NCBI GenBank assembly: GCA_030144725.1
Contig: JASKMD010000031.1
Coordinates: forward strand, 2,513,775 to 2,577,774
DNA: 64,000 nucleotides
Origin: Haematococcus lacustris
Taxonomy: Eukaryota; Chlorophyta; Chlorophyceae; Chlamydomonadales; Haematococcaceae
Reading direction: 5' to 3'
Part shown: one piece after another, positions 1-64,000 of the stretch
Numbering within the stretch: position 1 is the stretch's first letter
Layout: every line of letters starts with the position of its first letter
Made by a program: the position numbers and the translations under genes
The notes under the pieces: model-generated
Database searches by the model: none
Seen by the model: only the letters and a program-made list of their open reading frames with translations
What the model was told of the DNA's origin: nothing

Positions 1-3000
1 CCCGGGCAAGGCCCACCGAACTCAGGGTTCTCCGTCAGCTCACCAACAGCTGACTTCAAGCAATACTGCGGACAGGAGGGCGGTGCCCTGGTCAGCCTCC
101 GGTAGGGAGGGATGCAAGAATGATGCAGGCGATGCAGGGTGCAATGAAACAGCTACAAGACGGGGAGCAAGCTTACCGATTGATCCACGGAGTTGGGGGA
201 GATCCACATCACAAATGCTACGCACTGAGGTACTTCAGAGCACATGTTGGCGACATAGGGAGCGGTCACAATACCAGGATTGCCTCTGCCACAACTGATG
301 TCATTGCCAAAAGCATCGAGGCCCTGTCTAAAGGAGTACCCCGCGGGAATAATACAAGTGAGTGGGGGAGAGGGGACCTCAGACATCTCAGACAACTCCG
401 ACAGCTCCGATGATTCTGATGATTCATCTCGGGACCCTGAAGCCATGCAAACAACACTGTTGGTCAACACAGGGGTGCGGCTAGTTGATGCCAACTAGAG
501 TGTTTGCTTCACATTTCTTCTCATTCAATGACTGGTGAAATCAAATAGGACAGGATACAAAGGAAGTGGCGAAGGCTGGGTGGCTGCAAGTGAAGCAAGG
601 AAAGGCCCCTTCAAGGATGAAACAAACGTAGATACACTTTACACGCGCGGTACCGCTATGACACAAAACTGTCACAAATGACAGCATTGCCAAATGCCAT
701 CAATGCGTCATGTGACAAGTACGTAATGAATGGTTGGCGGGCGGTTACATTGCTAGAAAAGCGTGCTCCGCGACAAGTCAATCATACATAAGCGCGCTTA
801 ACGGCGTGCTAGCTATGCGAATTTGCAGAAATCGAATCGGACTAGCAATTAGTTCGCAACATCAACCTTGTCCAATCCCAAATAATGAAGTCTGCCTGCA
901 GTTCCAAGTTTAGAGTTCGCATACCAGCCTGGCACGTGTAAACTTACATGTCAGCCTGGCACCATCGTTTCGCTGAGCTACCGCGCTCATTCGCATTGAT
1001 GTGATGTAATCACGCAAAGGACGGAGCTGGTCATGCAACTCGCGGTTTGCACCTTTGGTCGTGCAAGCCATACTTGCAAGTTACGTAGAAACTGCAGAAT
1101 ACACGGAGCTAGCTATCGGCTGGGCCGTCACGGCTCAAATGTAGCAAAGGTCGGTGGCGTGATGGCCCCGTGCACTCTCAAATGATGTTAGTGCGCGTAT
1201 TCCTAGAATACAACGGCTTAAGTACAGTTCCCGATAACGTGGGTGGTGAGAGAATGCCGATGCACGGAACTGACAAAAAGAGCTGTAGTCTCACAAACAT
1301 AGAGCACAGCATTACGGGATCTTCAGTCTGGGACATGGCACGTATCCCTTAGAAGTAAAGTTTAGATTGGGACATGAAGGATAATACAGATATGTTTGTG
1401 GTTGGTGAGATACGGCCATGGTACATCACTGTCACAAATGACAGTGTTATCATGTGCCGGCACTGTCTCATGTGGCAGTTGATGAGCATATTGTATGGAT
1501 ACGGGCCAACTACTAGGAACACATTAACAGATATGCCATTTGATGCTACTGTCACATGAGACAATATTGTGTCACACCGTTACCTCCTCATCCGTACCAT
1601 TGCTGTTATTGAGGCTGTTGGCGTCGGGACGTCAATGTCAAGGCACTGCCAAATGCATACGAAACCAGCAGTCTCAGTTTAACACTAATTAAAGTATGTG
1701 TACCTCAATGAGGCAGAGCAAAGGCATTAGCGTAGGCTATGAGATGAGTATGGAAGGAATGCATTGTGAAATATACTTCTATAGAATTGTCATGGTAGAG
1801 GTCCCAATACAGAAGCCACCGACTTGGTTCACCTGGTGGTGGGGATGGCTCGTCGGGCGCTCGGAAGACGGGAGTTGGAGGTGGAGGAGGGACGGGAGGG
1901 TACGGGGGGGGTGAGGGGGGAGGGTCAGGTTCGGCAGGGGGTTGGGAAGGGGGAGGTGCGGGAGGGTATGGGGGAGGTGAGGGGGGAGGGCTAGGTTGAG
2001 GTGGGGGTGGAGAAGGGGGAAATGCGGATGGGTAAGGAGGAGGTGGTGGGGGAGGGTCTGGTTCAGGTGGGGGTGGGGAACGGGGAGGTTGGGGTGGGAA
2101 AGGGGGATTGGATGGAAAGTCGTCCGACACCACTGCAAAGGACAGCAACAGAATGGCGGGAGTCTGGGCGGCAGAAACACGGAGTGTGCTCAGCTGATCA
2201 GACGAGTCATAATCCTCACCTTGATATGTACCCGGGCAAGGCCCACCGAACTCAGGGTTCTCCGTCAGCTCACCAACAGCTGACTTCAAGCAATACTGCG
2301 GACAGGAGGGCGGTGCCCTGGTCAGCCTCCGGTAGGGAGGGATGCAAGAATGATGCAGGCGATGCAGGGTGCAATGAAACAGCTACAAGACGGGGAGCAA
2401 GCTTACCGATTGATCCACGGAGTTGGGGGAGATCCACATCACAAATGCTACGCACTGAGGTACTTCAGAGCACATGTTGGCGACATAGGGAGCGGTCACA
2501 ATACCAGGATTGCCTCTGCCACAACTGATGTCATTGCCAAAAGCATCGAGGCCCTGTCTAAAGGAGTACCCCGCGGGAATAATACAAGTGAGTGGGGGAG
2601 AGGGGACCTCAGACATCTCAGACAACTCCGACAGCTCCGATGATTCTGATGATTCATCTCGGGACCCTGAAGCCATGCAAACAACACTGTTGGTCAACAC
2701 AGGGGTGCGGCTAGTTGATGCCAACTAGAGTGTTTGCTTCACATTTCTTCTCATTCAATGACTGGTGAAATCAAATAGGACAGGATACAAAGGAAGTGGC
2801 GAAGGCTGGGTGGCTGCAAGTGAAGCAAGGAAAGGCCCCTTCAAGGATGAAACAAACGTAGATACACTTTACACGCGCGGTACCGCTATGACACAAAACT
2901 GTCACAAATGACAGCATTGCCAAATGCCATCAATGCGTCATGTGACAAGTACGTAATGAATGGTTGGCGGGCGGTTACATTGCTAGAAAAGCGTGCTCCG

Positions 3001-6000
3001 CGACAAGTCAATCATACATAAGCGCGCTTAACGGCGTGCTAGCTATGCGAATTTGCAGAAATCGAATCGGACTAGCAATTAGTTCGCAACATCAACCTTG
3101 TCCAATCCCAAATAATGAAGTCTGCCTGCAGTTCCAAGTTTAGAGTTCGCATACCAGCCTGGCACGTGTAAACTTACATGTCAGCCTGGCACCATCGTTT
3201 CGCTGAGCTACCGCGCTCATTCGCATTGATGTGATGTAATCACGCAAAGGACGGAGCTGGTCATGCAACTCGCGGTTTGCACCTTTGGTCGTGCAAGCCA
3301 TACTTGCAAGTTACGTAGAAACTGCAGAATACACGGAGCTAGCTATCGGCTGGGCCGTCACGGCTCAAATGTAGCAAAGGTCGGTGGCGTGATGGCCCCG
3401 TGCACTCTCAAATGATGTTAGTGCGCGTATTCCTAGAATACAACGGCTTAAGTACAGTTCCCGATAACGTGGGTGGTGAGAGAATGCCCATGCACGGAAC
3501 TGACAAAAAGAGCTGTAGTCTCACAAACATAGAGCACAGCATTACGGGATCTTCAGTCTGGGACATGGCACGTATCCCTTAGAAGTAAAGTTTAGATTGG
3601 GACATGAAGGATAATACAGATATGTTTGTGGTTGGTGAGATACGGCCATGGTACATCACTGTCACAAATGACAGTGTTATCATGTGCCGGCACTGTCTCA
3701 TGTGGCAGTTGATGAGCATATTGTATGGATACGGGCCAACTACTAGGAACACATTAACAGATATGCCATTTGATGCTACTGTCACATGAGACAATATTGT
3801 GTCACACCGTTACCTCCTCATCCGTACCATTGCTGTTATTGAGGCTGTTGGCGTCGGGACATCAATGTCAAGGCACTGCCAAATGCATACGAAACCAGCA
3901 GTCTCAGTTTAACACTAATTAAAGTATGTGTACCTTGATGAGGCAGAGCAAAGGCATTAGCGTAGGCTATGAGATGAGTATGGAAGGAATGCATTATGAA
4001 ATATACTTCCAGAGAATTGTCATGGTAGAGGTCCCAATACAGAAGCCACCGACTTGGTTCACCTGGTGGTGGGGATGGCTCGTCGGGCGCTCGGAAGACG
4101 GGAGGTGGAGGTGGAGGAGGGACGGGAGGGTACGGGGGGGGTGAGGGGGGAGGGTCAGGTTCGGCAGGGGGTTGGGAAGGGGGAGGTGCGGGAGGGTATG
4201 GGGGAGGTGAGGGGGGAGGGCTAGGTTGAGGTGGGGGTGGAGAAGGGGGAAATGCGGATGGGTAAGGAGGAGGTGGGGGGGGAGGGTCTGGTTCAGGTGG
4301 GGGTGGGGAACGGAGAGGTTGGGGTGGGAAAGGGGGATTGGATGGAAAGTCGTCCGACACCACTGCAAAGGACAGCAACAGAATGGCAGGAGTCTGGGCG
4401 GCAGAAACACGGAGTGTGCTCAGCTGATCAGACGAGTCATAATCCTCACCTTGATATGTACCCGGGCAAGGCCCACCGAACTCAGGGTTCTCCGTCAGCT
4501 CACCAACAGCTGACTTCAAGCAATACTGCGGACAGGAGGGCGGTGCCCTGGTCAGCCTCCAGTAGGGAGGGATGCAAGAATGATGCAGACGATGCAGGGT
4601 GCAATGAAACAGCTACAAGACGGGGAGCAAGCTTACCGATTGATCCACGGAGTTGGGGGAGATCCACATCACAAATGCTACGCACTGAGGTACTTCAGAG
4701 CACATGTTGGCGACATAGGGAGCGGTCACAATACCAGGATTGCCTCTGCCACAACTGATGTCATTGCCGAAAGCATCGAGGCCTTGCCTAAAGGAGTACC
4801 CCGCAGGAGTATTACAAGTGAGCGGGGGAGAGGGCACCTCAGACCGCTCAGATATCTCTGACAGCTCCGATGATTCTGATGATTCATCTCGGGACCCTGA
4901 AGCCATGCAAACAACACTGTTGGTCAACACAGGGGTGCGGCTAGTTGATGCCAACTAGAGTGTTTGCTTCACATTTCTTCTCATTCAATGACTGGTGAAA
5001 TCAAATAGGACAGGATACAAAGGAAGTGGCGAAGGCTGGGTGGCTGCAAGTGAAGCAAGGAAAGGCCCCTTCAAGGATGAAACAAACGTAGATACACTTT
5101 ACACGCGCGGTACCGCTATGACACAAAACTGTCACAAATGACAGCATTGCCAAATGCCATCAATGCGTCATGTGACAAGTACGTAATGAATGGTTGGCGG
5201 GCGGTTACATTGCTAGAAAAGCGTGCTCCGCGACAAGTCAATCATACATAAGCGCGCTTAACGGCGTGCTAGCTATGCGAATTTGCAGAAATCGAATCGG
5301 ACTAGCAATTAGTTCGCAACATCAACCTTGTCCAATCCCAAATAATGAAGTCTGCCTGCAGTTCCAAGTTTAGAGTTCGCATACCAGCCTGGCACGTGTA
5401 AACTTACATGTCAGCCTGGCACCATCGTTTCGCTGAGCTACCGCGCTCATTCGCATTGATGTGATGTAATCACGCAAAGGACGGAGCTGGTCATGCAACT
5501 CGCGGTTTGCACCTTTGGTCGTGCAAGCCATACTTGCAAGTTACGTAGAAACTGCAGAATACACGGAGCTAGCTATCGGCTGGGCCGTCACGGCTCAAAT
5601 GTAGCAAAGGTCGGTGGCGTGATGGCCCCGTGCACTCTCAAATGATGTTAGTGCGCGTATTCCTAGAATACAACGGCTTAAGTACAGTTCCCGATAACGT
5701 GGGTGGTGAGAGAATGCCCATGCACGGAACTGACAAAAAGAGCTGTAGTCTCACAAACATAGAGCACAGCATTACGGGATCTTCAGTCTGGGACATGGCA
5801 CGTATCCCTTAGAAGTAAAGTTTAGATTGGGACATGAAGGATAATACAGATATGTTTGTGGTTGGTGAGATACGGCCATGGTACATCACTGTCACAAATG
5901 ACAGTGTTATCATGTGCCGGCACTGTCTCATGTGGCAGTTGATGAGCATATTGTATGGATACGGGCCAACTACTAGGAACACATTAACAGATATGCCATT

Positions 6001-7110
6001 TGATGCTACTGTCACATGAGACAATATTGTGTCACACCGTTACCTCCTCATCCGTACCATTGCTGTTATTGAGGCTGTTGGCGTCGGGACATCAATGTCA
6101 AGGCACTGCCAAATGCATACGAAACCAGCAGTCTCAGTTTAACACTAATTAAAGTATGTGTACCTTGATGAGGCAGAGCAAAGGCATTAGCGTAGGCTAT
6201 GAGATGAGTATGGAAGGAATGCATTATGAAATATACTTCCAGAGAACTGTCATGGTAGAGGTCCCAATACAGAAGCCACCGACTTGGTTCACCTGGTGGT
6301 GGGGATGGCTCGTCGGGCGCTCGGAAGACGGGAGGTGGAGGTGGAGGAGGGACGGGAGGGTACGGGGGGGGTGAGGGGGGAGGGTCAGGTTCGGCAGGGG
6401 GTTGGGAAGGGGGAGGTGCGGGAGGGTATGGGGGAGGTGAGGGGGGAGGGCTAGGTTGAGGTGGGGGTGGAGAAGGGGGAAATGCGGATGGGTAAGGAGG
6501 AGGTGGGGGGGGAGGGTCTGGTTCAGGTGGGGGTGGGGAACGGAGAGGTTGGGGTGGGAAAGGGGGATTGGATGGAAAGTCGTCCGACACCACTGCAAAG
6601 GACAGCAACAGAATGGCGGGAGTCTGGGCGGCAGAAACACGGAGTGTGCTCAGCTGATCAGACGAGTCATAATCCTCACCTTGATATGTACCCGGGCAAG
6701 GCCCACCGAACTCAGGGTTCTCCGTCAGCTCACCAACAGCTGACTTCAAGCAATACTGCGGACAGGAGGGCGGTGCCCTGGTCAGCCTCCAGTAGGGAGG
6801 GATGCAAGAATGATGCAGACGATGCAGGGTGCAATGAAACAGCTACAAGACGGGGAGCAAGCTTACCGATTGATCCACGGAGTTGGGGGAGATCCACATC
6901 ACAAATGCTACGCACTGAGGTACTTCAGAGCACATGTTGGCGACATAGGGAGCGGTCACAATACCAGGATTGCCTCTGCCACAACTGATGTCATTGCCGA
7001 AAGCATCGAGGCCTTGCCTAAAGGAGTACCCCGCAGGAGTATTACAAGTGAGTGGGGGAGAGGGGACCTCAGACCGCTCAGACAACTCCGACAGCTCCGA
7101 CATCTCAGAT
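1..7110. repeat. 2230-bp tandem array, three full units plus a diverging partial unit
   Basis: The same sequence restarts at 1, 2231, 4461 and 6691, so the period is exactly 2230 bp. Units differ by only scattered substitutions. The fourth unit matches to about 7110 and then diverges inside the A exon. Each unit holds exons A, B and C of the minus-strand ECM gene plus a C-to-A intron of about 1.4 kb, so this is intragenic amplification. Confidence 0.97.
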
Positions 7111-10100
7111 GATTCGGATGTTTCTGATGGTTCGTCTCGAGGCCCTGAGCAGGGAGCGAGCATGCAGCGTGTCATGTAACTGGTGATGCCTTGGCTGCTG
7201 CCTTTGTGTGACTGGGGGCAGCATGGCACTAAACAGGGAAGAATGGTTGCAGGGTTGTGGGCACCATGGTGGGTGATTAGGGTGGGCTACGTCAGGGTAG
7301 GTGACAACGGAGCATGGGTCAGGTTTTACTAGTCTCACTGCTCGCACTTTCCAACAGCATCCTACTGCCCGCACCGCCACACATAGGCTGCAGAGCAACA
7401 TGGAGGAGGGTGCGCCTCCATCATGAGGTGTAGCCTAGCCTAGTCTAGCCTAGCCTAGTCTAGCCTAGCCTAGCGACTGTGTGGAGAGGCAGCATCAGTC
7501 GTGTAGCTCCTATGGGGCAAGAAAGGTGAGGCAGGCACAGGGGTCATAGAAGCAGGTTATCAGCCCATGTGCCAAGGTGGGCGCATTGAAGAGCAGGCTG
7601 TGACGCTAAAGCAACGTAATACATCATATTGCTGGTGTCGTCACTGTGAAATCCAACCTGCACAAGCATGGCTGCAGCATGCATCTGGCTCTAGCAACAG
7701 GCCACTGATGCTCAAATCACTGTAGGCCAGGCTGCCAGGTTAGTCGCTTGACAGAAGTCTTATATTGTGAGCCAGGGTATGGGACAGGGAGCAAACATGG
7801 ACGGGAAACATGAACAGGGAGTGCAACACTGGCTAGAGTTTACCTGGTGGTGGGTGCGGGGTAGGAGGCGATGGGGATTCTGGCTCCTGGAGTGGATGAG
7901 GGGGAGAATAAAGTGCAGGAGGTGATGGAATGGGAGAGGGCGCAGGAATGGAGGGAGAATGGGGGTGAGGAGAGGGGGAGGAAGGGAGAAGAGAGGGGGA
8001 GGGAAAGGTAGGCTCAAGAGGTGGAGTAGGGGAAGGTTCGGGTGGCTCTGGTGGAGGAGGTGGGGGGCGGGGTGGGGGTGGTTCAGGAGGTGGAGGGGAG
8101 GGTTCGGGTGGGGGTGGTACTGGTGAAGGGGGTGGAGGGCGGGGTGGGGGTGGTTCAGGAGGTGGAGGGGAGGGTTCGGGTGGGGGTGGTACTGGTGGAG
8201 GGGGTGGAGGGCGGGGTGGGGGTGGTTCAGGAGGTGGAGGGGAGGGTTCGGGTGGGGGTGGTACTGGTGAAGGGGGTGGAGGGCGGGGTGGGGGTGGTTC
8301 AGGAGGTGGAGGGGAGGGTTCGGGTGGGGGTGGTACTGGTGAAGGGGGTGGAGGGCGGGGTGGGGGTGGTTCAGGAGGTGGAGGGGAGGGTTCGGGTGGG
8401 GGTGGTACTGGTGGAGGGGGTGGAGGGCGGGGTGGGGGTGGTTCAGGAGGTGGAGGGGAGGGTTCGGGTGGGGGTGGTACTGGTGAAGGGGGTGGAGGGC
8501 GGGGTGGGGGTGGTTCAGGAGGTGGAGGGGAGGGTTCGGGTGGGGGTGGTACTGGTGAAGGGGGTGGAGGGCGGGGTGGGGGTGGTTCAGGAGGTGGAGG
8601 GGAGGGTTCGGGTGGGGGTGGTACTGGTGAAGGGGGTGGAGGGCGGGGTGGGGGTGGTTCAGGAGGTGGAGGGGAGGGTTCGGGTGGGGGTGGTACTGGT
8701 GAAGGGGGTGGAGGGCGGGGTGGGGGTGGTTCAGGAGGTGGAGGGGAGGGTTCGGGTGGGGGTGGTACTGGTGAAGGGGGTGGAGGGCGGGGTGGGGGTG
8801 GTTCAGGAGGTGGAGGGGAGGGTTCGGGTGGAGGTGGTACTGGTGAAGGGGGTGGAGGGCGGGGTGGGGGTGGTTCAGGAGGTGGAGGGGAGGGTTCGGG
8901 TGGGGGTGGTACTGGTGAAGGGGGTGGAGGGCGGGGTGGGGGTGGTTCAGGAGGTGGAGGGGAGGGTTCGGGTGGGGGTGGTACTGGTGAAGGGGGTGGA
9001 GGGCGGGGTGGGGGTGGTTCAGGAGGTGGAGGGGAGGGTTCGGGTGGAGGTGGTACTGGTGAAGGGGGTGGAGGGCGGGGTGGGGGTGGTTCAGGAGGTG
9101 GAGGGGAGGGTTCGGGTGGGGGTGGTACTGGTGAAGGGGGTGGAGGGCGGGGTGGGGGTGGTTCAGGAGGTGGAGGGGAGGGTTCGGGTGGGGGTGGTAC
9201 TGGTGAAGGGGGTGGAGGGCGGGGTGGGGGTGGTTCAGGAGGTGGAGGGGAGGGTTCGGGTGGAGGTGGTACTGGTGAAGGGGGTGGAGGGCGGGGTGGG
9301 GGTGGTCCAGGAGGTGGAGGGGAGGGTTCGGGTGGGGGTGGTACTGGTGAAGGGGGTGGAGGGCGGGGTGGGGGTGGTTCAGGAGGTGGAGGGGAGGGTT
9401 CGGGTGGAGGTGGTACTGGTGAAGGGGGTGGAGGGCGGGGTGGGGGTGGTTCAGGAGGTGGAGGGGAGGGTTCGGGTGGAGGTGGTACTGGTGAAGGGGG
9501 TGGAGGGCGGGGTGGGGGTGGTTCAGGAGGTGGAGGGGAGGGTTCGGGTGGGTGTGGTACTGGTGAAGGGGGTGGAGGGCGAGGTGGGGCTGACATGGTA
9601 GGGTTAGGAGGAGAGGGAGATGGTGGAGAAAAGGGTGGATCTGGGGGTGGGGGGTTGTTATAAGGTTGGTCAGGTGGTGGGGTGTAAAATGATGGAGGAT
9701 CAGGAGCAAATGGTGTAGGAGATGAAGGATTGCTTGATGTAACTGCAAGACATAAAGGCGGGTCGTCAGAAGTGTGAACGGTGAAGCACCACTGACCTGT
9801 GCTGGTGAATCAAGGGCTTCACCTTGATATGTACCCCGGCAAGGACCATCAAAGTCAGGGCTCTCAATCAGCTCACCAACGGCTGACTTCAAGCAATGCT
9901 GCAGTCAGGAGGGAGGCGCCCTGGTCAGCCTCATATAGGGAGGGACGCAAGGAAGATGCAGGCAATGCAGATGCAACCAAACAGCAGGGAGGTGGAGGAG
10001 TAAGGCAAGGTAGAGGGTATCTTCACGGATGTGAATGGTTTCATGATTAATCTCATTGTGAACCATGCCACAGGTTAAACCTACCGATGAGAACATTGCT

Positions 10101-11106
10101 TCAGGGTTGAGCCAAATCACAAAGGCGACGCATTGAGGCGTTGTAGAGCAGATGTTGGCCACGAACGAAGCGTTCACAGTAGCATCTTGACCGCTGCCAC
10201 AGCTGATGACATTGCCAGTGGAGTTGAGCTGTGGTGTGAAGTGATACCCCGCAGGTACATCACAATTAGGTGGGGGAGGGGAGGGGAGGTCAGGAGGTAG
10301 AGGAGGGGCAGGGTCAGATGGGGGTGGCTCAGGTGCAAGAGGAGGGGTAGGGTCAGATGGGGGTGGCTCAGGTGCGAGAGGAGGGGTAGGGTCAGATGGG
10401 GGTGGCTCAGGTGCAAGAGGAGGGGTAGGGTCAGATGGCGGTGGCTCAGGTGCAAGAGGAGGGGTAGGGTCAGATGGGGGTGGCTCAGGTGCGAGAGGAG
10501 GGGTAGGGTCAGATGGGGGTGGGTCAGGTGCAAGAGGAGGGGTAGGGTCAGATGGCGGTGGCTCAGGTGCAAGAGGAGGGGTAGGGTCAGATGGGGGTGG
10601 CTCAGGTGCGAGAGGAGGGGTAGGGTCAGATGGGGGTGGCTCAGGTGCAAGAGGAGGGGTAGGGTTAGATGGGGGTGGCTCAGGTGCGAGAGGAGGGGGG
10701 TCAGGTGGAGGAGGGGAAGGGCGGGGTGGAGGGGGCTCAAGTGAAGGAGTAGGAGGTTCAGATGGGGGTGGCCGAGGAGGGGGAGTGGGAGGGTCGGGTG
10801 GGGGTGGCCTAGAAGGTGGAAGAGGCGATAGGTCAGGTGGAGGTTGGGTCGAGAACGGTGAAGGGGGAGTGTTAAGTGGAGGGGGCCATGATGCTGTAGG
10901 TGGAGACTGCAAGGGTGGTAGCAGAGGAAGGGGGGGACCAGGAGGAGGCGGAGACATGAAAGGTGGTATTGGCGGTTGGCTGGGAGGAGGTGGAGACTGT
11001 AAGGCTGGTGGTGGGGGGGGAGGAGGTCTGGGAGGAGAAGGGGGCTTCCCAGGTGGTGGAACAAAAGGGGGAGGAGGAGGCGGTAAAAGCGATATAGGTG
11101 GTACTC
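1..11106 (-). CDS. Modular proline-rich extracellular matrix protein with five PAN/Apple-like domains (partial, runs off the left edge)
   Basis: Read on the minus strand as repeated exon triplets. A exons: 10085-11106, 6867-7144, 4637-4896, 2407-2666, 177-436. B exons (76 bp): 9823-9898, 6680-6755, 4450-4525, 2220-2295, and 1-65 (cut by the window). C exons: 7844-9742, 6293-6592, 4063-4362, 1833-2132. All have AG/GT borders, and phases carry across every junction (1-0, 0-1, 1-1). A+B encode a six-cysteine module: C-x3-PAGY, GN-x-ISCG, CVAF, then CLKSAVGEL and GPC-x-GTYQ. The AF...CLK...C-x-GTY layout is that of PAN/Apple-like repeats in volvocalean wall proteins. C exons encode pure PPPPSPPP-type linkers expected to be hydroxyproline-glycosylated. 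Role inferred: secreted cell-wall or matrix glycoprotein. No signal peptide was found; the 5' end is unresolved, and the 10085-11106 exon could instead begin at 11151. Confidence 0.75.
7431..7475. repeat. TAGCC/TAGTC pentamer tract
   Basis: Repeated tagcc and tagtc units in the intron between C exon 7844-9742 and A exon 6867-7144. Apart from this tract I see nothing else in that intron. Confidence 0.8.
8060..9596 (-). repeat. 72-bp coding minisatellite (24-residue Pro-rich repeat), about 21 copies
   Basis: Within the C exon 7844-9742 of the ECM gene. Each 72-bp unit encodes PPPPEPSPPPPEPPPPRPPP followed by PSPV. Copies are almost identical; variants are mainly S/P before V and one T-to-C change near 9307. 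The other minus frame reads through as a His/Leu-rich shadow without stops. The PPPPEPSPPPP frame is chosen because it is the one in phase with both splice sites. Confidence 0.9.
10300..10690 (-). repeat. 39-bp coding minisatellite (LAPEPPPSDPTPP), about 10 copies
   Basis: Inside the first A exon of the ECM gene, just before the Cys-rich part. It encodes ten 13-residue units, nearly all LAPEPPPSDPTPP. It lengthens the linker and differs from the 24-residue repeat of the following C exon. Confidence 0.9.
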
Positions 11107-11544
11107 CTAAAGGTGGAGGGAGAAGGGAGACTGTTACTAGGGGTTGCAGACCTGCATGCACATGATCAAAACGAGGTGTCAGCAACAAAAGCACATTTGC
11201 AGCATTATGGTCACTGGGTACTGTCGAGGGATCCACCACCCATTGACTGATTTTGCAAGATGACAAGCTGCCTATGCAACCACGATATAGGCAGGTGCAG
11301 TGTGTGCAGTATGGTACTTGCAGTATGGTACTTGCAATAGGTAGGCAATTCAGGCCCTGCAAGCACCAGCTTCTTTCTTTCTGATTGTTGCCCTGCTTCT
11401 AGTGTACCACCCAACTCATCGGCACATGAGTCGCATTGCCTTAAATCTGGTGGGCTGGTATTGTAGGCATGCTTTTTGTGGCTAAAGGGTGCTGGGAGGG
11501 GTGTCACTTTGTGGCGGTCATAGCTTGTCTCTGCCATGTGCACA

Positions 11545-11643
11545 GCTGGGCTGGGCTGGGCTGGGCTGGGCTGGGCTGGGCTGGGCTGGGCTGGGCTGGG
11601 CTGGGCTGGGCTGGGCTGGGCTGGGCTGGGCTGGGCTGGGCTA
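11545..11643. repeat. CTGGG pentanucleotide array, about 20 copies
   Basis: An uninterrupted (ctggg)n run upstream of the ECM gene. It is G-rich on the plus strand and so may form G-quadruplexes. The PAQPS reading frame across it is a by-product of the repeat, not a gene. Confidence 0.95.
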
Positions 11644-12254
11644 GGCGACACGTTCTGCCATGTCAATCAATAGGGCAAGACCGGGGCCCTAGCCAGTGAA
11701 GCGGCGTAGCACACTGGACCGTATAACATCAGAGAAGGACACTGCCTAGCTACAGTGTCAATCCAACCCAGCAGCTGGCACTAGACGCACAGGTGCAGGG
11801 CTTCTATACCCATATGGCAGCTATCATGGGATGTGGTGTGGGGAGAAGCTGAGCCCAGGAGGGTCTAGGCCCTATGGCCCAAGGCTGCATGGCATACGCT
11901 GGAGCGTTTCTTCAGGAAGGTATGAACAGGGCATTGGGGTGGGGGTTAGGTGTGGATAGGCCGGGTTAGTGGCCTTGCTGGTGTTGGGGTTGGAAATGTA
12001 GCAGCAGGTCTTGGAGGTGGTGCTCAACCAGTGGGATGCTAGGTAGCACTTAAAGGCCACCCCCAGCTGTGGCAACTTTGCATTGTGTGCCTTGTGTGCC
12101 ATGCACTCCCAAAAGGAGGCTGAGTATGCCTTGTATGTAGTGGTGGGGTGTCTGAGCGGCCACTGGGACCCATGCAAGCAGTTCGAGATGTCGATTGGCA
12201 AAGCTAGTATTGCCATATGCAGTGGGTGGGGCGCAGTGCTGCAGGCCTGCCACA

Positions 12255-12310
12255 AGGTAGTTGACAAGGTAGTTGAAAAGGTGGTTGAAAAGGTGGTTGA
12301 CAAGGTGATG
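12255..12310. repeat. 15-bp degenerate tandem repeat, about 4 copies
   Basis: Repeats of aaggtagttgacaag / aaggtggttgaaaag type. No coding context supports it. Confidence 0.75.
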
Positions 12311-13406
12311 GAGGATCCCCTTGCACGACAGCCATGCACCCTCTGACCAGCCCGTGCTGCCCATACCAGCGTCTGCAAGACCAACCGCCTGGGGACCACC
12401 AGCAGCAGCCTGTTATCCCCACTGGCGTGTATGGCAGTAGCTTAGGCATATGGACCAGCCTGACGGTAAGGGATGTTTGGACTGGAGACAGTAATACTAG
12501 CAAAGCCTACTAAAGCTACACGTGGAGCAGTGCAACGAGTTGCAGCCCACCGCCGCACCAGCATTGGTGTGTGCAGCTGCTGGAATGAGAGCGAGGAGGT
12601 GGGCAGTGGGCAGCCCTGCTGCCTCTGCGACATGATGCTTGCAACGGCAGCCTCAGGAGGTGGCTAGAGCGTCCTTGTGGCACAGGGACTAGGTGAAGCT
12701 GTGCTGGTGGACCACTGGTGGACTCTGGTGGAGCTATGCGGGTATGTCCATACATGGAGATGTAAGCGCACTCACTTAAGACTGTCAGTACCAACAGCCC
12801 CCAAGAGAACTGCCGCTGAAGAGTCCAGGTCATGGTTCAGAACAGCAGCCATGCTCTCTTTGCTGTCAGCTTTCTACACCAGGCAACCTACATGCAACAG
12901 ACAAACGGGGGTACATGCGGAGGTACATGTGGACAGCAACAGCAACCATGAGGCCTGCAAGAACTATATATGCCTGTTACAGTTGAATCAACGCGGGCAT
13001 CAACCATTATGCACTGAACAAATTGTGATGACGACATTAGTGCGGGCACTCTGCTGGGTACCCACCAGGGTTAGGGCTGCCATTGACTGTTTACGACTAT
13101 ATATTATTCCATAAGCCAACGTCGCATCGCATAACACAGTGCCCAGCTCGAGAGCTCTGCCTGAATAGTCCGCATGTCAGACGCCACAGGACAATGACCC
13201 TACGATAGTGACGTAGACGTAAGGAAGCAGCTGGGTTGCGCACAATCACAGCAGGCACACCTTTGTGACGCGGGACCCGTGCACCACAGATGCCGCTGCA
13301 GATAGTCCAACCGCCCTTATGGAGCTGTGATTGTTGCGATAAGTGGCTACCTGGGGAGTTTGCAGCAGACTTTTCTTGACGGGGCCAGCTGGGCCGCTGC
13401 TGCTGA

Positions 13407-13410
<4 letters not shown>

Positions 13411-13442
<32 letters not shown>
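13411..13442. repeat. CTG trinucleotide run
   Basis: About eleven CTG units in non-coding DNA. Confidence 0.9.
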
Positions 13443-13443
<1 letters not shown>

Positions 13444-14224
13444 GCTGGCTTACGAACGTACTCGCGTTTTGACATGGCATCGTACGTTAATATGTACATG
13501 GTCAGATTACCTTCATCACCAAATCAAGACACGCAAATAAAGCCTCAACAATCGTAAGGCCCGAGAAGCGTGGAGACCGCCATCAAAGCTCGAATAATCT
13601 GGGTCTCAGGTGTGTGTAGAGGGCCTACAAACGCAACGCCATGTGGGAGGGTGGGTTGGCAAGGCATTTTAGCAAGGGTACACCGTGTCAATGTCCATGA
13701 TGGTTGGAACACTGAGAGTAAGACAAAGAGAATGGTAGTAAAGCTGAGCCATAGTGAGCCTCACTTGCCACTGGTAATGCGGTGAAAAATGTTTGCCTGG
13801 CCGGAGAAAATACCCTAAGCCGCGGTACACGGACACGTGGTGTGTTGTAGGTTGCCCCATACTTCGGTGATTTACATGCTTGCTTGTGCTTCAGCCATTG
13901 AAGCTGCCATGCGTGATGCATGACATATTCAGAAGAAACCAGCTGGCTCTGGAGAGCGTTTGGTTTCATGCGGTGTTTGGTTCGTTGCCACATGGTTGGC
14001 CACTGTACCCTGGCGCAACCTTTGATTGCCAAGGATGCACTGGTGAGGATGAGCACACACAAAAGCATTAGCTGACCAGTGTATCTGACCAGAGCATTAG
14101 CTGACCAGTGTATCAGTAACCTACACTAGTGGGAGGTCTATACTATGCTGTAGGCACACTGCTTGATGTACTGCATCTTACCAGCGAAGGCTACATTCTA
14201 GATGTATGTAACTGTTGTGCTCAC

Positions 14225-14745
14225 ATCCTTCATCACGTCCAACAGGGCCACCAGCCGTGTCAGGCCAGCAGGCAGGAGGCTCAGCTGTAGCTCCAGCGAC
14301 TCCTGGCGTTGCTGCAGCTCCAGGCTGAACGCCATGGACACCACTCCAGGGGAGGTGGCACTGCCGCGGCGCCCTGCAAGGCCCCCAGCGGGTGCTGACT
14401 GTGGTGCCTGCCGTGCCACATGCTGCTGCTGAGGGGAGCACTCCAAGGACGATGCTGCAGCCAGCTGGTTCACGCTGGACATCCGTGACGCGGCCACAAA
14501 GGGAGGAGTGGTCAGCAGGGGGACCCACTCCAGCCACAGCTTGCACTGCTCTTGGTTATAGCTGCGCCCTGTGTGCAGGGTTATGGCCACCAGCTGCTCC
14601 AGCACCCCTGGGGCGGCCAGTACCTCTCGGGCGAAGCGCACAGTGGCACACCATAGCTTGAGCAGGGGGACACACAGGTCAGGGTCCACAGTGGCCACCA
14701 CCTGCTGGCAGCAGGCCTCCAGCGCCTTCTCAAGATCCGAGTCAC
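14225..14745 (-). CDS. Possible internal exon of an unknown helical (ARM/HEAT-like) protein
   Basis: The minus frame reads LEKALEACCQQVV, DPDLCVPLLKLWCATV, then VLEQLVAITLHTG and a low-complexity stretch, ending ...LLDVMKD before a GTGAGC donor at 14219-14224. The Leu/Ala-rich amphipathic pattern resembles alpha-solenoid repeats, but I do not recognise the family. The upper border (AG at 14746-14747) is weak and no neighbouring exons were located, so gene extent is unknown. It is convergent to nothing obvious and lies upstream of the EndoG gene on the other strand. Confidence 0.4.
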
Positions 14746-14955
14746 CTCACGTCTTCCTACACTTACATGAATTCATTTGCACGGGCGGCTGCGCATCACA
14801 AGGCCAGCAACGCCAAGGAGCGGAGGACTCGAGGGGCCTGATGGGCGGGCGCCCTCCTTGTAAATATCAGACTGATGGGCAAAGGAATGCAGCAACGTGC
14901 TGCACAAGAATGCTGCACGAAATGTTGTTCGTTTCCTTAGGATACAAACGGGCAA

Positions 14956-15049
14956 GTTTTGATCCCTACAGCCCTCATGCGACACCACTATTGTAATCAT
15001 ACACAGGCTGCGAGATCGCTGTTGTAAAGGCTACTGACAGTGTGCCTAA
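14956..15049. repeat. Dispersed repeat, copy 1 (inverted match at 32105-32214)
   Basis: Starts caagttttgatccctacag and ends near ggtgtgcc. The reverse complement recurs 3' of the Fanzor gene with a short indel in the middle. This is likely a transposon end or small non-autonomous element. Confidence 0.75.
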
Positions 15050-15191
15050 CAAGTAAGCCTCAACAATCGTAACAAACGGGCAGTTGTCCGGTGGTAACGG
15101 TCTGCACTACGGATTGCGATGTTAATAATGCGGAGCGACTGCACTGGGCTTTCGTCTTGTACAGCCGTACCTCGTAGCCAAAACTTTGGGC

Positions 15192-15290
15192 ATGATGGTC
15201 CCCAGCGGCATTGTCATTTGCTCAGCTTTCGCAGTGGGCATCGGAGTCGGAAGTGGCTGTTGCTACCTGTATATGTCAGCCCAGGCTAGC
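15192..15290 (+). other. Duplicated copy of EndoG first-exon sequence
   Basis: 15192-15290 and 15821-15916 encode the same N-terminus (MMVPSGIVICSAFAVG...SAQAS). In the upper copy the following piece (PLNRPVTDITHAYEG) is joined directly. In the lower copy it lies apart at about 15510-15560 behind a ctgcag acceptor. Either copy could be the used first exon. Confidence 0.8.
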
Positions 15291-17137
15291 AAAGCTGTCC
15301 AGCATGGTATGTTGGACATGCGACCAGCCAATTAAGAGGCATGTTCCCCACACCCATCACTTGCAACCACAGACGCGCAACTATCCGAGCTGCACACATT
15401 TAAGCATGGTGAGACACACGCGTGCGAGTCATCAGTGGTCTCGCACCCTCCCCCACAGCCTGTGCCAGCTGAGCTGCAGTAGCAGGCTTGCACGCTGCTT
15501 GTCTGCAGGACTTGGCCCCTTAAACCGTCCTGTGACAGACATTACACATGCTTATGAAGGGTAACTGTGCCTACTCTACTCTACCCTTACCTATCCTTCC
15601 CCACCCTACCCCACCTAGCAGGCTGGCTGCGCCACCCCGCTGCCTGCCTCCTACTCCCAGTGGTGGCCACCTGTGGTGATATGATATGGTAGCGCCTCTG
15701 TGTTAATCCGTCATGTCCGTGTGTACCCTGGTGGTGAGGGATTGCTTGCGCGTAAGTTCAACCTGCTGATCCTGACCGACGGCTCGCCAAAGGACCATTG
15801 CGAAAGAGTTACTTGATACCATGATGGTCCCCAGCGGCATTGTCATTTGCTCAGCTTTCGCAGTGGGCATCGGAGTCGGAAGTGGCTGTTGCTACCTGTA
15901 CATGTCAGCCCAGGCTAGCAGCCCCTTGAACCGTCCTGTGACAGACATCACACATGCTTACGAAGGGTGACTATGCCTTCCCTACCCTTGCCTATCCCTG
16001 TGGTGTGATGAGGTGGTCACATGTGGTTGCAGGTACACAGTTAAGTACGACTACCGCACACGCAATGCCCAATGGGTGCTGGAGCATCTCACGCAAGAGT
16101 CTTGCAATGGCAGCGGCGGGAGTGGCGGCGGTGCAGACAGGCACGTGCCAACGCCTCCACACAGGGTGACTGCCATGACGTCATGATCATCTGGATCTAT
16201 GAACACACTGGCGAATGATGATGATGATGGTCATCATCAGCAGCAGCACCCCCACAAGTATCATGACCGGCGTCATCATGACATGACAGCTGCGTCCCAT
16301 TGGTGCAGACAGCTGTACCCCACTCCTTCCCACATCCTCGTGTGATGCTGTGGCAGGTGTGGGTGTGATGTCAGCGTGGTGTGACAGGGTGCACTGTGGT
16401 GTGACGAGGTGATGTGGGTGTGGGTGTGGGCCATGCCTCCTCCGCAGGGCCAAGTCAGAGTTCTTCCAGGACCCAGCGGCCGACCCTTTGCTCTGCAGCA
16501 AGCTGGCGGATTTCAGGGGCTCTGGCTATGACCGCGGCCACCTGGTGAGTGGGTGGCCCCAGCAGGCCACCCCTGGCTGCTCCGCCTGCTGCCCCGCTAG
16601 CTGCACCTGCACCAACTATTCCCACACTGGCTGCTGCTGCCCTGCGCCTGCACCTGCTCGTGCTGGAAGACATCATCCACAGGCCATGCAGCTTACACTG
16701 CCTCTGCTGCCACTGGCGCATGCGGACGCAATATAGCTGTGTTGCTGCTGTATGTCACTGGGACTTATTCTGCTCTTTAGCGTAGACGACTCTTTAGCGG
16801 AGGCAGGTCAGCTGATTTGGGTTTGCATGGGATCCTGAGGTTACAACGCGGAGTACTAAATATCAGCTTGGCTCTTGTTGAAGAGATAACATCAAGCACA
16901 AAACATCACTGCTGTACACATCGGCCATGCCACTGGTTGAGCCCCTGCCGCCACCCCTGCTGCAGGCCCCTGCAGCCGATCACCGCAACAGCCAGGAGGT
17001 AAGCCTCAGTGGCATGCAGGCTGCATGTGTGCAGCTGGTCCATACCACTGGCCAGCTCTTCTGCCAGCTGCCTGGCAGGTCTACTCCCTGACCTATGCAG
17101 GCAATGGACCAGACGTTCTCACTGCTTAACATCAGCC
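15192..17137 (+). CDS. Endonuclease G, mitochondrial-type DNA/RNA non-specific nuclease (partial, cut by N gap)
   Basis: Exons, plus strand: first exon 15821-15966 (a second, split copy at 15192), then 16033-16165, 16448-16544, 16966-16998 and 17101-17137. The N-terminus MMVPSGIVICSAF... carries a hydrophobic segment, fitting an inner-membrane anchor. Exon 2 has VKYDYRTRNAQWVLEHLT, exon 3 has FRGSGYDRGHL with the catalytic DRGH motif, exon 4 APAADHRNSQE, exon 5 AMDQTFSLLNIS. These are the successive conserved blocks of the EndoG family, which cuts DNA and RNA with a DRGH histidine and a downstream metal-binding Asn. The Asn block (NISPQ-type) falls at the gap edge, and the C-terminal third is missing in the Ns. 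One junction (16165 to 16448) is a base out of frame. The family is certain from motifs; intactness is not. Confidence 0.85.
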
Positions 17138-17637
17138 NNNNNNNNNNNNNNNNNNNNNNNNNNNNNNNNNNNNNNNNNNNNNNNNNNNNNNNNNNNNNNN
17201 NNNNNNNNNNNNNNNNNNNNNNNNNNNNNNNNNNNNNNNNNNNNNNNNNNNNNNNNNNNNNNNNNNNNNNNNNNNNNNNNNNNNNNNNNNNNNNNNNNNN
17301 NNNNNNNNNNNNNNNNNNNNNNNNNNNNNNNNNNNNNNNNNNNNNNNNNNNNNNNNNNNNNNNNNNNNNNNNNNNNNNNNNNNNNNNNNNNNNNNNNNNN
17401 NNNNNNNNNNNNNNNNNNNNNNNNNNNNNNNNNNNNNNNNNNNNNNNNNNNNNNNNNNNNNNNNNNNNNNNNNNNNNNNNNNNNNNNNNNNNNNNNNNNN
17501 NNNNNNNNNNNNNNNNNNNNNNNNNNNNNNNNNNNNNNNNNNNNNNNNNNNNNNNNNNNNNNNNNNNNNNNNNNNNNNNNNNNNNNNNNNNNNNNNNNNN
17601 NNNNNNNNNNNNNNNNNNNNNNNNNNNNNNNNNNNNN
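17138..17637. other. Assembly gap of 500 N
   Basis: A run of exactly 500 Ns, probably a placeholder of unknown true size. It removes the 3' part of EndoG and the 5' part of the next gene. Any reading frame drawn across it is artificial. Confidence 1.
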
Positions 17638-18384
17638 GCTGCTGGTACCCCCCCTCCCCTGCCGGCCCCCCCAACATGCCCCCACCCACCCACATCCCCT
17701 CCCCACCCCCCGGGGGTACCCTGGGGGGCTACTCCCACCAGCAGCACCAGCAGCATCAGCAGCACGCGGCCCTGCACATGGCCGGCTTCCTGCCCAGCTT
17801 CAGCCCACTGCCTGGGTTTGAATCCTTCTGTGAGTGGCTGGGGGTGGGGGTGGGGGGGCAGGGGGCAGGGGGCAGGGGGCAGGGGGCAGGGGGCAGGGGG
17901 CAGGGGGCAGGGGGCAGGGGGCAGGGGGCAGGGGGCAGGGGGCAGGGGGGGAATAGGGGAGGTGGCTGGGGCAGTAAGTGTGGTGAGGAAGGGTGAGACG
18001 TACCCCGCCGCACTGCTTTGCACCACCCTCTCCAAAGCCTGCGATGCTGACGCCCCACCACCCCTTTGCTCTGACGCATGTACCCCCCTGCTGCTGCTGC
18101 TCCTGCTGCTGCTCCTTGTTCAACAGGCCTCAACGACGGTCAGTTTGGCAGCAGTGGGGCCAGCAGTGGAGCAGGGGGTATGGGGGGCGGTGCGAGGGGC
18201 ATGGGGGGGGGGCGGGGGGGGCCACGTCCCCCCCAGCCCCTCCCGCTTAAACCCCCTAGCGCAGCCCTGGGCCGCCCCCCCCATGGCGCGGGATCACCCT
18301 GGCAACCACCACCAGCAGCAGCAGCAGCAGGGTCAGGAAGGGGACGTCATGAGGTACAGGGCACTGCAGCAGCACCACCATTAC

Positions 18385-18445
<61 letters not shown>

Positions 18446-18459
18446 TGTACATCCAGTAC

Positions 18460-18505
<46 letters not shown>

Positions 18506-21051
18506 TTGAGAGGCAGGGGCGGGAGGAGCAGCTGGCCCGCCAGGACGCTGAAAGGGCAGAGCAGGAGTCGGAGTATGCGGCAGCTGCTGCTGCTGCTGCT
18601 GCTGCCGCTGCCACTGCTGCTGTAGCAGCAGCCGCCAACCACACTGCCAGCCACCGCAATGGAGGCTCCCCCCCCCAGCTCACATCCCCCCCCTCACGTG
18701 GCCAGCAGACCACACCCTCAAAGGGGGGTACACAGCCAGGCAGCAGCAGCACACTGCCTGCCCGGGGTCGTGGTACCCAAGCGGCAGATGGGGCAAACAT
18801 ACAGCTGCCCCTGCAGCAGCAGCAGCAGGAGAAGGGGGAGGAAGAGGAGGAGGAGGAGGAGGAGGAGGGGGGCAGCTGCAGGCCCATGGGCTCTTACAGC
18901 AGTGGGGGCGGCAGCAGCAGTGTGTATGTGCACAGCTTGGGCAGCCCTGGAGCAGCAGGGGCGGCCTTGTTGGCCAGCAGCCTGGCGGCCGCCCCTCCCA
19001 CCGCTGCCCTGCGCTCCACACCTGGTCCTGCTGATCCGCTGCACCCTGCTGATCCACACAGCCTCGCCCCCGCCTCAGCAGGGCCGGCAGTGTCTGACCA
19101 GGGCGCCCCCGCCCCAGCAGCAGCAGGGGTGGGGGGGAAGGCTGGGGGGAGGGGGGCGCCTGCACCAGGCCACCCCGGGGGACCCCCCCCTGCCTCCGCC
19201 CCCTCCTCTGCCGCCAAGTCCCCTGCTCAGCACCCTGGTCCCCCCTTGACAACCAGCTCCACCTCCACCACCACCTCAACACCCATGGCTCTGCCTCGAG
19301 ATCAGCAGGGGTTTGAGAGCAAGGCGGCTGCAGGGGGGGGGCTGGTGCTGCCACAGCAGACGGCCTTCGGTAGCCATGCAGCGCCGGCAGGGGCTGGGGG
19401 GGGGCTGGGGGGCCCGTTGCCCTTGGCCTTGGGGCAGGCAGGGTATGTCCATACAGGACTGCAGCCTGCCCAGGGGTGCCCTGGGGGGCCGGGCCTGGGG
19501 TACGAGGGGGAGGTAGGCTCAGGGTTGTTGCTGGGGGGAGCAGCAGCAGCAGCAGCAGCAGCAGGGGGGGGGCCCTCACTAGGGGGCCCACCTGAGGGGT
19601 GGGGTAAGACGCCTCGCCGCCCTGCCTACCTCTCTCACTCCCGTCACGGCACTAGTGGACCCCCCAGCTCTAACACCACCCCTGGGGGGCAGTTCCCCAT
19701 GCACCATGGGCAGCAGGCGCCAGGCTTTGCTGAGGGGGCTCCAGGACTCACCCCAGGTGCCCATGCTAGCCCCACCAGCCATGCAGTGCATGGCCACATG
19801 GAGGCGGCTGCAGCAGTGCGAGCTGCCACCCCAGCAGCAGCAGGCAGCCAAGGAGCGCCCTACCCGCCCCCACCCCTCCCCTCCACAGCGCCCAACAGCA
19901 GCCAAGGACAAGCCCTGGGTGCCACTGAGGCAGGAGCAGAGGCCGGCAGCAGCAGGGGGGACAGCGGGGGCCTGGGGGCTGGGGGCCGCCCCCTCAGCAC
20001 TGCACGTCAAGCCCTGGACTTCAGTATGCTCGCCCAGGGCGCGGGGGGCCCCCCTGCCCTGCCTGGCCTGCACCCCTCCACCCCGCCCTCTGGGGTGCCG
20101 GCTGGGCTGGGTGGGAAGGGGCTGCGCCCCCCCGCCCCCCCTGCTGCTAGTGTGGCCCCCCCTCCCCCTCCTCCTGGCTTCCCTGGGCCTGGCCCTCGCC
20201 CGCCAGCCCCCCTCACCCCAGCCAGCATGACTGGCGGCTGCTGGGGGGGCAGCGGCAGCAGGGGGGGCAGCAGCCGCGGCGCCGCCTCCCCTGCCTCATC
20301 AAGCCTGACCCCAGGGGGGGTGCTAGGGAGTAGCCAGGGGGGCAGCAGCGGCCTGGCAGGGCTGGAGAGCCCCAGCCTGGTGTCAGCTGCCGACCCCCTG
20401 GTGTCCCCCTCCCGCTTCACCCCCCAGGGGCGGGGGCGGGGGGTGGGGGCCTCTGGGCTGCTGGGCCAGCTGCAGGGGGCTGGGGGGGTGGCCCGGGGAG
20501 GTGGGGCAGGTCAGAGGGCAGGTCAGGGGGTCAGCACCACCCCTCCCCCACCTCCCCCGCCGCCTAGCCCCCCAAAGATGCAGCAGCCGTATGCCGTGCC
20601 CCTCAGTGCTGGTGTGGGGGGGCAGGCCAGAGGCCAGGCAAGGGGCCAGGCCAGGGGCCAGGCCAGCCCTCCGCCCCCACTGCAGTACCCCCTAGGGCTG
20701 CAGCTGCAGCAGCAGGGGGACCCGGGGGAGGTGGCGGCACACAGCACCCCAGCCACGCCGCCAGGGCCCGCGCCAGCCACCACACAGACTCCCATCCCTG
20801 AGCCAAAGCAGGCAGCGCAGGGTCAGGGTCAGGGCCAGGGCCAGGGCCAGGGTCAGGGTCAGGGTCAGGGGCTGGGTCAGGGGCTGGGTCAGCAGCCGGT
20901 TGTGGCGGGTGTGAAGGCTGCAGCCAAGGGTGTCAGCGGGCTGGTGCGGGCGGAGCTGTGTGGCCCTGAGGCTGGCAAGGTCAGGCTGGACCTGTCCCCC
21001 GCCTCACCGGAGTACGCCCCCCAAGGCTGCTGCGTGGCCAGCCCTCCCTAG
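17638..21051 (+). CDS. Large Gln/Gly/Pro-rich low-complexity protein of unknown function (5' part in the gap)
   Basis: Two exons are visible after the gap. The first ends at 17829 (…SFSPLPGFESF, donor gtgagt). The second starts at 18127 (acceptor caacag) as CLNDGQFGSSG and runs to a stop at 21049-21051. The second exon encodes poly-Q (about 18390-18500), poly-A, an acidic Glu run (about 18835-18870), long Gly/Pro/Ser tracts, and a QG repeat near 20820-20890, ending ...APQGCCVASPP. Such composition suits a disordered RNA-binding or transcription co-factor, but no folded domain is visible. The frame entering the second exon differs from the Q-rich frame used after about 18290, so one indel in a G run (18200-18225) is required. 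The intron 17830-18126 holds a ggggcag heptamer array. Confidence 0.5.
17858..17950. repeat. GGGGGCA heptamer array
   Basis: About 12 copies of gggggca in the intron of the Q-rich gene. Confidence 0.9.
18385..18505 (+). repeat. CAG repeat coding poly-Gln
   Basis: Two CAG blocks separated by CTGTACATCCAGTAC, read as glutamine in the long plus frame of the Q-rich protein. Confidence 0.9.
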
Positions 21052-24010
21052 TGAGCAAGAGGGGGAGGGGGGGCAGGCAGCGGCGACCGGGGCCCACATA
21101 GCGCCTGGCGTGGGCGGCTTGCATGGCCTGCCAGCGGCTTGCCCACGTCCTGTTGTGCAGGGCAGGTGTGCAGGGCAGGGCAGGTCATACCAGCGGCCTG
21201 CGGGGCGGTGGCCGGAGGGATGTGGCAGTGGGAGTGGGTGCGCGGCAGGGAGGTGCTTGGCATGCAGGGCAGGACGGGTGGCAGGGGGGTGGTTGTAAGG
21301 GGTTTATAAGGAGCTTTAGGGGCCAGCCCTGAAGCCCCTCACAGCAGCAAGGGGTCACTGAAGGGATGCCTTGCTGCTTTGGCGTCGCCTGCTCTTAATG
21401 TGGTGAGGGGGCAGCGGGTAGGGGGCAGCTGCTATAGCCACCTGCCAGTTACTAAGGCATGGGTGAGGGAACACTGCTGCTGTTGAGTGCACAACCTCTG
21501 TTGATGATGTCAGAGGTTGGGCAATGAAGGGTGACCACCAGGTGTGGAGGGGAGGGGAGGGGAGGGGAGGGGAGGAGGGTGGGGGGCGAGGGTGACGTGA
21601 AGGAGGAGGGGAGGATGTGATGTGGCGATGGGTTGAGTTGGTCGAGGAGAGTGTGGCTCACATTGGCAAGAAGGCTGGCAGCATGGGTATTTGGAGGCAA
21701 AGCGCATGGGTCCATGTGCATGGGGCCCATGACATGGGTCTTAGGCTTTCTAACCCACATTGCAGCACAACCTGTTTTGCCATCCTCCTGTTGTTCATGT
21801 TGTGACTGCCCTGTCCCGTGACATGATGGTGGGTGGGGCATTGGGGAAGTGCAGCTTCGTGCCATGCCGTGGTTACGGTGGTGCTGGGTGAAGGTCTTTG
21901 GAGCAGAGATCCAGGCTGTGAGTGGCAACGCTGTTGGCATCTTGGTAGTGTGGGTCCATGGTAGGGTCTGTGCGGGGTCAGGGTAGGCCACAGAACTGCT
22001 GGCCAGCTCTGGTGGCCAGCGGTCGGTATGTTGCTTTCATCGTGCTTCAGATTTCGTTGCGGTCAACTCAGTGCGGGCGGCGTTGGGGTGGGATACGCTG
22101 AGGTAGCGGGATCGACACCTCGATGCCCGGATTCGTTGGTTTGTCGGCCAGCCTTGCAGGAATGGAGCAGGTCCGGGAGGCAGGGCAGAGTAGTGCAGAT
22201 AAGCCGTACAGTGAATTGTGTTGAGCTCAGAGACTTGGCAGGAGCAGTAAGGTTGGGAATGAGGCAGAGCAGGTAGCGAGGTATGAGGTACGGTGTAAGA
22301 CATACATGCCGTCACGGGCACGCGTCGTAAAGGTGGGGGCGAGGGATATCCGATGTGCGGGCATCTCGCGTTGACGCCGTGGTACTCGATTGCAAACCTA
22401 CTTGATTACGCACGTCATTCATTGTCGTCACCGGGTAATGTGATGTCCGCATTCGTACCGCGCAATACGAAGAATGCTGATAGCGACCATGTCTTGTGCA
22501 ACTGATTGTATAACCCAACCTCGAGGCCGTTGCGCTCAGATATGCGAGACGTAGCTCGGACATGCGAGGAGGAAACACTGCTGATCAATACTGGTCCTGT
22601 GTATAGCCTCTTGACATACCCCTATAGATGAGTGCCTAGGAGTTTACAATCACGGCAGATAGCAGGTTGCGGATAGAACGGTACGAGCGGCGCTACTGAG
22701 TTGCATGTGCCACACTGGCTTCGCAAGCCTACATCTTTGGCCCCGCTTGTAGCACCTGCTCTTGAGTCGCGCCTGCGTCGTCATCGCCCCACATCAGTAG
22801 GTCCTGGCGCTGGCGGGAGAAGCCAGCCCTGCGTGCACGGCACCAACGCAACGGCAGAGCAGAGGGGCGTGGCTTCGCAATACTCTCTGCAGCATGCGTA
22901 CAAAAGCGCGCTCGCGGCAGCACGTTCGCGGCAGCACGTTCGCGGCAGCACGCAGCGGCAGCACAAGCGCGCCAACCCAACTGAACAGTCAAGCGTCAGA
23001 GCTCGATGACTCTCGAAAGCCAGGCAGCAGGTCGTCTACAAAGAGCCACAGTGTTGTTGACCAAGACATGCTACCGCCTCAGAACAAGAAGAGGAAGGGA
23101 GCCGCCAACAGGTGTGCACCAGGTATGATATACAAATCGTCCACCTCGCGAGGCATGAGATGGAAGGCAGCATGGCGGGCAGGCACTCACTCCAAACGTG
23201 CCGCATGGAAACCTCGGTACCGTCCAGCGGCATATGCCAAGCACCTGCATGTATAAATGCAATGTACAGGTCAAAGTATATTGAGCATCACCACCCTCAT
23301 AGCACCATTAGGGCTAGTCAACAGGCTGAAGCATGCGCCAAGCCGCATGGCCATGGAGGTGCATGCATTGGGAGGTGGTGGGACCGCATGCCGCCATGCT
23401 GCTGACAACGCCATATGCGCTGAAATGGAGCCTGTCCATGGGTTGGGGTCTGGGCTAGGATTGGGGTCGGGATTCGGATTTGGGCTAGGAAGTGGGCTAG
23501 GCTTTGGGTTTAAGTTTGGGCTAGGGGGATCGGGCTAGGGTTAGGGTAAGGACAGCCCCCCTACAAGTCTCAGGCCCATGCTCAGAGCCAGCTGACCCAG
23601 CACTGGCTGCAGGAATAGCCTGGGCCACCCCCGGGTTCAAGTCCTCTTGGCCCTACTGCACACGGCACCTCAATCTCCTCATCTGCCCGGCGGCATTGGT
23701 GGTGCCAGTCTCACTGACATAGCCAGCATGTGGTTTGGCAAGAGGCATGCACAGGCCGTGAACGCCAGGAGCAGGCAGGTGGTGGTGTTGGCCAGGGGTG
23801 CTGTCGGTCAGGGGCAGCACCCAACAGGCTGTGCACTGCAGCGTGTATGTCTTGAAGTTTTGCACTCACACAAATGTGAGGTGTACTTGATGTTTGATGT
23901 AAGAAATTGAAGGGCAGCATGCCAGGCTGCACCTAACCTCTCCACCTATAAGCGACATGTAGCCGAATGGATCTGCCTGCCACATAGCCAAGACAGGGCA
24001 GGGGCTGCCC
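21052..24010. other. No supported gene
   Basis: Between the Q-rich gene and the Nudix gene I found only short open frames without convincing splice borders. It contains a GGGGA run at about 21546-21575, a 15-bp repeat (gttcgcggcagcac) at about 22913-22958, and a degenerate gggctagg/ttaggg tract at 23440-23550. The piece next to 24011 should include the Nudix 3' untranslated region. Confidence 0.5.
23440..23550. repeat. Degenerate GGGCTAGG / GGGTTAGGG repeat
   Basis: Irregular units such as gggctagg, ttgggtt and gggttaggg, resembling decayed telomere-like sequence. Confidence 0.6.
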
Positions 24011-25061
24011 CTAACCCACCCACCCCCGCTTGGCCCACCTCTCCCTGATCTTGTCGTAAAGGGCCACCCCCTTCAAGAAGGGCTGCTGGGCGTAGTCTTC
24101 CAAGCTCATCCACTGCGCTGACTCCAGTTCCTCCTCCTGCAAGCCAAGGCATGAGCATGCAGGCAGGCTGCATGGGGCGTTTTCAATTGCATGGGGCTCA
24201 GCAGGCCGCGAGGGATGTCCCCACCCCGCCCCGCCCCGCCCCGCCCCGCCCCGCCCCGCCCCGCCCCGCCCCGCCCCGCCCCGCCCTGCCCCACCCCACC
24301 CTGTGCCCTGTGCCCTCCTTGTGCTGCAGGCATGAGGGCGGGACCAGGGTTGAGCCAGCCCCTGATGTCAGCCTCCCAGCCTCATCTCAAGGTGTGGGCA
24401 CCACATGGGACCAGGGCTGAGCCCAGGGTGGAGACCCTGTGGTGTGTGGTCATTTGGGCGTGCAGATGGCAGGGCAGCCATAGGAGATAGATCCTGGCGA
24501 GCTGGTGTTTGGTCGGCGCCTGGGGATAGGGTCCATTAGAGGGCGGAGGCGATGGGAGGGTGCGGCATGGGCCAGGTGGGGCGCTTGATGTCAGGTCCTC
24601 AACCACAGGTAGAATGTCCCAACCAGCTAGCATGAACCTAGAAACAAACCTCTGACAGCTCTGCCGGAGCTGAACTCAGTGTGACCTCCCATGCGTCACA
24701 CCCCTGCCGCCACAACTGCCCCCCACATATCTAACCACCCAGCCACCAGGCACACCCTTAGGCCCGCCCATTGGTAGGTTTTCTGTTAGTTGGGGATACC
24801 TGACCCTTAGGCCTGCCCACTGCTGCCCACACCCACTGCCGCTCTCTCTGCTGCCAAGTGGATTCCTCACCTGAGCCACCACGCTGCCCAGCTGGCCGGC
24901 TTCAGCCCTCATGGCCACCACCACGAACAGGTCAGAGTGGCCAAGGGCAAAGCCGTGAGCCTGGCGTACTGCCAGCATGCAATCAAAACGGGCTCGGATG
25001 CCCGTCTCCTCAAGCACCTGTCGGGGCAGCAGACGCAGACCTGGGCTTAGGAGAGCAGCAG

Positions 25062-25105
<44 letters not shown>

Positions 25106-27558
25106 GCAGCGGCAGCGGCAGCAGCAGCGGCAGCGGCAGCAGCAGCGGCAGCAGCAGCGGCAGCAGCAGCAGCAGCGGCGGCGGCAGTGGCAGCGGTAGC
25201 GGCAGCAGCAGCAATGACGGTAGCGATATCAGCAGCACCCTGTCATACGATATTGTGTGCCATGTTTCAGCTGCGTCAGCTGGCATGAGTGTATGTGTGC
25301 ATGCAAGACTGGTTGGTGTAGGGGGTCAGGCAGCAGTGCAAGGGGTCATCACCCGCAGCCTCAGGGGCACTATTGTGAACATAGTGGATGTTTGGGCTGC
25401 ATAGCCATGGACAAAGTATGCAAGTGTTGCCGCACTGGCAGCTGTTGCTGCAGTCTTAAGCTGCTGAGCTGCCCCTTTGCAAGGCACACAGTGTCAGTGC
25501 GGGGTGAGCAGGCTGGCAGGCTGCATGGCCATATGGGCAGAGGCTGCAGCTCCTGGGCACCGGGGAGGGCAGAGGGTGACTGACCTCCCTCTCCGCGGCT
25601 TCAGGTACGTCTTCTGCCTGCAGCCAGCACAGGAGGGCACCATAGGAGCGCAGGGCTGGCTGGGCGCAGGCTGTTTGTTATCTGGCTGGTTGGCTGGTCA
25701 GCTGCTCAACAAGTGGGTGTCCAGCAGGTGTGGCTAACTCAATCCTTGAAGTCGACCACCTGGTCTGCTAGGCTGCCTGGCTGGCATGCTGTCCTGGCTG
25801 TTGGTTGCTGCTGCAGGTCACCACCCAGCTGAGAGCACTCCTCCACCACAAACGGTGGCAGGTGAGGTGCAGGGTGCTCCCCATGCGGCACACCCCATGT
25901 GGGCAATGCGTGACCCCAGCAATGCTCCTGGCACCCTGCCCCTGCCCCTGCCCCTGCCCCTGCCCCTGCCCCTGCCCCTACCCCTGCCCCTCCCCCTGCC
26001 CCACTATGTCGTTGCAGCCCCTCACCTCGTTACACAGCCCAGTGGGGAGCTTCCACACGGCCTTGCCCTTCAGTGGCCCATTCCTCTCCATCACCATCAG
26101 CACCTGCTGCTGCTCATTCAACACGAATGCGCCCACGCCCACCTGCACAGCCAGCACCGCCACACAGTGCCTCAGCTGCTGGTGTGCAGGCACAGCTGCT
26201 GGCGCCCGTGCCCCTCTACTACAGCACCATGGCCGCCTCCATGCCCTGCAGCCAGCCAGCCCTGCAGCACCACAGCCTGGCTGGAGAGCAGCGGCCCTCG
26301 CACCCAGCCCCGCAACCACCGCCCTGCCTCGCACTCTCCCCCACACCCTCTGGCTGTGAATGGTCATTCTCCACAGTACAGCTTGCAGGCTGATCATGGT
26401 GGGTGCAGGCTGATCATGGTGGTCATGGCCCCGCTAAGCCACATGGGTCATGCAGGATCATGTCTGTGGTGTGACAAGCTGCTCTATAACCGCGGCCCGG
26501 CTGCGCTACATGGGGATGGCAAGAAGCCTAAGCAGGGTGTCACCCAGTCCTTAACACTGCCCTGGTGGGATCTGTGATATGCCCGGCTTGAGCCTCCCTG
26601 GCAGCTAGCCGGCCACACTGTGGCTGGCAGTGGCCCTAGAGGCCAAGCTGCACTGCCCTGCTCCCAACTCAACGCATGCTCTACTTCGCCAGTACAAACA
26701 ACTCTATATGTGATGCGCCCTGCGTCCTGACAGCCTGTCGGCCGGCCATGCCTATGACATGCAGCCACGGCCACGCCTGTGACAAGCTGCACTGCCGTGT
26801 CCCATTTCAACGCTCACTCTACTTTGGCATTGCAACAACTTTGGCATGGCACAGCAGCTGATGCTTGCATGGATCCTGGGCACCTGCCGCTGTGCACCCC
26901 CTGCCCCCCATGCATGCATGTGAGATACCTGCAGCATTGAGCCTTGAAGCCTACATCCTCTGTGCCGCTGTGCATGCTCGCAAGGCTGATCAACATCTGC
27001 CAGTGTATTGAGGAAGATGACGGCGCTGCTGCTGACACTGCAGCGGAAGAAGATGCTGGGCCTGTCAGCAGCTGGCTGATGCTCCTTGCACACGCTGCAT
27101 GCTGCCCCTGGTCGAGGGTTCTCAGCGTCCTGGGTTGCCTTGCAGGGCTCTGAGAGCTGTGCAGACCACAGCAGAGCTGTGCAGTCCACCCCTTCATGTC
27201 GTTGCCTAGACGACTGCATGGCTCACAGCTGCCCACCCCTGCCCACCCCTGCCTGCCCCCTGCCTGCCCCCTGCCCACCCCCAGAGTAGAGCTGAAGCAC
27301 CTGGAGCTGAAGGCCACAGGGACACCCCAAGCATGACCACCCACCCCTGCCCACCCCCTGCCTGCCCGCTGCCCACACCCTGCCCGCCCCCTGCCCAACC
27401 CCTGACCCAGCCCACCTGGTGGGTGGCTCCCAGCGGCAGTGTGCAGGGGGAGGCAGCTAGCCAGCGCACCAGCATGATGTGTCTCTCACCTGCAGCCAGG
27501 TCCAGGTGAGGCGATGGCAGCAGCTTGCACAGCACGTGCACGCCATCACCGTCGCCAC

Positions 27559-27602
<44 letters not shown>

Positions 27603-28698
27603 GGTGGTGGTGGCGGGTGGGACGGCAGGAGCATCAGCGGTAGCCTTCATGGCCTGCGGTGAGTGATGTATTCATGATGGCGGAGCTTTGAGCTCCTGCT
27701 GCTCCTGCTGCTGCTGGCGCTGCCCCTGCTGCCATCACTGTGTTGTGTCAGAGCCTACACAACCTGCATGGGTTAGGGTTAGGGTTAGGGTCAGCCCTGA
27801 CCCTGACCCTGACCCTGACCCTGACCCTAACCCTGACCCTGACCCTGACCCTGACCCTGACCCTGACCCTGACCCTGACCCTGACCCTGACCCTGACCTG
27901 CATGGTGGGGCCTGAAGCCGCCCTCTTGCACAGCTGGGCCCACCAGGTGAGCATGGCTCAGGGGAAGCTTCATCCAAACACCACGCACACCGGCGTTGAC
28001 CCAGGTCTGTAAAATCATGCCACATCAGTCCACGACAGGATTATCATCATCATCATCATCATCACCACCAGCACGCACTAGCACCAGCGTGGCTGCCAGA
28101 CAACGATTTGCACGGGCTCCAATGATGTGGGAATGCCATGCCTAGGTGCCCTGCAGGCTTCTAGTTTTGTGCCCATGCATGCATGGCATTTTCTCAACTG
28201 CATTGTTTCCCGCAAATCCCGCTGCGCAATGCAGGCGCTACCCAGTGACAAACTATGCTGTGGGATGTGGGAAACATGTCAAAGTCGATGCAGCCGGTGC
28301 TGCCGCATTGGAGCATGGACTGCTTATGACTTTGTTTGCTGGTGGAGCTCTCCTTTGTTGCTCACACCAATGAAAAGCACATGCATAGGGAAGCAGCCTA
28401 TGTGTTTAGCAACTTGAATCAATGTGCCACCTTCAGCTTAAGGCATGGCAAAGGGACAATCCTGAGCCTGCGGCAGCCCTTAACCGTGTGTCACCTTTAA
28501 TGCTCCCTCTAACTTGCATCTGAACTCCACTGGGTCTTCAGGCAGTTGCAGTTCGTCAACTATGACACCCCCATAACTGTCTGTCTTGTAAGCTAAGCAC
28601 TCCTGATGCATGTTTAAGGCCGCTGTGCTGCACAAGGCACGGTTGCGCAAGCCAAGTAGTTTAGTGCGCGTGGCTAGCAGCCGAGGTTTGAATAGCAT
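24011..28698 (-). CDS. Nudix hydrolase of the plant NUDT2/6/7-type (ADP-ribose/NADH pyrophosphatase-like), complete
   Basis: Seven exons on the minus strand: 28495-28698, 27898-28006, 27416-27489, 26026-26142, 25585-25617, 24871-25017, 24011-24136. All junctions are GT-AG and in phase, giving 810 bp (269 residues), close to the 280-residue family norm. The N-terminus (MLFKPRLLATRTKLLGLRNR...) is basic and looks like an organelle transit peptide. Next come the pre-Nudix domain (YGGVIVDE, GVWMKLPLSHAHLV, GFRPHHA, HIMLVRWL, LPLGATHQ) and the Nudix core (VGVGAFVLNEQQQVLMV, KGKAVWKLPTG). The Nudix box is spread over three exons: GLCNE / AEDVPEAAERE / VLEETGI, a perfect GX5EX7REVXEEXGI. Then RQAHGFALGHSDLFVVV and LESAQWMSLEDYAQQPF follow. 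The family hydrolyses ADP-ribose or NADH to AMP plus a phosphorylated partner, with Mg held by the box glutamates. The last few residues before the stop (RGWVG) could be intronic if another exon exists. Confidence 0.9.
24224..24285. repeat. CCCCG pentamer run, about 12 copies
   Basis: In the last intron of the Nudix gene. Same unit as the giant array at 48634-49843. Confidence 0.95.
25050..25215. repeat. CAG/CGG-type trinucleotide tract
   Basis: cagcagcag with interspersed cggcag units in the intron 25018-25584 of the Nudix gene, starting about 30 bp upstream of the acceptor of exon 24871-25017 on the minus strand. Confidence 0.9.
25940..26002. repeat. CCCCTG hexamer tract
   Basis: About ten cccctg units in the Nudix intron 25618-26025. 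Confidence 0.9.
27560..27600. repeat. CAG trinucleotide tract
   Basis: About twelve cag units in the Nudix intron 27490-27897. Confidence 0.9.
27772..27898. repeat. GGTTAG / CCCTGA hexamer array with inverted halves
   Basis: Three gggtta units are followed by about eighteen ccctga units, one mutated to ccctaa. The first part can pair with the second. On the minus strand the array reads GTCAGG repeats and starts exactly at the donor of Nudix exon 27898-28006. Confidence 0.95.
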
Positions 28699-28960
28699 CG
28701 ATGCTCGCGCTCATCGCGTTGGCGACATGTACTGCATATACAGCGCACGAACACGCAGTGCATCGCGGCACAACTTGAGGTTACTTTGGCTTGCATGTAC
28801 ATCGTTGTTTGCCTATGTACATCGTTGTTTGTCAAATTGTCGTCCTGGCACCCTCTTGTCCGCAGTTGTTAATGTCATTGAGGTTAAAGCGTCGGTAGAC
28901 TGTTATGGCTGATGCAAACAATCAAAACCGACAATTTATAGTATTTGTGATGGCTTGACG
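28699..28960. promoter_or_regulatory. Shared upstream region between divergent Nudix and Fanzor genes
   Basis: The two start codons point away from each other 262 bp apart, so both promoters must lie here or inside the 5' ends. It contains a direct repeat of atgtacatcgttgtttg at 28795 and 28815. No canonical TATA position could be fixed; tttata occurs at about 28935. Promoter function is inferred from position only. Confidence 0.35.
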
Positions 28961-31957
28961 ATGTTGTTTTCTATGGCTAAGAAAAAAAGACGAACCGTGC
29001 CTAGGCCAGTGCCGGAGGACCCGGACAGTGACATTGAGGACCGCGACGAGGCACTACAGCCGGACCTCACCGAAGCGGAGCGAAATAGTAAGGTTTCCGG
29101 AGAGGCCCGCGCTGCCCGCGATAGGGACAACACATACCACGGCAGGAAGTGTAAGCTAGCCCACCTCATCGACCACTTGCCGCAAGAACTTTGGGATGCC
29201 TTCCTGGACGACGCGGTGCAGCCACGAGTGGAGGCCATCAGCGAGCGGGCGGTGCTCGCCAGCCTGCTGTTTGACTTACTCGTGCGCGGCTTGTTTACCA
29301 TTCACGTAGCCGACCCGCTCGGCCTGCACGACCAGCCCGTGTACACAGACATCCCAGTCTCCCAGGCAGCCATCCCGGACCTGAGCTGCAGGAACCTGTT
29401 CCTACAGCTGGTCCGCGGCCTGCCCGGAAATGGCGCAAACACTCGGCCCAACGCGGCAGTGGCTGCCGTGCTGGCCGCGCACCCCGACCTCCGCGCCCGC
29501 CTCGCAGCAATCCCTCGTCACCCCTCTGACACCAACATGGTGGACCACGTCGGGAAGCAGCTGGAGACAGCTTTCAGCAACATGCTAACTCTCCTCTTCG
29601 CTGGCAGGCTCAAGAAGTCTGTGTCCCTGGCTGGGGCAAAGGTCCTGCTGGGCACTGAGGAGCACCAGCGCAGGTTTGGGTTTAGGGGGCTGGTTGGTGG
29701 GCACCTGCCAGCCTGGTCAAAGCGGCAGTGCACCTATGTGCGCCGCATGGTGTGCGGGCTGGACGTCAGCTGGCTGGTGGGGGAGGGTGGGGTGGTGGTG
29801 ACTGAAGCCATGCAGGCTGAGGTGGCTTTGCAGCGGGGCCTGCTGGGGCTTGAGGAGGGGGAGCTGGTGAATGATGACTGGGTGGAGTATCCAGCAAACC
29901 GGGGCCGGCTGCTGCGCCATGCGGTGCACACCACCAGAGAGATGGAGGCAGCCATGGCAGCCTGGCAGCTGGACATGGTGCCCTGGCAGCAGGCTGAGCT
30001 CACCAACCCAGGGCTGCTGCCCAGGCCCCCCCGCCCCCCCACACCCTATACCATCACCCCCACCAGCAAGTGCCGTGCTCGGCATGTCTTCATCGACACA
30101 CGGGGCCTATACGGCATGATGCGTGACGCCGGCATGCTGGGGGTGCTGACAGAGGAGGGGGTCACCTCCTTGGCGAAGTTCAGGAACGGTGCCCTACCTG
30201 ACCCAGCGAGGCCGGGCCACTACATTGAAGGGCCCAAAGACAGCCATGTGAGTGATCCTTGCAGTCAGGTGCCAGCCAGTCCTTGGGTGCTCCGTCAGCT
30301 GCCATGTGTGCTGTCAACTGCCGTGTGAGCCTTCAGGCAGCTGCCTACACAGGCTGATGAGGTGCCTTGGTTGTGTTTATGGTGGCCGCAGGTGGCCAAC
30401 CGGTGGGACGCATTGCTGCCCGACCCTCGCCGCCAAAAGCTCGCCAGCCCCAAGCACAGCTTCGCGCAGATCGTGCACACCGACGGAGTCGCCATCAGCG
30501 TGATGTTCCTGCGGCCCAAGCCTGCAGCTCCACCCGCAGAGCTGCCGCGGATGGGCAGGCACATGGGCGCAGTCAACCCGCTGGCCCACCTCGACGCGGA
30601 GTGGCTTGGCGTGGACCCTGGCAAAACCAATATGGCCACTGTAGCGCACGAGGAGCGCAGCGCTGCCGGCACAGTGGTGTCCGTGCGGCACTGGAAGCTT
30701 ACAGCCGGGCAGTACTACCGCGACAGCGGCATCACACGGCAAGCCCAGGCAACCAAGAAGTGGCTGGCCGAGGTGAAGACGAAGGTAAGGCCTATTAGTA
30801 GTAGGCCTATAAGCTAGGGAGTAGCCAATCAAAGTCAGCTCATGCTCTTACACCTGGCCAACTGTTGTTGTTGTTGCTGCTACTGCTAAACCTGACCTTA
30901 CACATGTGTGCCTTCTGTGTTGTACCATGTGTGGCTGCAGCTCATCAAGCAGGCCAAGCAGCGGTGGCCGGACCGTGCCCTGGCACTGGCCTATGGGGCT
31001 GCTGGCTTCAGTGGCAGCGGCAGCATTGGCTGCAGGGGTGTCCCGGTCAGCCAGATGCTGAAGGAGGCGCTGAGGCAGTTCCCAGCAGGGCGAGTGGTGC
31101 TGGTAGATGAGTTCCGCACCAGCCGGGTCAGCTCAGCCTACAGCCACCCCAGTGAGGCCCTTCCTGGGCAGCCGCCTGAGTCCTTCAGGTGAGAGGGACA
31201 GTGGGGGAGGGTCAGGGTAGTGCTGGGAGGTGGTGGAGTTAAGGTGGCTGGGTAGGGTCAAGATTGGGAAGGTAAGGAAAAATCTTACAAATGTGCATTG
31301 CCCCATGTGTCCATGCAGGTGGCTGCGGCCAGTGTACAGCGAGGCGAAGCGTTCCCAAGTCAGGGGCTTGATGAGCTCAACAAGCTACAACATCAGGTAA
31401 GCAATGACCAGACAATGCACATGTACATGGCTGCAACATATCCCACATGAGGTGACACATGACATGACACATGACTTGACCTCATGCATGGCCCGTAGAG
31501 CGCGACTGGTTAGTTTAACATCCTGATGTTTTGGGTTTAACCACATCTTTAACCAATCTTTAACATACCCGTTTTGCTACCCTGGGACTGCTTCTCACTG
31601 GCTACTTCTGCCGGCATAGTGTCGCTGGGTGCATTGCCGTGTCGCGACCAGAACGACAGCAAAAAGGGACTCGTATCGCGACCAAACGGTCAACTTTAAC
31701 AATCGGTTTAACACTAACCTTTAACCAGTCCGGTCGCGCTCTAATGGCCCGCACCCATGTGCAGGTTCTATGACCGGGACGTGTCAGCCGCGCTGAACAT
31801 CCGCCGCTGTGCAGTCGGCCCAGGCCCACGCCCCACTGAGCTGTGCTACTGGGATGGCCGCCCAGCCATGCCAAAGCCAGGCCGGCCAGGCCAGGAGTGG
31901 GTGTACTTGCGTGACAAGGCCCTGTTGCGTAAGTGGCGGCGCAAGTGGCGACGATAG
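28961..31957 (+). CDS. Fanzor: eukaryotic TnpB-like RuvC nuclease, five exons, apparently intact
   Basis: Exons 28961-30247, 30392-30784, 30941-31188, 31319-31396 and 31765-31957 join in phase to 2199 bp (732 residues). A start at 28973 is also possible and would begin MAKKKRRTVP, a nuclear-localisation-like basic run. The first 500 residues form a long unassigned N-terminal region. RuvC-I is EWLGVDPGKTN (Asp about 504). RuvC-II is VVLVDEFRTS (Glu about 617), preceded by AYGAAGFSGSGS as in Fanzor/TnpB. RuvC-III is FYDRDVSAALNIR (Asp about 674). This D/E/D set and spacing is the TnpB/Fanzor nuclease signature; known members are RNA-guided DNA nucleases using a guide transcribed at the element's end. 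Unusually, the zinc-ribbon CxxC pairs expected between RuvC-II and RuvC-III are absent (TSRVSSAYSHPS instead). The C-terminus is very basic (LLRKWRRKWRR). Function as an RNA-guided nuclease here is inference. Confidence 0.87.
31496..31743. mobile_element. 248-bp hAT-like MITE in Fanzor intron 4
   Basis: Terminal inverted repeats of 11 bp (tagagcgcgac at 31496-31506, gtcgcgctcta at 31733-31743) are flanked by a perfect 8-bp duplication ATGGCCCG at 31488-31495 and 31744-31751. An 8-bp target duplication and TAGAG-type ends fit the hAT superfamily. The body is full of gtttaac/ttaaac words and encodes nothing. It ends 21 bp before the acceptor of Fanzor exon 5 and so lengthens this intron. Confidence 0.85.
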
Positions 31958-32104
31958 CCAGCTACAGCAAGACCATCCAAGAAACCAAGATACCAAACCC
32001 CTCACAAAGGGGATGTGTGTGAGTATGAGCTATAGAGTAGGGTAGAGCTCTTGCTAGTAGTAGCCTGGAGGCACACACACCAGAAGGCTGAGCTGGAGTG
32101 GGCA

Positions 32105-32214
32105 GTAGGCACACCGTCAGTAGCCTTTACAATAATGATCTCGCAGCCTGTGTTTGATTACAACTCCTGCTTTATTTTGGTGTTGCATGAGGGCTGTAGG
32201 GATCAAAACTTGAT
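32105..32214. repeat. Dispersed repeat, copy 2, 3' of the Fanzor gene
   Basis: Inverted match to 14956-15049. It ends gggatcaaaacttg at 32214. It begins about 150 bp beyond the Fanzor stop, so it may mark the right end of the mobile unit that carried Fanzor. Confidence 0.75.
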
Positions 32215-32266
32215 GAGGAATACATGCAGTGATGGGTAATACGTGTATCGATATCGAATTGTTTGT

Positions 32267-32334
32267 CTATTCATTTACCAGCTTCTGAACCCCAGTTCCT
32301 GTTTCCCTATTCATTTACCGGCTTCTGAACCCCA
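32267..32334. repeat. 28-bp direct repeat, two copies
   Basis: ctattcatttacc(a/g)gcttctgaacccca at 32267-32294 and 32307-32334, one mismatch. The surrounding 32215-32730 has no supported gene. Confidence 0.85.
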
Positions 32335-33526
32335 TTCGGCTAGTCCAAATCACAGCAGAGTACTAGTGATAGTAATAGTCCAAGTGAACGCTTGATACCG
32401 ACGTCAGGGGCCGAGTGAAAAGTTGAGGGGCTGAAGCGCTGAGATAGCACACAGTGATACGATAGCGCACAGTGCTGGTACCAGGGATGGGATTCGCAGT
32501 CATCAGGGGTGCGACCAATGATGTTGTTGTGACAGAGGCATTCACCTAGCGCCGGCCATAGCAAGCCTCCTCCGTAACCTGTCCCACTACCACAAAGCCA
32601 ACTGCTGTGTGCTTTTCTGAGCTATACAACTCAGAAAACAAGTTCACAGCTATGTAACTTCTGAAAATGGGCTGCATTGCTGACATGCTGGACATGCTTG
32701 AGTTTACGAATCAACAAGCTTATTACCAACAACAGCTGTTACCACGAACTTATTACAAGTTTGCCATTTTCAATCGTGCACCCGGCATAGCGTCCATGGC
32801 CTACTCAGCCTACACTACCCAATGGTGAAATCAGTATGCCCACGCATGCAGGAACGTGTCAATTCTGGCCCTTTTCCCTTGGCAAGTGTGGGGCTTGCAC
32901 ATCCGATGGCGGGGGTTAGCTCCAGGGCATCTCCATGCACACCAAGGGGCTACCCGCCACACACAAGGCAATGATTGCAGGTGCACGCACCCTTTAGATA
33001 CATAGCTGGCGTGACAGCAGAGGTTTACACACCATAGCAGGTGCATCCTTCCGCAAGCTGCCACTGTATGTGTGTGTGTGTGCCAGGCTGTCAGTCCCAC
33101 TGGCGCACCAGCGTAGCCCTACCTGCAGCCAGCCTTGCCACCATCTAGACATAGCAGCCCATACTGCAGCCAGCCTGCAGTGTTCCCAGCTGCATGGGCA
33201 GCCCAGCAGCAAGCGGTGGGGGACAGGGGAGGGAGGGCAGGGTGGAGGTGGCGGCACCCAGTTCCCAATGCACAGCTGGTGTGCTGAGAATTGCTCTGCT
33301 GCCAGGCCTGCTGCATGATCTGCAACCACATGCAAGCTCGACATGCAAGCTGACATTGCCAGCATGGGTTGGCCCTTACTGGCATTGCGGATGGCACTGT
33401 TGCTGCTGCTCCTGTCCTCCCTTGGCGATGCTGTGTGGGGCTGGGCGTCCGGGTTCAAGTAGCCAGAACCCTACAACTGGCATCTGACGAGCAGGCCTTG
33501 CACGCATGCGCTCATGCATGCACTCT

Positions 33527-36500
33527 TTAGTTGCGAAGGACGTTGCGTATGACCTGAGGTTTGGCCAGCTCCACATGGCCAGGGGTGCGCCAGAACAGCT
33601 TGCTTCGCGTGATGAACCTGGATCAGCAAAGCAGGCAACACAAGAGCCTGACCTGCCAGCCAAACTGCCTCATGTGTTGGGTGCCAGCATGCCCAGAGCA
33701 AGTCATTGTGCCGGCCCTGGCATGCTGCTAGTCCAGATAACGCACGCATGGCTGCCCTGCCTTACTCTACCAGCCACCAGGGACAGCCGCAACACACCAC
33801 AGACAGGGCATCAGCTGCTGCACGGATCAACAGCGGTGCAGACCATACCATGAACTGCCCAGACACCTCCACCACCAGCCTGCCATGAACTCCATGTGCC
33901 TGCTGCCCTGAAAAGCTCCATGCACTGCTCCACAGCTGGGTGCAGGCACCCACCCGTGGAAGTCTTTGCACTCATCCAACACGCTCTTAGGTATCCAGAC
34001 AGCCCTGCTCATGTCTTGCAAGGAAGCACGGTAGTTGGGCTGGGTCTGCGCAACGCCATGCAGGGCCAGGGCAGGGTGCTCATGAACACACAGACACACG
34101 CAAGCACTCGACCTGATGTGTGACAGCAATGATGATTGCCATTACTCAATGACGGCGCAGTGCCACACATTGCTGCTGCTGCTGCTGCTGCCACTACTGC
34201 TGCTAATGCCATGCAGGCTAGATCAGGAGTGGGGCGTGCATGCACTAAAATAATCTCATGCATGGTGCTGACACCGACGTGATTTAATGCCACAGAGGCT
34301 TAAAGTTGTGTGATGAAGGCAATGCTGCATGGCAATTCAACACGCCGGCCATGCAGTGCCAGCCACCCAACTTCCAGATTTCAAGCAGTGTGCTAGCGTA
34401 GCATCAGCTCCCTGGCCAGCAGGCTGGAGGCTGTCACGACATGCAGCTGCATCACAGGCGCTCAGCCTCACATAACCCAACATGGTGCAGGCAGCAGCTG
34501 GGTGAGTGGCGCATGAGGGGCAGGCAGGTCAGCAGGGTGGCCCCCAGGCCCTGCACACCTGCAGGAAGCTGATCAACTTGACTTCGAAGCTGCGGATCCA
34601 GCGCTCTATGCTGCTGTCCCCTCCACACTTGTAATCATTGAGCTCCTGCTCGCTGAACAGCAGTCCATCCTCACTCTCATCACCCTCCTGCCCACCATCC
34701 TTGTTGACATCAGTTGCCAAGACGAGCTGGTGGTGGTGTAGCAGGTGCTCGATGTTCAGCTGCACCACTGGCTGTTCACCATAGTGCGTAAAGACACTGA
34801 AGACGCCTGGAGGGTTGCCATCAAACAGCTTGGACAGCTGGATGGGAGGACGCAAGGATTTGTACTCACCCCACAGCCTGGGGTCGGCTTTATACATTGC
34901 ACCACCCAACGCGTTGGTGAACGACGCGTTGCGCCTGCATTGACTAGCGCCTTTAACAAACAGGGGCGCAGCGTCTATCAGCACGTATGCCGCCACCTGA
35001 CGCAGTCGCGCGGGGACGTCGTCGTTGCCAAACACCGCCGCGAGCACTTCATAACGCTCGTCGGCGGACATCGCTTTTAGAGTGCGCAGGTGGTCTTCGT
35101 AGCTGCGTTTGCTGTGTTGCTGGTAGCCGCCGCCTCTCTGCTGATGGCCTGGTCGGTAGCCAAGGTTGCGGCCTTCGGATTCATGACGTAACCCTCTGTA
35201 GCCGTCGCGCCCTCGCTGCTGGTCCCAAGGGACTTCACTGCCTTCCTCCCAATCTCCACCATCGCGCCCCTGGTCATCCTCCCGCGACAGCCCGTGGTTG
35301 TGACTCTGTTGCTTTTCACTGCCACCTCTCCAATTGCTTGCATAGCCTGGGCCGTGGGTTCGGTTGCCAGAGCTGGTAGACCAAGGAGTCGAGCCCCTGA
35401 CCTCGTTGCTCAACTCTGCCTGCCTCTGTGAGGACCTTAGTTGAGAGCCGGGTGAGCCGCACCTGAAGGGCCGCTCAAGCTGCACAGACGGCAGCGGCAG
35501 CAGCTTGACTGAGGCCAGGTGGACTACTGTGGGCCCAGCGCTGGCTGCTGCCCGCACATGCGAAGCTTCAGCCTGCACAGGTACACTCGCCTCACTCAAT
35601 GCGCGCGCCCCTGCTGCCCGCGCATGAGCCAACATCAGCTCCTGGGCTGAGCTGAATTGCTCAAGCTGCCCCACTGTGGGCAGGGCAGGCTGGTGTGACA
35701 GCCGCCTCCGGGCTGTGTAGGTCTCAGCGCTGACCGTGGCAGTTGTGCCAGGCCACAAGCTGTCAACCACTGCTTGCTGCGACACAGCTGCCGCCAACTC
35801 ATCCTTGGCTGCCAAGGGGGGGCTGACCAGCATCTGGCGTGGTCCTTGGCCAGGAGGCTTTGGCTCTATGGCCTGCTGCCCAGCAGCAAGACGAGGGGGC
35901 GGGGAGTCCTGGTCAGCAGCAGGCGCCTGACCTGGGTGCGTGGTCAGGACCCGTAGCGGCCCCCCAGCTGTGGAGTGTGCAGTGGCCACTGCTGCCATCA
36001 TGGCCTTCAAATGCCCTTGTTTGCCCGGCAGCTCAGGCGGCTGGCTGCCCGGGCCATGCTGCACCTGCTGTGTGGGCAGGGCGGCTGCAGGGAGCTGAGT
36101 CAGCGCCGCTCTCTGCCCTCCTGAGCCTCCAAGCAAGGGTCCCACACGCGCCCTTTTCTGCAGGGCCAGCTCATCGCTGCCGGCTGCGGCCTCACCTGCT
36201 CGCTTCACACCAGCGTCAGCGGCGGAGGGCAGTGGCCGCAGGGCGCCTGGCACAGCCACCGGGGGATCCCTGGTTGCGGGTGATGGGGGAGGCACGCCCT
36301 GGGCTGCTGCTGCTGCTGCTTTGGCCGCAGAGGCCTTCTTCAGCGCGGCTTGCACTTTCTCAGCCAGCTGCACCAGCTCAGGGTCGGGTTCGTCGTCATC
36401 ATCGCCCATGTCAGCATCAGCAGAGCCAGGGCAGGTGCTCTGTGCCACCGTGGATGCAGGCCAGACGCATCCAGAACCATCAGGGGGCAGACTATGGGTG

Positions 36501-39091
36501 GGCGGGCGTGCATGGTGCCCGTTTCCTTGGCTGAGCAGCAGGCTGGAGCTGGAGGGCAGCAGGGCAGGAGCCAGGCGCTGAGGCCCAGCATGGCTAGGGG
36601 CTGCAGGCAGGCAGGCGGTGGCCCTTGCCCCTGATGCTGGGGCTGTGTCCACCTGTGCCTCAAGCTTGGGCTGCAGCCCAGGCAACGGGGTGTCACCCAA
36701 CCGTGCGCACCAGTGAAGCACCGCAGCCTCCCTCAGAGGCCAAGCGTGGTCTGGCAGCTGCTGCACCGCCTCCTCCACATCCCGACCCCACGGCTCAGCC
36801 AGCTGCTGCTGCACTGCCTGCCAGACCCTCTCCCCCTGCCTGCCTGCCTCGCCCCTGCCCTCGCCCCTCACCTCCCTGCCATCCTCAGCGCCTGCCATGC
36901 CAACACGCAGCCAGGCGTGCAGGTGGCGACGCAGCTGGTGGGTGGCCTCCAGCACCTGGGTGCGGCGCAGCGCTTGCACCAAGCCACGCTCCACAGCCCA
37001 GCTGAACTCACAGCACAGGTCGCGCACAGTGTCAGCAGGCAGCTGCTCCAGGGGCATGGCCAGCACCAGGCCAACAGGCCACCAGCCGCAGCCTTCCAGC
37101 TCCAACGCAAACTCAGCGCCAACAGCCAGGCCAGCCTGCACCACTGACTGTTCCAAGCCAGCCTTGCCTGCTGCTGCTGCCCCTGCTAGGGTGGCTGGGG
37201 TGGCGGCTGCAGGTTGACAAGGTGGTGGGTGCAGCTGGGGCTGGGTGAGGGCAGGAGGGTAAGGGGACGCCCCTGGCCTGCTGTGGGCCTGCTGCAGGGC
37301 CAGGGGGTCACTGGACAGGCGAAGCACTTGGCGCAGGCGCACCAAGCCGTCCATGTACACCAGCACCAGGCTGCCTGACATCACAGCCGCACCAGGCAGG
37401 CAGGGAAAGTTGTTGGACAGGGCACCAGGGCCCTCCACAGCCTCTGTCCTTGGCCCTGCCCCTGGCCCCTGGCCGCTGCCCGCTGTCTCCACTGTTGCAG
37501 ACCTCTCACTGCTGCTGGTGCTGCTGCCATGTTGCAGGAGGGCCGCCTGCAGCTGCCACAGGAGGAGGGTCAGGGGCTGTGGGACGTACAACAGGGGCAG
37601 CAGCTCTGGCACCATGGCCACCTGCCCTGCCAACTGCCCTGCCACCTGCCCTGAATGCTGCTCTGGCCCACAGAATGAAGTCAGGAAGTCCAGGACCCCA
37701 GCATCTGCAGAGGGCAGCCGGGCAGGTTGAGCTGCAGGCGTGGCAGGGGGCATGACAGGGGCGCAGGCTGCCTGGGCAGAGGGGAGGCTGGTGGGCAGGG
37801 CAGGTGCTGCGGCACTCATGCCACTGGCTGCGCTTGCCATTGCTGGTGGTGCCACTGCACCTTGGCTGCCTGCTGCTGCGCAGGCAACGCTACCAAGGGA
37901 GGTGCAGGGGCCCAGCTGGCTGGCAGGGGAGGCAGTGGGGCCGCCCACCCTTTGCTTTGCACTGCTTGCCTCTGTCCTTGCACCAGCAGCGGCTGCCATC
38001 TCACCCCTCCCTGCGTCAATGACATGTGTGAGATCAGCTAGTACGCTAGGATTTGAGCACGCTCGATCCTCCAACCCCTCCACCATAGGGGGCTCTTCAC
38101 TGCTGCCCCGCCCCGGCTGACCCTGCTGACCTTGTGGAGAGCGCGCCATCAGGCCTGGCAGCCCACCTTCTCCCCTTGCTGGCCACTCGCCCTGGTGGCT
38201 GGCACCGGGCTGCAGCCCGGCAGTGCCATGCAGGGCGCCAGGGCCTGGCAGCGAGGTGTGAACAGGGGGACAAGCGAGAGGAGGGTCACCACCTGGCGCC
38301 TGGAGAGGCGGTGGGCTGGGCGGCAGGGAGGGCAGTGGCCCAGCGCCTGCATTGACAAGGGGTGCTGACTCAGGCTGTAGAGGGTCGCCCTGGTGCCCTG
38401 CCTGGGCAGGTGGTGGAGGGGTTGAAGCATTTGCTTCTGATGAGGGTTGAAGGGCGGGGTGTGAGTGTGGGGCGAGGTCAGCGGGAAGTGAAGCATACCC
38501 ACATCCCTTCTCTTGCTCCTCCTCTTCTTCCTGCTTGACTGCCACAGCAGCCTGAAGCTGGAGGGGGCAATTGGGCAGATCAGGAGGGCTGGAGGGCTCA
38601 ATGGGTCTCGGAGGCAACATGCGGCCTGCCTCAGGTGGTGGTGGGGAGGCTGCTGGGGAGGGGAGCTGGGGGGAGGCTGAGGCAATGGGGGTCCAGGCTA
38701 CGGGAAGCAGCTGGAGCTCCTCTGATTGCTCTTCTGGTGACCCCTCATGCACCTCCTCCTTCACCTCCTGATGCCGCTGACACGCCTGCTGCTCATCCAA
38801 CTCATCCTGCTCCTGCTGCTCCTGCTGGCCCTGTTGCTGTTGCGCGGCTAGGTGTGTGTGGGGTGACTGGTCATGCACATTGGTAGAGCTAGGGGGAGTC
38901 ATAGGGCAGTCCCCCAGCTGCTGCTCAGTGGGCGGCAGGTGCTGGGTGTCTGATGTGGCTCCCTCATGGGCTGCAGGGTTACTGCTCTGCTGCTGCCCGG
39001 CAGCCTGCTGCTTGTTAGAGTCATCCCCGTCCTCCTGCCGGGCCCTCTTATGGCGGGGTGCCCCTGGCTGCTCATCTTCACTGTCTAGCTG
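33527..39091 (-). CDS. Unknown large nuclear-type protein, left copy (5' exons damaged)
   Basis: Exons 34559-39091, 33954-34045 and 33527-33617 on the minus strand join in phase to 1572 codons including the stop. They match the plus-strand gene at 53589-59919 exon for exon. The large exon starts QLDSEDEQPG with a basic PRHKRARQE stretch (possible NLS). It continues with long P/Q/A/S-rich disorder, a more ordered block (GCGWWPVGLVLAM, TVRDLCCEFSWAVERGL), an RG/Q-rich stretch, and an ordered end (AMSADERYEVLAAVFGNDDV ... GVFSVFTHYGEQPVVQLNIEHLL). The final exon is FITRSKLFWRTPGHVELA...NVLRN. The exon before it (donor at 39368, exon edge 39369) has an in-frame TAG when aligned to the other copy, and the first exon is absent. 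It may be a pseudogene or may use another start. No family was recognised. Confidence 0.6.
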
Positions 39092-39159
39092 CTGCAAGGA
39101 GGCAGGCAACAGGCAGCAACAGCATCAGCAGTAGGAGCAGCAGCAACAGGTCACACACA

Positions 39160-39171
39160 CACACACACACC
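39160..39171. repeat. CA dinucleotide run
   Basis: Short (ca)n in the first visible intron of the left copy; the mirrored (gt)n is at about 54420-54436 in the right copy. Confidence 0.8.
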
Positions 39172-39470
39172 TCCCCTCTCAGGCCTCTGGACACACATGG
39201 ACCATCCAAATGGAACACAAGTCCAAGCAAACTCAGTATGGGGAGAGTGCTCAGAGTACAACATGTGTGTGGTCCACAGGGGGGCAGCTGGTAATGGTTC
39301 AGTCACCTGACTGCGTGCCCGCAGCCTGCCCGGGGCAGGAGACCTACCCTGACTCTAGCCTCGCTTACCTCAGCGGCTCCAGGGCTGCTGCCGTGCCCGC
39401 ACTGCATGGCTCGGGCGCTGACCTGAGCAGGTCGGGCTAGCGGTGCGCTGCGGCCGCCACTGAGGTTGAG

Positions 39471-40603
39471 CTATTGCAAGAACGGGAAGCAAGTCAACGC
39501 GGGGTGGCCCTGGCGTTGGTGCTGGCCTGAACCGCACTCTAGCCCCAGCTAGCCACAGCTCCACGTGCAGCGCTGTCCCGTGTAGCGCCCATCGAGAATG
39601 CAGCAGCGATGATAGGGAAGGGAACTGATGGGGCTATTGGCTGATGTTTGGCTGTGTGAGATTGCTTGTTCAAAGTCTCGCAGAACAGTGTCGTAAGCAC
39701 TGTGCTGATTTTTTGTGCTGTGCTTTTGTGGGACCCAGGCAAATTACAACAGAGCAACAACACATTACAACAGAGCAAAACTAAACTACATGTAAATACA
39801 GGCGTATCTCTGTAACAATAAAATGTTTTTCTGCGTATCACTTACAAACCATCCCAGCATGTAAGACTTGCACCGCTGGGCTCAGCGCGTCGCTGTTAGT
39901 TCCCTGACGGATGTCCACCCCCGTAGCCCGCCAAGCATCTGCCTAGAGAACTGTCCAACCGACGATGTGCGCAACAATAGACCCCGTGCACGTCGCAAAG
40001 CTCTAAATCGCTTGGACCGACCATGCAAGTAAGAACATGTGCAATTGCTCCATTGCGTAGCTGCAGAAATGAGCGCATGAGGCTCACGAGCCGTGGACCC
40101 GACTGCGACCATGCAGGGTTGCTGCAAACCCGGCCCCCAGTCCAGCCAGGGCGAATTCTGGGTTGAAACTACACATTTAGCCCAACTTTAGCATAAGGTA
40201 AGCGATGATTAAGGCTGCATCACAGTGCATTCAGTGAGTGCACATTGGCAGGGAATCATATCACATCACACACTACGAGGTGTCACGTAGCACATGTGTG
40301 GTGTTTAGGCACCAAGCTTGTGTGGGGTGTTGACAATGCTCATAGCTACCTCCTGCTGTGCTTCACTTAAAGGTAAAAATGCAGGCCATTACAGCATTCA
40401 ACCACAGACTTTCAGATACAGCTTCAGACTGAAATGCCATGGATGATGCCTTTGCCCAACAACACACCACATGCAACACTTGCTATGAATGCTTTACATG
40501 TGCATGCCTACGTTCCCACATCCTCATGAAGGGCGGTCCGTGCACCTCGAGGGCGTGTTGTTGCTACAGGTCACCGTCGAGCAATGTTCATAGAGACTGT
40601 GCA
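39471..40603. other. No supported gene
   Basis: Just outside the inner edge of the left arm. Patchy similarity to exon 53945-54220 persists to about 39570 (tgcacgtgga, tggctagctg). Beyond that I see nothing recognisable. Confidence 0.45.
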
Positions 40604-41035
40604 TCAAGTGCATAAATCAACCCACCAATTGTCTTGTGACAACTGCCTCAAATGATCTAGGCTGAGCTTCAGTGTTTTTTTGGCAATGGCTGTATCGTAG
40701 AATGGTATGAGGCTATGGCTTGGAGTTGATGCTTTGCCATCTTCCTGATTGTCTGCTCGCTCCTTTGCAGCCATTTGTTGCTCCATGGCTGTAGCCCGGC
40801 ACTGTTGACGTGTCTCTGCTGACGCAAACTTCATGGTAATGGACAGCTCCGCTGCCACTTGCTTCTCTCCTCTATGCTGCTCTTGTAGCTTGTGCGCACT
40901 GCCAGCTTGTGTTGCAGCCTTAGGTGCATGAGAGGGGGCGGGGGTGTCGGCACCTCTGGTAGCAGCTGGTAGCAGCTGTGAAGTGCAAGCAAAGAGAACA
41001 ACCGCCACAAGGACTGAGGACTGAGTGTCAGCCAT
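40604..41035 (-). CDS. Hypothetical 143-residue protein with N-terminal hydrophobic segment
   Basis: An ATG-to-stop frame. It begins MADTQSSVLVAVVLFACTSQ, which could be a signal peptide or a chance hydrophobic run. A charged, Gln/Ala/Glu-rich helical region follows (RQQCRATAMEQQMAAKERAD) and it ends DNWWVDLCT. No family was recognised. It could be an exon of the gene pieces at 41399-42298 on the same strand, or a mobile-element protein. Confidence 0.35.
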   Translation of the reverse strand: MADTQSSVLVAVVLFACTSQLLPAATRGADTPAPSHAPKAATQAGSAHKLQEQHRGEKQVAAELSITMKFASAETRQQCRATAMEQQMAAKERADNQEDGKASTPSHSLIPFYDTAIAKKTLKLSLDHLRQLSQDNWWVDLCT

Positions 41036-41398
41036 TCAACCTATCCTTTCTTATCCATCTCAATATGTGTTGCTCTATATGCTCTTATCCATCTCAATAT
41101 TTATTGCTTTTACCAACAATTGAACACGGGATGCGGTTGCGTTTTGGGGAAGTTGGTCAAAAGCCAACTTTGCTGCATGCCGATGTGCCACTTCATCAGT
41201 ATCGCCCAACTAGGCAAAGCTATATGGCATCTTTGCCATGAAGCTCATGCGCTCAGTATAGTAACGATGGAGTATAGTAACGACGGATGGCCAACCTGAA
41301 AGACCTCATGGATTGGATAATGTTGCTTCTGCCCTGCCTCTGGCTGTGTGCATACATGATCAAGGAGATGCAACTCCTGCTGATGCCGGGAATGCCAT

Positions 41399-42298
41399 TC
41401 ACAAAAGTGCCTGCTCTTGCCCGCTTGCGCCCATGACATGTAGTCCGTGACAATGACATGCGGCCGTGACAAATTGCACCTTCACATCCCATAACCCCAC
41501 TTTCTCCATATGTGATTTAATTGCCATTGCTTCATGATAGGAATCTTGTGCTTGAGGGTGGAAGCATCCCACTGTGAAGTCCATTAAATCAGCAGCAACC
41601 ATTGGAGCCATTGGAGTAGCCATTGGAGCAACAGTGGCAGCCATTGGAGCAGTAGGCATTGGAGCAGCAGGGGCAGGCATTGGAGCCGCAGGGGCAGCCA
41701 TTGGAACAGAAGCCATTGTAACAGCAGGGGCAGGGGGGTGGACCATGGCTGCATAACGAGTTCGAGCAGCAGCTGTGATGCAAGCATGGGTCCTCCTTGG
41801 TGCACGAGCAAGGACAACAGATGCAATATGAGAACGAAGCGCGTCCGTACCATGGGCTGCAGCAGGAGGTGAGGCCTGGGGTGGCTGGGTAGGAGGCTGA
41901 GTTGGGTGGGGTGCAGCAGCCGGCTGGGTTGAGGGGGCTGGAGGCTGAGCGCAGGGGGGCACATTTGATGGAATCTTGGCCACATGACATCTCAGTACAA
42001 GCAGCTCCTGCCCACTCCGTGCTTTGCCATCCCATGCAAGGGCGCAGTAGCCAGTGCATCGGGCCTCACCTGCACCCACAAAGCATAAGCATACCATTTC
42101 ATGTGTAATCTTGCAATTGTCGTGGTTTTCTCACTCACATGCTTGGCCTTTGGTGACTGTCAAGACAATCTCCTCAGAAGCCCTGCCGTAACTCCTTGCG
42201 AATGGGATGGGCACATCCAGCTGCTGCCCAGGTGCCATGACGGCGAAGCTGCCCTTCAAGGCCTTCGGGATTGCGTCAAAGGACAGCCCGGTGTCGAC
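41399..42298 (-). CDS. Two exons of an unknown gene
   Basis: Exon 42139-42298 (acceptor ...atgcag, donor GTGAGT) encodes VDTGLSFDAIPKALKGSF, PGQQLDVPIPFARSY and EEIVLTVTKGQAC. The next exon starts at 42069 (acceptor gtgcag), in phase, with EARCTGYCALAWDGKARSGQ and ELLVLRCHVAKIP. A Pro/Ala-rich region follows, then a repeated PMAAPAAPMPAPAAPMP tract, then DFTVGCFHPQAQDS. Phase agreement (1 to 1) supports a real gene. The 3' border near 41399-41480 and any upstream exon are unresolved. Function unknown; the setting is transposon-rich. Confidence 0.4.
41596..41730 (-). repeat. Degenerate coding repeat (Ala/Pro/Met-rich)
   Basis: Repeated attggagcagca-type units encode APMP/APMA motifs within the unknown gene at 41399-42298. 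Confidence 0.7.
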
Positions 42299-42479
42299 CT
42301 GCATCTCGAGGGCTCTCAGGTAATGTGCATAGTCAAACCTCCCTCTTGGGCCAGCACCCTTTCGAGGTTCCTCGAGGTGCACAACCTGACCGCGCGTATG
42401 GGGCTCATGATCCTTGCCAGGGGTCCCCTCTTGCCCAACGCCCCTCACCCATTAGCCCCGCTGAACGCAAAAATCTAGT

Positions 42480-44090
42480 TGCGCACGTGGGCAAGGGCAA
42501 GTCTGGCCACAAGCGATAACCGCATGGCTCTCGTCCTGGCAAGCTGCTTTTTGAGCCTGGTGACCTCCCGCTTCAGTACGCCCACACGTAGGCCAGGGAT
42601 GAACAGGGCTGGTGTCGGGGCACACGAGCGTGTTAAGGATTTGGGAGGTGGTGAAGGGTAGAGGGTGGGGTGGGGGTTATTTGAGGCCAAAACCCCTGAT
42701 GGAGTTGTGAGGACAGGTTGGCACCGGCCTTGGTTCGCACACTGTGAGCACATGCAACGCTCACATAGTTGCATGTGTTGCATGCTTACTACATGTGTGC
42801 ATGACACGCATGCATGCAAAGATGGCAGATGGCAAAGATGTTGAGATGGCGAAGATGTAGAGTTGCAAATGGTTGTACTATTGTGTTCGTCATGGAATGT
42901 AAGTTCACCTTCCATTTGCTGATGGGGCTAAATGGTGAGGTGTAGCAGCTAACCCTAACCCAACCCTAACCCTAACCCTAACCCCGCTTAGTGTTGATTG
43001 GGCTGGGCGCACAGGTGCGGCACCACCCCTGCCTTGTGCTGATGAGGCTGGGCGGACGGGTGAGGGCTGCCAGTTGGGAAATGAGGTAATGCAATGAGGG
43101 GGAGCTCTGTTATGTAGTGTGCGAAGCACTATGAAGTGCCGAGCAGCTTCTCCTACCAACGCGACTTCACACAAACGCAGAGAGAAGGAGAGACGGGGTG
43201 TGATGAGGGGCAGCAACTCTGCTGCTGCTGCAGCGGCATCGTCACCCATGAGAGGGTATAGTACGCTGCTGGGCGTGTAGTGTTGCATAAATCCTTTGTT
43301 GAGGTCCACGACAACAATAGCATGACAATCTAAATGAACATGGACGAAGTGCTGACCCACTGCGTAAACTGGTAAAGCTCAGGCTAGCGGCATGAGAACA
43401 TGGGCGATTCAATGGGTAGGAGATTCTGCTCGATGCTTTGCAACACCCTTGTTGCCAGCTGGTTCTGCCGCTGCTCCACAAGTGTCAACACACCATGAAA
43501 CATAAGTTTACGCACAAAACTCGCTCCCTGCAAAGTGCGAACCGGCACCGGTTGCATTAGCCATACATGATCCCCTTGTTATGCATAATTACGTAAGCCA
43601 AGCACACACAACATGCATATGCATGGCACCACACATGTACCGCTGTGCCTCATAATGTCAACCCATGCCACAAGGACTCGAGTCCACAGCGGCCCTGCCC
43701 AGCATTGTCATCTATTACAAGCCCCAAAGAGAGCAGCTCGGTCGACACATACTGTTGGGAAGGGGTAGAACCATCAGGTTAAAAGTCAGGTCCCACAAGG
43801 TCAGGTAAAATGGCTCGAAAAAATGTACCGTCACTTTTTGTCGCGTACACTGAACTCCAAGAGGTCAAACCGCGACGCCGCGGCGTGGTGCTCCGCAGCT
43901 TGGCCTGCGAGGGACGGGCTAAAGTCAACTTTGCCCCCCTCCGCGGTATCCTTGCACCTGTGACTCCTTGCACCCTGACGGTAGTGCACGTGCATACAAA
44001 TACGCCGCAACGACGAGCGATGCAGAGCGGTCACTAGTCGGGCGGTCGGGGTGCCGTGATGGGGTGCCGGCATGCAAATCTGCAGTGCTG
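42480..44090. other. No confidently supported gene
   Basis: Apart from the CCCTAA tract, a minus frame at 42905-43360 (MGQHFVHVHLDCHAIVVVDL...) looks protein-like in its first 40 residues, but has no clear splice borders or family. Confidence 0.35.
42943..42986. repeat. Interstitial CCCTAA repeat
   Basis: About six ccctaa units (one ccaaccc variant), a six-base telomere-like motif inside the chromosome. Confidence 0.85.
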
Positions 44091-46464
44091 TTTTTGAGAT
44101 CGATTTGCTGCTTGTTGCTGCGGCGCATCCGTCTCGTTTTTGCGCCCTAGCTTTGACGTATACTCATAGCTCCCACGGGGAGCTATTGCAGTGTAATATA
44201 TCTGCCCTGCGCAGGTTGGGAAGCTCTTGAAATTACAGTGCGTAGAAACCTTATTTCTAAGCGGGAAATGCATCAAACGCCGTGCTGACCTCCTGTAGAG
44301 ATGCAAGCGGTGTGCCCCGAGAATCTCTTACACTTTTGGTGGCGTTATCTTTAGGATTAGCACCCATAGATACACCACACATACATACCATGCTCATGTC
44401 TAAATTACTCCATCTCGCGCTTACCAGGCTGCGAAAGTGTAAGCGATTGTTCTGAATCCTCCAAGCTACTACCAACGTTCATCAGCGGTGCAAATGATGC
44501 AGACTGGCGGCCATAATTAGCGATGGGCCGACGCACTAAGCGTAGTAAGAATGCATCGGCGAAGATGGCAGCTCAGGTTGCAGCTGGCATTGCCCCGTGG
44601 ACGCGCATGGCCGGCTTCATCGCAAACCGGTTGAAGGTACACACAGTAAAGTGCCGAATTTGAATAGGCCTGTTTTGGCCGTTCTCCCGTTTTTGCCCTC
44701 CAATACGCACGCTTCCTTGCATACACGGTCGCTGGAGGTAACGAGGATGCTGTGAGTCGGTTAGAAGCGAATCATCGCGCACCGTCGGCTGAGATGTGGC
44801 TGCCGCCGGTTATGCCCGTTTGAACCCTACCGGCTGTTAAGGTTCCGGGTGCACTCGCGCGACAAGTTACCCGTGCAAGCGCAGCCCTTCTTGACACTTT
44901 GGTGGGTACTTAATGTAGCTCAATTGGTCCGCTCCGGTCTACTGCAGCCGCTTGGCCGCGGACTCGCGTCGAAAATACTCTTTCTAAGCGCTCCAGGCAT
45001 TTTATCGGCCTCATGTGCCCAGGGCCCACCGCACACCCCCACCCCCCATGGCCAAACCGACCACTGGTGCTTCTCGGCAGTCCAGCTTGGCTCTAGACAG
45101 CGCAGGCGAGATGGGCAGAAGGCTCGTGGCAGCTGCTAATGCTGACTTTAAGGTCAGGAGGGTCCAGCCACAGCCATCTATGGCAGCTGTGGCCTGGGAA
45201 CATAGCGTTTCATATGCCACCTTCTACAGAGTCATGAAGAGGGATGGGGTGATTGCAAAACATGGGTGCCCAACAGCTTTTTGAGATCGATTTGCTGCTT
45301 GTTGCTGCGGCGCATCCGTCTCGTTTTTGCGCCCTAGCTTTGACGTATACTCATAGCTCCCACGGGGAGCTATTGCAGTGTAATATATCTGCCCTGCGCA
45401 GGTTGGGAAGCTCTTGAAATTACAGTGCGTAGAAACCTTATTTCTAAGCGGGAAATGCATCAAACGCCGTGCTGACCTCCTGTAGAGATGCAAGCGGTGT
45501 GCCCCGAGAATCTCTTACACTTTTGGTGGCGTTATCTTTAGGATTAGCACCCATAGATACACCACACATACATACCATGCTCATGTCTAAATTACTCCAT
45601 CTCGCGCTTACCAGGCTGCGAAAGTGTAAGCGATTGTTCTGAATCCTCCAAGCTACTACCAACGTTCATCAGCGGTGCAAATGATGCAGACTGGCGGCCA
45701 TAATTAGCGATGGGCCGACGCACTAAGCGTAGTAAGAATGCATCGGCGAAGATGGCAGCTCAGGTTGCAGCTGGCATTGCCCCGTGGACGCGCATGGCCG
45801 GCTTCATCGCAAACCGGTTGAAGGTACACACAGTAAAGTGCCGAATTTGAATAGGCCTGTTTTGGCCGTTCTCCCGTTTTTGCCCTCCAATACGCACGCT
45901 TCCTTGCATACACGGTCGCTGGAGGTAACGAGGATGCTGTGAGTCGGTTAGAAGCGAATCATCGCGCACCGTCGGCTGAGATGTGGCTGCCGCCGGTTAT
46001 GCCCGTTTGAACCCTACCGGCTGTTAAGGTTCCGGGTGCACTCGCGCGACAAGTTACCCGTGCAAGCGCAGCCCTTCTTGACACTTTGGTGGGTACTTAA
46101 TGTAGCTCAATTGGTCCGCTCCGGTCTACTGCAGCCGCTTGGCCGCGGACTCGCGTCGAAAATACTCTTTCTAAGCGCTCCAGGCATTTTATCGGCCTCA
46201 TGTGCCCAGGGCCCACCGCACACCCCCACCCCCCATGGCCAAACCGACCACTGGTGCTTCTCGGCAGTCCAGCTTGGCTCTAGACAGCGCAGGCGAGATG
46301 GGCAGAAGGCTCGTGGCAGCTGCTAATGCTGACTTTAAGGTCAGGAGGGTCCAGCCACAGCCATCTATGGCAGCTGTGGCCTGGGAACATAGCGTTTCAT
46401 ATGCCACCTTCTACAGAGTCATGAAGAGGGATGGGGTGATTGCAAAACATGGGTGCCCAACAGC
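44091..46464. repeat. 1187-bp tandem duplication (two copies)
   Basis: 44091-45277 and 45278-46464 are essentially identical; the repeat starts at tttttgagatcgatttgctg. The junction has short T-run microhomology. The first copy's HTH-like reading frame is cut at the junction and the second copy continues past it. Confidence 0.95.
45048..45284 (+). pseudogene. HTH transposase-like fragment, copy 1 (truncated by the duplication)
   Basis: Begins MAKPTTGASRQSSLALDSAG and contains the helix-turn-helix-like SVSYATFYRVMKRDGV. It then ends KHGCPTAF-stop because the tandem junction replaces the rest. Confidence 0.5.
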
Positions 46465-46549
46465 TTTGTCAGCTGTGGAAGAGAAGCAGTTGCATGTCCA
46501 TGTGCAAGACTTTAAGTGCCTATGGACTGCCACCCGACAACGCTTTTAA
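46235..46549 (+). CDS. HTH transposase-like fragment, copy 2
   Basis: Same start as copy 1, but continues KHGCPTALSAVEEKQLHVHV and stops after 104 residues. A helix-turn-helix followed by G(R/C)PTALS...EE is typical of psq/pogo-type DNA transposase N-termini. The catalytic DDE part was not found, so this is a remnant or a first exon. Confidence 0.45.
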   Translation: MAKPTTGASRQSSLALDSAGEMGRRLVAAANADFKVRRVQPQPSMAAVAWEHSVSYATFYRVMKRDGVIAKHGCPTALSAVEEKQLHVHVQDFKCLWTATRQRF

Positions 46550-47096
46550 CGAGCTGTTGGCTTTGGTTAGAGCAGTGGGATGGGTAGCCGCTTCTACAAA
46601 AGTTTCGGTGCCAGTCTTTGTGAAGGTGGATAGAAGCACCGCCATATTCACATTAGGGAAGTTTCAGTGTGAAACATGGTTTTTGGGGGTAGGGTAACTA
46701 AATGTGTCATATCTTTGCAGCTGGTTGGCGGAAGGAGACGAACAAGGGCATTAGGAGAGATGTTATAAAGAGCTGCACGGCTATGTGCTTGGCTTTCACA
46801 ATGGTACCAGAATGGAGTAGCAATGCGCCTTCAACGCCTAAAGTTATTCAAATTCGGCACTTTACTGTGTATGGCTTCTGCGGCCCTTGCTACTCCCTGC
46901 TCTGTTCCCTGCTCCCTCTACCCCCTCTGCCCTTGCTGCCCCTGCCCCTGTGTGTGCCCCAGCCCCAACAGCAGCCATCGGTTGTCATGTATATAGGTGT
47001 TGGAGGCGGAGTTGCAAGCATCCCAGACGCAGCATGGCGCTGATGCCGCTGCATCCCAGCAGCGTGAGCAGCAGCTGCAGGCCCAGATTGTTGCAG

Positions 47097-48097
47097 GCCA
47101 TGGATGACATCTGTCATCAAGCCCACAAGCATCAATCTGGTGAGTTACATTGATAGCCACGGAGTTACAATGTTACATGTTGCTAAAACTATGGAAGCTC
47201 ATCTCCACCATGCAAGGTTATTGCTACCTAAATCAGCTTACTACCATTGATCGATCGTTCTCCTTGTTGCAGGCCTGTGTGCTCAAGCGGGCGCTGGTGC
47301 TATTGGCTTTGATAGCAAGGGGGACAACCTGGGCATCATCATGCAGTTTGCACTGCCCATGCGCTTCCCTGCCCCAGCCACCCCCCCATCTCCAACCCCA
47401 GCCAACCCCCCATCTCCAACCATCACCTCCCAACCAACCCCTGCCAGACCCGCCAGGGTGATCAGGCGGCCGTCTCGTTTTGCAACTGACAGCCCCCTCC
47501 TCATACCACCACCTCCCAACACTCCATGCCTACCCTCCTCCCTCAGCCAGGGATCAGCCTCACAGGTCCGCCTCCTCGTCAGAGTGTTTGGGGGGTACTA
47601 CACCATGCGCATGAAGTTCTTGGACGAGCTACCCTACCTCACTGCCGCTCTGGGTGACCCCTCCACCGCTGCCCGCCAGTGGGCTGCACGCATGCACTTG
47701 CGGTACCTGGAGCGGGAGCAGCTGCTGGGACATTTGGAGGGGGAGGACGCAAGCAAGTACGACCCCCTGGAGCTGCACAAGATGACGGCTGACCTGGAGG
47801 TGAGCGATCTGCAAATGGCGGGAACAAAAAGCAGTGGCGGCCTCAATCTCACACCAGCTATACCATTGCGTGCAGGTCACAAGGGACACCGGCATGCTGA
47901 CACCAGCAATGGAGCAGCTTCTCAGCCGCTACTACAGGGCAACGCACATGACCAACGCAGTGCCAGAAACCATGCTGAAACAGCTCAACAATGACAGCGT
48001 GCTACGCATGAATGCGGAGGGGATGTCCGGGCGAGCCAAGCTTGCAATGGAGGACACCACTGCATTTTGCCAAAGAGACCTTGTGGGACCTGATTAA
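47097..48097 (+). CDS. Unknown three-exon gene piece, probably mobile-element related
   Basis: Exons 47097-47139, 47273-47799 and 47876-48097 are in phase with GT-AG borders. They encode MDDICHQAHKHQSGLCAQAG, FDSKGDNLGIIMQF, a Pro/Thr/Ser-rich linker, VRLLVRVFGGYYTMRMKFL, then a helical region (LHKMTADLEVTRDTG, MEQLLSRYYRATHMTN) and a stop after LVGPD. No family was recognised. It lies downstream of the HTH-like fragment on the same strand, so it could be another part of the same element. Upstream exons are uncertain. Confidence 0.45.
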
Positions 48098-48633
48098 AAG
48101 CAAGGGGAGCTGAGGCCGTAATAGAATGATAGCAGTAAGCAAATGATTACGTAAAGACCAAGGCTGTAGGCCTGTACACAACGCAATGCAGTAATGTAAC
48201 CTGCCGTTGTGCCTGTAAACTGTGGGCGCTTAGCTCAAGGGAATGCAACTCTGGTGTAGCGGGAAATTATCGTGATCAATATAGTGGTGTTTTCTGATCT
48301 CTGGCACAAACTAGGACAATGTCTTAGGTTGTCTCAGTCTGTCAGGGAGTTCAACCCAGCCTCATAACACCACCACCAGTCAGCCATGCCGCAGCCTTGG
48401 CCAAGGCAAACACCCCAGTAGCTGACTTGGTGCGGCCAGCCTCCCGAGCTGCTGCCCCAGTTTTGCCAGCAACATCGGCAGCTCACCTGGTGCGGCCAGC
48501 CACCCCAGCTGCTGCCCAAGCCTGGCCAACCACCCCAACAGCTACCCCGGCTAATAACTTGCCTACTACCCACCCCTAGCTACTGGCACTGCTATCGTCG
48601 CTGCTGTTGTTGTCACCGCTGCTGTTGCTAACG

Positions 48634-49843
48634 CCCCGCCCCGCCCCGCCCCGCCCCGCCCCGCCCCGCCCCGCCCCGCCCCGCCCCGCCCCGCCCCGCC
48701 CCGCCCCGCCCCGCCCCGCCCCGCCCCGCCCCGCCCCGCCCCGCCCCGCCCCGCCCCGCCCCGCCCCGCCCCGCCCCGCCCCGCCCCGCCCCGCCCCGCC
48801 CCGCCCCGCCCCCGCCCCGCCCCGCCCCGCCCCGCCCCGCCCCGCCCCGCCCCGCCCCGCCCCGCCCCGCCCCGCCCCGCCCCGCCCCGCCCCGCCCCGC
48901 CCCGCCCCGCCCCGCCCCGCCCCGCCCCGCCCCGCCCCGCCCCGCCCCGCCCCGCCCCGCCCCGCCCCGCCCCGCCCCGCCCCGCCCCGCCCCCGCCCCG
49001 CCCCGCCCCGCCCCGCCCCGCCCCGCCCCGCCCCGCCCCGCCCCGCCCCGCCCCGCCCCGCCCCGCCCCGCCCCGCCCCGCCCCGCCCCGCCCCGCCCCG
49101 CCCCGCCCCGCCCCGCCCCGCCCCGCCCCGCCCCGCCCCGCCCCGCCCCGCCCCGCCCCGCCCCGCCCCGCCCCGCCCCGCCCCGCCCCGCCCCGCCCCG
49201 CCCCGCCCCGCCCCGCCCCGCCCCGCCCCGCCCCGCCCCGCCCCGCCCCGCCCCGCCCCGCCCCGCCCCGCCCCGCCCCGCCCCGCCCCGCCCCGCCCCG
49301 CCCCGCCCCGCCCCGCCCCGCCCCGCCCCGCCCCGCCCCGCCCCGCCCCGCCCCGCCCCGCCCCGCCCCGCCCCGCCCCGCCCCGCCCCGCCCCGCCCCG
49401 CCCCGCCCCGCCCCGCCCCGCCCCGCCCCGCCCCGCCCCGCCCCGCCCCGCCCCGCCCCGCCCCGCCCCGCCCCGCCCCGCCCCGCCCCGCCCCGCCCCG
49501 CCCCGCCCCGCCCCGCCCCGCCCCGCCCCGCCCCGCCCCGCCCCGCCCCGCCCCGCCCCGCCCCGCCCCGCCCCGCCCCGCCCCGCCCCGCCCCGCCCCG
49601 CCCCGCCCCGCCCCGCCCCGCCCCGCCCCGCCCCGCCCCGCCCCGCCCCGCCCCGCCCCGCCCCGCCCCGCCCCGCCCCGCCCCGCCCCGCCCCGCCCCG
49701 CCCCGCCCCGCCCCGCCCCGCCCCGCCCCGCCCCGCCCCGCCCCGCCCCGCCCCGCCCCGCCCCGCCCCGCCCCGCCCCGCCCCGCCCCGCCCCGCCCCG
49801 CCCCGCCCCGCCCCGCCCCGCCCCGCCCCGCCCCGCCCCGCCC
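48634..49843. repeat. Giant CCCCG pentanucleotide array, about 242 copies
   Basis: 1210 bp of pure ccccg, broken only by one extra C near 48811 and another near 48991. The minus strand reads GGGGC. Open frames on both strands (RPAPP / GRGGA) are repeat artefacts. The flanks (48098-48633) contain no supported gene. Confidence 0.98.
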
Positions 49844-49854
49844 AGCAACCATCC

Positions 49855-49943
49855 CAGAACGCACACTCTAGTGGTGGATCCAGTAGAACACCTCTGGTGC
49901 GTAAATGTAGCTTTCCTGGCAACGCCGATAGACACAAAATGGC
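49855..49943. repeat. Dispersed repeat (inverted match at 60772-60862)
   Basis: The words cacactctagtggtgg, gtagaacacct and ggcaacgccgatagacacaa recur as reverse complement at 60772-60862. It sits directly against the end of the CCCCG array. Confidence 0.75.
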
Positions 49944-50796
49944 GCAGAGACCCTCAGTGAGGCGACCCCAACTAACAGAAAATGACAGGCAGGAAAATGA
50001 CATGTCTCTATATATGCATTGCACATTACTGGATAGATGACTCCGTCAGCTACGCGGTGCAACATGTATCATTAAATACTGTGCGCTGGCGGATCAAGTA
50101 TCCACATTCAAATCCATGCACATTTTGCTCATGCGGGCATCGCCGCGAGAGACCGCCGCGACCGACGTGGCCCAAAAGCACCTGCACATAGTGAGGGACA
50201 GTCGCCGCAGTCAAAACGGTTGACATGGGATGCCAAACCGATGTAACCTCCACCCATGCTCTGAAATATGCAAGGCTGCTGCGATGCTCGACCCCTTCGT
50301 GAGCAGTACTGTTGGCCTGGCCACTCGCTGTTGGCAATGCCTCACCAGGTGTGTAGGCCATTTCTATGTTACCTTGCTCAACATGTTGGGTCCGATCCCT
50401 CCCGCGCGCCCCCCGCTTGCGTGTCGAGCTCGTGTCCAGCTCCGCTTTGGCCCCCTGCTGCTCATATGGAGGGGTGAGCTTGCCAGGAGATGCACTAGCA
50501 CCAGCTGCCAGCTGCTGCCAGGGGGGGGCAGCAGGAGGGGTGGGCAGCCCAGGGGTGGGCAGCCCAGGGGCGGCACCAGCGCCAGCTGCCAGCTGCTGCC
50601 AGGGGGGGGGGGCAGCAGGAGGGTCTGCACCTTCTCGGCCTGCACCTCCTTAGCGATAGCCTCAGCCTTCCTTGCTGTAGCTATCAAGCCACTGGGACTG
50701 TGTAGATAAGCAGCCCTAGGTGATTTCAGTTGTGCTACGTACTTAGCACGCCATCGGCTGCGAACCATAGGGGATGCACTTGCGCAGCTGTGCTTC

Positions 50797-50990
50797 TAGG
50801 CTGGGGCTGGGAGGGGCTGGGAGGGGCTGGAGGGGCGGGGCTGGGGCTGGGAGGGGCTGGGAGGGGGTGGGAGGGGTGGGGCTGGGGCTGGGAGGGGGTG
50901 GGACGGTGGGGCTGGGGCTGGGAGGGGGTGGGAGGGGGTGGGAGGGGGTGGGGCTGGGGCTGGGAGGGGGTGGGGCTGCCAGGGCTGCCA
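50797..50990. repeat. GGGGCTGGGAGG minisatellite
   Basis: Tandem ggggctgggaggg-type units; no coding support. Confidence 0.9.
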
Positions 50991-51989
50991 GGGCTGCAAG
51001 GCAAAGTTAGGTTACGCCAAAGTATGTTCCCACAGGCCTACTCAATGAAATGACGTGCTCTCTTCTCCAGCAGCTGTGACGTTGAGTTAGGGACAAAGTT
51101 GACACGGCAAACTTTGGAAAGTCACAGTGGTCGGCTCACAACAAGCCGGTTTGTGCAAGGGGGTCTGTATGGCTGGCTTTTTCTGTATGGCTGGCTAGAG
51201 AGAAACGCACATTCTCGCACCTCGTTGCAATGTCGCGTGTCAACTTGCCCAACGACGGTCCTCCGACACCGCCTGCACCGATGAAAGGCTCGCGGTCAGG
51301 AGTCCCCAACATGGGGTTGGTAATCTTCATGCAAGTACTCGCACCAGAGTGCACCGATTCCGGTAGCGTTTGTTGCATTGGCACCTGCCAATTACTCCGC
51401 ATCTACTGGCCAGCGGCGCGTTAATCCTTGCATCAGAGTCAATGCCGGCGCAAGCGAGCGCGAACACACCTCAGCTGCTCACTATCGATTGTTCTAGTGG
51501 TGAGTAATGGCACCAATGAGGGAACTCCGCCTGGCATCCAGCCGGAAGTACAATCACAGCACAGCCCGCCAGGCTCGCTCCGCGAGCCTTTTGTTGGTGC
51601 AGGCGGTGTTGGAGGGCCATCGCGGGGCTAGTAATGACTCGACATTGCAGCGAGGTGCGAATGGGTAGAGGTTTCTCTAGCCATCCACACAGATAAAGGG
51701 ACTCCCTTGCACAAATCGGCATGTTGTGAGCTGACCACTCTGAGTTATTAGAATTTCGAGTCATTACTCTGTTCGTAACTCTACGACACAGCTGCTGGAA
51801 TAGAAAGCACGGCAATCCATCAACCAGGCCCGCCTCCTCACCCTTTGGCGTGACCCGACTCTGCCTTGCAGAATTGACTAGTCCGACCGCCTGGACCCTG
51901 CCCCCTTGCAGCCCCACCTCGCACCCCCTTGCAGCCCCACCACCTCCCAGCCCCCGCAGAAGCCTCCCAGCCCCTCCCACCCCCTCACT

Positions 51990-52260
51990 GCCCCCTCACT
52001 GCCCCGCCAACCCTTCCCACCCCCTCCCACCCCTTCCCACCCCTGGGCTGCCCACCCCTCCCACCCCTTCCCACCCCCTCCCACCCCTTCCCACCCCTTC
52101 CCACCCCTTCCCACCCCTTCCCACCCCCTCCCACCCCTTCCCACCCCCTCCCACCCCTTCCCACCCCTGGGCTGCCCACCCCTCCCACCCCTTCCCACCC
52201 CCTCCCACCCCTTCCCACCCCCTCCCACCCCTTCCCACCCCTGGGCTGCCCACCCCTCCT
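51990..52260. repeat. CCCACCCCTTC minisatellite
   Basis: Tandem cccaccccttc and cccaccccctc units with interspersed ccctgggctg. Confidence 0.9.
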
Positions 52261-53289
52261 GCTGCCCCCCCCTGGCAGCAGCTGGCAGCTGGTGCTGGTG
52301 CCGCCCCTGGGCTGCCCACCCCTCCTGCTGCCCCCCCCCGGGCAGCAGCTGGCAGCTGGTGCTGGTGCCGCTCCTGGGCTGCCCACCCCTCCTGCTGCCC
52401 CCCCCTGGCAGCAGCTAGCAGCTGGTGCTGGTGCCGCCCCTGGCATGCTCACCCCTCCATCTGAGCAGCAGGGGGCCACAGCGGAGCTGAACACGAGCTC
52501 GACACGCAAGCGGGGGGCGGGCGGGAGGGATCGGACCCAACATGTCGAGGAAGGTAACATAGCAATGGCATACACACCTTGTGAGGCATTGCAGAGTGGC
52601 CAGGCCAACACTACTGCTCACGAAGGGGTCAAGCATCGCAGCATGGGTGGAGTGGCGCTGTTACATCGGTTTGGCATGCCATGTGAACCGTTTTGACTGC
52701 GGCGACTGTCCCTCACTATGTGCAGGTGCTCCTGGGCCACGTCGGTCGCGGCGGTCTCTAGCGGCGAGGCCCGCATGAGCAAAAAGTGCATGGATTTGAA
52801 TGTGAACATTTTAGCCGCCATAGCACCCAGCACACTGCACAGTATTTAATGATACAAGCTGCACCGCATAGCTGAAAGAGTCCTCTAACCAGGAATGTGC
52901 GCATCATAAATAGATACCACATGGCTGAGACGCGGCGTCGTTTTGATTACCAGGGGTCAGTTTCCTGTCATTTTCTGTTAGTTGGGGACACCTGACTCGC
53001 GGAGCGAGCCTGGCGGGCTGAACATTGATTGTACTTCCTGCTCGATAGCCGGCGCAGTTCTGCCACTGATGCCGCTACATACCACTAATGCAATTGATGG
53101 TGAGCAGCTGAGGTGTGTCCGCGGCATGACCTCACTCGCAAGTGTTAAAGCGCCGCTTGCCAGGAGACGCGCAGTTATTCGCAGCTGCCAATGCAATAAA
53201 CGCTAACGAAAACGGTGCAGTATTGAATGAGTATTTGCATGAAGATTTCCAACCCCATGTTGGAAACGGCTGACCTCCACACCCCATGC

Positions 53290-53405
53290 ACACATAGCAA
53301 TGCTTTCACAAGAAACAATCGACATCACGAACTTATCACAAGTCAGCCATCGCCAGTCATGCACCCGGCATAGCGTGCAAGGCCTACTTAGCCTACGCTA
53401 CCTAG
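53290..53405. repeat. Dispersed copy of the arm-end sequence
   Basis: cacacatagcaatgctt, cacgaacttatcacaag and gcacccggcatagcg also occur at 32745-32830 and, inverted, at 60640-60760. The arm ends therefore lie in a repeat family. Confidence 0.7.
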
Positions 53406-53588
53406 TAATGCAACCAACCAAACAGAGGAATGGGCTACTGAAGTGACGATCGGCGCTCTAGCGATAAGCAGCTTAGATCAGAGCAGCAGCTGCGCATGCC
53501 TAAAGCTCAAAAGTATCGGCACATATCGCGATGCGCGAGCGGACCCAGAACATCATTGACGCTGACACACAAGACGTTGCAGAACTGC

Positions 53589-56500
53589 ATGCAGCTGAGA
53601 TTCGACTATCTCGCAGAATCTGCCTTTGGGTCGGATGTTGCTATCCTCACCTCTCCCGAGCAAAGGAGGCTTGCTGTCCAGCAGTGCACCCTGAATTTCC
53701 CAAACTCCACAGGAGTAGGCATCGACTGGCAGGTGGCGGCAGAGGCACTCGCAGAAGAGCTCAAGCAGTCAGGCTGTTCGGACAATGTGCTAGAGATGGC
53801 CATGGCGAGGGTGAGTTTCACGATTGGTTTGGAATCATGATTGGCTGAACACTTAGCTGCCAAGCTAAGCTTGGTGGCCCTGGCGGATGACACCGACGGC
53901 CAGTGCTCTGTGGCCCACCACCCTGCCCTCCACCCCTGCTGCAGCTTCAACAAACTCAAGCCCGCGTGGCGCTGCACGTGGAGAAGTGGCTAGCTGTGGC
54001 CGAGGTGTGCTTGACATCGAGCAACTTTGTAGCAGCAGCGGATCCAGGCCAGCACACAGGGCCGCGTGCGCCCTCAGAGTTGCCTCAGTCCTCGCCTTCT
54101 ACCAGCTCAGCAGAGCTAAGCTTCAGTGTCGGCGGCCGCAACCCACTGCCAGCCCGGCCTTCTCTGGTCAGCGCCCAAGCCATGCAGTGCGGGCACGGCA
54201 GCAGCCCTGGAGCCGCTGAGGTAAGCGAGGCTGGAGTCAGGGTGGGTCTCCTGCCCCGGGCAGGCTGCGGGCACGCAGTCAGGTGACTGAACCATTACCA
54301 GCTGCCCCCCTGTGGACCACACACATGTTGTACTCTGAGCACTCTCCCCATACTGAGTTTGCTTGGACTTGTGTTCCATTTGGATGGTCCATGTGTGTCC
54401 AGAGGCCTGAGAGGGGAGGTGTGTGTGTGTGTGTGTGACCTGTTGCTGCTGCTCCTACTGCTGATGCTGTTGCTGCCTGTTGCCTGCCTCCTTGCAGCAG
54501 CTAGACACTGAAGATGAGCAGCCAGGGGCACCCCGTCATAAGAGGGCCCGGCAGGAAGACTGGGATGACTCTAACAAGCAGCAGGCTGCCGGGCAGCAGC
54601 AGAGCAGTAACCCTGCAGCCCATGAGGGAGCCACATCAGACACCCAGCACCTGCCGCCCACTGAGCAGCAGCTGGGGAGCTGCCCCAGAACTCCCCCCTG
54701 CTCTTCCAGCGTGCACGACCAGTCACCACACACACGCCTAGCCGTGCAACAGCAACAGGGCCAGCAGGAGCAGCAGGAGCAGGATGAGTTGGATGAGCAG
54801 CAGGCGTGTCAGCGGCATCAGGAGGTGAAGGAGGAGGTGCATGAGGGGTCACCAGAGGAGCAATCAGAGGAGCTCCAGCTGCTTCCCGCAGCCTGGACCC
54901 CCATTGCCTCAGCCTCCCCCCAGCTCCCCTCCCCAGCAGCCTCCCCACCACCACCTGAGGCAGGCCGCATGTTGCCTCCGGGACCCATTGAGCCCTCCAG
55001 CCCTCCTGATCTGCCCGACTGCCCCCTCCAGCTTCAGGCTGCTGTGGCAGTCAAGCAGGAAGAAGAGGAGGAGCAAGAGAAGGGATGTGGGTATGCTTCA
55101 CTTCCCGCTGACCTCGCCCCACACTCACACCCCGCCCTTCAACCCTCATCAGAAGCAAATGCTTCAACCGCTCCACCACCTGCCCAGGCAGGGCACCAGG
55201 GCGACCCTCTACAGCCTGAGTCAGCACCCCTTGTCAATGCAGGCGCTGGGCCACTGCCCTCCCTGCCGCCCAGCCCACCGCCTCTCCAGGCGCCAGGTGG
55301 TGACCCTCCTCTCGCTTGTCCCCCTGTTCACACCTCGCTGCCAGGCCCTGGCGCCCTGCATGGCACTGCCGGGCTGCAGCCCTGTGCCAGCCACCAGGGC
55401 GAGTGGCCAGCAAGGGGAGAAGGTGGGCTGCCAGGCCTGATGGCGCGCTCTCCACAAGGTCAGCAGGGTCAGTCGGGGCGGGGCAGCAGTGAAGAGCCCC
55501 CTATGGTGGAGGGGTTGGAGGATCGAGCGTGCTCAAATCCTAGCGTACTAGCTGATCTCACACATGTCATTGACGCAGGGAGGGGTGAGATGGCAGCCGC
55601 TGCTGGTGCAAGGACAGAGGCAAGCAGTGCAAAGCAAAGGGTGGGCGGCCCCACTGCCTCCCCTGCCAGCCAGCTGGGCCCCTGCACCTCCCTTGGTAGC
55701 GTTGCCTGCGCAGCAGCAGGCAGCCAAGGTGCAGCGGCACCGCCAGCAATGGCAAGCGCAGCCAGTGGCATGAGTGCCGCAGCACCCGCCCTGCCCACCA
55801 GCCTCCCCTCTGCCCAGGCAGCCTGCGCCCCTGTCATGCCCCCTGCCACGCCTGCAGCTCAACCTGCCCGGCTGCCCTCTGCAGATGCTGGGGTCCTGGA
55901 CTTCCTGACTTCATTCTGTGGGCCAGAGCAGCAGTCAGGGCAGGTGGCAGGGCAGGTGGCCATGGTGCCAGAGCTGCTGCCCCTGTTGTACGTCCCACAG
56001 CCCCTGACCCTCCTCCTGTGGCAGCTGCAGGCGGCCCTCCTGCAACATGGCAGCAGCACCAGCAGCAGTGGGAGGTCTGAAACAGTGGAGACAGCGGGCA
56101 GCGGCCAGGGGCCAGGGGCAGGGCCAAGGACAAAGGCTGTGGAGGGCCCTGGTGCCCTGTCCAACAACCCTCCCTGCCTGCCTGGTGGGGCTGTGATGTC
56201 AGGCAGCCTGGTGCTGGTGCGCATGGACGGCTTGGTGCGCCTGCGCCAAGTGCTTCGCCTGTCCAGTGACCCCCTGGCCCTGCAGCAGGCCCACAGCAGG
56301 CCAGGGGCGTCCCCTTACCCTCCTGCCCTCACCCAGCCCCAGCTGCACCCACCACCTTGCCAACCTGCAGCCGCCACCCCAGCCACCCTAGCAGGGGCAG
56401 CAGCAGCAGGCAAGGCTGGCTTGGAACAGTCAGTGGTGCAGGCTGGCCTGGCTGTTGGCGCTGAGTTTGCGTTGGAGCTGGAAGGCTGCGGCTGGTGGCC

Positions 56501-59500
56501 TGTTGGCCTGGTGCTGGCCATGCCCCTGGAGCAGCTGCCTGCTGACACTGTGCGCGACCTGTGCTGTGAGTTCAGCTGGGCTGTGGAGCGTGGCTTGGTG
56601 CAAGCGCTGCGCCGCACCCAGGTGCTGGAGGCCACCCACCAGCTGCGCCGCCACCTGCACGCCTGGCTGCGTGTTGGCATGGCAGGCGCTGAGGATGGCA
56701 GGGAGGGCAGGGGCGAGGGCAGGGGCGAGGCAGGCAGGCAGGGGGAGAGGGTCTGGCAGGCAGTGCAGCAGCAGCTGGCTGAGCCGTGGGGTCGGGATGT
56801 GGAGGAGGCGGTGCAGCAGCTGCCAGACCACGCTTGGCCTATGAGGCAGGCTGCGGTGCTTCACTGGTGTGCAAGGTTGGGTGACACCCCGCTGCCTGGG
56901 CTGCAGCCCAAGCTTGAGGCACAGGTGGACACAGCCCCAGCATCAGGGGCAGGGGCCACCGCCTGCCTGCCTGCAGCCGCTAGCCAAGCTGGGCCCCAGC
57001 GCCTGGCTCCTGCACTGCTGCCCTCCAGCTCCAGCCTGCTGCTCAGCCAAGGAAACGGGCACCATGCACGCCCGCCCACCCATAGTCTGCCCCCCGATGG
57101 GTCTGGGTGCGTCTGGCCTGCATCCACGGTGGCACAGAGCACCTGCCCTGGCTCAGCTGATGCTGACATGGGCGACGATGACGATGAGCCCGACCCTGAG
57201 CTGCTGCAGCTGGCTGAGAAAGTGCAAGCCGCGCTGAAGAAGGCCTCTGCGGCCAAAGCAGCAGCAGCAGCCGCCCAGAGCGTGCCTCCCCCATCACCCG
57301 CAAGCAGGGATGCCCCGGTGGCTGTGCCAGGCGCCCTGCGGCCACTGCCCTCCGCCGCTGACGCTGGTGTGAAGCGAGCAGGTGAGGCCGCAGCCGGCAG
57401 CGATGAGCTGGCCCTGCAGAAAAGGGCGCGTGTGGGACCCTTGCTTGGAGGCTCAGGAGGGCAGGGAGCGGCGCTGACTCAGCTCCCTGCAGCCGCCCTG
57501 CCCACACAGCAGGTGCCGCATGGCCCGGGCAGCCAGCCGCCTGAGCTGCCGGGCAAACAAGGGCATCTAAAGGCCATGATGGCAGCAGTGGCCACTGCAC
57601 ACTCCACAGCTGGGGGGCCGCTGCGGGTCCTGACCACGCACCCAGGTCAGGCGCCTGCTGCTGACCATGACTCCCCGCCCCCTCGTCTTGCTGCTGGGCA
57701 GCAGGCCATAGAGCCAGCGCCTCCTGGCCAAGGACCACGCCAGATGCGGGTCAGCCCCCCCTTGGCAGCCAAGGATGAGTTGGCGGCAGCTGTGTCGCAG
57801 CAAGCAGTGGTTGACAGCTTGTGGCCTGGCACAACTGCCACGGTCAGCGCTGAGACCTACACAGCCCGGAGGCGGCTGTCACACCAGCCTGCCCTGCCCA
57901 CAGTGGGGCAGCTTGAGCAATTCAGCTCAGCCCAGGAGCTGATGTTGGCTCATGCGCGGGCAGCAGGGGCGCGCGCATTGAGTGAGGCGAGTGTACCTGT
58001 GCAGGCTGAAGCTTCGCATGTGCGGTCAGCAGCCAGCACAGGGCCCACAGCAACCCCCCTGGCCTCAGTCAAGCTGCTGCCGCTGCCGTCTGTGCAGCTT
58101 GAGCGGCCCTTCAGGTGCGGCTCACCCGGCTCTCAACTAAGGTCCTCACAGAGGCAGGCAGAGTTGAGCAACGAGATCAGGGGCTCGACTCCTTGGTCTA
58201 CCAGCTCTGGCAACCGAACCCACGGCCCAGGCTATGCAAGCAATTGGAGAGGTGGCAGTGAAAACCAACAGAGTCATGACCACGGGCCATCGCGGGACCA
58301 TGACCAGGGGCGCGAGGGCGGAGATTGGGATGAAGGCAGCAAAGCCCCTCAGGACCAGCAGCGAGGGCGTGACGGCTACGGAGGGCTCCGTCATGAATCC
58401 GAAGGCCGCAACCTTGCAAACCGACCAGGTGATCAGCAGAGAGGTGGCGGCTACCAGCAACACAGCAAACGCAGCTACGAACACCACCTGCGCACTCTAA
58501 AAGCGATGTCCGCCGACGAGCGTTACGAAGTGCTCGCTGCGGTGTTTGGCAACGACGACGTCCGCGCGCGACTGCGTCAGGTGGCGGCGTACTTGCTGAT
58601 AGACGCCGCGCCCCTGTTTGTTAAAAGCGCTAGTCAAAGCAGGCGCAACGCGCTATACATGCACTGGCTGGGCCTCGCAATGGCCCGTGCCGACCCCCCC
58701 TTATGGTATGAGTTCAAATCCTTTGATCCTCCCATCCCGCTGACCAGGCTGTTTGATGGAGACCCTCCAGGTGTCTTCAGTGTCTTTACGCAGTATGGTG
58801 AACAGCCAGTGGTGCAGCTGAACATCGAGCACCTGCCACACCATCACCAGCTTGTCTCGGCAACTGATGTCAACAAGGATGGTGGGCAGGAGGGTGATGA
58901 GAGTGAGGATGGACTGCTGTTCAGCGAGCAGGAGCTTAATGACTACAAGTGTGGAGGGGACAGCAGCATTGAGCGCTGGATCCGCAGCTTCGAAGTCAAG
59001 TTGATCAGCTTCCTGCAGGTGTGCAGGGCCTGGGGCCCACCCTGCTGAGCTGTCTACCCTGCATGCTCCACTCACCCAGCTGCTGCCTGCACCATGTTGG
59101 GTTATGTGAAGCTGAGCGCTTGTGATGCAGCTGTATGTCTTCACCACACCACTTTCAGCCTCTGTGGCATGAACCCACGTCAGTGCCAGCACCGTGGATG
59201 ACCTTTGTCAGTGCATGCACGCCGCACTCCTGATCTAGCCTGCATGGCACCAGCCGCAGTAGTGGCAGCAGCAGCAATGTGTGGCACTGCGCCGTCATTG
59301 AGCAATGGCAATCAGCATTGCTGTCACACATCAGGTCAAGTACTTGCGTGTGTGTGTGCGTGTTCACGAGTGCCCTGCCCTGGCCCTGCATGGCGCTGCG
59401 CAGACCCAGCCCAACTACCGTGCGTCCCTGCAAGACATGAGCAGGGCTGTCCGGATTCCTAAGAGCGTATTGGTTGAGTGCAAAGACTTCCACGGGTGGG

Positions 59501-59919
59501 TGCCTGCACCCAGCTGTGGAGCAGTGCATGGAGCTTTTCAGGGCAGCAGGCACATGGAGTTCATGGCAGGCTGGTGGTGGAGGTGTCTGGGCAGTTCATG
59601 GTATGGTCTGCACCGCTGTTGATCCGTGCAGCAGCTGATGCCCTGTCTGTGGTGTGTTGCGGCTGTCCCTGGCTGGTAGAGTAAGGCAGGGCAGCCATGC
59701 GTGCGTTATCTGGACTAGCAGCATGCCAGGGCCGGCACAATGACTTGCTCTGGGCCAGCTGACACCCAACACATGGGGCAGTTTAGCTGGCAGGCCAGGC
59801 TCTTGTGTCGCCTGCTTTGCTGATCCAGGTTTATCACGCGAAGCAAGCTGTTCTGGCGCACCCCTGGCCATGTGGAGCTGGCCAAACCTCAGGTCATTCG
59901 CAACGTCCTTCGCAACTAA
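53589..59919 (+). CDS. Unknown large nuclear-type protein, right (complete) copy
   Basis: Exons 53589-53810, 53945-54220, 54498-59018, 59404-59495 and 59829-59919 join in phase to 5202 bp (1733 residues). A start at 53496 in the same frame is possible. The first two exons encode an ordered region (FDYLAESAFGSDVAILTSPE, IDWQVAAEALAEELKQSG, VALHVEKWLAVAEVCL). The rest parallels the left copy: acidic/basic start with PRHKRARQE, disorder rich in P, Q, A and S, an ordered middle (WWPVGLVLAMPLEQLPADTV), an RG/Q-rich part, and an ordered end (VAAYLLIDAAPLFVKSASQS, GVFSVFTQYGEQPVV). The last exon is GFITRSKLFWRTPGHVELA. Conservation of all splice sites and frames in two diverged copies argues for a real protein. 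The NLS-like start suggests the nucleus. No family was recognised. Confidence 0.75.
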
Positions 59920-60735
59920 AGAGTGCATGCATGAGCGCATGCGTGCAAGGCCTGCTCGCCAGATGCCAGCTGTAGGGTTCTGGCTACTTCAACCCAGACG
60001 CCCAGCCCCACATAGCATCGCCAAGGGAGGACAGCAGCAGCCGCAACAGTAGCAGCAGCAACGTTGCCATCCGCAATGCCAGTAAGGGCCCACCCATGCT
60101 GGCAATGTCAGCTTGCGTGTTGAGCTTGCATGTGGTTGCAGATCATGCAGCAGGCCTGGCTGCAGAGCAATGCTCAGCATGGCAGCTGTGCATTGGGAAC
60201 TGGGTGCTGCCACCTCCACCCTGCCCTCCCTCCCCTGTTCCCCACTGCTTGCTGCTGGGCAGCCCATGCGGCCGGGCCCACAGCAGGCTGGCTGCACTAT
60301 GGGCTGCCGTGTCTAGATGGTGGCAAGGCTGGCTGCAGGTGGGGCTACGCTGGTGTGCCAGTGGGACTTACAGCTTGGCACACGCGTACACATACAGTGG
60401 CAGCTTGCGGCAGGATGCACCTGCTATGGCGTGTAAACCTCTGCTGTCACGCCAGCTATGTTCTCAAAGGGTGTGTGCATCTGCAATCACTGCGTTGTGT
60501 GTGGCGGGCAGCCCCTTGGTGTGCATGGAGATGCCCTGGAGCTAACCCTCGCCATCGAATGTGCAAGCCCCACTCTTGCCAAGGGATAATGGCCAGAATT
60601 GACACGTTCCTGCATGCGTGGGCATACTGGTTTCACCATTGGGTAGCGTAGGCTAAGTAGGCCATGGACGCTATGCCGGGTGCACGGTTGAAAATGGCAA
60701 ACTTGTAATAAGTTCGTGGTAACAGTTGGTGGTGG
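54115..60735. repeat. Right arm of the large inverted duplication
   Basis: Reverse-complement partner of 32731-39470. The arms are separated by about 14.6 kb of unrelated, repeat-rich DNA, so this is not a tight palindrome. Confidence 0.92.
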
Positions 60736-60771
60736 TGGTAAGCATTGCTATGTGTGCATTAGGGGTTTTAC

Positions 60772-60862
60772 GCCATCTTGTGTCTGTCGGCGTTGCCACG
60801 CGAGCTACACTCGTTCACCACAGGTGTTCTACAGAAGCCACCACTAGAGTGTGCGTTTGAGG
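60772..60862. repeat. Dispersed repeat (inverted match at 49855-49943)
   Basis: See the partner copy. It lies just outside the right arm. The rest of 60863-61290 shows no supported gene. Confidence 0.7.
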
Positions 60863-61290
60863 TGATCGCTTGGGTGACTGGCCGGCAAATCAGCCAAGGC
60901 GACAGCCACAAAGGCATGGTACCAAGCCCACAGATCAGCAGAGGGCCAAACCATCCATGGCTTACACATGAATGTTTGCAGAGTCTAAACAATCGATGTA
61001 CTGTCTGTATGTACTAAGTCATTAGCTGGATGCATGTGCATAAGTAGGTATCTTTCACTGTTCATCATGTGTTGAGTGATGGTGAGGAAGGGTAAACGAA
61101 ATGGTAAACCAATACAATGGAGGATGAACACAAGCAGGAGCATGCAGTGCAATTCTAGTCCAAAACAATGCATCATTGCTACTGTGCATGCAAGCCATCT
61201 TCCCAGACAGCGAAGTCCAAACATGCAGCAATGGCAGCTCATTCATTTGAAACCATCCACCACCCTGCCTAAACCACGACCACCCTGCCC

Positions 61291-64000
61291 TTAACACGCG
61301 TCAACCACTCCCATGTCCTTAGAACAGAAGTAATCAATGAGCTGCTCGTCTGCATCATCCAACACCCCCATGCGGGGCATGGACCCAGAAGGCGAGCCCA
61401 CCCCTGCAAGCATGCGCGCTGGCAGCCCTTGTCCATGCGAGCCAGCAGATATGGACACTCCAGATCTCCCTGGCTGGGCAGGGCTAGTGCACCGGCTGCT
61501 GCCTTGCAGTCCCTGGAGAGAGGCGGGCAGGCGAGCAGGGCTGCTAGGAGCCGCTGCTTGTCGCCGAGCGGCACTGCGCAAGCTGGCTTCGCGGACTTTT
61601 GAGGGGGTGCCCTCACGTGCCTCTGCCCCTGCTGCTGCACTGGGCGACGCAGGCAGTGGAGAGACCTTGGAGCCTCGCAGCGTGGTCAACAAAGCTTGGC
61701 GGGCACTGCCAAGTGCAGGGCTCAAGGCCCGGCTGCCGCTGCCACTGGAGCCAGCCAGGTCACTGGTGCCGGGTGCTGGAGGGGAGGAGGTAGGGGGAGA
61801 TAGGGCGCGCTGGTCTGCAGTCGGGGGGGTCCCCAAACCCAGGCGGCTGCGGGGCTGCCCACCTCTAGATGCACCTCTGCCTGTCACACTGGGTGAGCTA
61901 GGGGTGTGGGGCTCAGGCTCCGCTGCACCAGAACCCTGCCTCCAAGAGGGGGCGCCGCTGCTGCCGCTTGTCATGCTGTGGCTGCTGCCCAACACGGGCT
62001 TTGTGAAGGGAGCAGCAATGGCCAGGGGTGGTAGCTGCTTGCCAGCCAGCCGCAAGCTGCCTGCCTCCAGTAAGCTCGGGCTAGCTCCAGCCGCAGCAGC
62101 TTTGCCTCGAGTGCTTCTCACCCCTAAGAGGGCACTGCCCACAAACGTGCCGTTGGACAGCATCTCGTCTGCTTCTGCAAACTTGCGCGACAGCACCTGC
62201 ACCAGCGCCTGCTTGATGGGCCCCACACAGGTCTCTGGCTGCAGCCCTGGCCCAGGCAGCTTAAGCCTGGCTCCCTCCACAGCCTCTGGCAGCACCTTGG
62301 AGGCACAGGCCACTGCCACACGCTCGTCTGCATTGACTGCTGCCAAGCCCCGGGCGGCCTTGACTGGGGCCTTGCTGCTGGGGCTTGACCCCTCACTGTG
62401 CATTCGCTTGCAGCAATGCAGTTGCACCAGCGCTGCAGCGGCGGCCTGGCGAGCACGCTCATCAGAATGGCTGAGCCCAAGCTGGCAGAGGCCGAGCACA
62501 GCAGACTCTTCCAGGCCGTCACAGCCAGCAGCGCTACCACTGCCCTGGCTGCTGCTTGCAGTGCTAGGGCAGCGATCTGCCTTGCCAAGCAACTGCTTCT
62601 CCACCGCCATGCCCAGGATGTCAGCCACCAGGCTGAGCCGGGCACACAGCTGCGCTGCTTGCGCCACGACACCCTTGTCAGCTCGACTGCTGCTAGAAGG
62701 TGCAGCGGGTGAGGTGGCAGCTGGGGTCTGGCTGGCGCTGGCCACAGTGGCGGCTGCAGCTGCTGCACTGCTGGCAGAGGCTGAGGGCAGTGTGGCGGGA
62801 TCAAGGAGGAAAGGGCCTAGAAACAGCCCACCCAACCCTGGGCAGGTGGCCAACGCAAGTAGCGCCTGCAAGCAGCAGCCAGCAAGGTTTTCTGAGTAAC
62901 CAAATGTGTGGTAGATTGACATCTGCAACACTTGAACCTGAGCATGCCGTTTGATGCACCAATGCTAGAAGCCCCTCAGCCTGCCTGCAAGGGCGCGTCT
63001 TTTCATCACCACGCTGCTAGTTCACTCAGGCCCTTAGCATGGCAGTTGCGTACCTGCATAGCTGATTCGTTGATGCGGGCGTTTGCATTTCCACAGCGGC
63101 GAACAAGCAGGGGCACAAGGCCAACCATGCCCTCACGCAGTGTTGTGGCAGGCACAAGGCCTTGGGGCTGCTGCTGGCTGACAGAGGTACCAGACGAAGA
63201 GGGGGCGGCAAAGATGGCGAGGACTTTGTGCAATAGGTCCAGGGAGCTGTGGAACAATGGCACCACCTTCTCCCTGCACATAGACAGATCACGACAAGAG
63301 CCACTGATTTCATGGCAATGAGTGAGATGACGCACTCCATCACAAGGTATTGCATGACAGGAAATGAGCTGCTGAAACCACCAACAGATCAACAGCCGGG
63401 ATCCTAGATACGAAGTGCATCTTGCTGCTATACAACACATGCACCTGATATGTTTGTGTTCTCACCTGAGCATGACTTGCAGGATCTCGCAAGCTATGTG
63501 AAACCCCTGCAATGCTGCTCCCTGCGCCTGCTGGGTGGCGCCAGGATTTGCAGCGGCAGAGCAGAGTGTGGCCAGGGTACGAGCTGTAGAGGTCAGCCCC
63601 TGCTCACGGTCCTTCCAATCGGAGGAATGCAAGCTGCGTACAACTCGTTCCGGCAGGACCTGTGTGAAGATGTCAAAGTACATATCTTTGTTTGCTGGGT
63701 AGTGTGCATCTCATGTATTGCAGATCCCTTGCAAGATGCTAGTGCTGCCGTCAGGATACATTCCGCCTAGTTGACATGCTTGCGGCCATGTAGCTGTCTT
63801 ACCTGTGTCCAATGCTTTACGGCGTCAGGGATAGGAATGACTGCTTTCATACAGCCAGCGAGCCCACTTCCATCGCTCTGCTGCCCAATCACGTCAATGC
63901 GTTTCGGCAAATTCTTGCCATTTGGGCTTGCAGCACATGGTTGCTTCGCCGATGCAGTCTCTGGACTGTATTGCGTGTCTGCTGGAACAGGCGGTTGCGC
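61291..64000 (-). CDS. TOG/HEAT-repeat protein resembling CEP104 (C-terminal part; runs off the right edge)
   Basis: Exons on the minus strand: 63803-64000 (continues beyond the window), 63466-63659, 63054-63273 and 61291-62922 (stop TAA at 61291-61293). All phases agree. Motifs in order: VIPIPDAVKHWTQ, then VLPERVVRSLHSSDWKDREQ (the W-x-x-R-E-x-x-L helix typical of TOG domains), VPLFHSSLDLLHKVLAIF, LVPLLVRRCGNANARINESA, LCARLSLVADILGMAVEK and ERARQAAAAALVQLHCC. The C-terminal 300 residues are Ser/Pro/Ala-rich and disordered. The order of helices matches CEP104/FAP256-like ciliary-tip proteins, which bind tubulin. This assignment is from remembered pattern only, and other TOG-array proteins remain possible. 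The usual CEP104 zinc-finger end is not seen. Confidence 0.65.

Follow-up and report, generated by a model that had tools for sequence, protein, structure and literature searches.

A Fanzor1-like gene of Haematococcus lacustris with a deletion in its RuvC region, probably a decaying copy of a large family without the zinc ribbon

Background

The described systems closest to the gene reported here are the Fanzor1 proteins of Spizellomyces punctatus, Parasitella parasitica and Guillardia theta, which have the DPG, alternative-glutamate and RD motifs in common with it and whose fold resembles that predicted for a full-length relative from H. lacustris (P0008). Green-alga Fanzor1 genes are likewise known from Chlamydomonas reinhardtii and Volvox carteri (Bao and Jurka 2013, PMC3627910), and a paper on another alga reports Fanzor in Auxenochlorella, Chlamydomonas and Chloropicon. 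PMC3627910 calls the C4 zinc-ribbon motif strictly conserved and gives a D-[TS][TS] spacing of 125–275. According to PMC10711439, many TnpBs and Fanzors, not all, carry C4, and its methods section uses a narrower Fanzor pattern, DPG-x(120-160)-E. The same paper describes the TnpB proteins of IS200/IS605 and IS607 as typically having D-hydrophobic-G, with the glutamate some 50 residues upstream of the zinc finger, which is not the arrangement found here.

The H. lacustris genome paper (PMC7617258) mentions neither Fanzor nor TnpB, and within the open-licence literature we found no earlier description of a zinc-ribbon-less Fanzor family from this alga.

Results

The window, that is the whole stretch of DNA that was analysed, comprises 64,000 nucleotides of H. 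lacustris (GCA_030144725.1, contig JASKMD010000031.1, positions 2,513,775 to 2,577,774). An earlier note, made from the letters alone, had proposed an intact Fanzor gene of five in-phase exons at 28961..31957 on the plus strand. The features of this gene are as follows.

28961..30247, plus strand: exon 1, residues 1–429, N-terminal half
30392..30784, plus strand: exon 2, residues 430–560, carrying the TDGV motif and RuvC-I
30608..30631, plus strand: RuvC-I GVDPGKTN with D504, the DPG fingerprint of Fanzors
30776..30784, plus strand: site of the in-frame deletion, K558-T559-K560 ahead of the exon-2 splice donor; relatives carry a helical block of about 63 residues here
30941..31188, plus strand: exon 3, residues 561–642 plus two bases of 643
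31103..31123, plus strand: RuvC-II VDEFRTS with the shifted glutamate E617
31130..31141, plus strand: S624 to Y627, where the zinc ribbon would have its first CxxC
31319..31396, plus strand: exon 4, containing SSTS
31374..31385, plus strand: SSTS, S662 to S665, inside exon 4, where the ribbon would have its second CxxC
31496..31743, no strand assigned: 248-bp insertion interrupting intron 4, bounded by perfect 11-bp TIRs TAGAGCGCGAC and the 8-bp TSD ATGGCCCG on both sides
31765..31957, plus strand: exon 5, residue 669 (last base) to 732, plus the stop codon
31769..31801, plus strand: RuvC-III YDRDVSAALNI with D674

The proposed exons hold: they fuse into a stop-free frame of 732 residues, the four introns (144, 156, 130 and 368 nt) all run from GT to AG, and the translation equals the H. 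lacustris protein QJQ45_021283 in every letter. As QJQ45_021283 is itself a gene prediction, this identity is agreement with the annotation and separate from RNA-level support. In addition, GC3 lies at 0.75–0.82 in all five exons and intron GC at 0.47–0.59, and annotated relatives stay aligned across each splice junction, which places the exons well above chance. The statement that neither a stop nor a frameshift interrupts the gene is thus borne out, and all three RuvC motifs are found where they had been placed, each with its catalytic acid (D504, E617 and D674).

Besides D504-P-G at RuvC-I, a Fanzor rule according to the motif description in PMC10711439, the protein has R673-D674 at RuvC-III and the alternative glutamate, E617 lying six residues ahead of S624, the position of the first cysteine. 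TDGV precedes RuvC-I as it does in GtFz1 of Guillardia theta, which was also the best hit of the PDB profile searches, a weak one at E 0.96. Two published features fail in this protein, namely C4 and the spacing rule D-X(125,275)-[TS][TS], for which it measures 115. Among 137 relatives measured, 130 lie within 125–275, 5 under and 2 over. The narrower pattern DPG-x(120-160)-E is missed by both the window protein (110) and P0008 (171).

A Pfam search of the window protein gave no domain match. The structure comparison that had been suggested as a check does lead to Fanzor1, by way of P0008: in Foldseek its predicted model matches Fanzor1 (PDB 8gkh, 9cez, 9cf1, 9cer), with a loose global superposition (TM by query 0.31–0.40, rmsd 14–20) and AlphaFold confidence that is low to middling (mean pLDDT 57.9, against 42.9 for the window protein). 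Together with the gene's annotation in H. lacustris this upholds the claim of a Fanzor in an algal nuclear genome. In the model of the window protein the N-terminal half matches Fanzor1, suggesting that the half encoded by exon 1 is the WED/REC part, domain names being given by analogy, and the RuvC part is poorly modelled. The alignments behind the models differ, A4 including sister families and A3 being without them, and the models are not a strict pair; the poor RuvC part is therefore no clean proof of misfolding.

What sets this copy apart is a loss between RuvC-I and RuvC-II. Where the close copy P0010 has 63 residues, the last of them K, between WLAQVK and LIKQAKQ, the window gene reads WLAEVK-T-K, the splice junction and LIKQAKQ, so that 63 residues are swapped for two (61 lost net) with frame and splice donor kept. 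RuvC-I and RuvC-II occur in order in 89 proteins among the 120 matches listed; the block of about 63 residues is full in 75 of these 89, partial in 10 and absent in 4, including the window gene, the other three being gene predictions only that may be annotation errors. A search for the block sequence across the whole 64-kb window gave chance matches only. In a 36-row alignment (A4; 24 family-A and 12 sister-family rows, hand-picked as long and hence biased toward block-bearing copies), 45 positions are conserved in 90% or more of the rows, and 9 of the 45 fall inside the block; the sister-family rows are 25–32% identical to P0008. In the P0008 model the block accounts for most of the helical stretch that separates strand 3 from strand 4, and a figure legend of PMC10432273 describes the RuvC helices of SpuFz1 as extended, touching REC and shielding the RNA/DNA duplex. 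Since nine near-invariant positions are gone, the spacing of 115 is below 125 and the block belongs to the RuvC helices, the nuclease activity of this copy has likely been lost. The word "intact" hence does not fit the gene; as to its suggested activity, the catalytic acids and the open frame speak for it, but the case is weakened by the deletion.

The absence of the zinc ribbon, on the other hand, is not peculiar to this copy. Its four ribbon cysteine positions read S, Y, S and S (SxxY, SxxS), and none of 270 fetched family proteins fits a C4 pattern between RuvC-II and RuvC-III. Across 251 loose RuvC-II matches in these proteins, a cysteine at ribbon position 1 or 2 shows up twice, each time at just one of them; in family A the third position has often retained its cysteine (73 of 106 matches read CxxS). 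The loss of the ribbon is thus common to the fetched proteins. SpuFz1 and ISDra2 TnpB, in contrast, both have the C4 ribbon (legend in PMC10432273), and the green-alga Fanzor1 proteins, compared here by description, are said in PMC3627910 to conserve it strictly.

The family itself is large. Protein database searches with two related groups gave 306 and 384 matches and another search 205; the searches with 306 and 205 matches scored no more than about 8000 candidates each, and the match lists of the searches overlap. Every one of the matches listed (120 per search) is named H. lacustris, and those listed in the 306- and 205-match searches bear the locus-tag prefixes QJQ45, V8C86DRAFT and HaLaN, which shows that it extends beyond a single annotation. 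Among the entries are many chimeric gene models joined to unrelated domains, and protein counts are therefore not gene counts. RuvC-I comes in at least four types (GVDPGKTN, GMGLDPGAIQA, GVGIDPGVTQA and AVGVDPGVTQA), and the pattern used finds the three RuvC motifs together and in the right order in 114 of the 270 fetched proteins. In one subfamily (P0069, P0066, P0088 and others; 39 of 130 matches) RuvC-II reads HEFRTS instead of DEFRTS, the glutamate being retained. The best reading is that of a multicopy, zinc-ribbon-less Fanzor1 radiation in H. lacustris. Domestication, which had also been considered, is unsupported, the gene being one of a large family.

Around the gene, the flanks held no convincing TIR or TSD pair bracketing it, and neither a transposase nor element ends nor a guide RNA was found for this copy; within the 64-kb window no Rfam match reached the gathering score. 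The insertion in intron 4, which we take to be hAT-like, would leave an intron of 112 nt if removed. An inverted duplication of about 6.7 kb (32718–39472 / 54114–60743, 92–96% identical) starts about 760 bp downstream of the gene; its arms contain open frames of 1531 and 1527 codons, the former giving no Pfam match at E≤0.01. About 1 kb upstream lie interstitial telomere-like TTAGGG units and a CCCTGA array (27773–27898). Tandem copies at 1–2655 and 4461–7115 (98.5%) have open frames for proline-rich, presumably pherophorin-like, proteins. Further features are a 72-bp minisatellite (8040–9589), a (CGCCC)n array with several of its reading frames open throughout (48632–49843; 242 copies, 99% match), two head-to-tail 1190-bp copies at 44091–46467 that are 100% identical and possibly an assembly duplicate, and an assembly gap, a run of exactly 500 N at 17138–17637.

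Discussion

We consider it likely that the window gene is a dead, decaying copy in a large transposon-like family of zinc-ribbon-less Fanzor1 genes in the H. lacustris nuclear genome. By analogy with known systems, full-length members would take up an omega RNA from their own locus (the 3' part of the element), locate matching DNA and cut it via the RuvC site, using a TNB domain without a zinc ribbon, and such cutting, we infer, may help the element to persist or spread. The window copy, short of 61 net RuvC residues compared with other copies, would most likely be a relic that does not cut DNA and whose frame is open by happenstance. It also differs from SpuFz1, a single ORF (text of PMC10432273), in its four introns, and has no assigned element type, whereas the Chlamydomonas families CRe-1, 2 and 3 are placed among Helitrons in PMC3627910.

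Against a dead copy it may be said that an open frame with three catalytic acids is not guaranteed in a copy long dead, and that an in-frame deletion could be tolerated. These same traits, with the GT..AG introns, would fit a compact Fanzor in which the deleted helices are dispensable and which is still an active RNA-guided nuclease, but the near-invariant positions within the block and a spacing under the published minimum make this improbable. It is equally improbable that deletion or gene model is an artefact of assembly or haplotype and the true locus full length. The genome consists to 50.8% of transposable elements (table in PMC10400597), and the window has the N run and the identical tandem copy mentioned above; the deletion nevertheless preserves both the frame and a splice donor, the block is nowhere else in the 64 kb beyond chance matches, and the assembly, probably the one described by Bian 2023 (PMC10400597), is reported as PacBio HiFi at 82.9x.

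Two further explanations would give the short copies a use, and we regard both as very unlikely. As a nuclease-dead protein, the window copy might bind DNA under RNA guidance, or bind RNA, in a role for the host. Nuclease-dead repressors derived from TnpB exist in bacteria and serve as the model; the predicted Fanzor1 match of the N-terminal half and a frame kept open despite RuvC damage would agree with such a role, but a repressor could do without the catalytic acids and all three are retained, nor does anything point to conservation of this particular locus, P0002 being the only sequence in its 90% cluster. There is similarly little chance that, beside a working zinc-ribbon-less Fanzor1 radiation, short in-frame RuvC-deletion copies persist as guide-RNA-binding competitors of the full-length family or as its targeted, DNA-binding regulators.

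Conclusion

An open frame with all catalytic acids can still mean a broken Fanzor copy, and copies for the laboratory should be chosen by comparison with their relatives, not by the presence of motifs. Patterns requiring CxxC...CxxC, such as those in the methods of PMC10711439, would overlook these H. lacustris families. A Fanzor1 radiation in one alga that is ribbon-less and otherwise true to the fingerprint would offer a way to test whether omega-RNA binding and cleavage require the ribbon.
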